From an uncultured Saprospiraceae bacterium (GTDB taxonomy: Bacteria; Bacteroidota; Bacteroidia; Chitinophagales; Saprospiraceae): a DNA stretch of 64,000 nt. A model generated the notes under the pieces. It saw only the letters and a program-made list of their open reading frames with translations, was not told the origin of the DNA and ran no database searches. The position numbers and the translations under genes are program-made. Position 1 is the first letter of the stretch. Each line of letters begins with the position of its first letter. Positions 1 to 64,000 of the stretch are shown one piece after another. The stretch is taken from the NCBI GenBank assembly GCA_937974625.1, contig CALJVJ010000019.1:22598-86597 (forward strand), read 5' to 3'.

Positions 1-3000
1 ATCAGAAAGTAAACCTCCATTAGTTGTACTCCAAACTACTTCTACCCCATTTTCAGGTAGTTCAATAGTTGGTTCAATATCAATAAAGTCATCTTTACAA
101 TTAATATTCAATCCAGTTGGAAGCACTACTTCTGGAAACTGTTGATTAGCCCTTATTACAATACTTTCACTAATTTCACATTGATTGGTTGTGTCCAAAA
201 CAGAAAGTTGGTAATCTCCAGATTCGTTTATTTTAGCAAATGGTGTTGAGGCCCCTGATAGGATGTTACCATCTAATGTGGTCCACTCATACTTAAAATT
301 ATCTCCGATAGACGTATTTTCTCCTCCAATTGTTATTTCATTATTGATGCAGGTCAAAAGTGTTCCTATACCAACATCTACATTCGGAAAGCGTAAATCT
401 GCGATTACTCTTTGCGTATCTACTGCTGAACATCCGTTCAAGGTATTTTGTATAAAAAGTTGGTAAAGCCCGCCTCTAGTAGCAAAAGCCAAAGGTTCGT
501 CCGTTCTTCCTATAATAAGCCCATCATTTGTTGTCCAATTATAAATATAATTATCTTGACCAAGGTTATTTAAATCACCAACCCCAACTGAATCTGCAAG
601 ACAATCTAGGGTCACGGTTTCACCAATAGAATAATTTATGGCTGCTATATTTTTGTCTACTTTAAAAGAATCAATAGCTTCACAAAAACTTAAAGTATCT
701 ATAACTTTTAAAAAATAAGTCCCTACTTTATCTATGGTAAAAATAAGTGACGTATCAATGGGTATAAATTCTTCCAAAGAAGCGGTCCAATTAAAACTTA
801 AATGGTCAGAATTGGTAAAAATGGTTCCAGCAGCTAAGACTGTTGTATCTGCGAAACAAGTCAATGTTTTATCGGGTCCTGCCTCAATTTCTATTGTCTC
901 TCTTAAATCTATTACTGCAATATTTTTAACTCCTTGACAGCCTGTAAACTCATTGGTCACTTCTATTTGGTAGGTACCAGCAGAATCGACTAATAAATCT
1001 GGACTCCTTGAAGACCCTAAAATATGACCTGTTTCTGATAAAATAGTCCACTGGTAACTACCTTCCGTAAGATTAGAATTAGTATTTAAAACTACTTGAT
1101 TGTTGATACACGTAATGATATCTGGGTTTTCGATTTCAATAAAAGGTGGGTTTAAACTATCAATAACCTCAATAACATCCGATTTGGTACAAAGGTTACT
1201 AGAATCAATAACCGTCAATTGATATATACCTGAAAGGTCCACCAACAAGGTGTCCGTCCTAGCAATAATTTTATCATTATTATCTTTCCAAGTATAATAA
1301 AAATTAGCACCTCGAGAAATGGTATCTGGTTCGATGGATACCACCGATTCATTACAAGTTAAAATTTCATCTACTCCTAGATTAACCGTAGGCAGTATTT
1401 GGTCAGTAGACACTACCACCGTATCTTCATTTACACAAAAATTTTGCGTATTCTCAATGCTCAAAATATAAGTCCCAGCTGCATCTGCAATTGGATTTAA
1501 TTCATTTTTACTCCCAACGATATTTCCATCATCTGTCCGCCAATTTATCGCTGTTTCAATCCCAGCACTTAAGGACTGCCCAGCCAACCTTAAGGTATCT
1601 GAACAATTCAATTCGGTATCTTCCCCTGCGTCTAGGCGTGGTTTCATTCTATCTTCCATTACTCTAACCGTTACACTTTGTCCTAAACAGCCTGTTAGGG
1701 TATCTTCGGCTAAAGCGACAAACTCTTCTTCTAATAAGGCATCTGTTACGGTCAATTCTGAACCAAGGGTTTCAAAACTTCCAAACCATTTTAAGGTAGT
1801 TGAGGCTATATCACTGACAGCAATATAGGTGAGTTCATTAGTCGAGCAATCTATTGCGCCAGCTTTATCTATGGAAACTTGAGGTCCTACTTTTTCAGAT
1901 ACGATGACGGAATCAATGCTTTCACATTGGTTGTCAGTATTTATTACTTTTAAATAAAAAGTATCCGCAAGGCTAACTCTTTGTTGAATATCGGTGCCTA
2001 AAATTTCCATGCTTTTATTACGCCAACTATATAAAAAGTTGTTACCCTGAGATGTTAGGTTACCACCAAGTACAAAATCTAATTCTTCTTCACCTGTACA
2101 ATAAATAGTGTCTCTACCTGCATCTGAAATGGGGTTATCTCTAGCCTCTGTTACGCTCACGGTATCAATCGTTCGGCAACCATTATTTTGGTTGACAACA
2201 ATTAAATTATAGAGCCCAGGTGTAGTTGCTTCAATTTGAACAGTCCCTGAAAAAACTTCATTGGTTGGGGTATTCCAAATATAGTCAAACTCAGTTCCAC
2301 TTTCTGATAGGCTACCGTCTAAAGTCACGTTCCCTATTAAGCAATTTAATTCTTTAGTAGGACCTGCATCAGCGAATGGTGCTATGGTATCCGCTTTTAC
2401 TTCAACAGAGGATAAGGTGGAACAATTATTAGCAGGATTAATTACCAAAATGGAATAAATCCCTGGAGCAGTCGCTTCATAAGTGGCGCTTTCAGCTATT
2501 ACAGCTGAATCTGACTTCCATTGAAATTGAGCGTTTTCCACATTGGAGGTTGCTGCCAATGCAATGCTTTGATTGGTACATGTATATATTTCGGGTTCTC
2601 CGTCTATATTAATTTGTGGATTATCTACACTTGAAGGGACCTCAATACTTTCTTTGGAAATACAACCTGTTCTTGAATTTCTAATTTCCAAAGTATATTT
2701 TCCTCCTTCTACGACGATAGGGTTTATTTCATTAGCTTGACTATCTTGAGCAAATCGCCCATCTAGGGTTGACCATAAAAAATCTAAATTGGGTCCTTGT
2801 TCAGAATTTTCCCCAATTAAAGTAACCTGGTCTTTCATACAGGTCAATGTTTCTGGGTCTTCTATTTTGATAGCAGGAAGTTCTTGGTTAGAAGTCACTT
2901 TTACTTCTCCAAAATTAATACAGCCATTTTCTCCTGTTACGGTTATAAAATAAGCGCCTACACTCATCACATTGATTACTCCAGTCCTAGATGTATCTCC

Positions 3001-6000
3001 ATCAGGCAATAGCCAAGTAAATCCTGTGTTTTCCACTACTGATGTGGCTGCTAAAAGTAAACTAGGATTTTCACAAGTTAATACAGTATCTTCTGGAATA
3101 ATTATGGCTGGTTTTACAAAATTTGCAAAAATTCTTACGGTATCTTGTGCAGTACAACCAGTATTTCTATTGGATACGGTTAAGGTAAATAATCCTTCCG
3201 TCTCTGTTCCAGCAGTCGTCCCTTCATCTGAAAGTATATTTCCTGGACCGGTCCATTCATAGCTAAACAAAGGTCCCAATGAAGATTTGGTTCCATCTAA
3301 CATGACTAGCTGTTTATTACAGGCAAGAATATCAGAGGGCCCTGCCTCTGCAATAGGTAGATCTGCATCCGAAGTTATCGTTCGGATAGCGGTTGAGGGA
3401 CAACCATTTTCAGTATTTTGAATATTTAAGATATAGTTTCCTGCTTGAGTTACTGTTGGCCGATAGGTATCTGCATTTTCTAGAACCTTTCCGTCTTCCC
3501 CGAACCAATCAAACTGAAAAGTAGCTCCAGAATCTGAATTTGTAGCATTGATAACCAATGCAGGATTGTTACAAGTAAGAATGGTATTTCCGGTCAGCCG
3601 TATAAAAGGTGCGGTAAAACTTGTATCAATTCGAACAGAATCCATACTTATACATCCATTTGTACTATTAGTCACTTGTAAAATGTATAAACCACCTTCA
3701 TCTATTTCAGGAGTAAGCGAGGTAGTATCTGATGTTGGTAAAAAATGCCCATCCTTTGTAGACCAATTATATTGAAAGGTTGAACCTAAACTTGTACCTT
3801 CTCCATCTAAAGTTAAGGTTGGATTATAACAATTTAATTGAAAATCATCCCCTGCTTCTACTAAAGGAAATACTCTATCGTCTCTCACAAATACTTCATC
3901 CATAGTCACACAGCCATTTGGTGCTTTTACTTTTACGATATACATTCCTGTATCATTCACCAAGATTTCTGCTGTTACTTCTGGCGTTCCTAAGCCATCT
4001 CCAGTCCATTCGTACTCGACATTTTCGGTTGTACTTGTAGCACGCAATGTAGCTAAGGGCTCTAAACAACTTATAAAATTATCTGCTGCTGTCAATTGTG
4101 GTTCTTGGAAATCCGCTGCAACATTGACTGAATCTTTTGAAATACAACCATTTTCGGTGTTGGTAATTTCCAATTCATAGTTGCCTGCAATATCAACTAA
4201 GAGTTCTTGTGTTGTTGGTAAATCTGGTATGGTAGTATCTAAGTTGGTCCATTTTATAGCAAAATTAGTTCCTACTGATGAACCTGTATTATCAATTGTT
4301 AGCGAAGGTGCTGTACAATCAATCGTTCCACCGCCATTAGCGACAGCATCCGGAAAAACCATGTCTGTATTGACCCTAACAGAATCTTTTACTACACATC
4401 CAGACCTAGCATCTTTTATAACTAACGTAAAAGTGCCTCCTACCGTAATTAAAGGCTGATAGAAATCGGTACTAAAATCAATAACGCCTTCTTCCGAGGA
4501 ATTCCATGTGGGTGTATATTGACTACCTTGGGTAGATTGAGTAGCGTCTAGTTTAAGGGTTGGATTGGTACAATTTAATATCCCTGGGTCTGCAATTTTT
4601 GCTTGTAAAGTCTCATCTCCAATAACTGCTGTTCCTGCAAAAGTAAGGTCAAAGCCAATACCATTACTTGATACATTATCTATCAATAAAAAGTAGGTTT
4701 CCCCTTGGGTAATTGAAAGGGATGCAGAAAAATCAGTTGGTACACTTCCTAAATCACCAAAACTTGCGGTTGGATTATCGGATAAGCCTATTATATTACC
4801 TTCTATGGGAGGAATGGATGTTTCACAGGCTTCAATTGAACTATTTCCTTCATTAGGACAAGCTCCCTTGTATAAACCATAAGTGAAAACAGCAGCCCCT
4901 TTAGGTTGGACCATGAATTCAAAATCTCCACTTTCTAAGACATCAAAACGAAACCATTTGGATTGAAATTCTTGTCTACTAGGAGAACATGCCTCCTTTT
5001 CGTCAAAACCAGAACCTTTAGTTTTATCTACAGAAATAGGTGCGCTTCCACATAACTGAATGGCATTGACACAATCCGCGGTGGAGTCTACAGACACAAT
5101 AACTTTTCCATCGAAAGTCTCTGTCATCATCGTGACTTGGTCAATATCTATTGCGGTTGGAGGAAAGGAAACATTTACGAAACTACTATCCCCGACAGCA
5201 CCGATGGCCCGAAAACAGATATTAAAAATTGGGGTACTATCTGCTACAACTAAACCTAGAGTATCTGTATCATGCAAGTAGGTTAAAGCCAAATTACCTG
5301 TGGAGGTGTTTGTCTCATCAAAATCACTTAAAGCTAAATGCTCTATTTGAAAGCTATCGACCCGGGCATACTCCAACACACTGGCATCCCAAGAAAGTGG
5401 AAAGCGCATTGTCTCTAAAAAAGCTACATTCTCTGCATAAACAGGTAAACAAAAAACTTCATCAGGTACTACCGTCGCTTCTCCAGCATCTATTCTGAAT
5501 ATACAATCGGGGGTATCTTCTGGGTCTAAGCATGGGTCGCAAACCAAACCTTCGGAATCGCAGAACTCAACGTAGAAATCTAAAAGTTCACCTTGGTCAT
5601 TTCTTTCTGAATTAAAATCACCTACCCTTAAAGTCCATGTCCCATTTACTCTTCCTTCATCAAAATCTGCTAAAGACCCTCTAAACGGATAATAGGTTCC
5701 TTCTAATATTCCTTGGCCTGCCCAATTTTGGTCATTGCTAAACTTAGCATCGTAATTATCGTCTGGCTCTGCGGTCACATTGTTTCTCACAAAAGCAATA
5801 TCAAAAGTCCGATTATCTGTCTGTCCATTAGAGCCCTGAGAAAAAGTTACAGGACCAATTAATTCGACGATATCTCCAGCAGGAGATACTAGTTCTATTA
5901 ATAAATCTCCTGAATATTGGTGGGTAAATTTTACGCCTACTTTACTAACACATTGGTCAGCATTCGCCAAGGAGTTATTTTTTATATTAAATATATTGAG

Positions 6001-6144
6001 TTGGTACTCTCTGAAACTAAGGTCATCTTCGATAGGCGCAGGGCAATTTTCACAAGGACAAGAATCCACTTCTTGAGCATTAGAAGAAGTAATAAAAAGA
6101 AAGCATAAAAAAAATGAAAATAGTGGCTTTAAGGAATACTTCAT
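1..6144 (-). CDS. Giant secreted repeat protein (partial, C-terminus off the left edge): signal peptide, proprotein-convertase P-domain-like module, cohesin-like module, then about 18 complete plus 1 partial Ig/PKD-like repeats of ~83 aa
   Basis: Reverse-strand reading from ATG at 6144 (MKYSLKPLFSFFLCFLFITSSNAQEVDSCPCENCPAPIEDD...) stays open to base 1 (2048 codons). Repeats follow 'LxCxxPxLxLxxxxSxxGxxFxYxWTxxxGxI...GxYxLxVxNxxNGCxxxDSVxV'. Not in the supplied ORF track because no stop lies inside the window. Confidence 0.9.
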   Translation of the reverse strand, partial: MKYSLKPLFSFFLCFLFITSSNAQEVDSCPCENCPAPIEDDLSFREYQLNIFNIKNNSLANADQCVSKVGVKFTHQYSGDLLIELVSPAGDIVELIGPVTFSQGSNGQTDNRTFDIAFVRNNVTAEPDDNYDAKFSNDQNWAGQGILEGTYYPFRGSLADFDEGRVNGTWTLRVGDFNSERNDQGELLDFYVEFCDSEGLVCDPCLDPEDTPDCIFRIDAGEATVVPDEVFCLPVYAENVAFLETMRFPLSWDASVLEYARVDSFQIEHLALSDFDETNTSTGNLALTYLHDTDTLGLVVADSTPIFNICFRAIGAVGDSSFVNVSFPPTAIDIDQVTMMTETFDGKVIVSVDSTADCVNAIQLCGSAPISVDKTKGSGFDEKEACSPSRQEFQSKWFRFDVLESGDFEFMVQPKGAAVFTYGLYKGACPNEGNSSIEACETSIPPIEGNIIGLSDNPTASFGDLGSVPTDFSASLSITQGETYFLLIDNVSSNGIGFDLTFAGTAVIGDETLQAKIADPGILNCTNPTLKLDATQSTQGSQYTPTWNSSEEGVIDFSTDFYQPLITVGGTFTLVIKDARSGCVVKDSVRVNTDMVFPDAVANGGGTIDCTAPSLTIDNTGSSVGTNFAIKWTNLDTTIPDLPTTQELLVDIAGNYELEITNTENGCISKDSVNVAADFQEPQLTAADNFISCLEPLATLRATSTTENVEYEWTGDGLGTPEVTAEILVNDTGMYIVKVKAPNGCVTMDEVFVRDDRVFPLVEAGDDFQLNCYNPTLTLDGEGTSLGSTFQYNWSTKDGHFLPTSDTTSLTPEIDEGGLYILQVTNSTNGCISMDSVRIDTSFTAPFIRLTGNTILTCNNPALVINATNSDSGATFQFDWFGEDGKVLENADTYRPTVTQAGNYILNIQNTENGCPSTAIRTITSDADLPIAEAGPSDILACNKQLVMLDGTKSSLGPLFSYEWTGPGNILSDEGTTAGTETEGLFTLTVSNRNTGCTAQDTVRIFANFVKPAIIIPEDTVLTCENPSLLLAATSVVENTGFTWLLPDGDTSRTGVINVMSVGAYFITVTGENGCINFGEVKVTSNQELPAIKIEDPETLTCMKDQVTLIGENSEQGPNLDFLWSTLDGRFAQDSQANEINPIVVEGGKYTLEIRNSRTGCISKESIEVPSSVDNPQINIDGEPEIYTCTNQSIALAATSNVENAQFQWKSDSAVIAESATYEATAPGIYSILVINPANNCSTLSSVEVKADTIAPFADAGPTKELNCLIGNVTLDGSLSESGTEFDYIWNTPTNEVFSGTVQIEATTPGLYNLIVVNQNNGCRTIDTVSVTEARDNPISDAGRDTIYCTGEEELDFVLGGNLTSQGNNFLYSWRNKSMEILGTDIQQRVSLADTFYLKVINTDNQCESIDSVIVSEKVGPQVSIDKAGAIDCSTNELTYIAVSDIASTTLKWFGSFETLGSELTVTDALLEEEFVALAEDTLTGCLGQSVTVRVMEDRMKPRLDAGEDTELNCSDTLRLAGQSLSAGIETAINWRTDDGNIVGSKNELNPIADAAGTYILSIENTQNFCVNEDTVVVSTDQILPTVNLGVDEILTCNESVVSIEPDTISRGANFYYTWKDNNDKIIARTDTLLVDLSGIYQLTVIDSSNLCTKSDVIEVIDSLNPPFIEIENPDIITCINNQVVLNTNSNLTEGSYQWTILSETGHILGSSRSPDLLVDSAGTYQIEVTNEFTGCQGVKNIAVIDLRETIEIEAGPDKTLTCFADTTVLAAGTIFTNSDHLSFNWTASLEEFIPIDTSLIFTIDKVGTYFLKVIDTLSFCEAIDSFKVDKNIAAINYSIGETVTLDCLADSVGVGDLNNLGQDNYIYNWTTNDGLIIGRTDEPLAFATRGGLYQLFIQNTLNGCSAVDTQRVIADLRFPNVDVGIGTLLTCINNEITIGGENTSIGDNFKYEWTTLDGNILSGASTPFAKINESGDYQLSVLDTTNQCEISESIVIRANQQFPEVVLPTGLNINCKDDFIDIEPTIELPENGVEVVWSTTNGGLLSD

Positions 6145-6525
6145 CAACTTAGCAAGAAGGTTGCTAAATAGCACATAATTAGGAGATAAAAAAAGTTGTT
6201 CATGGAAGTTCAATATCAAAATATGCTTATGTTTCTTTATCTGTAAAATCGGTTAAAATGGATATTTATTGTAAAATTAATTCACTTAGGAATAGCACGC
6301 AACCCAAAAAACGATTTACGCAGCTTGGAGACAAAAATTTAATTTCGTTATTCCATATACGAGAAGAATTAATTTAGGATGTAATTTACATTAAATATTT
6401 TTATAATATATTAAACTGACTATTTATTACCAAAATGTCATTTTATTAAACAATTAAACCATAAATCTCCTTACTTTTTGAGACATTTGGAAGAATCCTC
6501 ACTCATCACTTAATTTTAGACTAAA

Positions 6526-8280
6526 ATGAAGTATTTATTTTCTCTAATTCTATTCCTGTTCCAAGTCGCTGCTTTTGGTCAATTTTATACTGGAACTATA
6601 ACAGAAGATTATCAAATACAATTAACAAAAATAGAAAATCCATTAGCCCAACCTAGAAAAAAACCACCCATTTTCAATCAATTGGATGGTTTTCCATTAA
6701 GTTTACCTAATGACCCTAGTAGCCCTAATTTAAGAAATATCACTTTAGAAGATATAAATAACGACGGAATTCAGGATTTCTTATTTAGTGCGAATAACAT
6801 TTTATACGCATATAGTAATACTACTCCCTTATGGGAAAAGGAAATGATTGGTACTGGAATTTATCCTCCATCGGTTGCGGACATTGACAATGATGGTGAT
6901 TTAGAAATTATTCAAGTAACAGGTGGAAATGGAAGAAAAGGTAGGGTTTACGCTTTAGATCATTTAGGCAATAATTTGCCTGGTTTTCCAAAGAACTATG
7001 ATGATAATTGGATCATTACAACAGCAACACTAGCTGATTTAGATATTGATGGTCAAATGGAAATAATTTTTTTAGAAAGAAATCCTCCAAATGGCATCAT
7101 TCATATTTTAGATAATAAAGGAGAAATTTGGAATGCTAATTGGCCTATCCGGATTCCTGGCACTCCTTCTACATCTCCTAGTGTTGGGGATATTGACAAT
7201 GATGGCAGGAAAGAAATAGTTGTTGCTTCGACCACCGTTTTGTATGCATTTGATTTAGAAGGGAAATTAAAAGAAGGTTGGCCTGTTGAAGATTCGGATA
7301 CAAGATTTAGTTTCCAATCTCCTATTTTAGTTGATTTAGACAATGATGAAGATTTAGAAATAGTTGGAGCAGCACATGGAACTTTACCACAATTCTATAT
7401 TAAGCATCATGATGGTACTGATTTTAAAGCATGGCCATTTTTTGTCCCTGAACGAACCTGGTCATTTACCTCCCCTACTGTAATCCAAAAAGATGAGGAA
7501 TACCAAATAATTATGAGTAGACCAACACCTTTGACACCAATTAATTTAGATAAAGTATATATGTGGGATGTAGAAGGAAATCTGGCGGATGGTTTTCCGT
7601 TTGAAGATGAACTCGGAACACAAGGCGTAATTAGTGTAGCTAATATTGATGAGGACGAGGACATGGAAGTAATCTTTTCCACCAATACTTTCACAGAAGA
7701 TGAAGGTAATGGATTTATCCATGCTATGAATTTAGATGGTAGTGGTATTGTGGAGGGATTCCCCCTTTCTGTAAATGGATTTACCATGATGAATGGAGCA
7801 GCAATTGGAGATATCAATGGAGATGGACAGATGGATTTAACAGCGCTAGGCTACAATCCTGGTTTTGAGAATCAACCTCAAGTAGTCTATGTAAATAGTT
7901 TTGATTTAGGAACTCCTTACAGCGAAGATAAAATCTTATGGAATACCTATAAAGGAAGCAATACAAGAGATGGAAATTTAGATAAATCGATAGTTTCTAG
8001 CCTTAATATTCCAAAAATAGAAGGCTTATCCTTAGACATTTTGCCCAATCCAATTTATGAAAAAGGAAGTATAAAAATGAAACTATCAAAGGAGTTAGAA
8101 TTAACTGGGACTTTAATTTCTATGGACGGACAATTTTCCCAATTCTTATTTCAAAATAACTTTAAAAAAGGTGTATATAATTTTAATTTATCTTCTCTTT
8201 TTCCAGGGGTGTATTTTTTGGTAATAAACGACGCTAAAAATCGGATAGTTACTAAAAAAATTATCGTGCAAAATAAATAG
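6526..8280 (+). CDS. FG-GAP/VCBS-type repeat secreted protein with T9SS type A C-terminal sorting domain
   Basis: Signal peptide MKYLFSLILFLFQVAAFGQ; repeated Ca-binding-like 'DIDNDGDLEI', 'DLDIDGQMEI', 'DIDNDGRKEI', 'DINGDGQMDL'; C-terminus 'LDILPNPIYEKGSIKM...GVYFLVINDAKNRIVTKKIIVQ' is typical of Por secretion tails. Confidence 0.88.
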   Translation: MKYLFSLILFLFQVAAFGQFYTGTITEDYQIQLTKIENPLAQPRKKPPIFNQLDGFPLSLPNDPSSPNLRNITLEDINNDGIQDFLFSANNILYAYSNTTPLWEKEMIGTGIYPPSVADIDNDGDLEIIQVTGGNGRKGRVYALDHLGNNLPGFPKNYDDNWIITTATLADLDIDGQMEIIFLERNPPNGIIHILDNKGEIWNANWPIRIPGTPSTSPSVGDIDNDGRKEIVVASTTVLYAFDLEGKLKEGWPVEDSDTRFSFQSPILVDLDNDEDLEIVGAAHGTLPQFYIKHHDGTDFKAWPFFVPERTWSFTSPTVIQKDEEYQIIMSRPTPLTPINLDKVYMWDVEGNLADGFPFEDELGTQGVISVANIDEDEDMEVIFSTNTFTEDEGNGFIHAMNLDGSGIVEGFPLSVNGFTMMNGAAIGDINGDGQMDLTALGYNPGFENQPQVVYVNSFDLGTPYSEDKILWNTYKGSNTRDGNLDKSIVSSLNIPKIEGLSLDILPNPIYEKGSIKMKLSKELELTGTLISMDGQFSQFLFQNNFKKGVYNFNLSSLFPGVYFLVINDAKNRIVTKKIIVQNK

Positions 8281-8533
8281 AAAAAAAATTAGGGTAAATA
8301 AATAAAAAAAAATAAGCGAAATTTCTAGAAATCCAATAAAAATATTTTCAATTTAAAATACTGATAATCAATAAATTAAAAATTAAATATTTTAAATCTA
8401 TTATTTTTTTTAAAAATTTATTACCAAAAAATATAAAAATTGTGACTTGCTAAAATAACCCCCGTCTTAAAAGCGTATTTAAATTTGAAAGGAATCAACT
8501 TCTCATAAAGATTTGGTTTTTTGGGGTTTTTTA

Positions 8534-8565
8534 GCTCTTTCGGGTTCGCTCGAAAGGGCTTTTTT
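8534..8565 (+). terminator. Rho-independent terminator (plus-strand orientation)
   Basis: GCTCTTTCG-GGTTCGCT-CGAAAGGGC followed by a T6 run; 9-bp stem with one wobble. Confidence 0.75.
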
Positions 8566-8612
8566 AGTAACCTCAAAACCAATTCTAAAATTAGAAAAAT
8601 ATCGCCTTATAT

Positions 8613-11204
8613 TTAACTTTCATAACCTCTTGTAACTCTTATTCCTTTTTCCTTTCTTGCCAAACAATTACTGATTTTTTCCATTAGTTCCTCTGGGCCA
8701 AATGGTTTCCCTACATGGTCATTCATTCCAAATAATTGTGCTTTATCTTTTTCTGTTAAATAAGCCGAGGCAGTCAATGCAATAATTGGTACATTGGCAA
8801 TGGTCGGGTCATGAGATTTTCTAATCTCTGCAGTCGCTCGGTACCCATCCATTTTTGGCATTTGAATATCCATTAAAACTAAATCAAAATAAGACTCATT
8901 AATTCGGTCCAATGACTCCAGCCCATTATTAGCGGTAGTTACTACCACGCCTAATTTGGTCAGCATTTTTCGGACGACCAATTGATTGATTTTATTATCC
9001 TCTACTACCAAAATCTTTTTACCGACTAAATAATGATAAGGTAATAATTCATTTTGGCCACTAGTCTCTGTTTTGATAAGATTTGAAGGAATGGTGTAAG
9101 GTAAATACACTTTGAAAGTGGTGCCTTCTCCTAAAATACTGGTCGCTTCTACCCTACCGTTTTGTAAATCAACTAATCGTTTGGTAATGGCTAACTCTAA
9201 TCCACTAGTATTAAACCCTTCATAAATATCAGCTTCTGGGTCTCTAGTAAATTTACGGAACATCTCCTCTAATTTCGCTTTCTCTATGCCTCTTCCGTTG
9301 TCTTCAATGATAATTTCTAAAGTGACGTTTCTATCATTTAGTTGGTATAAACCTATTTTAGTATTTATCTCTCCGGTATCCGTATAACTCAAAGAATTAC
9401 TAATCAAATTAGTTAATATTTGATTTAATCTTACCGGGTCACCTGTCAATAATTCTGGGACCTTTTTATCAATCTCAAAAGATAATTTTACATCCTTTTC
9501 TTCTGCAGGTATTTGTGACCACTTATGTACATCTTCAATGATTTGTGGCAGTTTGAAGTCTCTGGTCTGCATAACTAACTTACCAGCTTCAATTTTTGAA
9601 TAATCTAAAACATCATTGATAAATACGACTAGGTTATTTGCAGAAAACTGCAAATTTCTCAAAGATTCCTTTTGGTCTTCTCTTGGATTTTCCTCTAATA
9701 ATAAATGACTCAAACCGACAATAATATTGATTGGTGTCCGCATTTGATGACTCATCATCGCTAAGAAACTATCTCTTGCAAACGAAGAACGTTCAATTGA
9801 TTCTCGTTCTGCCATTTCTCCAACCAACTTATTATTCAATAAATCTAAGCTTGCTGCTTTTTCTTTTAACTGAATATTTTTACGGTCAATTTCAGAGGCT
9901 TGCCATAAAATTTCTTCATTCTTATCTTTAAGAATGATATTCGCCTTTTTCTTACGTTGATAACTTCTAAATAAAGTAGCTAAAAATCCAGCTATTAAAG
10001 CAATCACAGCTAATAAAAAGCCTCTTAATTTTAAATTGTTCGCCTTATCTTTTTCTAAGGTGGCTATTTGTTGTTTATGTTCTTCTGCTTCGGATTCGGA
10101 TTCATATCGGGTGGTCAATTCAAGCATTGCCGTTGCCTTATCTTGGTCGTATAAAGCAGTTTGGCTTGCTGAAAAAGCTCTTTGATACTCTAATGCTAAT
10201 TCATTATCTCCCATTTTTGCGAAGGTGGTAGCTATTTCTTCATAAAAAACAGGTACTTCCGATTTAACTTTAATTGCAGCTAATAAATTGGCCGCTTTAT
10301 TTAGGAATGGAGCTGCTTTTTGCTTCTCTCCTAGTTGTGCATGAATGATTCCAAAATTTTTCAAACTCTCTGCCGTACCTAAGGTATCTTTGATTTCTGT
10401 TCTCAAATCATATGCAATGGTATTATTCTCTTTAGCTTCGTCATAATTTTTTTGAGCTAAATAAGTAAGGGCTAAATCGTTATAGTCTGTAGCTATATTT
10501 GGCAAATCTTCTAAAGAACCATGTAAATCTAAGGATTGAGAAAAATATACAAGCGCACCTTCATAATCCCCTAATTCTAAGGTGATTTTCCCTAAGAATC
10601 GCGCAATTGCTGCTGCTTTTTCGTAAGCTTCTTCCTTAATATTTAAATCAAAAGCCTTATTATAACTTTCTTTTGCTTTGCCTAAGTAATTCTGAGCTAG
10701 AAATACATCACCCAATGATTTATGAACTCTAGCTAGTTGCTGCGCATTAGATAATTTTTCAAACCTGTCTTTTGCTCGATTTAAATTAATAATGGCATTA
10801 TTGTAATCCTTTTGAAAGTAAAAGATTTCCCCTATGTGTAGGTTTACCTTTGCAATTCCATCTTCATTATTGGATTTTTTCCAACCATCCAATGCTAATA
10901 TTAAAAATTCTGTTGCATTGGTATAATCAAATCGTTGTTTGGATACGATTCCTAAAATTTCATTGGATTTAGCGATGGCGGTTGCATTAACGGTTTCTGT
11001 GGCTAAAATCAAACCTTTCTCTGCGTTCTTTTTTGCAAAAGAAAGTTCATCAATAGCTAGATATTCATCAGCAACTTTATTAAAAATGGTGGGATTTTGT
11101 TCAGCAATGGCACGTTTTTCTAATTGCAATAGTTCTATATTGTCTGCCAAACCTGAATAAGAAAGCAATAGGCTCAATATGCCTAATAATATTGTAGTTC
11201 TCAT
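8613..11204 (-). CDS. TPR-containing hybrid sensor histidine kinase with C-terminal receiver domain
   Basis: Signal peptide, TPR-like array, TM segment (LLAVIALIAGFLATLF), HisKA 'MMSHQMRTPINIIVGLSHLL', HATPase 'EDNGRGIEKAKLEEMF', REC 'KILVVEDNKINQLVVRKML...LVLMDIQMPKMDGY'. Confidence 0.92.
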   Translation of the reverse strand: MRTTILLGILSLLLSYSGLADNIELLQLEKRAIAEQNPTIFNKVADEYLAIDELSFAKKNAEKGLILATETVNATAIAKSNEILGIVSKQRFDYTNATEFLILALDGWKKSNNEDGIAKVNLHIGEIFYFQKDYNNAIINLNRAKDRFEKLSNAQQLARVHKSLGDVFLAQNYLGKAKESYNKAFDLNIKEEAYEKAAAIARFLGKITLELGDYEGALVYFSQSLDLHGSLEDLPNIATDYNDLALTYLAQKNYDEAKENNTIAYDLRTEIKDTLGTAESLKNFGIIHAQLGEKQKAAPFLNKAANLLAAIKVKSEVPVFYEEIATTFAKMGDNELALEYQRAFSASQTALYDQDKATAMLELTTRYESESEAEEHKQQIATLEKDKANNLKLRGFLLAVIALIAGFLATLFRSYQRKKKANIILKDKNEEILWQASEIDRKNIQLKEKAASLDLLNNKLVGEMAERESIERSSFARDSFLAMMSHQMRTPINIIVGLSHLLLEENPREDQKESLRNLQFSANNLVVFINDVLDYSKIEAGKLVMQTRDFKLPQIIEDVHKWSQIPAEEKDVKLSFEIDKKVPELLTGDPVRLNQILTNLISNSLSYTDTGEINTKIGLYQLNDRNVTLEIIIEDNGRGIEKAKLEEMFRKFTRDPEADIYEGFNTSGLELAITKRLVDLQNGRVEATSILGEGTTFKVYLPYTIPSNLIKTETSGQNELLPYHYLVGKKILVVEDNKINQLVVRKMLTKLGVVVTTANNGLESLDRINESYFDLVLMDIQMPKMDGYRATAEIRKSHDPTIANVPIIALTASAYLTEKDKAQLFGMNDHVGKPFGPEELMEKISNCLARKEKGIRVTRGYES

Positions 11205-11647
11205 GTAATCTCCTTTTATAGATTACTAAAGCAAAATTATCGCCAAAAAGGGTTTGTAACGCTTTTTATTACTCAAAAGAGAAAGAAAATTTTAGGACAC
11301 CTCAACTATTTACAATTGGAAGGAACCTAGACATGGTATTTTTTTAGCCAAAATAGCGAGAAAAAGCATTTGCAAAGGAGTATATATTATCGGGTAACAA
11401 GTCTATTTTATAAAAGGATTCGTCAATGATAAAGGTTTTGCGGGTGAATTTTAAACCAGATAAAATCTAGTATTGTAATTATTTTAGAAGCAACAAACAT
11501 GATTTTATGTTAACGGTTTGCAAACGAATAACATTTTGTCGATTATTTTCATTAAATTAACGTAAAATGCAAAAGTATTAACAATACCACTTATAATAAT
11601 AAAGTCTATTACTCAATTCAAGGAAGCACCATAACTAAACGAGCTGA

Positions 11648-13384
11648 ATGGATAGAATTATCAAAAAGAAGCATCCTGACCAATCCCCCAATTGGTTAAT
11701 TTACGTCCTGAAAGGCTTACTGCTTTTTTTGTTATTCTGGAATTTAAATAAGCAATTTCCTAATGGTTTTCTGCATGTCTCTTCTAAACCTGATAAATTT
11801 CACGCAGTTTATAATAAAACGGATGTCGAAGAAGTTTCTTACAATCAATTATTGAGTACAACTCGACCAAAAATTGACCATTATATGCAATGGGGCAATA
11901 GTAAAATTCCATTTACTGACCCCGAAATAAAACAGCCAACGGCTATTCCTTATCAAATATTTTCTCAAAAAGAATTTGCAAATATTTGGACAGATTCATT
12001 TTCCGTGCAATATAAGGGGCATATTTTAACACCCAATAAGGTAAATGCCATATTTATTGACGATGATAATATCGTAGCCACTTGTGAGGATGAAGGGGAT
12101 TTCTCCACCTGCTTTTTCTCTAACTTGCGCCATCATCGGAATGATTTTGCCTTGTGGTTATCGGTAGAAACAGAAGAGGAAAAAACATTTTTTGCACGAA
12201 TCAAAGTCACTGAAAAATCTGATTTAGATTTTGTAATAAACGAAGATACTTACCGTTTTTGGAAGAAATTAATTAATAGAGATAAACATAAATCCATTGA
12301 TAACTTGACCGTCGTAAAACCCGTTTTTAAAGAACATGACTACCTTTTTCAATGGGGGGAATGGGAAAGATACGCGCATGGCCCTAAGGGAGGACGGCGA
12401 GCTAAAGTTGGCATTAAAACTTTTGAAAAATGGGTTCAAGAATCGCCGAAACTTTTTAAGGATAATGAGTTTGTTCCCTTTAGTATTTCTGTGAATCATT
12501 GGAACCAAAAAGATTGGAATCAATGCTATATCTCCAGAAAAACAGAAAAATCCCCAATAATTAGTAATAATGAATGTTTTAAAGATCTGGTCAACAGTGT
12601 CAAAGTTGGTCACACCCTTTCTTTATTCTTGTTTATCAAAGGAGACTTTTTAAAAACTTTGTCTCCTAATTCATTGAATGGCTTGCCAGGGTTCATGGTT
12701 AATGATGAATATGTCCGTTTTTTAGTTCCCATTGAAATAGTTGAAGATAGTTTTGATGAGTCTAATGCTCCATTGAAACTGACGACCTCTACCTTTAGTT
12801 TTCAATTGAATTCTAGCTTGGGAGAAAATGCTATTGTCAAATTAGATACTAAAAATCCAAAAAATGCTTCTTTATTTAAGCACTATTCGGAAAGTGAAAG
12901 TGCAAAAATTATCCACGTTGATGATTTTAAGACTATTCGAAGGGTGATTACTTCAGATGATATTTTCATTAATCCAGAAGATATCAAGAAAACCTATATT
13001 TTACCGGAAAAGGTATTCAAATCGACTACCTTCCCTGAGTTTTATGACTTTAATATCCAACAACCATTAATTAAGTTGAGAGGCTTGAGTACCGTTTTAG
13101 ACAAAACTACCTACGATTTAGAAGCCTTTAAAAAGTCTAAAAAAGGCTTTGAATTTTTTATTGGAAACGAGAAAGTTAAACTATTGCAAGTACATTTCAC
13201 AGTAGTACCTAAAGAAGGTAAAGCAATTCAATACGTTACTAATAATTTTACACGTAATGATATTCAAAGAAGACTTAAAAAAATCAAGCGGGAAACAAGC
13301 CTTTATTTTGATAAAATTATTTTTGAAAAAGCTGATGGAGCACAATTATTGTTTCCACTTACCACCGCTATACATTTGAAATAA
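11648..13384 (+). CDS. Uncharacterised membrane-anchored protein; C-terminal segment tentatively resembles the GldM/PorM C-terminal domain
   Basis: Single N-terminal TM (WLIYVLKGLLLFLLFWNL); C-terminus 'HFTVVPKEGKAIQYVTNNFTRNDIQRRLKKIKRETSLYFDKIIFEKADGAQLLFPLTTAIHLK'. Confidence 0.75.
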   Translation: MDRIIKKKHPDQSPNWLIYVLKGLLLFLLFWNLNKQFPNGFLHVSSKPDKFHAVYNKTDVEEVSYNQLLSTTRPKIDHYMQWGNSKIPFTDPEIKQPTAIPYQIFSQKEFANIWTDSFSVQYKGHILTPNKVNAIFIDDDNIVATCEDEGDFSTCFFSNLRHHRNDFALWLSVETEEEKTFFARIKVTEKSDLDFVINEDTYRFWKKLINRDKHKSIDNLTVVKPVFKEHDYLFQWGEWERYAHGPKGGRRAKVGIKTFEKWVQESPKLFKDNEFVPFSISVNHWNQKDWNQCYISRKTEKSPIISNNECFKDLVNSVKVGHTLSLFLFIKGDFLKTLSPNSLNGLPGFMVNDEYVRFLVPIEIVEDSFDESNAPLKLTTSTFSFQLNSSLGENAIVKLDTKNPKNASLFKHYSESESAKIIHVDDFKTIRRVITSDDIFINPEDIKKTYILPEKVFKSTTFPEFYDFNIQQPLIKLRGLSTVLDKTTYDLEAFKKSKKGFEFFIGNEKVKLLQVHFTVVPKEGKAIQYVTNNFTRNDIQRRLKKIKRETSLYFDKIIFEKADGAQLLFPLTTAIHLK

Positions 13385-13426
13385 AGCTGTCTAGACTTTT
13401 TATTTCCTGCTCTTATATTAATTTAC

Positions 13427-13434
13427 TATGTTTG
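13427..13434 (+). promoter_or_regulatory. Possible Bacteroidota -7 element (TATGTTTG)
   Basis: Matches TAnnTTTG 28 bp before the 13463 ATG; no clear -33 TTG. Confidence 0.35.
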
Positions 13435-13462
13435 TTCAACTAACAAAAGTAAATTAAAACCT

Positions 13463-14227
13463 ATGCTACGTCTTACTACCGTACTTACTTTCTTTCTCCT
13501 TTTTGCCTGTGCTTCTCCTGAAGTTGTAACGGACCCTTTTGCGCATATAAGCGACCAAAAAGTAGTAGCCACCTTAAAAAAGTCTTTTAAAACTTTAGGT
13601 GGTCTTGAAAATTGGCAAAACAAAAAAGAACTTCATTATCAAAAACATGGTAAATTAATTTTAGAATCAGGCGAAATTGAATCGGATGTTGTTCAACAAC
13701 ATGATTATTATTTTGATAAAAATCCTAGTATTAATATTAGTTGGAAACAAGACGGACAAACTCATAAAATTAAATCTATCGACGGGAAAGCATTAAAGAA
13801 TATTGATGGAGCAATTGATGAAACTGCAAAAATTAGTACCCTAAACACTACAGTGACGGTGGCACTTTTTGTAATTGATGTTCCCTTTAAAATAATGGAT
13901 AAAGGCGTCGTTTTAAGCCATGAAGGGATGGATACTTTAGAAGATGGACAGAAAGTAGAGGTAATTAAAGCCGTTTATGATGCAGATAAAAATGCGCATC
14001 ACACCAAATCAGATACCTGGTGGTATTATTTTGATGCCGAAGATGGTCGAATGGTCGCTTATTTTATAAAACATGATGGTCGATATAGTTATATTAAAAA
14101 TTTGAGTTATACGGAAGCTGGTGGCTTTATACTACCTAAAGAACGTGGTAGTTATCGAGTAGATAAGGACCGAAATATTTTGTTTACACGAGCGGAGTAT
14201 GTTTATAGTAATTGGAAGGTTAAATAG
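13463..14227 (+). CDS. Lipoprotein, DUF6503-like
   Basis: Signal with lipobox-like LLFACAS; 'LKKSFKTLGGLENWQNKKELHYQKHGKL...WWYYFDAEDGRMVAYFIKHDGRYSYIKNLSY' is typical of this Bacteroidota family. Confidence 0.65.
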   Translation: MLRLTTVLTFFLLFACASPEVVTDPFAHISDQKVVATLKKSFKTLGGLENWQNKKELHYQKHGKLILESGEIESDVVQQHDYYFDKNPSINISWKQDGQTHKIKSIDGKALKNIDGAIDETAKISTLNTTVTVALFVIDVPFKIMDKGVVLSHEGMDTLEDGQKVEVIKAVYDADKNAHHTKSDTWWYYFDAEDGRMVAYFIKHDGRYSYIKNLSYTEAGGFILPKERGSYRVDKDRNILFTRAEYVYSNWKVK

Positions 14228-14264
14228 TTTTTGATTGATAATTGCGGTTCAATAAATCCCTAAT

Positions 14265-14990
14265 ATGGAACATAAATCATTACATAAACACAAATTAGAA
14301 TTAAAAGAGCTTAAAAAAGAGAAATCTAAGGTCTTTAAAAAGTTGCATTGTCCTGCATGCGAAACACCTATTCCTGCAGATAATATCAACATCAATGATA
14401 AAATTGCTAAATGTGGGGGTTGTGATGCGATTTTTCCATTTCATGAAGCTGTTTCTGAGTTTACTAGTCAAAATACCATCAAACAAGAAGTGATTCGACC
14501 TGAAGGAATTGACATTTTTCATTTTCAAGATGAATTGGATATTACTATTCAACAACCAATGGTTGGCTTTGACGCGTTCATGGGTATGATGGCAGCGGTA
14601 TTTTTTTTGGTGCTTGAACTTTATTTTATAACGGGCTCCTTTTCTTTTTATTGGGTGATGGGATTTAGTCTTTTTCCTTTATATTTTCTGTATAATTATA
14701 TGAACAGGGCTAAAAATAAAATCAACCTGAGCGTTGATGATAAACAACTAACCATCAAATGGAGACCTAAAAAATTCGTTAAGGACAAAGTATTTGACAT
14801 CCACGATATTGACCAAATTTATGTTAATAAAGCAAATGGGGTCTCTATGATAATTAATGGAGATGATGGCCAGCAACATGTCCGATTACTTCATCCATTG
14901 TCCACTCCTTCAAAAGCAAAGTATTTGGAACAAGAAATAGAAAAACATTTAGGGATTACCGATAGAAAGGTTTTGGAAGCGCAATCTTAA
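14265..14990 (+). CDS. Zinc-ribbon, two-TM protein (paralogue 1 of a tandem pair)
   Basis: CPACETPIP...KCGGCDAIF zinc ribbon; hydrophobic pair; 'TIKWRPKKFVKDKVFDIHDIDQIYV'. Confidence 0.7.
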   Translation: MEHKSLHKHKLELKELKKEKSKVFKKLHCPACETPIPADNININDKIAKCGGCDAIFPFHEAVSEFTSQNTIKQEVIRPEGIDIFHFQDELDITIQQPMVGFDAFMGMMAAVFFLVLELYFITGSFSFYWVMGFSLFPLYFLYNYMNRAKNKINLSVDDKQLTIKWRPKKFVKDKVFDIHDIDQIYVNKANGVSMIINGDDGQQHVRLLHPLSTPSKAKYLEQEIEKHLGITDRKVLEAQS

Positions 14991-15010
14991 ATACTAAGAA
15001 AAAATCAAAT

Positions 15011-15748
15011 ATGGAAAATAAACCTTTAGAAAAATATAAACTAGAACTTAAAGAATTAAATAAGGAAAATTCGGGATTATTTACTAAAATAAATTGTCCG
15101 TCTTGCGAAGCTGGAGTACCTGTAACAAATCTACATTTAAAAGATAAAATTGGTAAATGTACCAATTGCAATACTGTCTTTTCTTTCAGAAAAGATATAG
15201 CACACTTTATTCAAGAGGAAAAAAAGGAAAAGATTAGTCGACCAGCAGGGATTAATGTCATTCATTTTCAAGAGGAAGTAGATTTTGAAATAGACCAGCC
15301 TGGTTCTTCAGACATTATTGGCATCCTGTTATTTGCTTCTATGGCGTTAATTGCTACCTTGATTTTTTTCGAAAAAGGGATTTCTATCTTTATTCCTGGA
15401 ACACTTTGGTTGGGCTGTGCCTATTATTTATATCAAATGCTTACTCGTCGTAAAAAGAAAATATTTATAAATATTGACCAAAATAACATGACCATCAAAT
15501 GGAGACCTAAGGAAATGATGAAAGATAAAGTAATTGATGTAAAAGATATAGACCAAGTTTATTTGAAAAGACATGGTCATCAATATACTCTTCACCTTAT
15601 CCTAAATGATGTTGAGGGACAAAAACATGTACCCTTAATTACTTATTATTATACTTCGCTAGCAAAAGCTCGCTATTTGGAACAAGAAATTGAAAAATAC
15701 CTAGGTATTAAAGATAGAAAAGTACCAGAGTCAAATGTCAAGGATTAA
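15011..15748 (+). CDS. Zinc-ribbon, two-TM protein (paralogue 2 of a tandem pair)
   Basis: CPSCEAGVP...KCTNCNTVF; 'TIKWRPKEMMKDKVIDVKDIDQVYL', colinear with the upstream gene. Confidence 0.7.
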   Translation: MENKPLEKYKLELKELNKENSGLFTKINCPSCEAGVPVTNLHLKDKIGKCTNCNTVFSFRKDIAHFIQEEKKEKISRPAGINVIHFQEEVDFEIDQPGSSDIIGILLFASMALIATLIFFEKGISIFIPGTLWLGCAYYLYQMLTRRKKKIFINIDQNNMTIKWRPKEMMKDKVIDVKDIDQVYLKRHGHQYTLHLILNDVEGQKHVPLITYYYTSLAKARYLEQEIEKYLGIKDRKVPESNVKD

Positions 15749-15803
15749 ATTCCATTTTTCAAAACCTTTCACTTATCCAAACTGTTCTAAATAAAAATAA
15801 AAT

Positions 15804-17399
15804 ATGGCTTTAATAGCAGATAAGTTAACCATAAAGGAAACCTTTTCTAAAGAACTTCCAGCTGACCCAATTCAAGAGAATACTAGAAGGCAAGTTGAAA
15901 AAGCTGCATTTTCCTATGCAACACCAAAAAAAACAGCCAACCCTACCTTAATTTCTACCTCTAAAGAAACGGCAGACTTAATTGGCTTACCAGACGCAGA
16001 TTTAAAATCTGAAAGTTTTTTAAATGTTTTTTCTGGTAATGAAATTTTGGAGGGTACAAAACCCTATGCGATGTGCTATGGAGGCCACCAATTTGGACAT
16101 TGGGCAGGGCAGCTGGGAGATGGGCGAGCTATTAATTTGACAGAAGTTGAATATCAAGGTAAAACTTGGGCTTTACAATTAAAAGGAGCAGGACCTACAC
16201 CCTACTCTAGGTCAGCTGATGGATTGGCTGTACTACGTTCTTCTATCAGAGAGTTCTTATGTAGTGAAGCGATGTTTCATTTAGGTGTTCCAACTACACG
16301 GGCTTTGTCCTTAGCCTTGACAGGAGATGAGGTGTTACGAGATGTACTCTATAATGGGAATTCTGCTTATGAAAAAGGAGCTGTTGTTTGTAGAGTCGCC
16401 CCTAGTTTTATCCGCTTTGGTAATTTTGAAATCTTTGCTTCTCGAAGAGATACGGAAACCTTGAAAAAATTAGTAGATTATACCATAAAACATCATTATT
16501 CTCATTTAGGAGCACCTTCTAAGGAAACTTACGTTGCCTTTTTGAGAGAGGTAGCACAACGGACGATGAAAATGATTGTCCATTGGCAAAGAGTTGGGTT
16601 TGTACATGGTGTAATGAATACGGATAATTTATCAATTCTTGGCCTGACGATTGATTATGGTCCATATGGCTGGTTAGAAGGCTATGACCATGGTTGGACA
16701 CCAAATACCACCGATAGACAACAAAAACGGTATCGGTTCGAAAATCAACCAGATATCGGATTATGGAATTTATTAAAATTGGCTAATGCCCTTTATCCAC
16801 TAATAGAAGATGCTAAACCTTTGGAGGATATCTTGCAAGAGTATAAAGCCAATTACGAACCTGCTTATCACCAAATGATGAAGGATAAATTGGGATTGGA
16901 AGGTTCTACTGAATCGGACAAGGAGTTAATCCAACAATTGGAGGAAGCCCTTCATTTAACAGAAACAGATATGACCATTTTCTTTAGAAATTTAGCGAAT
17001 TTCAAAAAGGAGACTAATATAGAAACCGCTTTAGATAAAGAATTTCTTAACCCTGTTTTAGCCGCCTTTTACAAGCCAGAAGAATTAACGGGTAACATTT
17101 TAGCCTTTTGGAAAACTTGGTTTACAAATTATATCGAAAGACTAACCGTTTCAAATAGCTTTGATGCCGTAAGAAAGACAAAAATGGATGTAGTCAATCC
17201 AAAATATGTATTGAGAAATTATATGGCTCAGGTGGCTATTGATGCGGCAGATAATGGAGATTATCAATTAATAAATGACTTCTTGGATTTATTCCGACAA
17301 CCTTATGCAGAACAACCAGCTATGGAAAAATGGTTTGCAAAACGTCCTGAATGGGCAAGAAATAAAGTGGGTTGTTCTATGCTTTCTTGTAGTTCCTAA
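15804..17399 (+). CDS. selO: Protein adenylyltransferase SelO (YdiU/UPF0061 family)
   Basis: 'CYGGHQFGHWAGQLGDGRAINLTEV...LQLKGAGPTPYSRSADGLAVLRSSIREFLCSEAMFHLGVPTTRALSL'; C-terminal 'CSMLSCSS'. Confidence 0.95.
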   Translation: MALIADKLTIKETFSKELPADPIQENTRRQVEKAAFSYATPKKTANPTLISTSKETADLIGLPDADLKSESFLNVFSGNEILEGTKPYAMCYGGHQFGHWAGQLGDGRAINLTEVEYQGKTWALQLKGAGPTPYSRSADGLAVLRSSIREFLCSEAMFHLGVPTTRALSLALTGDEVLRDVLYNGNSAYEKGAVVCRVAPSFIRFGNFEIFASRRDTETLKKLVDYTIKHHYSHLGAPSKETYVAFLREVAQRTMKMIVHWQRVGFVHGVMNTDNLSILGLTIDYGPYGWLEGYDHGWTPNTTDRQQKRYRFENQPDIGLWNLLKLANALYPLIEDAKPLEDILQEYKANYEPAYHQMMKDKLGLEGSTESDKELIQQLEEALHLTETDMTIFFRNLANFKKETNIETALDKEFLNPVLAAFYKPEELTGNILAFWKTWFTNYIERLTVSNSFDAVRKTKMDVVNPKYVLRNYMAQVAIDAADNGDYQLINDFLDLFRQPYAEQPAMEKWFAKRPEWARNKVGCSMLSCSS

Positions 17400-17462
17400 A
17401 TGTATTGACGAAATCATTCGTCATTTTAATTGAGATTGACGAATAAATTCGTCGGTACATTT
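17398..17462. terminator. Convergent intergenic hairpin, possible bidirectional terminator
   Basis: AAATGTATTGACGAA (17398-17412) pairs with TTCGTCGGTACATTT (17448-17462) allowing two G-U pairs; inner GACGAA/TTCGTC copies; lies between convergent genes. Confidence 0.5.
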
Positions 17463-18585
17463 AAACCTTACGGATTACCAAACTTCCAATAGAATACCCC
17501 GCACCAAATGAACAAATCAAGCCATAATCACCACTCATTAAGTCCTCGTTATACATATTGAAAGCAATCAAAGAACCTGCTGAAGCAGTATTAGCAAATT
17601 CATCTAAGACAATTGGTGCATCTTCTTGACTTGGTTGTCTATTTAATAGCATTTTACAAATCAAGCGATTCATATTGATATTGGCTTGGTGTAACCACCA
17701 TCTTTTTATATTATCGGGCCCTAAATCATGTTCTGCGATATGTGTTCCAATATGATTAGCAGCCATCGGACACACTTCTTTATACACCTTTCTACCTTGT
17801 TGATGAAAATATTGCTCGGCAGCTAGCGGGCTGTCATTATTAGCGTTCATTACATAGCCAAAATTTGACCGAATATTATTAGAAAAATGCGTCATTGCTT
17901 TGGTGCTCAACACTTCATATTGATGTTTCGCTGTTGCTGTTTCTGCTCTTTCAATGATAGTCGCTACGGATACATCACCGAAAATAAAATGACTGTCTCT
18001 GTCCATATAATTAACTTGTGGAGAAGTTAATTCAGGATTAATCACCATCACACATTTAGCGGTTCCTGCTTTGACCATTTCATATCCTCTATGTAAACCG
18101 AAAGTAGCCGAAGAGCAAGCCACTAACATATCAAACCCAAATCCTTCAATACCTAAGGCATTTTGCACCTCTATTGCTATCGCTGGATAATACCGTTGGG
18201 TATAAGCACAAGCTACAATCACCACATCAATATCCTTTCCTGTTTTATTGGCGGCAGTCATTGCCTTTTTAGCTGCGTGAATGGCTATTTCCGCTTGGTC
18301 AGAAAGTGCTTCTTCTGCTCGCACTGGAATATTCGGCATCATTCGATTTACATCTAATGCCCCTTCTTTTATGTAGATATATCGACTTTTTATTCCTGAT
18401 GCCTTATAGATAAATTCAGCTGAAGAATGTGGCTTTGCTACTACCGTTCCTGCCTCAATTGCTACTGAATTTTCAGCATTATATTTATCAGCAAAAGCAT
18501 TATAACTTTCAACTAATTCTTCGTTAGTTATGGTATGTTCTGGTTTCCAAAGACCAGTGCCACTGATAACAACAGATTGACTCAT
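17461..18585 (-). CDS. Beta-ketoacyl-ACP synthase III family (FabH-like)
   Basis: Thiolase-fold motifs with Cys (LVACSSATFG), His (WLHQANINMNRLI) and Asn (FANTASAGSLIAF) in the expected order. Confidence 0.88.
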   Translation of the reverse strand: MSQSVVISGTGLWKPEHTITNEELVESYNAFADKYNAENSVAIEAGTVVAKPHSSAEFIYKASGIKSRYIYIKEGALDVNRMMPNIPVRAEEALSDQAEIAIHAAKKAMTAANKTGKDIDVVIVACAYTQRYYPAIAIEVQNALGIEGFGFDMLVACSSATFGLHRGYEMVKAGTAKCVMVINPELTSPQVNYMDRDSHFIFGDVSVATIIERAETATAKHQYEVLSTKAMTHFSNNIRSNFGYVMNANNDSPLAAEQYFHQQGRKVYKEVCPMAANHIGTHIAEHDLGPDNIKRWWLHQANINMNRLICKMLLNRQPSQEDAPIVLDEFANTASAGSLIAFNMYNEDLMSGDYGLICSFGAGYSIGSLVIRKV

Positions 18586-18665
18586 AATTGTCTACTTTTA
18601 GCTTTTTTTAATTAGGCACAAATATGGTGAAATATATTTGAAAAAAACAATATAACTTTGATTTA

Positions 18666-20111
18666 TTAATTCACCGCAGCTTTCATACTTCTTCGGATAG
18701 CTGTATCCATATTTTTGTAGTCACAACTATAAATCCTTTGGCAAAAAGTTTTTGCTTCTTCCACCGACTTATGCTTTCCAGCTGGTGGTAAATCGTTTGA
18801 TTCAGTTCCTAGGGCTAGCTTAATACTCTCTGGAAATTTACAAGGATGAGCGGTAGCTAAACATAGGGTTTTGGTATTAGGCGATAATTTGGGTACTAGG
18901 TTTTGTGCAGCTTTTACCGCAACGGCTGCATGTGGGTCCAAAAGATATTGTTCCGTTTCGTAAACTGATTTTATAGTCGCTAGGGTTTCTTCATCAGAAA
19001 TAATAGCAGCAAGGTATCCTTTGCTGTAGGCATCAAAGGTTTCTTTATCAAAAAGAACTTTTCCTGTTTTTTCAAAATCTGCTATCCATCCCTTTATTTT
19101 AGTCGGCTTTTGTCCTATGGCAAAATACAAATACCGCCAAAAATTATAGGGTATTAAAATATCAATGGCAGATGCTTGGCAGGCAATAATATCCTTTTTT
19201 AGAAAAATGCCTTGGGTGAAAATTCTATGCAGACAAGCATTTTGATTATTGGCAATAATGAATTTTCCTACTGGAAGCCCCATCATCTTTGCTAAAGAAC
19301 CCGCACATAAATTACCAAAAGCACCTGACGGCACAGCAAAATTTAATAATTCTCCTACCTTATTAACTGTTTGTAGATACCCATAAAAATAATGAACCGT
19401 TTGCATCATCACTCGACCCCAATTGATAGAATTGACACTCGACAAATTCAGCTCTTTTTTAAAGGATTTATCTACAAATAAGTCGGCAATTAAAATATCT
19501 AAATCATCTGCTCCGTCGGGACAATCAGATACGCCTACTGCAAAAACGTTGGGTGCTGAAATGGTAGTCATTTGCCGTTCCTGCTCTTCTGTAATCAGCT
19601 CTTTTGGATATAAAACCCAGGTATTTAGACTTTCTTTGCCGATACTTGCATGGGCAGCAGCTGGGCCTGTATCTCCTGTAGTTGCAACAATAATAGACAT
19701 CTGCTCCCCTCTTCTTTTCAAAAAGAAATTAAAAAGATTAACTACAAAACCCATAGCTACATCTTTAAACGATAAAGTTGGCCCATGAAAAAGCTCTTGG
19801 ATATAAAAATTTGGTTGCGATTTTAAAGCATAATTTGGAATCAATTGTTGATGATAAAAAGAGCTAAAACTGTCTGCTAATAATTGCTTGAGTTCTTTTT
19901 CAGAAATTACAGATTCGTCAATAAATCTAGATAAAACTTCATAGGCGACTGCGGTATAGCTATAATCCTTCCATTTGGCTATTTCTTGTAAAGAAATTTT
20001 AGGTAAGGTTGTTGGCACATACAAGCCTCCATCACTTGCAAATCCGTCTAAAATGGCTGTTTCAAAATCAACTGGTTGTCCTCCCCCTTTATTACTTACA
20101 AATTGAATCAT
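18666..20111 (-). CDS. thrC: Threonine synthase
   Basis: 'MIQFVSNKGGGQPVDFETAILDGFASDGGLYVP', PLP-lysine region 'LFHGPTLSFKDVAMGF', 'ATTGDTGPAAAHA'. Confidence 0.95.
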   Translation of the reverse strand: MIQFVSNKGGGQPVDFETAILDGFASDGGLYVPTTLPKISLQEIAKWKDYSYTAVAYEVLSRFIDESVISEKELKQLLADSFSSFYHQQLIPNYALKSQPNFYIQELFHGPTLSFKDVAMGFVVNLFNFFLKRRGEQMSIIVATTGDTGPAAAHASIGKESLNTWVLYPKELITEEQERQMTTISAPNVFAVGVSDCPDGADDLDILIADLFVDKSFKKELNLSSVNSINWGRVMMQTVHYFYGYLQTVNKVGELLNFAVPSGAFGNLCAGSLAKMMGLPVGKFIIANNQNACLHRIFTQGIFLKKDIIACQASAIDILIPYNFWRYLYFAIGQKPTKIKGWIADFEKTGKVLFDKETFDAYSKGYLAAIISDEETLATIKSVYETEQYLLDPHAAVAVKAAQNLVPKLSPNTKTLCLATAHPCKFPESIKLALGTESNDLPPAGKHKSVEEAKTFCQRIYSCDYKNMDTAIRRSMKAAVN

Positions 20112-20212
20112 AAACTTTATATATTTGTTTCGAGCAAAGATAATTCATGACTTTGCATTTTAGTAGTGATGAAAAAATAAATTTAGTCTTTTTCTCTTAT
20201 TTAAATTATTTT

Positions 20213-21277
20213 ATGCGAATTGCTATCATTGGTACAGGTTTTATTGCAAATACACACGTAGAAGTCCTTCAATCATTGGGCCACGAGGTTGATTACGTCG
20301 TTCACAAAACCTTGGAAAAGGCCATTCTTTTTGCAAAAAAATGGAATATACCGAATGCTACCACTGATTACGAAAAGGCTTTAGCAAATTGTGAAGTCAT
20401 TCATTTATGTACGCCTCCTTTGGCACATTATGACTATGCTAAAGTCGCTTTATTAGCAAAAAAACATGTTATTTGTGAAAAACCATTAACTATAGAACCG
20501 CAAAAGGCTCAAGAATTACATGATTTAGCTACTACTCAAAATGTGGTTGGTGCAGTCAATTTTAATGTACGGTACCATCCAGCCTGTACAAATGCAAAAC
20601 AATTGATAGCACAAGCCACTTTTGGCGAAGTTAGAATGATTCATGGGAATTATTTGCAAGAATTTCATGCAGAAAGTGATTTTTATAGTTGGAGGTACCA
20701 AACAGCAATCGGTGGAAAAATGCGTGCTACTACCGAAATTGGTTCTCATTGGGTGGATTTAGTTCGCTTTTGGACTGGTTTAGAAATTAAGGCTGTAGCT
20801 GCTAATTTTGCTAATTTCCAACCAACCCGTTATTTGACGAAAGATGGTATCATTCATCCAACAAAACAGTTGAATAGTCAAGCAGTCCAGATTCAATCGG
20901 AAGATGTGGCAACCATTATGTTTAAATTTTCTAATGGTGCTATTGGCAATTTGGTATTGTCAGAAGTGGCACATGGTCGCAAAAATCAATTGCAGTTAGA
21001 AGTAACAGGAACACATCAATCTGTTTGGTGGAATAATGAGCAGCCATATCAACTGCATCAAGGCCAAAAAGGTCAACCTGTAATGATTCACAACAATCCT
21101 TTTGGAGGAGGATTTACCGAAACTTTCACAAGATTTTTTAAAGCAGTTTATCAAAAAATAGAAAATCCTTTGGATAAAATTGATTACCCGACTTTTGAAG
21201 ACGGTTATATCAATGCTTCTGTATGTAATGCTATTTTTGAGAGTGCAACCCATGAGTCAAAGTGGATTAAGGTTTAA
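20213..21277 (+). CDS. Gfo/Idh/MocA family oxidoreductase
   Basis: N-terminal Rossmann 'MRIAIIGTGFIANTHVEVLQ', 'VICEKPLTI'. The ORF track starts at 20147, but the Rossmann strand starts at the internal ATG 20213. Confidence 0.88.
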   Translation: MRIAIIGTGFIANTHVEVLQSLGHEVDYVVHKTLEKAILFAKKWNIPNATTDYEKALANCEVIHLCTPPLAHYDYAKVALLAKKHVICEKPLTIEPQKAQELHDLATTQNVVGAVNFNVRYHPACTNAKQLIAQATFGEVRMIHGNYLQEFHAESDFYSWRYQTAIGGKMRATTEIGSHWVDLVRFWTGLEIKAVAANFANFQPTRYLTKDGIIHPTKQLNSQAVQIQSEDVATIMFKFSNGAIGNLVLSEVAHGRKNQLQLEVTGTHQSVWWNNEQPYQLHQGQKGQPVMIHNNPFGGGFTETFTRFFKAVYQKIENPLDKIDYPTFEDGYINASVCNAIFESATHESKWIKV

Positions 21278-21296
21278 ACTATTTATAGATTAAAAC

Positions 21297-21320
21297 TTGT
21301 ACAAAAGTAATTTTGTACAA
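21297..21320. terminator. Perfect hairpin downstream of the oxidoreductase gene
   Basis: TTGTACAAAA-GTAA-TTTTGTACAA, 10-bp perfect arms. Confidence 0.45.
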
Positions 21321-21444
21321 AGTCTCAACGGACACAACGAATTAACCATCAACTCATTTTAACGTTGTGTCGTAGTGTGGCTGGGTAAAAATTAATACTA
21401 AGTTAGCGCTTGTACTTGTCTAGAAAAGATTTAAAAAACAAAAC

Positions 21445-21966
21445 ATGCTGCCAAAAATAAAAGCAATCATTGACCATTACCAATTTGATAAAATTCCTAT
21501 CGAAGGAACACTTTACAAAAGTACCTACGTAGCCCAAAAAACGAATGGCGAAAGTCCTGCAGGAACGGCAATTATTGGGATGTACTGTAAAGAACCTTAT
21601 AGTGTCTCTACCTTCCACCGCTTACAACACGATGAAGTGTGGCATTTTTATAAAGGGGACCCTTTTGTATTACATTTATTACACCCTAATGGCGTTTATC
21701 AAAAAGTAATCATGGGAACGAATATTTTAAAAGAACAAAAAATTCAATTTGTGGTGCCGGCGAATGTATGGCAAGCAGGTGAAATAACCCATAATGGAAC
21801 GTATGCTTTATATGGTTGTACAATGGCTCCTGGATTTACGGGCAGTTGTTTTGAAGGAGGAACAACAAGCCATTTAATCAAACAATATCCGAATCAAAAA
21901 GAGGTGATTGAACGATTGACAGTAGCAGGACATGATACCAAAATGCCAGATGGCTATACCCAATAA
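21445..21966 (+). CDS. Cupin, DUF985/Cupin_5 family
   Basis: 'STFHRLQHDEVWHFYKGDPFVLHLLHPNG...VVPANVWQAGEI...YGCTMAPGFTGSCFEGG'. Confidence 0.85.
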   Translation: MLPKIKAIIDHYQFDKIPIEGTLYKSTYVAQKTNGESPAGTAIIGMYCKEPYSVSTFHRLQHDEVWHFYKGDPFVLHLLHPNGVYQKVIMGTNILKEQKIQFVVPANVWQAGEITHNGTYALYGCTMAPGFTGSCFEGGTTSHLIKQYPNQKEVIERLTVAGHDTKMPDGYTQ

Positions 21967-22125
21967 AATTGCTATTCCTACTACAAAATATCTAATAAAA
22001 AATGTACTTTTGGAAAAAGAAACAAATTTAGCGAATTTTCGCTAATCGAATTTATATTATTTGCATTTTATATTAAACCGTAATATAAATTACTCCTTTA
22101 TATTCAAGCAAAATTTTAAATTGAT

Positions 22126-23283
22126 ATGAAAAATCTATTTCTAACAGAAGAACATGAATTATTTAGAACAACTTTACAAGATTTCTTTAAAGCAGAAGTC
22201 AACCCATATCTCAATGAATGGGAAAAAAATGGTAAAGTGGATAGAAGTGTCCTGAGAAAGATGGGAGAGATGGGGTTTTTAGGATTAGAAGTAGAAGAAA
22301 AGTATGGTGGTATGGGTGCTGACTTTATGTATACCATGATTTTATGCGAAGAAATGGGTAGAACCGGTAGTTGTGGATTTGCAACGGTTACTTCTGCTCA
22401 CGCCTATTTAGCCATGAATTATTTAGTGCATGCTGGAACACCATTTATCAAAGAAAAATATTTAGTACCAAGTATTACTGGTGAAAAAATTGGTTCTTTA
22501 TCTATGACAGAACCATTTGCTGGGTCAGATTTAAGAGCGATTAGGACGACAGCTAAATTAGAAGGCGACTATTATATTGTTGATGGTTCTAAAACCTTCA
22601 TTTCTAATGGATTCTATGGAGATTATACAGTGGCTGCGGTGAAAACGGAAACTGGAATTTCTATGATGGTAATTGATTTAGATGCAGAAGGTGTTTCTAA
22701 AGCAAAGCTGGATAAAGTAGGTATTAGGTCTTCTGATACAGCAGAGCTGGCATTCAATGGCGTAAAAGTCCCAAAAGAAAATTTGTTAGGAGAAGAAGGG
22801 AAAGGGTTTTATTATATGATGGAAAGCTTGCAAGTTGAAAGACTGACTTTGGCCCAGACCAATATTGGTTTGATGCAGTATGTATTGGATATTACCTTAC
22901 AATATATTTCGGAGCGAATGGCATTTGGCCAATCCATTAATAAATTCCAAGTTTTACGTCATAGAATTGCAGAAATAGCAACAGACATTGAAGGCTGGAA
23001 AGCATTTATGTATCAAACAAGTTACCGTTTGGCACAAGGGGAACATGTGGTAAAAGAGTGTTCTATGCTAAAAATGAAGACAGGTGATTTACTGAATAAA
23101 ATGGTCTATGAATGTGGTCAAATGTTTGGAGGGTATGGCTTCATGGAAGAATACCCAATTGGTAGAATTTATAGAGATGTTCGAGTTATTCCAGTATATG
23201 GAGGAACCTCTGAAATTATGAAAGAAATTATCGCCAAAATGGTTATTGATAAAAAAAGTTATAAGCCTGCTTATAAAGCATAA
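22126..23283 (+). CDS. Acyl-CoA dehydrogenase
   Basis: 'SLSMTEPFAGSDLRAIRTTAKLEGDYYIVDGSKTFISNG', 'YGGYGFMEEYPIGRIYRDVRVIPVYGGTSEIMKEIIAK' region. Confidence 0.93.
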   Translation: MKNLFLTEEHELFRTTLQDFFKAEVNPYLNEWEKNGKVDRSVLRKMGEMGFLGLEVEEKYGGMGADFMYTMILCEEMGRTGSCGFATVTSAHAYLAMNYLVHAGTPFIKEKYLVPSITGEKIGSLSMTEPFAGSDLRAIRTTAKLEGDYYIVDGSKTFISNGFYGDYTVAAVKTETGISMMVIDLDAEGVSKAKLDKVGIRSSDTAELAFNGVKVPKENLLGEEGKGFYYMMESLQVERLTLAQTNIGLMQYVLDITLQYISERMAFGQSINKFQVLRHRIAEIATDIEGWKAFMYQTSYRLAQGEHVVKECSMLKMKTGDLLNKMVYECGQMFGGYGFMEEYPIGRIYRDVRVIPVYGGTSEIMKEIIAKMVIDKKSYKPAYKA

Positions 23284-23303
23284 TTGTCAAAGTAGCCTAA
23301 ATT

Positions 23304-23352
23304 AAAAGGTTAGATGTAGTATGTAAAGCCATATATTCATCTAACCTTTTTC
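23304..23352 (+). terminator. Stem-loop terminator after the first acyl-CoA dehydrogenase
   Basis: AAAAGGTTAGATG ... CATCTAACCTTTTT, 13-bp perfect stem ending in a T run. Confidence 0.75.
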
Positions 23353-23427
23353 TATTTAAAAACACCTCTTTTTATTAAAAAATCCCCATCTTGGGCCTTC
23401 AAAAAAATCATCAATAAATATAAAAAA

Positions 23428-25233
23428 ATGGCAAAAGATTACATCAATATTCGTAATTTAAAATTTATGCTGCATGAGGTATTAGACCTTAGTATTTTGA
23501 AAAAATTACCTAAGTTTCAAGATTACGATGCAGAGGCATATGATATGGCGCTAGATGCGGTAAAAGACATTGCTGATACTCACCTCTTCCCTATTTTTAC
23601 GGAAATGGATAAGAAAAAAGCTTTTTATGATGAAAAGGAGGAAGTGGTAAAAGTACATCCTGGTTTACAAAAAGCCATTAAAGCTTTAGGAGAAGGCGGT
23701 TGGATAGGTGCTTATGCAGATTACGACCAGGGTGGTCAACAGATGCCTAATTTACTTTTGAATTCAGGCCGGGTTATCATGCATGCTGCTAATGCCAATG
23801 CTGCTGCCTATACCCTATTAACAGATGGTGCCTCAAATCTTATTAGAGCTTTTGCTACTAAAGAACTACACGATGAATTTGTACCTAAAATGATGTCTGG
23901 TGATTGGCAAGGAACGATGTGTTTGACTGAGCCACAAGCAGGAAGTTCTCTGTCTGATGTGACAACTAGTGCTACACCTAATAAAGATGGCTCTTTCAAC
24001 ATTAAAGGACAAAAAATTTATATTTCAGGTGGAGATTATGAAACCACAGAAAATATCATCCATCTTACTTTAGCGAGAATAGACGGCGCACCTGCGGGAA
24101 CAAAAGGTATTTCTCTTTTTGTCGTGCCTAAGTACCGAAAAGAAGCTGAAAAACTGGTCGGAAATGATGTCGTAACTGCAGGTCTTTTTGGCAAAATGGG
24201 GCAAAAAGGATACGTAGCTGCTCATTTAATGATGGGAGAAAGCGAGGATTGTAAAGGTTACCTAGTAGGAGAACCACATAGAGGTTTGCGGTATATGTTT
24301 CAAATGATGAATGAAGCAAGAATTGGGACTGGAGCGATGGCTGCAGGTACCGTAAGTGCCGCTTATCATGCTAGTTTGCAATATGCCAATGAGCGTCCAC
24401 AAGGTCGGCATCCTTCCAATAAAGACAGTAGTCAGCCTCAAGTGTTGATTATCGAGCATGCCGATGTTCGACGAATGCTCCTATTCCAAAAAGCCATTGG
24501 TGAAGGTAGTATTGCCTTAGTACAATTATGTTCCTTATATTCAGATTTGGCAGAAAATGCAGAAGGTGACGCCAAAGAGGATGCTCACTTATTATTAGAA
24601 TTACTAACTCCAGTCGTGAAATCTTTTCCATCGGAATGGGGAAATATTGCAGTAAGTGCAGGTATGCAAGTATTGGGTGGTGCTGGTTATACCGACGATT
24701 TTCCCTTGGAACAATACTACAGGGACATTCGTGTAAATGCCATATATGAAGGGACAACCACCATTCACGGAATGGATATTTTGGGACGAAAAGTCATGAT
24801 GCATAACGGAAAAGCATTAAAGCTGCTAATGCAAGAAATGAAAAAGACCATCGCTAAAGCGCATTCGATAGAAGGAATACAACCATTCGCAAACAAATTA
24901 GAAGATAGTGCTAAAACACTTCATGGCACTACCCTACATTTGATTGATGTCGCTACAAAAAACCGACCGGAAGTCTTTTTATCTGATGCGACTTTATATT
25001 TAGAATTCTTCGGTATTGTCCTCGTTTCTTGGTTGTGGCTAAAGCAAGGCATAGTCGCTCAAAAAGCAATAGCGAATAAGGCAATGGGTGATGATTATCT
25101 CTTTTATCAAGGAAAGGTACATACCATGAAATATTATTTTGAATATGAATTGCCAAAGATTCAGGCTTTGCGGGATAGGTTATTGAGTAGAGATAATATG
25201 ACGGTGGATATTGAATCAGCTTTTATCAATTAA
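23428..25233 (+). CDS. Acyl-CoA dehydrogenase with C-terminal extension (FadE-like long form)
   Basis: 'MCLTEPQAGSSLSDVTTSATPNKDGSFNIKGQKIYISGGDYE', 'VLGGAGYTDDFPLEQYYRDIRVNAIYEGTTTIHGMDILGRKV'. Confidence 0.93.
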   Translation: MAKDYINIRNLKFMLHEVLDLSILKKLPKFQDYDAEAYDMALDAVKDIADTHLFPIFTEMDKKKAFYDEKEEVVKVHPGLQKAIKALGEGGWIGAYADYDQGGQQMPNLLLNSGRVIMHAANANAAAYTLLTDGASNLIRAFATKELHDEFVPKMMSGDWQGTMCLTEPQAGSSLSDVTTSATPNKDGSFNIKGQKIYISGGDYETTENIIHLTLARIDGAPAGTKGISLFVVPKYRKEAEKLVGNDVVTAGLFGKMGQKGYVAAHLMMGESEDCKGYLVGEPHRGLRYMFQMMNEARIGTGAMAAGTVSAAYHASLQYANERPQGRHPSNKDSSQPQVLIIEHADVRRMLLFQKAIGEGSIALVQLCSLYSDLAENAEGDAKEDAHLLLELLTPVVKSFPSEWGNIAVSAGMQVLGGAGYTDDFPLEQYYRDIRVNAIYEGTTTIHGMDILGRKVMMHNGKALKLLMQEMKKTIAKAHSIEGIQPFANKLEDSAKTLHGTTLHLIDVATKNRPEVFLSDATLYLEFFGIVLVSWLWLKQGIVAQKAIANKAMGDDYLFYQGKVHTMKYYFEYELPKIQALRDRLLSRDNMTVDIESAFIN

Positions 25234-25238
25234 TAAAA

Positions 25239-25369
25239 CTGGTAGCACTGAACCCGCACGACTACGTAGCGGGCATGTTTATTCTGTTCGGGACACAGGT
25301 TTTTGACCTGATTTAGAATGGTTAACTTAAAGGTCAGGGTTCCCCACAAACTAAAGTTTGTGCTACCAG
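25239..25369. repeat. Intergenic inverted-repeat element (MITE- or REP-like), 131 bp
   Basis: Termini CTGGTAGCAC (25239-25248) and GTGCTACCAG (25360-25369) are a perfect 10-bp inverted repeat; internal hairpins CCCGC...GCGGG and CAAACtaAAGTTTG. Confidence 0.55.
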
Positions 25370-25415
25370 AAATTCACTTTACTTACTTTTGAGTCATTGT
25401 TTAAAATGAAAGAAT

Positions 25416-25582
25416 ATGGAAAAAGAAAATAAAAACTACCTAAATCTAGGGGCTGTTGTTGGAGTTTTAGCCTTTTTTTCTGGACTGTATCTTTTATACG
25501 AAGGAGATACTTTATAGGCATTTCAGGTGCTATCACAGGTTTATTGGTAGCCTATATATCCACTATTGGTGCAAATAAATAA
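25416..25582 (+). pseudogene. Small two-TM protein ORF interrupted by an apparent 1-nt frameshift
   Basis: MEKENKNYLNLGAVVGVLAFFSGLYLLYEGDTL* then, in a shifted frame, IGISGAITGLLVAYISTIGANK*; one extra T in the TTT run at 25511-25513 would give a continuous ...GDTFIGISGAITGLLVAY.... Confidence 0.5.
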
Positions 25583-25750
25583 AATCCATTATGAAATAAT
25601 AAGTATTGTAAGAAAAGTACTTTAATTGAATGAGCGATTTATAAATTTATGTTTTTATTAATCAGAAATTTAAAACTGAGTAAAAATTATAACTAAAACG
25701 TTTTAATAAAATTCCTCCCTTCAAACATTTACTTTAATGTAAGAGTTGAT

Positions 25751-25758
25751 TATCTTTG
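25751..25758 (+). promoter_or_regulatory. Possible -7 element TATCTTTG
   Basis: TAnnTTTG match 16 bp before the ATG at 25775. Confidence 0.4.
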
Positions 25759-25774
25759 TAAGAAACTGATAATC

Positions 25775-26473
25775 ATGAAAAAACAAGCAGGACATAGAAA
25801 GTACAACTTCCCTGATGCAGATTTGTATCTACAGTCTATGGAGCGCATCAAATATGCCCATAGAGACATTACCTATTTTTCTCAATACAGCTATGACATT
25901 GAGCGATTAAAGAAATTCAAAGCGATGTGTGATAGATTTAGGGCCCTACCAGACGATGACGAAATGGTAGGAGATCAAATGGTATTAACCGAAAAAAAGG
26001 TAGCGGCTGCTGAAAAACTAAAATCTTCTATTCGTAGTATCATGATAAAGGTATCCATTAAATATAATAACCGAACCGGTAGATATCGTAAATTTGGTAC
26101 TGCCAAGATGGGTGATATGACGGATGCTCAATTATTATTTTGTGGAAGAAGAGTCGCTAGAGTCGCTAGGCAAATGTCAGGGTTAATAGAAGATTTAGGC
26201 GTCAATGAAAATGCGATTTCTAGAGTTACGGAAGCTTGTAGAAATTTTGAAAATTCACTAAATCTTCAGCAAGATAAAGTATCTGACCGAGATATTGCAG
26301 TTGAATTCAGAGTAGACCAAGGCAATAAGATTTATGAGGAACTAGTCATTTTGTGTAATATTGGAAAAGATATATGGGCAGAGAGCGATAATGCGAAGTA
26401 TGAAAATTATACAATTTATGAAAGCAATAATGACCAGAAAATAGCTCGTAAGGAACGGGAAACTGGGCTGTAA
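25775..26473 (+). CDS. Uncharacterised alpha-helical protein
   Basis: Open 232-aa ORF with ordinary composition and a plausible upstream -7 element; family not recognised. Confidence 0.65.
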   Translation: MKKQAGHRKYNFPDADLYLQSMERIKYAHRDITYFSQYSYDIERLKKFKAMCDRFRALPDDDEMVGDQMVLTEKKVAAAEKLKSSIRSIMIKVSIKYNNRTGRYRKFGTAKMGDMTDAQLLFCGRRVARVARQMSGLIEDLGVNENAISRVTEACRNFENSLNLQQDKVSDRDIAVEFRVDQGNKIYEELVILCNIGKDIWAESDNAKYENYTIYESNNDQKIARKERETGL

Positions 26474-27455
26474 ATGTTGAATTTTGGAAGTATGCTCCTA
26501 ATTGAGCTGTTCTACTAGAACTAGCGAGTGGATTTACACCGAAAGGTAATTTTAACAAAATATATACGTAGTAATGTTCTTAACATTTTACACAAACATC
26601 AATTACCCATTTTCTATGGCCTATTCAAACGTTTCAGCCTAATATTTATAAATATTATGATAATCTGTTAGTAAGATTTATGAGTAATTTCCTAGTCTAT
26701 AAAGTCTTTATCATTGGGAAATAAGAATAGTTCAAAAAAGAAAGATTAGTTTATCTTTCACTAAGAATATTTTAATAAACTACAAAAAAAAGAAGTTTTT
26801 TAACTACAAAATTTCCATAAGAATTACTTATTTGCAAACTATCACAATGTTTTTTTATATCAAATTTAAAGCTAAATAGTAGCTATCCCTCCTTCTCTTT
26901 AAATCGATTTTCTTGATTTTATTGCTGCATTTGTTTTCTTTTTTGATAGAGCAATGTCTAACTTCTAACACCCAAACAATGTAAGTACTTAGGAATCTTC
27001 TGCTTCTACTCTATCCTAAATTCCTTGAAGAAAAGAACAAAAGGATTTTACCTTTTCCTTTGTTAAATTATTGCTCCATCTCAAAATATTCCGTGCTAAA
27101 AAATTGCTAACAAAATTAAGCTGGATTCAGCTTAGCTTACCATACTATGCCTTACCTAATGTTGGAAAATCTATTAGTATTTATGTTAGAATATTAAGAT
27201 TAAAAAAACTTCTCATCCCAACAAATTAAAAAATGTACAAGGAAAATAAAAAATTGGAACAATAGTACAAATGCTTTTTATTTATATTTAGTTTATTTAC
27301 CAATATCTACTTTGTTTTATTCAAACCTTATAAGGTTTCTCTTTTCCAAACAAGCTCAATAGTACTAAAAATAAAACACCAAACTACTTTAAACATCTAT
27401 CCCGATACAATCCAACAAGATTGAGGCAAGGATATCTCCATTAAACTATAACAAC

Positions 27456-30400
27456 ATGAACACAATTTCAACAAAACTAAAAAATGAAATTTTTCAGCTG
27501 TTTTTTTCAAAACCGCATTATCTTATACTCTTATTATTTTCCATCTCCTTTAATGTCAATGCCCAAGTCATCTCTGGTACTATCCTAACAGAAAATGGAA
27601 GTCCAATGGAAGGGGTAACAGTAAAAATGGAGGGAGACCAAACGATGAATATATTAACCGATGCAAGTGGCACTTATAGCTTTCCTGCTGTAAATGTAGG
27701 GTCCAATGTTGTAATCATCCCAGATTTCTCTCCAAGTAATTGTCAAGATACCTGTATTAATGTATTAGATTTAGTACATACTAGGAGATTAATTTTGAAC
27801 ATAGACACTTCCTTTCCATCTCCTTTTGGAGGAGTTAATGCCGATGCAACAGGAAATAGAGTTGGGAATATAGATACCGCTAATCCATTAAATGGGATTT
27901 CGACTTCTGATTTAAATGCTATTAATTCACAAATTCTGGGTGTTAATCAACTTAGTGATTGCTGGAAATTTGTAGATGCCAGTTTTGTTTTTCCAAACAC
28001 TAACGATGTCAATGTTTCCGAAATAGTTTTTAATAATATTCAAAACAATGAGGTAGCTAATTTTATTGGTCTAAGAACTGGGGATGTTAATGCTTGTGCT
28101 AATAATACAGAGGCTGATTTTTTAGGCTTACAATTGGAAAATATCCCAACTAACTCTTGTAATGCTTTAGCTACCAGTTTTAGCATGCCCCTAACAGTAA
28201 CTAATTTTAACGTAATATCGGGCTTACAATTTAGTTTAATTTGGGACCCTACTATATTACAATTTCAAGGAATAAGTAGTTTTAGTAGCACTCTAGGAAT
28301 ATCGGCAGCCAATTTAAATTCCAATAATAGCAATACAGGCGAATTGAACTTTTCATGGTATGATTCTAATGCTAGCGGTATTAGCTTAAATGATGGAGAC
28401 GCTTTATTTTCTTTGCAATTTTCGGTAATTGATGACCAAAGTGCTACGATTGCCTTCTCGGATGTTAATACGCATCAATTGGTAGTCAGTGACCAATTAA
28501 CCACTTCTAACCCTATTACTACGAATGGAGGTATTATAGTAGATACGATAGAATGTGACACCGTCTCTCTTTTTTTAGCCGATGCAACTGCCAATTGTGG
28601 AGAACAAATTTGTGTGGATGTAACTACAACTGATTTTCAAGATGTATTTTCTTTCCAATTTTCTTTGAATTGGGACCCAAATATATTAGAATTTACCTCC
28701 GTTGGTCAATTTGGGGTTTCAGGTTTAGGGGCAAGCAGTTTTCTACAAAATACACCAGGAGAATTAGGTGTTGCTTGGGCAGACCCCTCAGCCTTAGGTG
28801 TTACTATCCCAGACGGTAGCTCTTTATTTCAAATATGCTTCTCTGCTAAAGATGTGAATAATGCGACAGGTGATGTAATATTCTCTAATTCTCCTACTTT
28901 TACCGAATTCGTAAATAATGAAAACATATTAATAAATAATCTAAATAATGGTCAAATCACGGTAAACTGTCCATCTTGCATGTCCGCTTTCAGCTATAAT
29001 CTGGAGGACTGTAATAGTGTACAATTCACCAATCAATCTTTAGGCAACAATCTAACCTACGCTTGGAATTTTGGGGATGGGAATTCTTCCACTGACGAAC
29101 ATCCACTTCATAACTATACCAATAATGGAACTTATACGGCACAATTAATCACCTCCGATAATTTAGGTTGTAAAGATACGACCGAGACGGATATTGTCAT
29201 TAATGTTAACAATCAATTGAACTTAGTTTGTAATGATAATGTAGCCGTAACTATAAATTCGGGGCAAAAATTAGCCATCACGTCTCAATTAATTTTAGAG
29301 TCATTTCCTAGTCCTGATTGTGCCGTTGATACGATTATTTTCAGTCCTGACACTTTAGATTGCACGAATGTAGGGGCTAATAATGTTACGGCAACACTAA
29401 CGGATATTAATGGTGCTGCTAGTAGTTGTACTACTGTGGTAACCGTTACGGGTAGTTGTGATTCGGTATCTTTTGCGGTATCAGATATAATAGGCAATTG
29501 TGGAGAGCAAGTTTGTGTAAATGTAACCACAGCTAATTTTCAGGATATACTTTCTTTTCAATTTTCTTTGAACTGGGATGCAAGTATTGTACAATTAACT
29601 TCTTTTGGTCAATTTGGCATTACAGATTTAACTACAGGGAATTTCCAACAAACTACCCCTGGAGAAATAGGTGTTTCTTGGTTCCATAATTCAACTATAG
29701 GTGTTAGTGTTCCAGATGGTACTTCCTTATTTCAATTATGTTTCGAAGCCCATGAAGTGAATAATGCGACTAGCAATTTAGTTTTCTCCAATTCTCCTTC
29801 TCCTATCGAAATGGTAAATAATAATGGAGAAGTTGCGCATAAGTTAACTGATGGTCAAATAGCTATCGACTGTCCATTCACTTTTACTTGTCCACCCGAT
29901 GTCACCATCAATCAAAGTATTTTACCTGCGGTAACAGGGGAACCTACTTTTGATAATCCAGCCTTAATTGATACATTCTTCTACACAGATGTTCTTAGTG
30001 AAGTCTGCGAACCTGTGATTTATGAGCGAACTTGGACCATGACGGATGTCAACGGCAATACTTCTACCTGTGTACAAATACTTAGTAGAGCAACTGTTGA
30101 CATTAATGATATTATTTTGCCCCCTGATATAACAGTTGATTATTGTTCAGGAGATGCACAAGCTATAGGTTTAGAGCATACGGGCACTCCAACAATTTAT
30201 GATGCGCAATTGTCCACTAATGAATACGTACTTGGATTTATTCTAGCTTTTGATGATAACATGACCTCTCCAACTCAGATTACTAAAAGTTTTAAGGTAG
30301 TATATTGGTGTGACCCTAATCCAGCCCCCGTGGATATAGGCCAGCAGATTATTACAAAAGATACGACGAACTGTTCCTGTATCGCAGCTTTTAATTACGA

Positions 30401-33400
30401 TATAGAGGATGTCTGCGGTACCGTACAATTCATGAATCAATCCACTCAGGCAAACAGCAATCCACTAACACACAGTTGGAACTTTGGAGATGGAACTACT
30501 TCTACCGATGAGCATCCGCAACATATCTATACGACCGACGGAACCTATATCGTGCAACTGATAACGAGGGATAATTTAGGATGTGCCGATACGACAGATA
30601 CCCAAATAACTATCACTATTGACAATCAAGGTCCACAGGTGATTTGTAACGACAATCTAACTGTTTCTATTAATGCTGATGAAGTACTTGCCATAACGCA
30701 TCAACTAATTTTAGAGTCTTTCCCTACGGATGTTTGTGGTATTGATACCATTACTTTTAATCCAGATAGTCTAGACTGTACAAATGCAGGTAATAATGAT
30801 ATCATAGCAACGGTAACGGATAATAACGGGAATGTAAGTTCTTGTACAGCCATCGTTACGCTCCAGGTTGGGCCTGATGCTAACGCTCAATTCTTTCCCC
30901 CAACACCGCTTTTTGTCTATGAGTCAGGCTATGATATTTCCCAAAATGTAAGTCCACTTGGAGGTACTTTTTCTGGGGCGGGCATCAACGGAGTTATTTT
31001 TGAGCCCGCTAGTGCAGGTGTTGGGATTCATGCCATTACGTATACATATAACAATAATAAAAACTGTCCTATTTCGATAACGGCAGACATAGAAGTATTA
31101 TCATCTAATCTAACCTTATGTGATTCTACCCATATCAGTGATTCCAATGCTAGAGGGCATAGGGACTCTTGTTGTCATACGATTATCTTAGGGAATCAAT
31201 TAGCTAATCGTTTTACTAGTGTTAAGATTAGTACCTTAAATTCAACGACGTTCTGGCCTCCAGCAGTTACTCCTACATTTTTAGGGGGAACACTCGTTGA
31301 AAAATCATCAACTCCTAACAGCATAGAATTAATAGCGCCAACTCAAAATACAGGTATTTGCACCTCAGGTAATTTAGATTATTTACCTGTATTTGGTAAT
31401 CGAGATATCTTTGATTTATGCCTAAAAAATGCAACTCATTCAACGAATCCTATTTTAATAGAATGGTTAGATTGTGATAATGTCATTTGTCAAGATACCA
31501 TTAATTTAACCTGTCCAGAATGCCCTGTCATCAATGACACTTTAGTATGTAGAGACGACTCCTTAAAATATCAATTCCAAATTGTCAATAATTTTTATCA
31601 TAATATTGATACCATAAAACTACATTATATCGAGCCTGCGGGCGCAACTATTTCTCCAAATCCATTGGTGTTGGCCAACCCTATTCTTTCAGGTACGACT
31701 TCTCCAATGCTAGAAGTACATTTAGATAATGTGGGGAATGCGAGCAATATAAAAATGCTTTTGGAATTTAATGAAATAGACTGCTGTTTCTGTATTCCAG
31801 ATACTATCGACTTAGCAATTCCAGTATGTAATAATTATTGTACCGACTCCTTAATGTTTTGTCAAAAAGTTGACCAAGGTTGGATGATCAATACCAATGA
31901 TTTAACGGTCGATATTACAGCTCCCCAATTTGATACTTGTCATTGGATAGTGGCTTCCCCTGATTGGGGAGATAACGCAAATAGTTCAAATTGTACGGAT
32001 AATGTATTTTTTGAAATAGGTATTGACGGAATCTCACAAAAAGATTCACTAAAGTGCTGTAGCGCAGGAAACAATAGATTTGAAGATGATAATACAACTG
32101 ACGGAATCCTTTATTTAGATACTGCGCCTAGAAATGATATTTATACGATTTGTCCAACCAATGACCGATACAACTTGACTGCTACCTTAACCTCTTTTGA
32201 TATAGCGCAAGGAGATGTCTTAATGGTTTTTGACGGAATGGATGTAAATGCTCCTTTTTTAGCTTCTGGTAGTGGCGTAGGCGTAAGTAATTTTAATAAT
32301 GGTTTTGTCTTTTCCAATCCATCTTTAGCGGTTAACCCTTCTGGGTGTTTAACTTTTCAGTTTCAAACCAATGGAGATAATATGAAAGGCAGTGGCTGGG
32401 AAATGTCCTTGATTTGTGAAGAAAGAGCACAACCGCTAAACCAGACATGGACGCATACCTATGATAACCCAGGTACTTATATTATTTGTGCTGAAGTATT
32501 TGAAGGAAATCCCAATACACTAGATGTTTGTTGGAGTAAGCAAATGTGTGATACGATAACTGTTGGGGGGTGTCAACCATACTTTATATGTCCTGATGAC
32601 CTACTAGTAGCAGATTGTCCGTTAACTTTTGACCCAAATACACTCCCAGCGCCTACCCTAGTAGACACTTGTGTGAATAGTATGCCAACCATGATTTCCT
32701 CTATTGAAACTCTTATTACTAATGACTGTTCAGTCAAGCATATCATAACTTGGGAATTATTGGATAACGGTATTCTAGTAGATCTTTGTCGGTATTTAGT
32801 AGAAGTCAAAGATACCATTAAACCCTCTATTATTTGTCCGAATAATATCAATTTATCCGTAGATTTAAACTGTCAAGTAGCATTACCTGATTTAACAAGT
32901 CAGGCAACTATTACCGATAATTGTTCCCCTATAGATAGTTTAATTATCACCCAAAATCCACCAGCAGGCACTATGCTGATGCCGAATATTCACAATGTAT
33001 CTATCATCGTTGAAGACGAATGTGGGAATATTGATTCTTGTATATTACAGGTGAATGTTGAAGACAATATTGCTCCAACTGCTATTTGCAGAGATCCAAT
33101 CAATCTAAGTCTTAGTTCTAGCGGATTTATTGTAATTACCGCAGCTAATGTGAACAACGGTTCTTTTGATAACTGTGGTATAGATACGATGTATCTTGAT
33201 AAATATACGTTCAATTGCTCAGATATTGGTACGAGTCCCACTGTTACGCTGACAGTAGTAGATATTTATGGAAATAGTAATTCCTGTATTTCACAGGTCA
33301 ATATTGAGATTAAAATTCCCAATACCTTCCAATGCCCAAGTGATACTTGTTTAACCGCACCAATGGGGGTTGATAGCCTCCAAGTAAATTTTACTGCTCC

Positions 33401-36400
33401 TACTTTTAGAGGCGTATGTAGCAACCGATTTATTAGTTGTGATTATCAGTCAGGAGACTTTTTTCCTTGCGATACAACGGTTGTTACTTGTATGGCAGTT
33501 GATACAATGTTAAATGATACTGTTTTCTGCTCGTTTAATGTAATTGTTAAAAAAGAAGAAAAAACTTGCTGTCAAGATTCCTTATTGTTCTGTCAAAAAT
33601 TTGACGCTGGGTTTATGACTTCCATTGATAGTTGTGGGGTAACAATTCTTCCTACGGCTTTAGATAGTTGCCATTCTATTACTTATACTTTTGGGGACCA
33701 AAGTACACCTACTTCGATAGTAGATGGAAGTACCTCGGTTGGTCATGCTTATGCTGCGCCAGGCAATTATACTATATGTGCCACAGTAGAAGAGTTAGAT
33801 GATAATGGTGTCGCTTGTTGGACAAAAGATACTTGTTGGACGGTTTGTGTGGATTGTGATACTTGTACAACACCTGAATTATATAATGTGGCTGCTTGTT
33901 ATGCGGGGAATACCATTAACTTTTCAGGCTATGACCAGCAAATGGATATAGAATATCATCCTTCTGGACAATACTATTATACGACAGGAAGCATAATTGG
34001 GAATAGCTATTGTGGCGCTCCTGTAACCGCTTATGGAGGTATGGATTTGGTCATTTCAAAAATAGATAATACGACTGATAATGTCATCCAAGCCTTCACT
34101 TTTGATGGAACAGGGGATGATATTGGTCGAGTTATCAAATATTTGAATGGTCATATTTATGTGGCTGGTGCTTTTACTAGCGATACCTTAAGGATTCCTT
34201 CACCAGGGGATAATGAATTATCTGCTAAAACTTTGCAAAGTACAGGGGCCGTTCACACAACCTTTTTAGCTAAATACGATGCTAATTTTAAACTAATTTG
34301 GGCATTTTCGCTAAATGGCATTAGAACTACCATCGAAGATATTGCTATTGGTAATACTAATGAAGTTGCTATAACGGGATTGTTTCAAGGCGCAAACGTT
34401 GATTTTAACCCTTTAAATACAGCCGCACCTTTTACTATTAGCTCCGGTTCTAATCATAGTGGGTATGTTGCTAAATATACTCCTAATGGTAACTTATTAT
34501 GGGCTAATAGTTACACCGTTACTACCGTACCCACACCAATTAGTGTTTCCTCCGCTGGTTATGGCGTAGGAATTGACCAACAAAACAATACTTATGTTAC
34601 AGGAGAATTTACAGGGAATTTAACTATTAGTACTAATAATAACAATAACCCTATTTCTACTACTTATTCAGATACTGTAGCAAGAGCATTTTTGATACAA
34701 ATTGATAACATAGGCAATACTACTTGGCATACAGATATTAAATCTACTCCAGGTAATGCTACTTCTGGTTGGGATATTGCCTTTGATAATAATGATATGT
34801 ATGTTGCTGGATGGAGTGGATTTATTACTAAATATGATATAAGTCCGTCTTTTCAGCCTGTTCCTTCCATTCCAGTACAAAAATGGTATTACGACGTCGG
34901 TTATGATATATATGAAATAGCAATAACCAATCAACAATTGCAAACTTTTGGTACACAAAAAAGAAGGCCTAGGGGTCCTGCGAATCCTGATAGAGGAATA
35001 ATAGGCTATAACTTTGATTTTAAAAATGATGCAGTGCCGATTCCTAGTAGAGGTGGTTGGGATATGGTTTTAGCCTATTACGATTTAGAAGGAAATTTCC
35101 TAAAAGGCATTAATGTAGGAGGAGGTTTATTTGAAATTGGTCATGGTATAGCCGCCCATAATGGAGAAACAGTTATTATTGGACATTTTGATAGTTCTAA
35201 TTTAGAATATGACCCAAAAAACAGCAATAATATTTTTACACTATCGGCTACTCCGCCTACAACAAACAGAGGCATCTTCATCGGCAAATACGCCTGCAAA
35301 TGCCCCATCGAAATCGAATGCCCTCAGGATATTTCTATAGATGTCCCAATTGGCACAGATAGTATTCAAGTAAGCTTCGACCCGCCAACCATGTCGGGCT
35401 TCTGTGACCGAATTATTACTTGTGATTACCAATCAGGCGATTTCTTCCCTTGTGATACAACTGTGGTCACATGCATGGCGATAGATACTTTGGTGAATGA
35501 TACCGCTTTTTGTTATTTCAATGTGATTGTCAATAAAGTAGATACCTGCGCCATTAGATGTCCAAGTGATATTGTCATCACGGCAGCTCCAAATTCTTCG
35601 GGATTAGTTGTGCCTTTCGACCCTCCTACTTTGAGCAGTGGATGTGACCCAAGTTACACGGTCTCTTGTAGTCATAATTCGGGAGATGTTTTCCCTTGTG
35701 GTACGACAACTGTTACTTGTACCGTCAGTGACGGAAATGGGAATGCTGTTGAAACTTGTACCTTTACCGTTACCATCAATTGTTCTTGTCAGCCCATTAT
35801 TTTATGCCCTGCTGATGCAATTGTAGATTGCTGCAATGATTTCAATTTTGTACCACCTACGCTGCGAAACCCATCTTGCGGCAATGGGAAAATACTTATT
35901 TGTAAAAGAGATGATGGATTGAGTTTGACAGCTCCTTATCCCTCTGGCGTTACGGCTATTACTTGTATCGCAGATAGTGATTTGGGATGGATAGATAGTT
36001 GTACTTATTTTGTAACCGTGTTGGATACTATTCCTCCAATGCTTAACTGTCCAATAGATACAGTGGTCACCGTAATGGATAGTTGTCAATACATTTTACC
36101 TGATTTTAGACCAATCGTAAATGTCTCAGACAGTTGCGACCCAACGTCTGGTATTATTGTAATTCAACAACCTAGTCCAGGTGTTATTTTAACGCCAGGC
36201 TTTCATCCGATTACCATTATTGCTTCAGATAGCTGTGGTAATGAAGATTCTTGTGTGATTGATTTAACCATTAATTGTATTCAAGATAATTTATGTTGTC
36301 AAGACTCTCTGAGTTTGGACTCCATGATTTATGCTGTTTTCGATAGTGCCATAATCAATTGTGACACGCTTTGTTTGAAGCCAATACCAGACACCTGTAA

Positions 36401-39400
36401 TTTGCATTGGATGGTCGATTGGGGCGACGGAAATAATACCCCTTGGGATGGCGTAACAGATTCTATTTGTCAAGTTTATAATTATCAAACGCCGACGAAC
36501 GTTCCAGTCTGTATCACCGTATTTGAATTGAATGATGATGGAGAAACTTGTCGGACGCAAACTATCTGTGATACGTTTTTGATAGAAAGTTGTGGACCGC
36601 CAATTGATACATTCTGTGGCAAAGCAGTAGTTACCTGTTTTCCTAGTTTTAATAATAATAATCCAACCCAAGGGATTAACCTTAATTCACCAGTTCTTGG
36701 TATTGTGGACATTAGAGATAGAAGCGGTCAACCATCTGGACAATATTGGAGTGGTGCCAGCGGAACAAATATTTACCATGCAAATATCTGGAACTATCAA
36801 AACTTAGGACTAATATTTGGCCTAGCACTTGATAATCAAAATAATATCTACACCAGTTCTACAACGACCTATGGTTGTGCATTCTCAACTGGAGAATCTC
36901 CTTTTGGGCCAAGTGGCCTTTCTAGAATTTATCAAATTGACCCCTCAGATAACATTTCAGTATTTATTAATGAAGGTCCTTTTGTTCCTGCTGGTACGGG
37001 AAAAAACATTCCTAGTAGTGGTGCTGGTTTTGGAAATATTTGTTATGATTCAGATAATGACCAACTCTTTGTTACCAATATGGCGGATGGGATGATTTAT
37101 CGAATAAAAAATGGTTTGGTAGTTGACCGATTTGACCCTTTCACTACCTCAAACGCTCCTTCTTCAGACAATCCTGATTTTGTGGACGTGGGAGAACGGA
37201 CTTGGGGTATAGCTTATTACAATGACAAGATTTATTTTAGTAGATGGCAAGAAGATAGAAGCCGAAGAGACCCTACTCTTTTTAATGAAATTTGGTCTGT
37301 AACGTTAAACAATTTAGGTGGTTTTAACTCTACTTCTATTTCTACTCAAAACACCTATATTGATAATAATCTAACGGATAATTTGGTTAGTCGTTTAGAG
37401 TTAAGTCTACCTGACCATATTGACTATTATGACAACAGATTTGGAACAAATTTCTATTCAGGTTATTCTAATCCTGTTTCCGATATTGCTTTTACAAGTG
37501 AGGGGGTAATGCTTCTGGCAGAACGTTCAATGTATGGAGATTGTGGCAATGTTAGTCGAAACCCAGTAAATGATCCTAATGTTCCAAACGTCTCTTTTGC
37601 TTATTATTATGCCCATCAAGCTCGTGTTTTAGAATATGAACAGATTGGTAATAATTGGGCACTAACGCCAGAGCATGGTCTAGGTGTACCACCACCGTTT
37701 ACTGATTATTTGACTGAATTGAAGTATATTCTGGGCAATACTGTGTCAAATGCTCCTGGAGGTGCGAATTCTTCTGGAGGTGTGGATTATGGTTATGGAA
37801 GTTTTACTCCTGATGGAATGAATAATCAGTTGGTTTGTGATGAAATGGCTTGGCTTGCTGGAGATTGGCTACAATGTCCTACTGCAACAAGAGTTTATGG
37901 TATGTTAGGCGTCAATGCCAATACTGGTGGAAATTCCTGTACAGGTTATGGTATTGATTATGATGGATTTACTACTTCTTCTCAAGTAAAAGTACAACAA
38001 GGAGACGTAGAAATCTTCAAATGCTTCGACTGTCCTAAGGATGAAACAGATTGCGATTCCCTAATGGTTATGGTCAATCCTATCTCAATGCCCGACGACT
38101 CTACGTGTTGCTATACCATTGACCTGAAAAATAATGTAAGTACTGATGTGACTAAAGTATGTTTTGATTTATTTGATAATCCTGATTGGATATTGAATAC
38201 CAGTACTATTAATATTCCGGGATTCACCTGGAGTGTAGCTACAGGCAATCAAATTTGTTTAGAAAATAGTGCAGGAATTCCATTGGGAATGAATGTTGGA
38301 GTAATGGATTTCTGCCTAGCAGCTTTAGCAGAAACAGCTAGAGATACCCAATGTTTAGCCGTCTCTTGGTTTAAAGGAAGAGAACAAATTGCTTGTACCG
38401 ATACGCTAAAAACATTCTGTCAAAAAGCACCTCCTGGTGACCCTTGCTTTGTTATCAGCAATGTCAGTATTGATTGTACAGATGGGGATGATAATTCCTA
38501 TTGCATGAACTTTGACGTCACCAATATGACTGGTTTCGATGCATCAGGTATCATTTTAAACAGTTTGCCTTCTGGTTATCTTTTTGACGATTGTGGTTGC
38601 GGAGGTAGTCCTTTTGGCTTGGGTGATTATGCGTTTGATTTTGGCATTAGTACGCCCCTATTGCCAAACCAAACCAGAAGTTTATGTATAAAAATAACCA
38701 GTATTCAACCAGTTTTAAGTCCAATAGATGTTTGCTTCTTTGGAGCGCTACAAAGTTTTACAGAGTGCTGTAAATCTCCTGATGACATTTGTGTCACCTT
38801 AAATCCTTGTTGTAGTCCATGTGAATCCATGCAAGTCAATGTAGATGAACTAGACGGAGAATGTTGTTATGCTATTGATGTAGATTATAGTTGTGATTAT
38901 ACTGCATTTAATAAAATTTCTTTTGACATAACTTCTAGCGCTATTTTTGGTTCGCACACCATCACTGATGCTAATTGGACAACTTGCACAACGCCAAACC
39001 CTCAAAGTGTTTGTATTGAGCCAATAACTCCAGGAGGAATACCTGCTGGCTTGTATGACGATTTATTTGAGTTCTGTTTAAGCAATACTCAGTTGAATAC
39101 GACAGAAACCATGAAGGTAACCTATTGGATGCTCGACCAAAATGGTCAAGATAGTATGGCTTGTGATACCTTATTGGAATTTGTTTGCGATACGATTAGT
39201 CAACCTTGTGTGTTCATTACAGATGAAGAAATCATCTGCTTGCCAGATAGTAGTAAATATCGTATTAATTTAACCGTTCAGAATATTTCGAACAATGGTC
39301 TTGTTGCTGATGGTATTTTAATCCAACCCTTTTCGACCGAAATAAGCCCGAACCCAATCAATTTTGCGAGTCCATTACCTAATGATGGTAGTACAGAAAC

Positions 39401-42400
39401 CATTTCTTTCTGTTACGAACCAGCCATTTTCCCTGATTCGGATGATGAACTTGTATTAATTTATAAATTATTCCAAGGAAATTACCACAATTGTTGCAAT
39501 GGAAATGAGACTATTCTCGATACACTCATGCTACCTCCTTGCGACACGATGATATGCACCCCCATCGTCATCTGCCCAGCAGACACCTGCATCAACCTTA
39601 TGGCAGGAGAAACGGGTGTTATCGTAGATTATGAATTACCTATTGACACCAATAATTGTGAAGTAGAAATTATCTGTGACCCTGCTCCAGGTACTGAATT
39701 CTTCTGTGGCACAACACCAGTTGTTTGTACCATTATAGACCTTCAAACAGGAAATAGAAGTTTCTGTGAGTTTAATGTGATTGTGAAATGTGATACGATG
39801 AATTGTGAAGTGGACTTAATTTGTCCTATGGATGAATTTGTCAATTGTTGTGAGGAGTATTCCTTTGCCGAACCTGTTCTGACCGATACTTGTGGCAATG
39901 CTCAAATTCTTTCTTGTACCAGAGATGATGGTTTACCAATCAGTGCCCCTTATGGTGTAGGCGCAACGTGTATTACCTGTATAGCTGGGAATGATTTTGG
40001 CTGGTTGGATACTTGTAAATATACCGTAACGGTCTTAGATACGATTCCACCGTTTATTGATTGTCCAAATGATACCCTGTTTAATTTATTGGATAATTGT
40101 AATTACACTTTGCCTGATGTCACAGGATGGGCTACTATTTTGGATGATTGTAATTTTACCGTTACTCAAAACCCGATTGCAGGGACTATTTTCCCTGACG
40201 GCATCCACCCTATTCAAATCATAGTGACTGACGATTGTGGCAATGTCAATGCTTGTAGTTTCAACTTAACTATTGTTTGTGATACCATGCCACCGATGAG
40301 CGTTTGTTGTAAAGATTCGCTTGCTTTATGCGAATTAGCAGATGTGGTGTTTAATAATTTCAGCTTAAGTTGTGATACCCTTTGTTTTGAACCTGTCCTA
40401 GATAATTGTGATTTGGATTGGTCGATAGATTGGGGAGATGGAAATTCTGGGACTTGGAATCCTAATCAACCTAATATTTGCCACGATTATGATATAATGA
40501 CTGCCGACAACTTTGTGGTTTGTTTAACAGTTGAGGAGCGCAATCCTGATGGGTCGATATGTCAACAAAAAATTATCTGTGATACTATTTTCATCGACCC
40601 TTGTCCGCCGCCTATCATGGAAACTTGCTGTAAAGATACTGCAGATTTCAACAAGCGAATAGCCAATTTGACAATAACGCCTATTTACAATAATTGTGAA
40701 ATTTTAGTCAATGTTACAGGTTTAGATACTTGTGATGTCATCTACTGGAACTGGGGCGATGGACAAACAGATGGGCCATTAGGTAATAATTCACCGATTA
40801 GTCATACTTATTTCCCTTCAGGTCCATACACCGTTTGTTATACAGTAGCGCAAATGAATAGTCTTGGAGATACTTGTTTCTCTAAAATGTTCTGTTTGCC
40901 AATACAAGTGGAGTGTGAAGACCCAAGTTGTGATAGTCTTCCGATTATCAAAACATTTAGCACCACGATTGTAACCGATTTATTTAATACACAAGATTCT
41001 TATGAAGACCAAGGATTGAGTGGGATTGATTTGTTAGATGGCAATATACGCTTAGCAGGTCATAGTTGGGCATATGGGCGAACGGCGAATGAGATGATTC
41101 CCGAATTGACCAATGATGGGACCTTAATCCAAAACCATATAAAAGACAATCAATTAGTTCGGAATCAGAACGAATATCCGCAAGATATTCATGCTTTCCG
41201 TAGAAAAGGAATTACTAGACGTAGTCAAGGATTAGCAGTTACTGGATATGTGCGAAACAGCAATAGTCGTTCTACTGATTTATTCTTACAAACACTTCGA
41301 CCCGATGGTAGCATTATTGCAACCGTTCATCATGGAGCCAGTAATGCGAACGAACGAGGGAATGCATTGATTGCGGACACCCAAAATAGATTTGTTGTCG
41401 CTGGCCAATTTAATGGTCAAGCACATGCGGTCAAGTTTAATTCAAGTCTATCTCAAGTATGGGGTAAAACAATTTCCTTTTCAGGAGAAACCGCTACCCT
41501 ACTTAATGTCACACAAATAAAAGGTTTAGCTTGTTTCAAGGGAACCGCTCCATTTTATGCCTTTGTTGGTTACAAATCGAATCGAAGAACTAGTGAAGGC
41601 CTAATCGTGATTTTAGATAAAAATGGAGACCTCGCTTATCCTGTCCAATCCTTTAGTTTAGGAGCAGGTAATGTAGAAGCCTATGCCGTAGCTCAAAATA
41701 ACCAAGGACAGTTGATTATAACCGGTAAACACACTACTCCATTCCCAAATAATCAAAAGCGCATATTTGTTGTAAATGTAGATTGTGTGAATGAACGTAA
41801 TCTCCAAATCAATTGGTCTAATTTATACGATATTCAAGGGAATATTGGAGAATTTGCCAAATCCATTTTGATTGACCGAGCAAATAATATCCTCATCAAT
41901 GGTCATGGTTATTTATCAGAAGGTAGAGTTGCCTTTACTGGCAAAAAAGGAATGGCTATAATGATGAGTATTCCTCCAAATGGTCAAGCGATTAATTGGG
42001 CACACAAGTATTTTGATACGGATTACGATGGTACAGAATTTAACCATTTGTCTCAAACTTCAGACGGTGGGTATTTATCCACGGGTTCTGCTTGGGTTAA
42101 CCAAAATAGAGGAGATGGTGGAGTTGACTTCGCTGCTTTTAGATTTAGAAGTCCTGTACATAATTATTATGCCGTTAAAACGGACCAAGAAGGTGTCGTT
42201 TCTGATTGTGATTGTTATGAACCGATTACGGTCATCCCACAGAATGTAACGAATATCATAACCAGTTTAACAAATCCTCCTAAGGATTATATCATTCCAC
42301 TTGCTACGGAATACACCGATTTCAGTGGGCCTGCTGACCAACAATTTTGTGAGCAATACTGCCCACCGGGACCTTGTGAATGTGGTGATTTCTTAGATAT

Positions 42401-45400
42401 GGGTTTCTATTCAGATATCGAAAGTCAAATAACGCCTGATTTTGGTCTAGAATGTGAAACAGGCTATGTTTTATCTTGTAATGACAATGGAAAAATTGCT
42501 GGTATCAAGGGCTATTTTGAGTGTAAAGGCAGCTGTGACCCTTCCAAACAGCCTACTTGGACTTTGACCAACACCTCAAAGGGACAGGTCGTAGAAAGGG
42601 GTTCCTTCACGCTCCCGAATATCAATATTGAATTTAGTCCAACTGCCTTTAATGTAAATGGGACTTACCTCTTTGAAATGAGTGCTTATTGTGGCGACCA
42701 ACTATGTACTTGTTCGATTTCTTTCTTAGTGGAGGACTGCGAAGAGTTCTGCTCGAAGAATAGATTATCTAATGGTGATTTTTCAGAAAATATACAAGCA
42801 GGAGCACTTCCCTCACCAGGTAATACAGAATTTTGGCAAGCTTCCATTAGGATACCTTCCTCAGGTATAACTACCCCTGATGCATTTATGGTGGTGGATG
42901 ACGGTTGTAGTACTAACGGTTGTGTAGAACTACTTAGTGAGCATGATTATTCATTAATTACCCAAACAATACCACTTAATGGTGGAGAATTTTATGAGCT
43001 TTCTTTCTGTGCTAAAAACATAGATGCTAATGTACTAAATAATCAAGTTGAAGTATTCACATTTATTACGCCTAATTTTGTTAACCTTGGGTTTAGTCCT
43101 AATCTAACCAATACTTGGCAAAATTATACAATAACCTTCCAACAACCTACTAATAGTAACGAATTAATGCTGTCGCCTACAGTAGTAAATGCCGCAGGAA
43201 GGGGAACCATTAGAATTGATGACATTTGTTTAAAACAAATACAACCTGATGATTGCGATTGTAACAATTTGGCAGCAAATATTAGAGCAGGTTTTGAGGT
43301 ACAAAATGAATGTAACCAAGTTACCCTAACACCTAATGCATTAACTACTTGCGACCAAGTAACTATTGATTGGGGGGATGATTCAGCTCCTACCACTTCA
43401 TTCGGCAATCAACCAATTAGTCATGCTTATGGCTACGATGGAGAGTTTAAGGTCGCTTTAAAAATTACTAGAACAGATGCCTCTAGAAATATCTGTGTGG
43501 ACAATTCCACTCTTCCAGTTATTATTCGTTGTTTCAGCAATGTGGAAAGCTACCAACCAGATAGAAAAATAACCACTTCAAGAAACAATAATACTATTAC
43601 TTGCGGGAGTGGATTCATTGAAAATGGTTTCTTTGAAAATGGCGCTTTCTCTGGTAATTTAAATTTATCGGGAAGCGTCGATGGCTGGCAAACTGCAACA
43701 GGTAATCCTGTGGTAGAAAGAATTAGCTTTATGAGTAGTGATTACCACATCCGCTTAAGCGCAACGGATGCGGAGCGAGATGCCATTACTCAAGAAGTCA
43801 CCTTTAGTCCTGCCAATAGTTATGCCTTCTCCGCCGTTATCGAATCTTGCGGACAAATGACGGGAGAAAATTCTGGAGTCTGTGAAAATACTACCATTGA
43901 GGTATTCGCTTCCAAAGACCCCTTAGATAATTTGGATTGTACAGATGATTGCGCATTAATCGGCACCTATACTATTGCAGAAACGAATGATACAATGGCC
44001 ATTGAATTAGCTGCTTGGACACCAGACCAAACGTATAATTTCCTAACCATTGCTGTAAAAGCATCAAATGAAGCAGCTCAATTGACGAGTGTGAGGATTG
44101 ATGATGTGTGTATGGAAGTCAATGAAGTGCTAAGTAATTGTTGCCAAGATTCTTTAAATTTTGCAAGCAATGTGGAAGCGGGATTTGAATTTTCTATTCT
44201 GGATTGTAGCATAGAAGCCAAAGGAAGACAATTAACTGATTGTCAACAAGTATTCTGGAAATTTGGAACAGATAGTCCACTTTCCAACCCTGTCGCTGGA
44301 AATGTGGCTATCCAAAATCAATTTTTAAGTGCTGGCAATTACGAAGTATGCATGTTAGTTACAGAAATTGGAGCAGATGGTAATAGCTGCTTTGAAGCAG
44401 TCTATTGCGAAACAATTCCAATTACAGCATGTGCGGAGGATACGGTCTGTTGTGTGAACACTCCAGAATTCGGAACCATTTTGGATAATGGTTTTACTTT
44501 GATAAATGAAAATCAATGTATGATATCTGTCGCTCCGAATATACTACCTGGCGATTGCTATCGAATCACTTGGAGTTGGGGGGATGATTCGCCTAGACAA
44601 ACAGTAACTGCTGTGGATAGCTTTGCACTAAGTCATGTTTATCCTGCTACTAATTCCACGGAATTGTATGAAGTATGTATGGTCTTAGAAATTTTTGAAA
44701 ATGGAGATACTTGTTTAGTAGATGAATATTGTGAGTTTGTTGAAATTGATTGCAGCAATATTCCTGTTGATAGTTGCACCTGTACTGGTTTTGACAATCT
44801 AAATTTCTCTAACCCTAATCGAAATTGGGCAGTTAATTGTGGCGATACTGGCATATTGCTTGATTGTGAGAATGAGACAAGTATGACGAACTTTACGGGC
44901 ACCTTTGCATGTAGCGATGCTTGTGAGGATAAAGTATTATTCTGGGAGGCTTTCGGGGCTTCAGGAGATTACTTTAATGGATTTATCCAAATAGATGCCC
45001 AAAATGAATTCAATACAAGCTTTAGTGAAATGGGGATTGTAAATCCTGAATCTTATACATTAATCCTTAATGGTAACTGTGATGGTAATTCCTGTGAAAG
45101 TTGTCAACTGCAGTTTGCTATCCCAATATGTAGTGATACTTGTTGTATAGAAACATCTGTTTTTGAAGCTCAAGTAACACAAGGCTTTTCCACTGAAAAA
45201 ACTTGCGAATCTTTATCTGTTCAACCTAAGGACTTGGATGAATGTGATATTATCAATTGGATATGGGGAGATGGCACTACTTCACAATCTACGGGTAAGA
45301 GTGAAGTAATACATAATTACAATATTGAAACAGTAACAAAATTAGCCGTTGAAGTTTGTATGCAAGTCTCTCGTTTAGATGACGAAGGAAATTCATGCTT

Positions 45401-45983
45401 ACAATCTACACATTGTCAAATGATAACCATTGACAATTGTTGTAGCTGTGAAGATTTCAGTTTTGATTTTGACCTATCTGAAGATTGTAATCAAATTTTG
45501 GTTACGCCTACCGGGGTTTACGATGATTGTGATGAAATCAGGTGGAAATGGGGAGATGGAACAGAAATAGTTGCTTCGGCAGGTACTTCCACAGCTACGC
45601 ATAATTACACTTCGGAAGGTCCATATATTATTCAAATGACTGTTTTCCGTAGTGCAGAAGGACAAAACTGTGGTAGAACCAAGTCAAGAAATATTTCTAT
45701 AAATTGTATTTCCACTGGTTTAGAAGATTTATTGACCAATAAACAAATTAGGATATATCCAAATCCTGTTCAGCACTTATTACAAATAGATTTAAACCAA
45801 CCGTTAAAAATTGGTTCTGAAATTAGAATACTCAATTTAATGGGACAACTTACGCATACCCAATTGATAGGAACGCCAAGTTTAAAACATACGCTTTCTT
45901 TAAGTAATTACATACCGGGGGTTTATCTAATCGAAATCCAGGAAGACGATTTTATTTTTAGAGAAAAAATTGTAAAACAATAA
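27456..45983 (+). CDS. Giant (6175 aa) T9SS-type mosaic protein: carboxypeptidase-regulatory-like and dockerin-like N-terminus, three cohesin-like modules, HYR, PKD, CUB-like, propeller-like and CBM-like modules, C-terminal sorting domain
   Basis: Single 18.5 kb ORF. 'VISGTILTENGSPMEGVTVKMEGDQTMNILTDASGTYSFPAV'; 'GISTSDLNAINSQILGV...ANFIGLRTGDVN'; 'GEQICVDVTTTDFQDVFSFQFSLNWDPNILEF'; many 'WGDG..HxYxxxGxYxVC'; C-terminus 'IRIYPNPVQHLLQIDLNQPL...GVYLIEIQEDDFIFREKIVKQ'. Confidence 0.95.
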   Translation: MNTISTKLKNEIFQLFFSKPHYLILLLFSISFNVNAQVISGTILTENGSPMEGVTVKMEGDQTMNILTDASGTYSFPAVNVGSNVVIIPDFSPSNCQDTCINVLDLVHTRRLILNIDTSFPSPFGGVNADATGNRVGNIDTANPLNGISTSDLNAINSQILGVNQLSDCWKFVDASFVFPNTNDVNVSEIVFNNIQNNEVANFIGLRTGDVNACANNTEADFLGLQLENIPTNSCNALATSFSMPLTVTNFNVISGLQFSLIWDPTILQFQGISSFSSTLGISAANLNSNNSNTGELNFSWYDSNASGISLNDGDALFSLQFSVIDDQSATIAFSDVNTHQLVVSDQLTTSNPITTNGGIIVDTIECDTVSLFLADATANCGEQICVDVTTTDFQDVFSFQFSLNWDPNILEFTSVGQFGVSGLGASSFLQNTPGELGVAWADPSALGVTIPDGSSLFQICFSAKDVNNATGDVIFSNSPTFTEFVNNENILINNLNNGQITVNCPSCMSAFSYNLEDCNSVQFTNQSLGNNLTYAWNFGDGNSSTDEHPLHNYTNNGTYTAQLITSDNLGCKDTTETDIVINVNNQLNLVCNDNVAVTINSGQKLAITSQLILESFPSPDCAVDTIIFSPDTLDCTNVGANNVTATLTDINGAASSCTTVVTVTGSCDSVSFAVSDIIGNCGEQVCVNVTTANFQDILSFQFSLNWDASIVQLTSFGQFGITDLTTGNFQQTTPGEIGVSWFHNSTIGVSVPDGTSLFQLCFEAHEVNNATSNLVFSNSPSPIEMVNNNGEVAHKLTDGQIAIDCPFTFTCPPDVTINQSILPAVTGEPTFDNPALIDTFFYTDVLSEVCEPVIYERTWTMTDVNGNTSTCVQILSRATVDINDIILPPDITVDYCSGDAQAIGLEHTGTPTIYDAQLSTNEYVLGFILAFDDNMTSPTQITKSFKVVYWCDPNPAPVDIGQQIITKDTTNCSCIAAFNYDIEDVCGTVQFMNQSTQANSNPLTHSWNFGDGTTSTDEHPQHIYTTDGTYIVQLITRDNLGCADTTDTQITITIDNQGPQVICNDNLTVSINADEVLAITHQLILESFPTDVCGIDTITFNPDSLDCTNAGNNDIIATVTDNNGNVSSCTAIVTLQVGPDANAQFFPPTPLFVYESGYDISQNVSPLGGTFSGAGINGVIFEPASAGVGIHAITYTYNNNKNCPISITADIEVLSSNLTLCDSTHISDSNARGHRDSCCHTIILGNQLANRFTSVKISTLNSTTFWPPAVTPTFLGGTLVEKSSTPNSIELIAPTQNTGICTSGNLDYLPVFGNRDIFDLCLKNATHSTNPILIEWLDCDNVICQDTINLTCPECPVINDTLVCRDDSLKYQFQIVNNFYHNIDTIKLHYIEPAGATISPNPLVLANPILSGTTSPMLEVHLDNVGNASNIKMLLEFNEIDCCFCIPDTIDLAIPVCNNYCTDSLMFCQKVDQGWMINTNDLTVDITAPQFDTCHWIVASPDWGDNANSSNCTDNVFFEIGIDGISQKDSLKCCSAGNNRFEDDNTTDGILYLDTAPRNDIYTICPTNDRYNLTATLTSFDIAQGDVLMVFDGMDVNAPFLASGSGVGVSNFNNGFVFSNPSLAVNPSGCLTFQFQTNGDNMKGSGWEMSLICEERAQPLNQTWTHTYDNPGTYIICAEVFEGNPNTLDVCWSKQMCDTITVGGCQPYFICPDDLLVADCPLTFDPNTLPAPTLVDTCVNSMPTMISSIETLITNDCSVKHIITWELLDNGILVDLCRYLVEVKDTIKPSIICPNNINLSVDLNCQVALPDLTSQATITDNCSPIDSLIITQNPPAGTMLMPNIHNVSIIVEDECGNIDSCILQVNVEDNIAPTAICRDPINLSLSSSGFIVITAANVNNGSFDNCGIDTMYLDKYTFNCSDIGTSPTVTLTVVDIYGNSNSCISQVNIEIKIPNTFQCPSDTCLTAPMGVDSLQVNFTAPTFRGVCSNRFISCDYQSGDFFPCDTTVVTCMAVDTMLNDTVFCSFNVIVKKEEKTCCQDSLLFCQKFDAGFMTSIDSCGVTILPTALDSCHSITYTFGDQSTPTSIVDGSTSVGHAYAAPGNYTICATVEELDDNGVACWTKDTCWTVCVDCDTCTTPELYNVAACYAGNTINFSGYDQQMDIEYHPSGQYYYTTGSIIGNSYCGAPVTAYGGMDLVISKIDNTTDNVIQAFTFDGTGDDIGRVIKYLNGHIYVAGAFTSDTLRIPSPGDNELSAKTLQSTGAVHTTFLAKYDANFKLIWAFSLNGIRTTIEDIAIGNTNEVAITGLFQGANVDFNPLNTAAPFTISSGSNHSGYVAKYTPNGNLLWANSYTVTTVPTPISVSSAGYGVGIDQQNNTYVTGEFTGNLTISTNNNNNPISTTYSDTVARAFLIQIDNIGNTTWHTDIKSTPGNATSGWDIAFDNNDMYVAGWSGFITKYDISPSFQPVPSIPVQKWYYDVGYDIYEIAITNQQLQTFGTQKRRPRGPANPDRGIIGYNFDFKNDAVPIPSRGGWDMVLAYYDLEGNFLKGINVGGGLFEIGHGIAAHNGETVIIGHFDSSNLEYDPKNSNNIFTLSATPPTTNRGIFIGKYACKCPIEIECPQDISIDVPIGTDSIQVSFDPPTMSGFCDRIITCDYQSGDFFPCDTTVVTCMAIDTLVNDTAFCYFNVIVNKVDTCAIRCPSDIVITAAPNSSGLVVPFDPPTLSSGCDPSYTVSCSHNSGDVFPCGTTTVTCTVSDGNGNAVETCTFTVTINCSCQPIILCPADAIVDCCNDFNFVPPTLRNPSCGNGKILICKRDDGLSLTAPYPSGVTAITCIADSDLGWIDSCTYFVTVLDTIPPMLNCPIDTVVTVMDSCQYILPDFRPIVNVSDSCDPTSGIIVIQQPSPGVILTPGFHPITIIASDSCGNEDSCVIDLTINCIQDNLCCQDSLSLDSMIYAVFDSAIINCDTLCLKPIPDTCNLHWMVDWGDGNNTPWDGVTDSICQVYNYQTPTNVPVCITVFELNDDGETCRTQTICDTFLIESCGPPIDTFCGKAVVTCFPSFNNNNPTQGINLNSPVLGIVDIRDRSGQPSGQYWSGASGTNIYHANIWNYQNLGLIFGLALDNQNNIYTSSTTTYGCAFSTGESPFGPSGLSRIYQIDPSDNISVFINEGPFVPAGTGKNIPSSGAGFGNICYDSDNDQLFVTNMADGMIYRIKNGLVVDRFDPFTTSNAPSSDNPDFVDVGERTWGIAYYNDKIYFSRWQEDRSRRDPTLFNEIWSVTLNNLGGFNSTSISTQNTYIDNNLTDNLVSRLELSLPDHIDYYDNRFGTNFYSGYSNPVSDIAFTSEGVMLLAERSMYGDCGNVSRNPVNDPNVPNVSFAYYYAHQARVLEYEQIGNNWALTPEHGLGVPPPFTDYLTELKYILGNTVSNAPGGANSSGGVDYGYGSFTPDGMNNQLVCDEMAWLAGDWLQCPTATRVYGMLGVNANTGGNSCTGYGIDYDGFTTSSQVKVQQGDVEIFKCFDCPKDETDCDSLMVMVNPISMPDDSTCCYTIDLKNNVSTDVTKVCFDLFDNPDWILNTSTINIPGFTWSVATGNQICLENSAGIPLGMNVGVMDFCLAALAETARDTQCLAVSWFKGREQIACTDTLKTFCQKAPPGDPCFVISNVSIDCTDGDDNSYCMNFDVTNMTGFDASGIILNSLPSGYLFDDCGCGGSPFGLGDYAFDFGISTPLLPNQTRSLCIKITSIQPVLSPIDVCFFGALQSFTECCKSPDDICVTLNPCCSPCESMQVNVDELDGECCYAIDVDYSCDYTAFNKISFDITSSAIFGSHTITDANWTTCTTPNPQSVCIEPITPGGIPAGLYDDLFEFCLSNTQLNTTETMKVTYWMLDQNGQDSMACDTLLEFVCDTISQPCVFITDEEIICLPDSSKYRINLTVQNISNNGLVADGILIQPFSTEISPNPINFASPLPNDGSTETISFCYEPAIFPDSDDELVLIYKLFQGNYHNCCNGNETILDTLMLPPCDTMICTPIVICPADTCINLMAGETGVIVDYELPIDTNNCEVEIICDPAPGTEFFCGTTPVVCTIIDLQTGNRSFCEFNVIVKCDTMNCEVDLICPMDEFVNCCEEYSFAEPVLTDTCGNAQILSCTRDDGLPISAPYGVGATCITCIAGNDFGWLDTCKYTVTVLDTIPPFIDCPNDTLFNLLDNCNYTLPDVTGWATILDDCNFTVTQNPIAGTIFPDGIHPIQIIVTDDCGNVNACSFNLTIVCDTMPPMSVCCKDSLALCELADVVFNNFSLSCDTLCFEPVLDNCDLDWSIDWGDGNSGTWNPNQPNICHDYDIMTADNFVVCLTVEERNPDGSICQQKIICDTIFIDPCPPPIMETCCKDTADFNKRIANLTITPIYNNCEILVNVTGLDTCDVIYWNWGDGQTDGPLGNNSPISHTYFPSGPYTVCYTVAQMNSLGDTCFSKMFCLPIQVECEDPSCDSLPIIKTFSTTIVTDLFNTQDSYEDQGLSGIDLLDGNIRLAGHSWAYGRTANEMIPELTNDGTLIQNHIKDNQLVRNQNEYPQDIHAFRRKGITRRSQGLAVTGYVRNSNSRSTDLFLQTLRPDGSIIATVHHGASNANERGNALIADTQNRFVVAGQFNGQAHAVKFNSSLSQVWGKTISFSGETATLLNVTQIKGLACFKGTAPFYAFVGYKSNRRTSEGLIVILDKNGDLAYPVQSFSLGAGNVEAYAVAQNNQGQLIITGKHTTPFPNNQKRIFVVNVDCVNERNLQINWSNLYDIQGNIGEFAKSILIDRANNILINGHGYLSEGRVAFTGKKGMAIMMSIPPNGQAINWAHKYFDTDYDGTEFNHLSQTSDGGYLSTGSAWVNQNRGDGGVDFAAFRFRSPVHNYYAVKTDQEGVVSDCDCYEPITVIPQNVTNIITSLTNPPKDYIIPLATEYTDFSGPADQQFCEQYCPPGPCECGDFLDMGFYSDIESQITPDFGLECETGYVLSCNDNGKIAGIKGYFECKGSCDPSKQPTWTLTNTSKGQVVERGSFTLPNINIEFSPTAFNVNGTYLFEMSAYCGDQLCTCSISFLVEDCEEFCSKNRLSNGDFSENIQAGALPSPGNTEFWQASIRIPSSGITTPDAFMVVDDGCSTNGCVELLSEHDYSLITQTIPLNGGEFYELSFCAKNIDANVLNNQVEVFTFITPNFVNLGFSPNLTNTWQNYTITFQQPTNSNELMLSPTVVNAAGRGTIRIDDICLKQIQPDDCDCNNLAANIRAGFEVQNECNQVTLTPNALTTCDQVTIDWGDDSAPTTSFGNQPISHAYGYDGEFKVALKITRTDASRNICVDNSTLPVIIRCFSNVESYQPDRKITTSRNNNTITCGSGFIENGFFENGAFSGNLNLSGSVDGWQTATGNPVVERISFMSSDYHIRLSATDAERDAITQEVTFSPANSYAFSAVIESCGQMTGENSGVCENTTIEVFASKDPLDNLDCTDDCALIGTYTIAETNDTMAIELAAWTPDQTYNFLTIAVKASNEAAQLTSVRIDDVCMEVNEVLSNCCQDSLNFASNVEAGFEFSILDCSIEAKGRQLTDCQQVFWKFGTDSPLSNPVAGNVAIQNQFLSAGNYEVCMLVTEIGADGNSCFEAVYCETIPITACAEDTVCCVNTPEFGTILDNGFTLINENQCMISVAPNILPGDCYRITWSWGDDSPRQTVTAVDSFALSHVYPATNSTELYEVCMVLEIFENGDTCLVDEYCEFVEIDCSNIPVDSCTCTGFDNLNFSNPNRNWAVNCGDTGILLDCENETSMTNFTGTFACSDACEDKVLFWEAFGASGDYFNGFIQIDAQNEFNTSFSEMGIVNPESYTLILNGNCDGNSCESCQLQFAIPICSDTCCIETSVFEAQVTQGFSTEKTCESLSVQPKDLDECDIINWIWGDGTTSQSTGKSEVIHNYNIETVTKLAVEVCMQVSRLDDEGNSCLQSTHCQMITIDNCCSCEDFSFDFDLSEDCNQILVTPTGVYDDCDEIRWKWGDGTEIVASAGTSTATHNYTSEGPYIIQMTVFRSAEGQNCGRTKSRNISINCISTGLEDLLTNKQIRIYPNPVQHLLQIDLNQPLKIGSEIRILNLMGQLTHTQLIGTPSLKHTLSLSNYIPGVYLIEIQEDDFIFREKIVKQ

Positions 45984-46043
45984 GGTAGGTATGTAAAAGA
46001 TTTACTCAATTGTAACCCAATTAAATTAATAGAGAGTTGGACT

Positions 46044-46078
46044 AAAAGTACCATGATTTTTAAAATCATGGTGCTTTT
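46044..46078 (+). terminator. Strong hairpin terminator after the giant gene
   Basis: AAAAGTACCATGATTTT / AAAATCATGGTGCTTTT, nearly perfect 16-17-bp stem. Confidence 0.8.
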
Positions 46079-46081
46079 AAA

Positions 46082-46191
46082 TAAAGATTATTAGGAAAAA
46101 TGTTGCATATGGAGCGCCGTTTTAGTTTTTCCTAGATTATATGAAAAATTGCTGCTTCGCGCATATACGAATAAAATCCTAATAATCTTTA
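46082..46191. repeat. Intergenic inverted-repeat element (MITE-like), 110 bp
   Basis: AAAGATTATTAGGA (46083-46096) and TCCTAATAATCTTT (46177-46190) are a perfect 14-bp inverted repeat around about 80 bp with further internal pairing; no ORF. Confidence 0.55.
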
Positions 46192-46500
46192 ATGTAAAGT
46201 AGGGAATTTTTAGACCCTTTTCAAATATATGTTTTATTGGAAATCTTAAATTAGGAACTATCTATTTATGATTATGCGTATACAGGAATTCAAAGATGAG
46301 AAAGAAAAAATGGCGTAAACTGTGCATTTTAAGACAAGTACAGCAATTGCTTGACGACTTATTTATTTCAATGGATTGTTCGATTTTTCAGATGAATACC
46401 TAGTCAATTTACTCAACTCCTAGAACTACAACTTGAATCTAGAAAAATAACAGCCCAATTCTATAACTAAAACAGTTTATCCCCTTTTACCATTTAAAAA

Positions 46501-46941
46501 TCATTTCTTAGGTTTATCCCGCATCTTAGGACTATTCCATTCTTCTTTTTGAGCAAAATCCACTATCCCTTTCATCGCTCTAGATATACTCATAAATACA
46601 AGATAACTAATCGTAATTACTATAAAAATCCATTTGAAAGAACCGGCATCGTTGATACCTAATCCAGAAATAAGGTAGGCCAATGCGCCTAAAACAGCTA
46701 CACATAATACAAAACCTATCACCGCTTGTGTCCAATACCTCTCTGCGTTTTGAGCACTCAAACCAAAAACTACATTAAAAATGGAATAAAATAAGAGGAA
46801 AGTAGAAGCAAAAACCCAAGGCCGCTCGGGACGTAACTCCAAACTATTTTCAAACATTAAACAGGTCAGCATAAAAAATAAACCTAGACCTATGGAAATA
46901 ACTGCCTGTACGGGTGGGGTTGCTTTTTCGAAAATATCCAT
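46501..46941 (-). CDS. Uncharacterised four-TM membrane protein
   Basis: Hydrophobic segments 'VISIGLGLFFMLTCLMF', 'AVIGFVLCVAVLGALAYLI', 'WIFIVITISYLVFMSI'. Confidence 0.65.
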   Translation of the reverse strand: MDIFEKATPPVQAVISIGLGLFFMLTCLMFENSLELRPERPWVFASTFLLFYSIFNVVFGLSAQNAERYWTQAVIGFVLCVAVLGALAYLISGLGINDAGSFKWIFIVITISYLVFMSISRAMKGIVDFAQKEEWNSPKMRDKPKK

Positions 46942-47038
46942 AATTGAAATGCTTTGTTATCTATTAAAAGTTAGTAGATACCTATACCTCATTTCTATAA
47001 TTGGCAAAAAAGCAACTATTAACTTCCAAAGCCTAACA

Positions 47039-48355
47039 TCAAGATGTCGCAATTGTTCCAAATAAATCATAATCATTGGCATCTGTTATCTCAATCTGCA
47101 CAAAATCTCCTACTCTTACATACGTTTCTGTAGCATTAATTAATACTTCATTGTCTACTTCAGGTGAGTCTGCTTCTGTTCTGCCTACAAAAAAGTCCCC
47201 TTCTTTTCTGTCTATTAAAACCCTGAAAGTTTTACCTACTTTTGCTTCGTTTTTAGCCAAGGAAATCTCTTGCTGCACAGCCATCAATCGGTTGGACCGT
47301 TCTGCTTTCAACTCCGCAGAAATATCATCCTCCACTGCAAAAGCAATTGTATTTTCCTCATGCGAATATTGAAACACCCCTACTCTATCAAATTCCATTT
47401 CTTTGACAAAATCCACCAACTCTTCAAATTCTTCTTCTGTTTCTCCAGGATACCCCACTAAAAAAGTAGTTCGAATGGTTATGTTGGGTACTTTTTCTCT
47501 TGCCGTTTTTATCAATGCTGTGGTCTCCTTTCTAGTTATTTGGCGACGCATTCTCTCCAATACTGTATCACTAGCATGTTGTAAAGGAATATCTAAGTAG
47601 TTATTTACTTTTGGCAACCTAGCCATTACTTCAAAAATCTCCATTGGAAACTTGCTTGGATAAGCATAGTGCAGTCGAATCCATTCGATGCCTTCTACTT
47701 CTGAAAGTGCTTCTAGTAATTTTGGAAGTTCTCTTTTTTTGTAAATATCTAAGCCGTAATAAGTTAATTCTTGTGCTATCAAAATCAATTCTTTGACGCC
47801 TCTTCTAGCTAAATTCTTAGCCTCTTTTACTAAAGATTCTATCGTTCTGGAAATATGTTTTCCTCTCATCAGTGGAATGGCACAAAAAGAACAGGTACGA
47901 TTACACCCCTCAGATATCTTTAAATAAGCAAAATGCATAGGTGTTGTCGTCCAACGCTCGCCAATCAATTCATGCTTATAATCTGCATTGAGCTTCTGTA
48001 ATAAACCAGGTAATTCTAGTGTACCAAAATAAGCATCTACTTCTGGAATTTCTGCCTCTAAGTTACTTTTATATCTTTCGGATAAACAGCCCGTTACATA
48101 CAATTTCTCAATCCCTCCTTTTTTCTTCACATCGGCATATTGCAAAATAGTATTGACGGATTCTTCTTTTGCTAAATCAATAAAACCACATGTGTTCACG
48201 ATAACCACATTGGCATCATCGTTCTCACTTTCGTGCGTCACCTCAAAATCGTTGCCTTTCAACTGCGTAATCAAATTCTCTGAATCTACTAAATTCTTAG
48301 AACACCCTAAAGTGATTACATTAACCTTGTCTTGTCTAGTCGTCTTAGTTTTCAA
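47039..48355 (-). CDS. rimO: Ribosomal protein S12 methylthiotransferase RimO
   Basis: 'NVITLGCSKNLVDSENL', radical-SAM 'CNRTCSFCAIPLMRGKHISR', C-terminal TRAM-like region. Confidence 0.95.
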   Translation of the reverse strand: MKTKTTRQDKVNVITLGCSKNLVDSENLITQLKGNDFEVTHESENDDANVVIVNTCGFIDLAKEESVNTILQYADVKKKGGIEKLYVTGCLSERYKSNLEAEIPEVDAYFGTLELPGLLQKLNADYKHELIGERWTTTPMHFAYLKISEGCNRTCSFCAIPLMRGKHISRTIESLVKEAKNLARRGVKELILIAQELTYYGLDIYKKRELPKLLEALSEVEGIEWIRLHYAYPSKFPMEIFEVMARLPKVNNYLDIPLQHASDTVLERMRRQITRKETTALIKTAREKVPNITIRTTFLVGYPGETEEEFEELVDFVKEMEFDRVGVFQYSHEENTIAFAVEDDISAELKAERSNRLMAVQQEISLAKNEAKVGKTFRVLIDRKEGDFFVGRTEADSPEVDNEVLINATETYVRVGDFVQIEITDANDYDLFGTIATS

Positions 48356-48464
48356 TACTTTAAATTTTTCGCAAAGATAGGTAGAAATGTTTAATTAGTT
48401 GTAAGTCATGGGCCATTAAGTCATTCCTTAATTGTTGGCTATTTTATCCTAATGGGATTTAGGG

Positions 48465-48932
48465 TTAATCCAATACGATTCTAGTCGTTTTTTTCTCTAC
48501 TGAAAGCGAAAGAAAAGACTCTGTCCGACCGATATTTGGGATGGTAACTAATTTCTCCAACAAAAAATGATTGTATTCTTCAATATTGTTAACCAAGACT
48601 TTGAGGATAAAATCAGCACCTCCAGTCACGTAGTGGCATTCCAATACTTCTGGAAATTTGGTAGCCATTTCAACGAATTGTTGAACGATATTTTTAGAAT
48701 GCTCTTTTAAAAAGACGTGAACATAGGCATTTAATTTCTTGCCTACCTTTTCGGGGTTTAATACGGCTACATAACTATCGATTATACCTGCTCGTTCTAA
48801 TTTTTTAATTCTTTCAAAAGTCGGAGTCGTTGAAAGATTTAAATGAACTGCTAAATCTTTTATCTTCATTCGACAATCTTTTTGCAATAGCATCAATAAT
48901 TTACGGTCGATTGCATCCAACTTTAATTCCAT
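48465..48932 (-). CDS. Lrp/AsnC family transcriptional regulator
   Basis: 'LDAIDRKLLMLLQKDCRMKIKDLAVHLNLSTTPTFERIKKLERAGII' HTH plus 'CHYVTGGADFILKVLV' RAM domain; start re-set from 49019 to the internal ATG (MELKLDAID). Confidence 0.9.
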   Translation of the reverse strand: MELKLDAIDRKLLMLLQKDCRMKIKDLAVHLNLSTTPTFERIKKLERAGIIDSYVAVLNPEKVGKKLNAYVHVFLKEHSKNIVQQFVEMATKFPEVLECHYVTGGADFILKVLVNNIEEYNHFLLEKLVTIPNIGRTESFLSLSVEKKTTRIVLD

Positions 48933-49052
48933 GGAAATAGGCTTTAGGTAAAAGAATATCTTTCTAATATAAAGAAAAAAATATCCCAGATTTAGAAAAT
49001 AGTTCTGTTTTTCAATCAAAATTAGCTTCTTTTTTCCAAAATTTGAAATCTG

Positions 49053-49084
49053 TTGGAAAAATAATGGCTATTCCCCTACCTTTG
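49053..49084 (+). promoter_or_regulatory. Bacteroidota-type promoter for the aromatic amino acid hydroxylase gene
   Basis: TTG (49053-49055), 21-bp spacer, TACCTTTG (49077-49084), matching TTG-N~19-21-TAnnTTTG. Confidence 0.55.
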
Positions 49085-49176
49085 TAGCATAGTTACCTAA
49101 CCAAATAATATAAGGAGAAATCGGCAAAAGACTTTATTTCTAGTCTTTCCGATTTCACTCCTTTTAAAATCCCGAC

Positions 49177-50904
49177 TTGCAGATGTTAAAATCGGTTATC
49201 TCCAATCCTGTTTTAGACAAACTGCCAAAGCATCTACACCAATATATTCATCCACAAAATTACGACGATTATACGCCTGCAAACCAAGCCACATGGCGGT
49301 ATGTAATGGCAAAAAATATTGCCTTCTTAAGTAAAGTCGCTCATGAATCCTACCTTGATGGGCTTAAAAAAACAGGTATTTCTTTAGCGCAAATTCCTAG
49401 TATGTACGGCATGAATCGTATTTTAAAAGATATTGGTTGGGCTGCTGTGGCAGTGGATGGTTTTATACCACCAGCCGCCTTTATGGAATTTCAAGCGTAT
49501 AATGTTTTGGTGATTGCTTCTGATATCCGGTCCATTGCTCAAATTGAATATACGCCAGCTCCAGATATTATTCACGAATCTGCTGGACACGCCCCCATCA
49601 TTGCCAATCCAGAATATGCTGAATACTTAAGGCGTTTTGGAGAAATTGGCAGTAAAGCTATTTCATCGGCTCATGATTTTAAAATGTACGAAGCCATTCG
49701 ATTATTATCCGTTTTAAAAGAACAAAAAAAACAGGATAAAGCAGCCATCTTAGTAGCAGAAGAAAATATAACTCAGTTACAAAATATGCCCATCGTCCCA
49801 TCAGAGATGGCTAAAATAAGGAACCTCCATTGGTGGACTGTAGAATATGGATTAATTGGAAATATAACTTCTCCAAAAATTTATGGTGCAGGGCTATTAT
49901 CTTCCATTGGAGAAAGTAAAAATTGTTTAAAACCAAGCGTTCAGAAAATTCCTTATACCATCGCAGCAGCCGACCAATCTTTTGACATTACCAAACCGCA
50001 ACCGCAACTGTTTGTTACCCCAGATTTTGCTCATTTATCATTAGTCTTAGAAGAATTTGCTAACACTATGGCATTGAGGAATGGTGGTTTAAAAGGCGTG
50101 CAAAAATTAGTTAATTCTAATCAATTAGGAACGATAGAATTAAGTACTGGTTTGCAAGTTTCTGGTTTATTTACCAAAGTGATTGATAATGATAAGGGAA
50201 AGGTTGCTTTTTTCCAAACCACTGGAAAAACAGCACTCTCTTTTCATGAAAAAGAACTCATTGGGCATGGTACAGCGGCACACCTAAATGGATTTGGCTC
50301 CCCTCTTGGTAAATTAAAAGGTATCAATCTTGCCATTGAGGATATGTCTCCCAGAGACTTAGATGCCTATAATATTTATGAAGGGAAAAGGGTGAAATTA
50401 GCGTTTGAAGGAGATATAATTTTAGAAGGAAAGGTCATAACAGGTACAAGAAATTTAAAAGGAAAAATTATCTTAATTGCATTTAAAGATTGTCTAGTCA
50501 CTTATAAAAATGAAGTGTTATTTGAACCTAGTTGGGGAATTTATCACTTAGCTGTAGGCAAGAAAGTAGTGGCTGCTTATGCAGGACCTGCCGATAATAA
50601 TTCTTTCGATTTACCCCAGCATAAATTATCTGATAAACCTGCTAAACAGGTTATAAATCCAACGGATAAAAAACGTAATAAACTATTTGCGGAAATAGCC
50701 AATTGTCGCAATACTGGGGCTGCTTTACCCACTCACATATTACCAGAGATTAAGAACTCTATGCTTAGTGTTGAATGGCTGTTACTGCTAAATTTATTAG
50801 AAGTCGCAACCATGCAAAACCGAGTGGAGGAAATAAAGGAATGTCAACGACTTTTAGCTGATTTTAATCGAATAAATCCAGATTTAGCACATCTTACTAG
50901 CTAA
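49177..50904 (+). CDS. phhA: Biopterin-dependent aromatic amino acid hydroxylase (phenylalanine 4-monooxygenase-like), long form
   Basis: 'VDGFIPPAAFMEFQAYNVLVIASDIRSIAQIEYTPAPDIIHESAGHAPIIANPEYAEYLRRFGEI' with the HExxxH-type iron site; ~250-aa C-terminal extension. Confidence 0.88.
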   Translation: MQMLKSVISNPVLDKLPKHLHQYIHPQNYDDYTPANQATWRYVMAKNIAFLSKVAHESYLDGLKKTGISLAQIPSMYGMNRILKDIGWAAVAVDGFIPPAAFMEFQAYNVLVIASDIRSIAQIEYTPAPDIIHESAGHAPIIANPEYAEYLRRFGEIGSKAISSAHDFKMYEAIRLLSVLKEQKKQDKAAILVAEENITQLQNMPIVPSEMAKIRNLHWWTVEYGLIGNITSPKIYGAGLLSSIGESKNCLKPSVQKIPYTIAAADQSFDITKPQPQLFVTPDFAHLSLVLEEFANTMALRNGGLKGVQKLVNSNQLGTIELSTGLQVSGLFTKVIDNDKGKVAFFQTTGKTALSFHEKELIGHGTAAHLNGFGSPLGKLKGINLAIEDMSPRDLDAYNIYEGKRVKLAFEGDIILEGKVITGTRNLKGKIILIAFKDCLVTYKNEVLFEPSWGIYHLAVGKKVVAAYAGPADNNSFDLPQHKLSDKPAKQVINPTDKKRNKLFAEIANCRNTGAALPTHILPEIKNSMLSVEWLLLLNLLEVATMQNRVEEIKECQRLLADFNRINPDLAHLTS

Positions 50905-50918
50905 GAAACAGTTTGAAT

Positions 50919-52088
50919 TTACCTCACTGAAAATTTATAAACCGTTGAAGTCTTATATAATTCATTAGGCTGTAAAACCGTAGAAGGGAATTTATCGTGA
51001 TTCGGCGAATCAGGATAATGTTGAGTTTCTAAACAAAAGCCAGTTCTAAATCCATATTTATGCCCGTTTTTCCCTGCAATGGTACCATCTAAAAAATTTC
51101 CTGAATAAAATTGAACAGCTGGTTCTTCAGACAACACTTCCAAGTGTCTACCAGAATTTGGTTCGTAGGCAGTAGCAATGGACACTCTTTTTCCACCGTG
51201 GTCTCCTATTACATAATTATGGTCGTAGCCGTTTCCATATTTTAATTGAGGATGATTAGCGGCTATGTCTTGACCTATTGGTTTGGCCAATCTGAAATCA
51301 AAAGGCGTTCCTTTCACAGCCATCATCTCGCCTGTAGGAATCAAGGATTTATCAACAGGCGTCATCCAATCCCCATCTATCTTTAATTGATGGCCTAAAA
51401 TATCTCCATTACCCTCCCCTGCTAAATTAAAGTAGGTATGATTGGTCAAATTACAAATGGTCGCCTTATCCGAATTCGCTTCATATCGGATTAAAAATTC
51501 ATTAGAATTATTTAAAAGATAAATCACCTTTACATTCATATTGCCCGGATATCCTTCTTCCATATCTTTACTTCTGTAGGTTAATTCTACTCCTATGGCA
51601 TCACCACCTTTGGTCTCTTTTATATTCCACATCACTTTGTCAAAGCCTTTTTCTCCTCCATGCAAATGATTGGTATTATCATTAGTTGCCAATTTGTATG
51701 CTTCCCCATTTAGGGTAAATTTCCCTTTAGCGATTCTATTTCCATATCGACCGATAATTCCTCCAAAATAAGGATTTGCAGAGCTTAAATACCCTGATAA
51801 ACTATCGAATCCCAATACTACATCTGCCATCACACCATTTTTGTCAGGTGTTTTTATATTGGTAACGATACCTCCATAATTACTAATACTTACCTCCATT
51901 CCGTTTTTATTCTTCATCGTGTATAAATAAGCAGTTCCATCTGGAGTTTGACCATAAACTTTGTTGGTCATAGATAAACCATCCATTGGATTAATAAGCT
52001 TGGCAACCTCCGCTGCATTGGATGCCGTCTCACTTTTACAGCCAAAACCTAATATTGCTAAGAAAAGAAAGAAAGAAAAATTACGCAT
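50919..52088 (-). CDS. galM: Aldose 1-epimerase (lipoprotein form)
   Basis: Lipobox 'LGFGCKSE'; 'SNYGGIVTNIKTPDKNGVMADVVLGFDSLSGYL', 'NHTYFNLAGEGNGDILGHQL', 'PAVQFYSGNFLDG'. Confidence 0.93.
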   Translation of the reverse strand: MRNFSFFLFLAILGFGCKSETASNAAEVAKLINPMDGLSMTNKVYGQTPDGTAYLYTMKNKNGMEVSISNYGGIVTNIKTPDKNGVMADVVLGFDSLSGYLSSANPYFGGIIGRYGNRIAKGKFTLNGEAYKLATNDNTNHLHGGEKGFDKVMWNIKETKGGDAIGVELTYRSKDMEEGYPGNMNVKVIYLLNNSNEFLIRYEANSDKATICNLTNHTYFNLAGEGNGDILGHQLKIDGDWMTPVDKSLIPTGEMMAVKGTPFDFRLAKPIGQDIAANHPQLKYGNGYDHNYVIGDHGGKRVSIATAYEPNSGRHLEVLSEEPAVQFYSGNFLDGTIAGKNGHKYGFRTGFCLETQHYPDSPNHDKFPSTVLQPNELYKTSTVYKFSVR

Positions 52089-52304
52089 TTTGATGAAATT
52101 ATTAAAGTTGAAAAGTATCTAAACTATCTAAGGCAAAAATAGTGACAGCTTTGAAAATTGTGTATTGGTTCAAAACTAAACAGCGAATTTAATAATAAAT
52201 TCCTAATAATTTCGATTAACCCATTTTTTGTTTTATTATTGCATTAATTAAAAACAAAAATTAGTTTTATTTTATAAAAATCTGATAATCAGCAATTAAT
52301 ATTT

Positions 52305-53621
52305 ATGGATTTGACCCAATTATTTATTCTACTAATTATCGGTTGGCTAATTATCGGGGTTATTTTATGGTTGTTATTTAAAAATAATTTTGCCAAAGGA
52401 TATGTTTCTAGTACGGAGTTAAGAGAAAAATACGTAGCAAAAGAGGTGTTGAATACTTTGCAATTACAAAATGATACTTATCGAGCCGATATCAATGAAA
52501 AAGAGGGCGAAATTATTCAATTGCATAAATTGGTATCAGCCAAAGAACAAATTGTATTGCATTTAGAACAAAGACTGGCGCAAGAAAAAGAGGAATTACA
52601 AGCTATTCAAAAACGATTTACTTCAGAATTTGAAAATTTAGCCAATCGGATTTTAGAGGAAAAAAGTCAGAAATTCACTACCCAGAATCAGGTGCAAATG
52701 GCTCAGATTCTTACCCCTTTAAAAGAGAAAATTAAGGATTTTGAAAGTAGTATTCATCAAAAATATTTGGATGAAACTAAAGAACGGTTTTCTTTAAAAA
52801 AGGAAATTGAACAACTCCGGGACCTCAATCTTCAACTGAGTGAAGATGCAGCCAACCTTGTAAGTGCCTTAAAAGGAGATTCTAAGGTACAGGGCGATTG
52901 GGGGGAATATCAATTGCAGACTTTATTGGAAAAAGCAGGGCTACATGAAGGCATTCATTTTACCACTCAAAGTACTTATTTGGACGAGGCGGGTAATAGA
53001 AAACGACCTGATTTTATTATCAATATGCCTGATGGCAAACATTTAATCATTGACTCCAAAGTTTCCTTAAAAGCCTATGAGCAATATTTCAATGCCCCAG
53101 AAAAAGGACAAAGAGAGACCTTTATCAAGTTGCATATCGAAAGTATTCGAAATCACATTAAAGACCTAGGCAGTAAAAACTATACCCAACTTTATAAGAT
53201 AAATACGCCTGATTATTTATTGATGTTCATTCCCATTGAATCAGCATTTTCAGTAGCAATACAGAAGAACAGTAACCTCTTTATGGAAGCTTTGGAGCGG
53301 AATATTGTTTTAGTCACCACCTCTACCCTCTTAGCGACTATGCGAACAGTTGCATTTATTTGGAAGCAAGAAAAACAAAAGAAAAACGTCTTAGAAATTG
53401 CCCGTCAAAGTGGTTTACTCTACGATAAGTTTGTCAATTTTGTTGATGATTTAAAATTGATTGGAACGCGTATTCAACAAACGCAAACTTCCTATAGCGA
53501 TGCTATGAATAAATTAGTCGATTCTAAAAAGTTTGGAGATACTTTAATTGGTCGAGCTGAACGCATTAAGGATTTGGGTGCGAAAACTTCTAAGCATTTG
53601 CCTAATGATATGTTAGAATAG
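52305..53621 (+). CDS. rmuC: DNA recombination protein RmuC
   Basis: N-terminal TM and coiled coil; 'KVQGDWGEYQLQTLLEKAGLHEGIHF', 'RPDFIINMPDGKHLIIDSKVSLKAYEQY'. Confidence 0.93.
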   Translation: MDLTQLFILLIIGWLIIGVILWLLFKNNFAKGYVSSTELREKYVAKEVLNTLQLQNDTYRADINEKEGEIIQLHKLVSAKEQIVLHLEQRLAQEKEELQAIQKRFTSEFENLANRILEEKSQKFTTQNQVQMAQILTPLKEKIKDFESSIHQKYLDETKERFSLKKEIEQLRDLNLQLSEDAANLVSALKGDSKVQGDWGEYQLQTLLEKAGLHEGIHFTTQSTYLDEAGNRKRPDFIINMPDGKHLIIDSKVSLKAYEQYFNAPEKGQRETFIKLHIESIRNHIKDLGSKNYTQLYKINTPDYLLMFIPIESAFSVAIQKNSNLFMEALERNIVLVTTSTLLATMRTVAFIWKQEKQKKNVLEIARQSGLLYDKFVNFVDDLKLIGTRIQQTQTSYSDAMNKLVDSKKFGDTLIGRAERIKDLGAKTSKHLPNDMLE

Positions 53622-53855
53622 CAATTTAGTATTTCTCACAAAGGGTCGTCAACACATTAACTTGTCTAATTTGTTGTGTCGTCGTATCGTTGTGTCGTTG
53701 TGAGAATTATTATTATTTATTTGTCAAATTACGCAGTCACCAATTATTTTAAATTATCCCCTACTTCTTTTTAAAGGCTCTTCTTGCCAAAAAATAAAAA
53801 ATTCTCTATTCATATTTCAAGTAAAGTCCGTTAAAATTCTAACTTTGGTATTTTT

Positions 53856-53912
53856 AGGAACGATTACAGAATAAGTTCGTCAAGTTGAGCGAGTTATTGT
53901 TTTATCGTTCCT
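53856..53912 (+). promoter_or_regulatory. 5'-leader inverted repeat upstream of the MDR oxidoreductase and ara genes, with TAACTTTG -7-like element at 53840-53847
   Basis: AGGAACGAT (53856-53864) / ATCGTTCCT (53904-53912), perfect 9-bp arms, ending 23 bp before the ATG at 53935. Confidence 0.45.
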
Positions 53913-53934
53913 TAACAATTAATAAATCAAATTA

Positions 53935-54939
53935 ATGAAATCAGTTACGGTAACTAAACCAGGAGGACTTGATAATCTAGTCATCAAAGAATCTGCTGAC
54001 CCTATCCCCAAAGCCAATGAAATCTTAGTAGCATGGCATGCTACCTCTTTAAACTTTCACGACTATTTGGTAGCAGTAGGTGGAATTCCCGTTGCTGATG
54101 GGCGGGTTCCGATGTCAGATGGTGCAGGAGAGGTCATAGGTGTAGGGCAAGGCGTGCATCATTGGAAAGTGGGTGATAAAGTCATGTCTCTATTTTTCCA
54201 AAATTGGATGGACGGTGTACCTACCTTACCAAAAATGATGTTCGTAAATGGAGAAACGATAAACGGGTTTGTTACAGACAAAAGTTGTGTGCCAGCTACT
54301 TCCGTTACTAAAATGCCGGATGGCTATTCCTATGCAGAAGCAGCCACTTTGCCTTGTGCTGCAGCAACTGCTTGGAGAGCATTGATGGTAGAAGGAAAGT
54401 TGCAAGCAGGGGATTCAGTCCTGATTCAAGGGACAGGCGGGATGTCTATTTTTGCTTTACAATTTGCTAAAGCAGCTGGAGCTAAAGTTTTTGCTACTAC
54501 CTCTTCTCCCAAAAAGGCAGAGCGATTAAAAGAAATGGGGGCTTCAGCAGTGGTCAATTATAAAGAAGACCCCAAATGGGGTAAAACAATTTATATGCTA
54601 TCCAATGGTGGCGTAGACCATGTGTTGGATGTAGGAGGCGGTTCTACCATGAAAAATTCTATTGATGCAGTAAAGATTGGCGGTCATATTTCTTCGATAG
54701 GTATTTTAGGAAATGGTCGTAAAGGAGAAATCACTTTCCCAAAACTATTTTTTAAGCACATTCGATTGATTGGAATTGCCGTTGGTAGTAAAATGATGCA
54801 AGAAAAAATGATTGAAGCCATCAATATTAGTGGCATCAAACCAGTAATTGATAAAAGCTTTGGATTCGAACAATTAGCAGATGCTTTTAGATATCAAGAA
54901 ACTGGACAACATTTTGGAAAGATAGTTTTAGAATGGTAA
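53935..54939 (+). CDS. Medium-chain dehydrogenase/reductase, NAD(P)-dependent alcohol dehydrogenase / quinone oxidoreductase-like
   Basis: 'GDSVLIQGTGGMSIFALQFAKAAGAKVFATTSSPKKAERLKEMGASAVVNYKE' Rossmann region. Confidence 0.88.
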   Translation: MKSVTVTKPGGLDNLVIKESADPIPKANEILVAWHATSLNFHDYLVAVGGIPVADGRVPMSDGAGEVIGVGQGVHHWKVGDKVMSLFFQNWMDGVPTLPKMMFVNGETINGFVTDKSCVPATSVTKMPDGYSYAEAATLPCAAATAWRALMVEGKLQAGDSVLIQGTGGMSIFALQFAKAAGAKVFATTSSPKKAERLKEMGASAVVNYKEDPKWGKTIYMLSNGGVDHVLDVGGGSTMKNSIDAVKIGGHISSIGILGNGRKGEITFPKLFFKHIRLIGIAVGSKMMQEKMIEAINISGIKPVIDKSFGFEQLADAFRYQETGQHFGKIVLEW

Positions 54940-54960
54940 TTATTATACAAAATCCAGCTT

Positions 54961-56625
54961 ATGAGCTATGTAATAGGTGTAGATTATGGTACAGATTCTG
55001 TACGTTCAGTTATTGTAAATACCAAAAATGGAAAAGAAATAGGTAGTAGTGTTTTCTATTATCCCAGATGGAAAAAAGGAAAATATTGCAATCCTGCAAC
55101 CAACCAATTTAGGCAACATCCATTGGATTATGTGGAAGGTTTACAAAAATCCATTAAAAAAGCTTTAAAAGAAGCGCCAAAAGGCACTGCTGCAAAAGTT
55201 AAAGGCATTGCTATTGATACAACGGGTTCTACTCCTGTTGCAGTTGATAAAACAGGAACCCCTTTAGCTTTATTGCCCAAATTTGCTGAGAATCCAAATG
55301 CGATGTTCATCCTCTGGAAAGACCATACGGGTATAAAAGAAGCAGCAGAGATTAATGAATTATGCCGTCAATGGAAAGTTGATTATACCAAATACGAAGG
55401 GGGTATTTATTCATCGGAATGGTTTTGGGCAAAAATACTACGAACACTTAGAGTTGACAAAAAAATTCAAAAGGCAGCTTACTCTTGGGTGGAACATTGT
55501 GATTGGATACCTTTTTTGTTGACAGGCGGAACAGATGTTCATGCCATGAAACGAAGTCGATGTGCTGCTGGACATAAAGCTTTGTGGCATCCAGATTTTA
55601 AGGGTTTACCACCAAATGATTTTTTGGTAGCCTTAGACCCATTATTGGATGGATTGCGAAAAAGATTATATACCGAGACTTATACTTCTGATATTCCAGC
55701 AGGTAATTTATCAGCAGAATGGGCAAAAAAACTAGGATTGTCTAATACTGTTACGGTTGCAGTTGGAGCATTTGATGCGCATATGGGCGCTGTTGGTGGA
55801 GAAATACGACCCTATCATTTAAGTAAAGTTATGGGTACTTCTACCTGTGATATGTTGGTCGTACCAACTAAAGAGGTTGGAGATAAATTAGTCAAAGGAA
55901 TTTGTGGACAAGTAGATGGGTCTATTATTCCTGGTATGCTGGGACTCGAAGCAGGGCAATCTGCTTTTGGTGATGTTTATGCTTGGTTTAAAAACTTATT
56001 AACGTGGTCATTGACAACTGCTGTTGATAAGAGTCAATTAATTGATAAAAAATTAAAAACCCAACTAATCGAAGAAGCTATTGACCGAATTATACCAGAA
56101 TTGACAAAAGCCGCTCAAAAAATAGGACCTGAAACAACTGGAATTCTTGCTTTAGATTGGCTCAATGGGAGACGTACTCCTGATGCAAACCAAGCATTAA
56201 AAGGAGCTATTTTTGGTTTAAATTTAGGAAGTGACGCCCCCAAAATATTTCGGGCTTTGGTAGAAGCTACCTGTTTTGGCGCACGAAAAATAGTTGAGCG
56301 GTTTCAAGAAGAAGGGATCCCTATTAAAGGAATAATTGGTTTGGGTGGGGTTGCTAAAAAATCGCCTTTTGTCATGCAGACCATGGCGGATGTTTTAAAC
56401 CGCCCTATCAAAATTGCCAAGTCAGAACAGACCTGTGCCCTTGGTGCTGCTATGTTTGCTGCAACGGCTGCCAAAATACATAAAGATGTTCCTACAGCTA
56501 TGACAAAAATGGGTGCAGGGTTTGATAAAGTCTATAAACCAAGTAAAAAGCGCGTTAAAATCTATGACCAGATTTATCAGGATTATTGTAAATATGGGAA
56601 ATTAGTAGAGCAAAATACCAAATAA
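54961..56625 (+). CDS. araB: Ribulokinase
   Basis: FGGY kinase 'YVIGVDYGTDSVRSVIVNTKNGKEIGSSVFYYPRW', 'AVGAFDAHMGAVGGEIRPYHLSKVMGTSTCDM'. Confidence 0.95.
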   Translation: MSYVIGVDYGTDSVRSVIVNTKNGKEIGSSVFYYPRWKKGKYCNPATNQFRQHPLDYVEGLQKSIKKALKEAPKGTAAKVKGIAIDTTGSTPVAVDKTGTPLALLPKFAENPNAMFILWKDHTGIKEAAEINELCRQWKVDYTKYEGGIYSSEWFWAKILRTLRVDKKIQKAAYSWVEHCDWIPFLLTGGTDVHAMKRSRCAAGHKALWHPDFKGLPPNDFLVALDPLLDGLRKRLYTETYTSDIPAGNLSAEWAKKLGLSNTVTVAVGAFDAHMGAVGGEIRPYHLSKVMGTSTCDMLVVPTKEVGDKLVKGICGQVDGSIIPGMLGLEAGQSAFGDVYAWFKNLLTWSLTTAVDKSQLIDKKLKTQLIEEAIDRIIPELTKAAQKIGPETTGILALDWLNGRRTPDANQALKGAIFGLNLGSDAPKIFRALVEATCFGARKIVERFQEEGIPIKGIIGLGGVAKKSPFVMQTMADVLNRPIKIAKSEQTCALGAAMFAATAAKIHKDVPTAMTKMGAGFDKVYKPSKKRVKIYDQIYQDYCKYGKLVEQNTK

Positions 56626-57327
56626 ATGACTTATAAATCAATAAAAGAAGCCGCTTATGAAGCAAATATGCAATTACCAGAACTAGGTCTAGTCTTATTT
56701 ACTTTTGGAAATGCGAGTGTGGTGGACCGTGAAAAAGGAGTCTTTGCGATTAAACCAAGTGGTGTGCCTTATAAAAAATTAACAGCTAAAGACATGGTGA
56801 TTGTAGATTATGAAGGCAATACCGTAGATGGGACAATGCGGCCTTCTTCTGATACCAAAACCCATGCTGTTTTATATAAGTATTGGGAAAAAATTGGTGG
56901 AATTGTCCATACACATTCTACCTATGGTACCGCATGGGCACAAGCACAAAAAGATGTGCCGATTATGGGCACCACTCACGCGGACCACCTAACAGTTGAT
57001 ATTCCTTGTGCGCCTCCCATGTCGGATGAAATGATTAAGGGAAATTACGAGCATGAAACTGGTTTTCAAATCTTAAATGAATTCAAAAATCGAAGACTTT
57101 CTTATGAAGAAGTGGAAATGATTTTAATTGGAAATCACGCACCTTTTACTTGGGGAAAAACCGTTTCAAAAGCGGTGTATAATTCTGCGGTATTAGAAGA
57201 ATGCGCAAAGATGGCCTATCTTTCATTAGGTATTAATCCATTGGCTCCTCGTTTAAAAAACACTTTAATTCAAAAACATTTTGAGCGCAAACATGGGCCA
57301 AACTCCTATTATGGACAGGAGGAATAG
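56626..57327 (+). CDS. araD: L-ribulose-5-phosphate 4-epimerase
   Basis: 'FAIKPSGVPYKKLTAKDMVIVDYEGNTVDGTMRPSSDTKTHAVLYKYWEKIGGIVHTHSTYGTAWAQA'; start codon abuts the araB stop (TAAATG). Confidence 0.95.
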   Translation: MTYKSIKEAAYEANMQLPELGLVLFTFGNASVVDREKGVFAIKPSGVPYKKLTAKDMVIVDYEGNTVDGTMRPSSDTKTHAVLYKYWEKIGGIVHTHSTYGTAWAQAQKDVPIMGTTHADHLTVDIPCAPPMSDEMIKGNYEHETGFQILNEFKNRRLSYEEVEMILIGNHAPFTWGKTVSKAVYNSAVLEECAKMAYLSLGINPLAPRLKNTLIQKHFERKHGPNSYYGQEE

Positions 57328-57347
57328 AAAAACTTGCATAAGTAATT

Positions 57348-57483
57348 CAAGTTGCAAACAATTTTTAAAGAAAGAAAACCTGCCTCGGCCAGCAGCCAGG
57401 TGCGTTAATTTTTGGTGCATTTTACTTGCTTCGCCGTAAAATTTCCAAAAATTGCCTTATTTCCTTTCATTGTCCGCAACTTG
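57348..57483. repeat. Intergenic nested inverted-repeat element between araD and araA
   Basis: Outer CAAGTTGC (57348-57355) / GCAACTTG (57476-57483); inner AATTTTTGGTGCATTTTAC (57407-57425) / GTAAAATTTCCAAAAATT (57436-57453). Confidence 0.5.
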
Positions 57484-57519
57484 GGTTAGGTAGTCAACTA
57501 AAGTTCAAACAAAATTAAG

Positions 57520-59022
57520 ATGCTCAACAATTTCAAAACCTTCGAAATCTGGTTTATTACAGGAAGTCAACATTTGTATGGACCTGAAACCTTGAAACAA
57601 GTAAAGACTAATTCCAAAAAAATAGCTACGGCACTCAACCGTGCTAAGAATATTCCCATCAAAATAAAGTTTAAAGCACTTCTTACCACCCCTGATGAAA
57701 TCTATAATCTATGCAAAACTGCTAATTCTGACGAAAATTGCATTGGTTTAATTGCATGGATGCACACCTTCTCCCCCGCTAAAATGTGGATAAATGGATT
57801 AAAAATCCTAAGTAAACCAATGCTTCATTTGCATACGCAATTTAATGCCGAAATCCCTTGGTCTAGTATTAATATGGATTTTATGAATTTAAATCAATCT
57901 GCTCACGGTGGAAGAGAATTTGGGTTCATCAATACTCGAATGGGTTTAAATCGTAAAGTAGTCGTCGGGCATTGGCAAGACGAAGAAGTCATTGAAAAAA
58001 TTGCTATTTGGGCAAGGGTGGCTGCTGGGTGGAAAGCCACACAAACCATGAAAATTGCCAGATTCGGAGACAATATGAGGGAAGTCGCTGTCACAGAAGG
58101 TGATAAGGTTGCGGCACAAATTCAATTTGGATATTCGGTCAATGGCTATGGATTAGGTGATTTAGTTCAGTTCATTGAGCAAGTGTCTACAAAAGAAATA
58201 GATGCCACTATTGGTCAGTATTTTGAAACCTATGAAGTCATGCAATCCCTTCATAAAAAAGGTAAACAACACCAAGCCTTAATAGAAGCAGCAAAAATAG
58301 AAATTGGCTTGCGGGCATTTTTAGAAGCAGGTAACTTCACCGCATTTACCGACACCTTTGAAAATTTGACTGGCTTAGTTCAATTACCGGGCATTGCGGT
58401 TCAGCGATTAATGGCAGAAGGATATGGCTTTGGCGCAGAGGGTGATTGGAAAACGGCTGCTTTGGTCAGGGCAATGAAAGTGATGGGAGATGGATTGGAG
58501 GGTGGTAATTCTTTTATGGAAGATTATACCTATCATTTTAACCCAACAAATATGGCAGTACTTGGCGCCCACATGCTGGAAATATGTCCAACTATCGCAA
58601 TGAATAAGTCCAAATGTGAAATTCACCCATTAGGCATTGGCGGTAAGGCTGACCCCGTTCGATTAGTTTTTAACGGAAAAACTGGTCCAGCTTTAAATGC
58701 CTCTATGATAGATTTGGGTAATAGATTTAGATTACTCATCAACACAGTTGAAGCAATTGCACCAGAAGCAGATTTACCAAATTTACCCGTCGCTCGCGTC
58801 TTATGGAAAGCACATCCAGATGTAAAAACAGCCGCAGCAGCTTGGATTTTAGCAGGTGGAGCACATCATACCTGTTATAGTCAAAATCTAAGTGCGGAGT
58901 ATCTAGCAGACTTTGCTGAAATGGCAAATATAGAATATGTTTTGATTGATAAATCAACAAAAATTCATTCCTTTAAACAAGCTTTAAAATGGAATGATTT
59001 GTATTATAAATTAAATGGATAG
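57520..59022 (+). CDS. araA: L-arabinose isomerase
   Basis: '[20 protein letters not shown]', '[18 protein letters not shown]', '[38 protein letters not shown]'. Confidence 0.96.
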
Positions 59023-59077
59023 ATTTTTTTTACTGTTAAAAATTATTTTTAAGAATCAAAAACTAACGAATTAAAAT

Positions 59078-59815
59078 ATGAGACTAAAAGACAAAGTAGC
59101 CATCGTTACAGGAGGAGCCAGAGGAATTGGAAAAGCCATTTCTGAACTCTTCGCTAAAGAAGGAGCAGCTGTAATCATTTGGGACTTATTAGATGTAGGA
59201 AAAGAAACAGCAGAAAGTATCCAAGCAAATGGTGGTAAGGCCACTTTTACCAAAATTTCAGTTACTGATAAAGAGGCAGTAGAAGCTGAAGCCAAAAGAA
59301 TTTTTGAAGAATATGGTCGATTAGATATTCTAGCTAATAATGCAGGAATTGTCAAAGATAGAACCCTTTTGAAAATGAGCATGGATGAGTGGAATGCTGT
59401 GATGAATGTTAACCTAACAGGTGTGTTTATTTGTACAAAGGCTTGTGTTCCATATATGATTGAAAATAAATATGGCAGAATAATTTCTGCTGCTTCAACT
59501 TCAGGGATGCGAGGAAATTATGGGCAAACCAATTATTCTGCCACTAAAGCAGGCGTAATCGGCATGGCAAAAACATGGACTTTAGAATTAGGGAAATATG
59601 GCATTACGGCTAACGTAATAGCTCCAGGTTATACCGTAACAGATATGACTGCTACCATTCCGGAAGAAACTGCAAAAATGTTTGCCAAACAAATTCCAGT
59701 ACGATTTTTAGGTGACCCAATGGATATCGCTCATGGATATTTATATTTTGCTTCTCCAGAAGCAAGATATGTATCTGGTGTTTGTTTGAATATTGATGGG
59801 GGTGCAGCACGGTAA
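59078..59815 (+). CDS. SDR family oxidoreductase (3-oxoacyl-ACP reductase FabG-like)
   Basis: 'VAIVTGGARGIGKAI', 'LANNAGI', 'NYSATKAGVIGMAKTW', 'YVSGVCLNIDGGAAR'. Confidence 0.92.
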   Translation: MRLKDKVAIVTGGARGIGKAISELFAKEGAAVIIWDLLDVGKETAESIQANGGKATFTKISVTDKEAVEAEAKRIFEEYGRLDILANNAGIVKDRTLLKMSMDEWNAVMNVNLTGVFICTKACVPYMIENKYGRIISAASTSGMRGNYGQTNYSATKAGVIGMAKTWTLELGKYGITANVIAPGYTVTDMTATIPEETAKMFAKQIPVRFLGDPMDIAHGYLYFASPEARYVSGVCLNIDGGAAR

Positions 59816-59843
59816 ATATTCTTTTTTGTGGTTCATTGGTATT

Positions 59844-59884
59844 AAAAAAGTGTATTCCGATAACATTCGGAATACACTTTTTTT
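59844..59884. terminator. Strong bidirectional-type terminator hairpin
   Basis: AAAAAAGTGTATTCCGA-loop-TCGGAATACACTTTTTTT, 17-bp perfect stem. Confidence 0.85.
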
Positions 59885-60200
59885 ACAGGTGACTTTAAAA
59901 AAATATTAAAATAATTTCATTTTCAAAAGATTAGTGTTTACTTTGTGATATAGAACTAAACATTATGTATAATCTGTTAAACTGAATTAAAACAAAAGGC
60001 AAAAAAACAAATGAAAATATACCTCATTTCCTATAAATGTGGATTTTGCTTGCCTCTAAATTTTACCTCAAAAATAGAATAGTTCTAATAATTTTAATTC
60101 TTCTTATAATTGAGTATTGCTATTCAATCATCTTAAATTCTATTGCGCCAAGTTAGCATTTAGGGGTGTTGAATGAAAATAATCTAAAAACCATTGTTAA

Positions 60201-63200
60201 ATGAATCAACACAGCCTATTTCGCACAACCATTACGGTATTATTTTTTTATTTCTCGATTTCTACACTTTTTGCTCAAAATGCCAACTTCTCTGGGGATT
60301 TTGCCAATATTGTGACAAATGATAGTCGACCTGGTTGGATAAAATTCCAATCCGGAAATGAATTAAATACTAGTGAGTTTATTAATTCGATAAATGGTGG
60401 ACTTAATTTAGATGAAAATTTTACTTTCCCACAATTGAAAACCATTAAGGATAATTTGGGTGCCTTACACCATCAATACCAGATGACTTACAAAGGAGTA
60501 CCTATTGAAAACCATACATGGTTACTTCATGAAAAATCTGGAAAACTTTATTTAGCACAAGGTCATTCAAAGCCTAGTTTCGAGGATGTTCCAGAAATCC
60601 CCTCCTTGTCAGAGCAAAATGCTTTAACCCATATTTTCGCTTTGCCTGATACTGTAAATTTCAAAAGATATGCTTGGCAAGATGCTCAATTAGAACGTAA
60701 TCTGAAATTGGTTACTGGAGATAATAATGCTACCCACTTTCCTAAAGGCACCCTTGTCTGGGCAAAAAACGAACAACAAAGTGCATATACCTTAGCTTAT
60801 TCATTTGATGTTTTCGTAGCTGACCCAATTTCTAAAAAAAGGTATTTCATCAATGCACATAACCGACAAATAATCAAAGAAATTGACTTGATTCAGACCA
60901 ATTGTTTTTCTGAAAATCATGGTCATGCAACTCACAATTGTAATACTAACAATACCCAGTCCAAACATAATCAAAGTTTTGCAGATACCCCAGCTTCAGG
61001 AAAAGCCAATTATGTTTCTGCTAATGGAGGTATCGTAAATTTTACTTCCGATTTTAATGGAACTGACTATACTTTAATGGCAAGTAATCTTGGTCCTGAT
61101 AATAATCAGGTTGTTCATACCTTATCTGCTAACAATGAATATAATTTTGACAATTTAACAGAAATTACTGATGCAGATAATGATTGGCAAGATGATTCTA
61201 CCGCAATTGGCGCTCATTGGGGAACAGAAAAAGTTTATGATTATTTCTTGAATAAACATGGAAGAAAAAGTTTTGATGGAAATGGTGCACCCCTTTTAAG
61301 TTATGTTCACTATGGTTCTAATTATGTCAATGCTTTTTGGAATGGTGTTAACATGACTTATGGTGATGGAAATGGTCAAACTTGGGGCGCATTGACCTCA
61401 TTAGATGTCATTGCTCACGAAATTGCACACGGTGTTACAGAAAATAATGGTTTAGGTGGAATGGTTTATTACAGTGAATCTGGCGCATTAAATGAATCTT
61501 TCAGTGATATTTTTGGAGTCGTTTTTGAGTTTGAATATGACCCAGATGGTGGAGATTGGTTGATGGGCGAAGATTTTGACCTAGCTAATCATAATGGATT
61601 TAGAAGTATGTCCAATCCACATGATGAAGGCGACCCTAAAACTTATTATGGCACAAATTGGTATACAGGCACTGGTGATAATGCAGGGGTACATACAAAT
61701 AGTGGGGTACAAAATTATTGGTTCTATTTAATGGTAAATGGAGGAACAGGCACTAGTGAGTATCAATATAATTATGATGTCCAACCGCAAACTATGGACG
61801 ACATGGCTGCAATAATGTACAGGGCATTAACCACTTATATGACACCAAATGCCACTTATTTGGATGCTAGAGATGGCACCATAATGGCCGCTATTGATTT
61901 ATTTGGTGAAGGTGGGCCTCAGCATCATTTCTCGGAACAGGCATGGTGTGCCGTAGGAGTAGGTGAATCTTGTTTGCCAAGTATTGAAGTAATAACGCCA
62001 ACTTTGAACTCAATTCTAACTGCTGGTTCTAACTACTCTATTACTTGGAATAGTACTTTGACTTCTATTATTCCCACCGTAAAAATCGAATATACTACTC
62101 AAACAGGAGATAATGCTAATTGGACCTTAATTGAAGAGGATGTACCAAATAATGGTAGCTATGATTGGTTTATTCCTAGTATTTATAGTACTTCGGTTAG
62201 AATCCGAGTAAGAGATAATGGTGATAATAGCCAAAATAGACCAGCACACCCATTAATTTCAGACGAAAGCCGAATATTTAATATTTTACCTTGTTTAGGT
62301 TCAGAATCGTTTACAATTTCTGGAGCAGCTAATATCAATCAGCCTGTTGATTTCATAGGAAATATTCCTGGCGATAGTTATGAGTGGCTAATTGATGGGA
62401 ACGTTGTTGGGACCTCTCAAGATTTAAACTATACTTTTACCAATTACGGAATATTTGAGATTACCTATAAAATTGAAAATAGTGCAAATAATTGCTTTAA
62501 CATAGAAAGTGAGTTCGTTTATATATTTCCTGATGATGTCTGCGATGCCCAAATGGTTGATATTGGAACATCCTATTTAGGAAGTTTTATAGGTACAACT
62601 ATTGAACCTAGTGAACCAAGACCAGCAGGAGGAGATTGCGAAAATAGTTGGTGTAGTGACTATATCAATAACTCCCTATGGTACACCTTCGTCGCTCCTA
62701 GTTCAGGAATAGTCAATATAAAGGTAGAGGGTATTAGTTATTCTTCCTCTAAGATAGCCTTATACGAAAACATAGATTGTACTATTAATGATCCTTTCCA
62801 AAATGCTGTATTATTAGCAGCAAATGATAATATAGAAGGTCAATGTTGCAATGGTTCTGAAATCCAGAAAGTTTGTCTTTCTCCAGGAAATACTTATTAT
62901 ATTCAAGTAGCAGCTCAATTTGAAACAGGCGATTTTAATTTAACCGTTGAAGAAAAAAATACCTATTCAGGTTTATTTGAAAATTTTTCAAACTGTGATA
63001 TCCCCTCAGATTGGGTAATAAAATCAAATGAAAAAGGCATCGGTATTTTTAACGATAGTGAAAATTACGAATGTATCGGCTGTGGAATTAGAGTCTATGG
63101 GGGTGGCGGAGTTGGTTCTGCAACGGTGGAATTACCTCACATGGATTTCACTAATTTTACTAATACTGTTTTAATTCTAGATTATGGCTTGATTCCACAG

Positions 63201-64000
63201 GTTGATGGGGAAGAAAATGAATTGAGAGTGGAAGTCGGAACTGACTGTGGAGCCTATACATCCATATTTACTCGAAATGGTACTGACCTAATAACGAATG
63301 ACCCTCCAACTCATTCAAATGGAGCATTTGTAGTTCCAAATTGTAATGAAATAAAAAAATTAGAAGTTGATTTATCTGCCTATGATGGTCAATCCAATGT
63401 AAGTATTCGCCTAATAGCCGAAGGGGAATGGAATAATCCTTTAATTCTAGACAATATCCTTGTGGATCAACCCAATGACACTTGTAGGATGCTGGACTCT
63501 TTAGTTTTGGTAGATATATATAATGCATTGGATGGCCCAAATTGGGCCAACACATGGGATTTTAATAAACCATTGGACAGCTTATATGGGGTAACTTTAA
63601 GTCCATTTGGTTGTGTTACAGAAATAGATTTAGATGGAAATGTTAACTGTTTAACCTGTAGTGATAATGGAAATAATCTACAAGGTACTTTTCCTCCTAC
63701 CATTGGAAATTTAGTAGAGTTAAAAAATATAAGCTTAAGTAGAAATGCTATTAATGGGTCTATTCCATCAAGTATAGGAAATTTAGTGAAATTAGAAAAT
63801 ATATATTTTTATAGTCTAGATCTAACAGGTACAATTCCATCCGAGATAGGTAATCTAACAAATCTTACTTATTTAAACTTAGGTAATAACCAATTATCAG
63901 GGCCAATACCTCCAGAAATAGGGAACCTAATTGAGTTATATTATTTGAGGTTACAAAGCAATAATCTTTCGGGTACGATTCCTTCTTCTCTAACTAACTT
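60201..64000 (+). CDS. M4 (thermolysin-like) metalloprotease fused to accessory domains and plant-type leucine-rich repeats (partial, C-terminus off the right edge)
   Basis: Frame open from ATG 60201 (MNQHSLFRTTITVLFFYFSISTLFAQ) to the window end; FTP-like propeptide; zinc motif 'DVIAHEIAHGVTENNGLGG...SGALNESFSDIFG'; 'VHTNSGVQNYWFYLM'; C-terminal 'IGNLVELKNISLSRNAINGSIPSSIGNL...LTYLNLGNNQLSGPIPPEIGNL'. Not in the ORF track. Confidence 0.9.
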   Translation, partial: MNQHSLFRTTITVLFFYFSISTLFAQNANFSGDFANIVTNDSRPGWIKFQSGNELNTSEFINSINGGLNLDENFTFPQLKTIKDNLGALHHQYQMTYKGVPIENHTWLLHEKSGKLYLAQGHSKPSFEDVPEIPSLSEQNALTHIFALPDTVNFKRYAWQDAQLERNLKLVTGDNNATHFPKGTLVWAKNEQQSAYTLAYSFDVFVADPISKKRYFINAHNRQIIKEIDLIQTNCFSENHGHATHNCNTNNTQSKHNQSFADTPASGKANYVSANGGIVNFTSDFNGTDYTLMASNLGPDNNQVVHTLSANNEYNFDNLTEITDADNDWQDDSTAIGAHWGTEKVYDYFLNKHGRKSFDGNGAPLLSYVHYGSNYVNAFWNGVNMTYGDGNGQTWGALTSLDVIAHEIAHGVTENNGLGGMVYYSESGALNESFSDIFGVVFEFEYDPDGGDWLMGEDFDLANHNGFRSMSNPHDEGDPKTYYGTNWYTGTGDNAGVHTNSGVQNYWFYLMVNGGTGTSEYQYNYDVQPQTMDDMAAIMYRALTTYMTPNATYLDARDGTIMAAIDLFGEGGPQHHFSEQAWCAVGVGESCLPSIEVITPTLNSILTAGSNYSITWNSTLTSIIPTVKIEYTTQTGDNANWTLIEEDVPNNGSYDWFIPSIYSTSVRIRVRDNGDNSQNRPAHPLISDESRIFNILPCLGSESFTISGAANINQPVDFIGNIPGDSYEWLIDGNVVGTSQDLNYTFTNYGIFEITYKIENSANNCFNIESEFVYIFPDDVCDAQMVDIGTSYLGSFIGTTIEPSEPRPAGGDCENSWCSDYINNSLWYTFVAPSSGIVNIKVEGISYSSSKIALYENIDCTINDPFQNAVLLAANDNIEGQCCNGSEIQKVCLSPGNTYYIQVAAQFETGDFNLTVEEKNTYSGLFENFSNCDIPSDWVIKSNEKGIGIFNDSENYECIGCGIRVYGGGGVGSATVELPHMDFTNFTNTVLILDYGLIPQVDGEENELRVEVGTDCGAYTSIFTRNGTDLITNDPPTHSNGAFVVPNCNEIKKLEVDLSAYDGQSNVSIRLIAEGEWNNPLILDNILVDQPNDTCRMLDSLVLVDIYNALDGPNWANTWDFNKPLDSLYGVTLSPFGCVTEIDLDGNVNCLTCSDNGNNLQGTFPPTIGNLVELKNISLSRNAINGSIPSSIGNLVKLENIYFYSLDLTGTIPSEIGNLTNLTYLNLGNNQLSGPIPPEIGNLIELYYLRLQSNNLSGTIPSSLTN

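Follow-up and report, generated by a model that had tools for sequence, protein, structure and literature searches.

A giant T9SS protein with dockerin and cohesin modules and a candidate cohesin–dockerin surface scaffold in Saprospiraceae

Modules of the giant protein

The window, a stretch of 64,000 nucleotides from an uncultured Saprospiraceae bacterium, contains a giant T9SS surface protein of 6175 residues (27456..45983, + strand), identified by ORF calling together with Pfam and TIGR profiles. All features of this protein described below lie on the + strand. It starts with a predicted signal peptide, assigned by inspection (residues 1–36, 27456..27563; ...SISFNVNA followed by Q), and continues with a CarboxypepD_reg-like (CpD) domain, a dockerin, two cohesins, a PKD and an HYR domain, a third cohesin and a further run of PKD and HYR repeats, these repeats being recognised by Pfam. 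A T9SS type A sorting domain (CTD) is found at the C-terminal end (45753..45971; PF18962 41.0 bits, TIGR04183 41.7 bits). The segments quoted in an earlier note on this DNA were all found in place inside this reading frame, and its description of a T9SS-type protein is borne out by the type A tail. With this tail matched and the signal peptide recognised by inspection, the protein is predicted to be T9SS type A cargo. A search of eight congeneric genomes with one internal query of 505 residues gave partial matches only, and no full-length relative.

The window also contains a second giant protein (1-6219, − strand) with a P-domain and Ig/PKD-like domains, in which a weak cohesin-like stretch is found at about 5095-5454 (E=1.6e-5). 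A 575-residue protein resembling biopterin-dependent aromatic amino acid hydroxylases is encoded at 49177-50901 (+), and a thermolysin-type M4 metallopeptidase followed by leucine-rich repeats at 60201-63998 (+), which continues past the window end.

The CpD domain (residues 37–91, 27564..27728) is a transthyretin-like β domain assigned from PF13620, the family CpD profile and the strands predicted by AF2. The carboxypeptidase-regulatory-like domain of the earlier note is supported by the family profile (47 bits), although the score against PF13620 (31.6 bits) just misses the cut-off of 32.3. The dockerin is separated from the first cohesin by an extension (residues 164–222, 27945..28121; ...CWKFVDASF...FIGLRTGDVNA), delimited by alignment with relatives and by their co-variation.

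The three modules that follow are true cohesins. Cohesin 1 (residues 235–362, 28158..28541), cohesin 2 (residues 368–505, 28557..28970) and cohesin 3 (residues 668–806, 29457..29873), the nearest relative of which is cohesin 2, each pass the PF00963 cut-off of 24.1 bits alone in the genome search (37.4, 50.6 and 36.5 bits respectively), and the three stretches together score 93.6 bits. A profile of these cohesins and their relatives gives a best match to the PDB of E=3e-11, and up to E=1e-4 matches cohesins only. When an AF2 model of residues 36–366 (pLDDT 79, pTM 0.76) is compared with the PDB by Foldseek, the best matches are mostly cohesins and reach a TM of 0.67; the fold is supported by model and sequence for cohesin 1, and by sequence for cohesins 2 and 3. 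The agreement of these approaches is well beyond chance and confirms the three cohesin-like modules proposed before. Ordinary Ig or FN3 folds, by which the earlier note might have been overturned, are ruled out by the Foldseek and PDB profile matches, because the segments are cohesins. The cohesins of the wider family fall into two classes, 'cis' (cassette) and 'poly' (scaffold type), the nearest neighbour being of the same class in 114 of 120 sampled. The window protein has cohesins of the poly class throughout: cohesin 1 scores 97 bits with the poly profile and 43 bits with the cis profile, cohesin 2 132 and 48 bits, and cohesin 3 135 and 55 bits.

The segment between the CpD domain and the extension is a divergent dockerin (residues 92–163, 27729..27944), delimited by the family Doc and Block profiles and by AF2. 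It scores 38 bits with the Doc profile and 113 bits with the Block profile (E=1e-33, residues 39–327), and three helices are predicted (residues 103–113, 125–129 and 150–161). Judged from these profiles, and from a three-helix topology that is driven by the family alignment, the segment is a homologue of the Saprospiraceae dockerins described below. The order of its motifs is reversed. The first F-hand (residues 99–119, 27750..27812; TCINVLDLVHTRRLILNIDTS) resembles the second motif of the family in its PSSM scores (25.5 bits for motif 2, −0.2 bits for motif 1), and the second F-hand (residues 146–166, 27891..27953; NGISTSDLNAINSQILGVNQL) resembles the first (20.6 bits for motif 1, 7.7 bits for motif 2). 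Among 239 distinct dockerins of the family, position-specific scores place motif 1 ahead of motif 2 in 236, and reverse this order in the window copy alone. The two D12 positions are 47 residues apart, compared with 35 in 233 of the 239, and the loop ahead of the second F-hand exceeds the usual length by 12 residues. Loop A (S-N-C-Q-D-T-C-I-N-V-L-D) has lost the family-invariant ligands D1 and N3, and R17 is retained in the motif-2-like hand. New cysteines are found in or near the loops at residues 96, 100 and 169, and might stand in for Ca2+ as a brace.

Two F-hand Ca loops of the form D1-x-N/D3-x-D/N/S5...D12 were looked for in this dockerin and were not found, and PF00404 gave no match to the window protein even at E≤1. 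What the earlier note had called a dockerin-like module is therefore retained as a homologue of the dockerin family, and not as a standard dockerin with two canonical loops in the usual order. An absence of Ca-binding geometry, which would have spoken against the earlier note, is partly seen in this copy, where loop A lacks its ligands and loop B is lengthened. It is possible that the window dockerin is a dead pseudomodule, that the three cohesins are the only working parts and that the protein is a plain cohesin-bearing adhesin. The lost ligands, the longer loop, the new cysteines and the failure of PF00404 favour this reading, whereas the three helices still predicted by AF2 and the conserved R17 do not. 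A similar arrangement in another genus also counts against it: locus L231 has an N-terminal CpD–dockerin before scaffold-type cohesins, with the second loop lengthened and the second hand motif-1-like. The chance that the window module is dead seems to be only a little short of even; the proposal concerns this copy only, and is compatible with a scaffold at the level of the family. Given that L231 shares the long second loop and a second hand like motif 1, the reversed order may equally have arisen by stepwise replacement or by true permutation.

The cassette family, polycohesin proteins and their gene array

A genome-wide count of proteins with these modules, as suggested in the earlier note, places a CpD–dockerin–cohesin block in about 30 other ORFs of the same genome. 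It usually occupies the C-terminal end of the protein, immediately ahead of a type A sorting domain, and this arrangement is subsequently referred to as the cassette. Having dockerin and cohesin in one chain is no special feature of the window protein, and proves to be the rule in the cassette family. The block is not unique to the window protein, and the dockerin query was matched in 304 of the 398 genomes of the GTDB family. In the fetched loci, the retrieval of which favoured the block, a cohesin directly follows the dockerin in 184 of 192 cases, and the dockerin lies at most 300 residues from the C-terminus in 171 of the 176 with a known end. A C-terminal tail follows the block in all 78 named loci, which are mostly labelled Saprospiraceae or Lewinella. 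AF2 models the entire cassette with high confidence (pLDDT 94.9, pTM 0.79).

PF00404 gives about 35 matches above cut-off to the cassette family in the window's own genome, and the cassette dockerin profile matches dockerins in the PDB (E=1e-5). Loop 2 of these dockerins is a canonical Ca loop (D1 in 92/92, N3 in 89/92, D12 in 92/92), and loop 1 is atypical across the family (L5, N6-G7). The heads joined to the cassette vary and include animal-type haem peroxidase (CpD-Doc-Coh-CTD cassette at L081:4703-7570, −), redoxin (the same cassette at L082:7480-9225, +) and HYR or unknown repeats; no glycoside hydrolase or other cellulosomal enzyme domain was found in the 7 cassette and 6 cohesin-only proteins scanned.

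Several further arrangements were observed. One cassette protein of more than 5400 residues (L071:1746-18233, +) has eleven extra CpD-like repeats in its middle. An 1817-residue protein (L241:4033-9483, −), in which no sorting domain was recognised, has three CpD–dockerin units spaced by scaffold-type cohesins in the order Coh-[CpD-Doc-Coh3]x2-CpD-Doc-Coh. Two proteins of 370 residues (L092:6126-7232, +; L093:5129-6238, −) contain a second type of dockerin (WPGDVNNNG...), after which come an apparent further cohesin-like β domain and a tail. Finally, three proteins (L098:7383-9653, −; L085:4263-7094, +; L097:4350-6287, −) terminate in a dockerin-like pair alone, without a recognised sorting domain, and are possible trans partners of scaffolds.

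Proteins of a second class have 3–10 cohesins and lack a dockerin. Their tail is usually a type B sorting domain, which is found in 7 of the 8 complete dockerin-free polycohesin proteins scanned; several cohesins per protein is also the mark of a cellulosomal scaffold. SprB repeats are found in some polycohesin proteins. Those polycohesin proteins that do carry a dockerin have a type A end where the tail is recognised. The window protein combines a dockerin head with poly-class cohesins and a type A tail, and is therefore counted as a hybrid.

The two classes are linked by a gene array that recurs in several genera, in which a cassette protein is followed by a cohesin–CTD-A protein of about 270 residues, a CTD-B protein with 3–10 cohesins, and PorP/SprF. 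Among eight loci picked because cohesin and dockerin matches shared a contig, the four-gene array is complete in L349-L355 (the cohesin of the L353 cassette being unrecognised) and nearly complete in L356. In no fewer than seven genomes these genes are joined in one array. Of 89 cassette ORFs from the named loci, fetched without regard to their neighbours, 10 have a poly-type cohesin gene directly downstream, with none upstream and none on the opposite strand. In the window's own genome, contig C54 carries the last three genes of the array (Coh-CTD-A, 8xCoh-CTD-B and PorP) and contig C175 a cassette gene followed by 4xCoh-CTD-B and PorP/SprF; the window gene itself lies outside any such array. 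The modules also occur together: among 299 genomes of the order, 84 have a dockerin and a strong cohesin match, 1 has a dockerin only, 2 a cohesin only and 212 neither, with the reservation that in about 12 genomes the best cohesin match is weak enough to be the cassette cohesin. In one genus, 7 of the listed genomes have both and 7 have neither.

Recognition residues, co-variation and a candidate surface scaffold

Of the cassette cohesins, 250 of 251 share a Gln that is also present in 90% or more of the poly class and in each of the three cohesins of the window protein. When placed by profile offset, a mapping at the level of sequence, it aligns with Gln37 in a cohesin from Bacteroides cellulosolvens, a residue that forms a hydrogen bond with position 10 of the dockerin (PMC8063739). 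Dockerins can also bind in a rotated, dual mode (eLife 10319; PMC8063739). Given the near two-fold symmetry of dockerins, and their ability to bind after a rotation of 180°, the swap of F-hands in the window copy need not abolish binding.

The reading that we favour, with a probability of roughly 0.55, is that these proteins form a T9SS-delivered, non-cellulosomal cohesin–dockerin surface scaffold, of which the window protein would be a lineage-specific hybrid member; it presumes binding between the modules. The gene arrays, the division between type A and type B ends, the co-occurrence and the retained recognition residues all fit such a scaffold. PorP/SprF would retain the type B polycohesin protein at the outer membrane, where it would act as the scaffold, on which dockerin cassettes would dock their cargo (adhesin repeats, peroxidase, redoxin) via the classical 8-3-6-5 cohesin face. 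In the window protein, a CpD–dockerin head like that of the cassettes would be joined to three cohesins of the scaffold type and to a type A CTD. On account of this hybrid architecture it is proposed to be an adaptor scaffoldin, which would display dockerin partners on its own 6000-residue stalk, and the divergent dockerin, if still binding, would link it to another cohesin. A bolder form of this proposal, which is put forward tentatively and seems rather doubtful, is an organelle-like equivalent of the cellulosome in which PorP/SprF-held type B polycohesin scaffolds collect dozens of T9SS-delivered cassette proteins. The window protein would again be an adaptor, its permuted dockerin being tolerated because dockerins bind in two orientations. 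The loss of Ca ligands from loop A of the window dockerin, its lack of a Pfam match and an overall depletion of dockerin–cohesin couplings (see below) count against the scaffold, and co-occurrence could simply reflect a general abundance of giant T9SS proteins.

Co-variation was analysed by a mean-field approach on 251 cassettes, which recovers the enrichment of couplings within domains. By this measure the CpD domain, dockerin and extension form one unit, with CpD–extension and dockerin–extension couplings enriched, whereas dockerin–cohesin couplings are depleted overall (0.4-0.6 times expectation). Dockerin positions 17, 18 and 22 are assumed here to be recognition positions. Together with positions 10 and 11, which are confirmed (PMC8063739), they make up the recognition set. 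This set is mildly enriched for coupling to the cohesin (p=0.033), compared with p=0.19 for the CTD and p=0.68 for the CpD domain. The strongest dockerin–cohesin pair, R105–N258 (z=7.4), uses dockerin position 17, a classical contact position, and was ranked first in 12 of 12 subsamples; N258 presumably lies at the classical Glu86 contact of the cohesin. These observations are suggestive, and offer weak support for a contact between dockerin and cohesin of the same chain.

As 184 of 192 dockerins directly precede a cohesin of their own chain, it is possible that the cassette acts as a cis clamp or as a plain spacer. In a clamp, the dockerin would bind the following cohesin, either capping itself or turning the chain ahead of the sorting domain into a rigid stalk that resists proteases; no scaffold between proteins would be implied, and the window protein would be an N-terminal variant of the stalk. 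The confident model of the whole cassette, and a top-ranked pair and enriched recognition positions within one chain, agree with this arrangement, the same-chain signal being unexpected from trans partners alone. However, the overall depletion of dockerin–cohesin couplings, beside enriched couplings to the extension, does not, and a clamp leaves unexplained the dockerin-free polycohesin proteins, their arrays with cassette genes and the co-occurrence. The cohesin after the window dockerin, moreover, belongs to the other class. On balance a clamp alone is considered unlikely. The co-variation within one chain points to cis or homotypic pairing and the arrays point to trans pairing; both could occur if the dockerin stays capped by its own cohesin until it encounters a scaffold. 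That the modules are structural relics, generic β or helical spacers in giant T9SS adhesins with no mutual binding, is quite improbable: the atypical loop 1, the degenerate window dockerin and the lack of cellulosomal enzymes among the proteins scanned would agree with it, but Ca loop 2 is invariant, the cohesin Gln near-invariant, the recognition positions and gene array are conserved, and dockerin and polycohesin are present or absent jointly.

The earlier note had offered self-assembly or a non-cellulosomal surface scaffold as the function of the window protein. This interpretation is supported in part. The surface scaffold fits the evidence from the family as a whole; self-assembly within this single protein is weakly supported, its dockerin being degenerate and order-swapped and the co-variation giving weak support for a same-chain contact.

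Comparison with known systems

No description of a Saprospiraceae T9SS cohesin–dockerin system was found in the open literature searched, as judged by titles and abstracts. If the proposed scaffold is correct, an abundant Bacteroidota family has adopted the cohesin–dockerin plug as a general device for surface assembly and tied it to the T9SS, whose organisation of cargo outside the membrane is poorly known, and new orthogonal plug pairs would be available for protein engineering. The gene array supplies defined pairs for testing, and, with its motifs swapped, the window dockerin offers a natural experiment on binding in two modes.

The module families are shared with the clostridial cellulosome, with its type I and type II cohesin–dockerin pairs and its scaffoldin, adaptor and anchoring scaffoldin. 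A multi-cohesin scaffold, dockerin-tagged cargo and a separate anchoring class are also features of the Saprospiraceae system as proposed, and the CpD domain beside the Saprospiraceae dockerin is reminiscent of the clostridial X-dockerin dyad. Whereas the clostridial system uses Sec with SLH or sortase anchoring, that of Saprospiraceae uses the T9SS, and its anchor would be the type B CTD with PorP/SprF. Its dockerin cassettes also bring their own cohesin, and no cellulases are among the heads observed to date, which comprise adhesin-like repeats, peroxidase and redoxin.

Cohesins and dockerins occur outside cellulose degradation in Archaeoglobus, and Peer et al. reportedly described non-cellulosomal cohesin/dockerin proteins in 2009. 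In ANME archaea, proteins that combine a single dockerin with as many as five cohesins have been described (PMC9012536). Compared with these non-cellulosomal proteins, the Saprospiraceae genome has about 30 cassette proteins, a fixed CpD-Doc-Coh-CTD order and a conserved four-gene array. The planctosome of freshwater Planctomycetes is a hypothetical cohesin–dockerin surface complex in which the adaptor consists of a dockerin, HYR and a cohesin (PMC6461901). It belongs to another phylum, with no T9SS named and few proteins, whereas the Saprospiraceae system is family-wide and has gene-array evidence.

The Gln on the cohesin face that bonds dockerin position 10, and the dual binding mode, are features that the Saprospiraceae modules would share with the B. 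cellulosolvens complex of the Cel48 dockerin and cohesin ScaA11 (PMC8063739); the Saprospiraceae dockerins differ in having one canonical Ca loop, and the window copy in its reversed motif order. Finally, the polycohesin proteins resemble SprB-type gliding adhesins, which are T9SS type B cargo with a PorP/SprF partner, in their SprB repeats, CHU_C/TIGR04131 tail and adjacent PorP/SprF gene. They are set apart from these adhesins by an N-terminal part made of 3–10 cohesins and by their linkage to dockerin-cassette genes.
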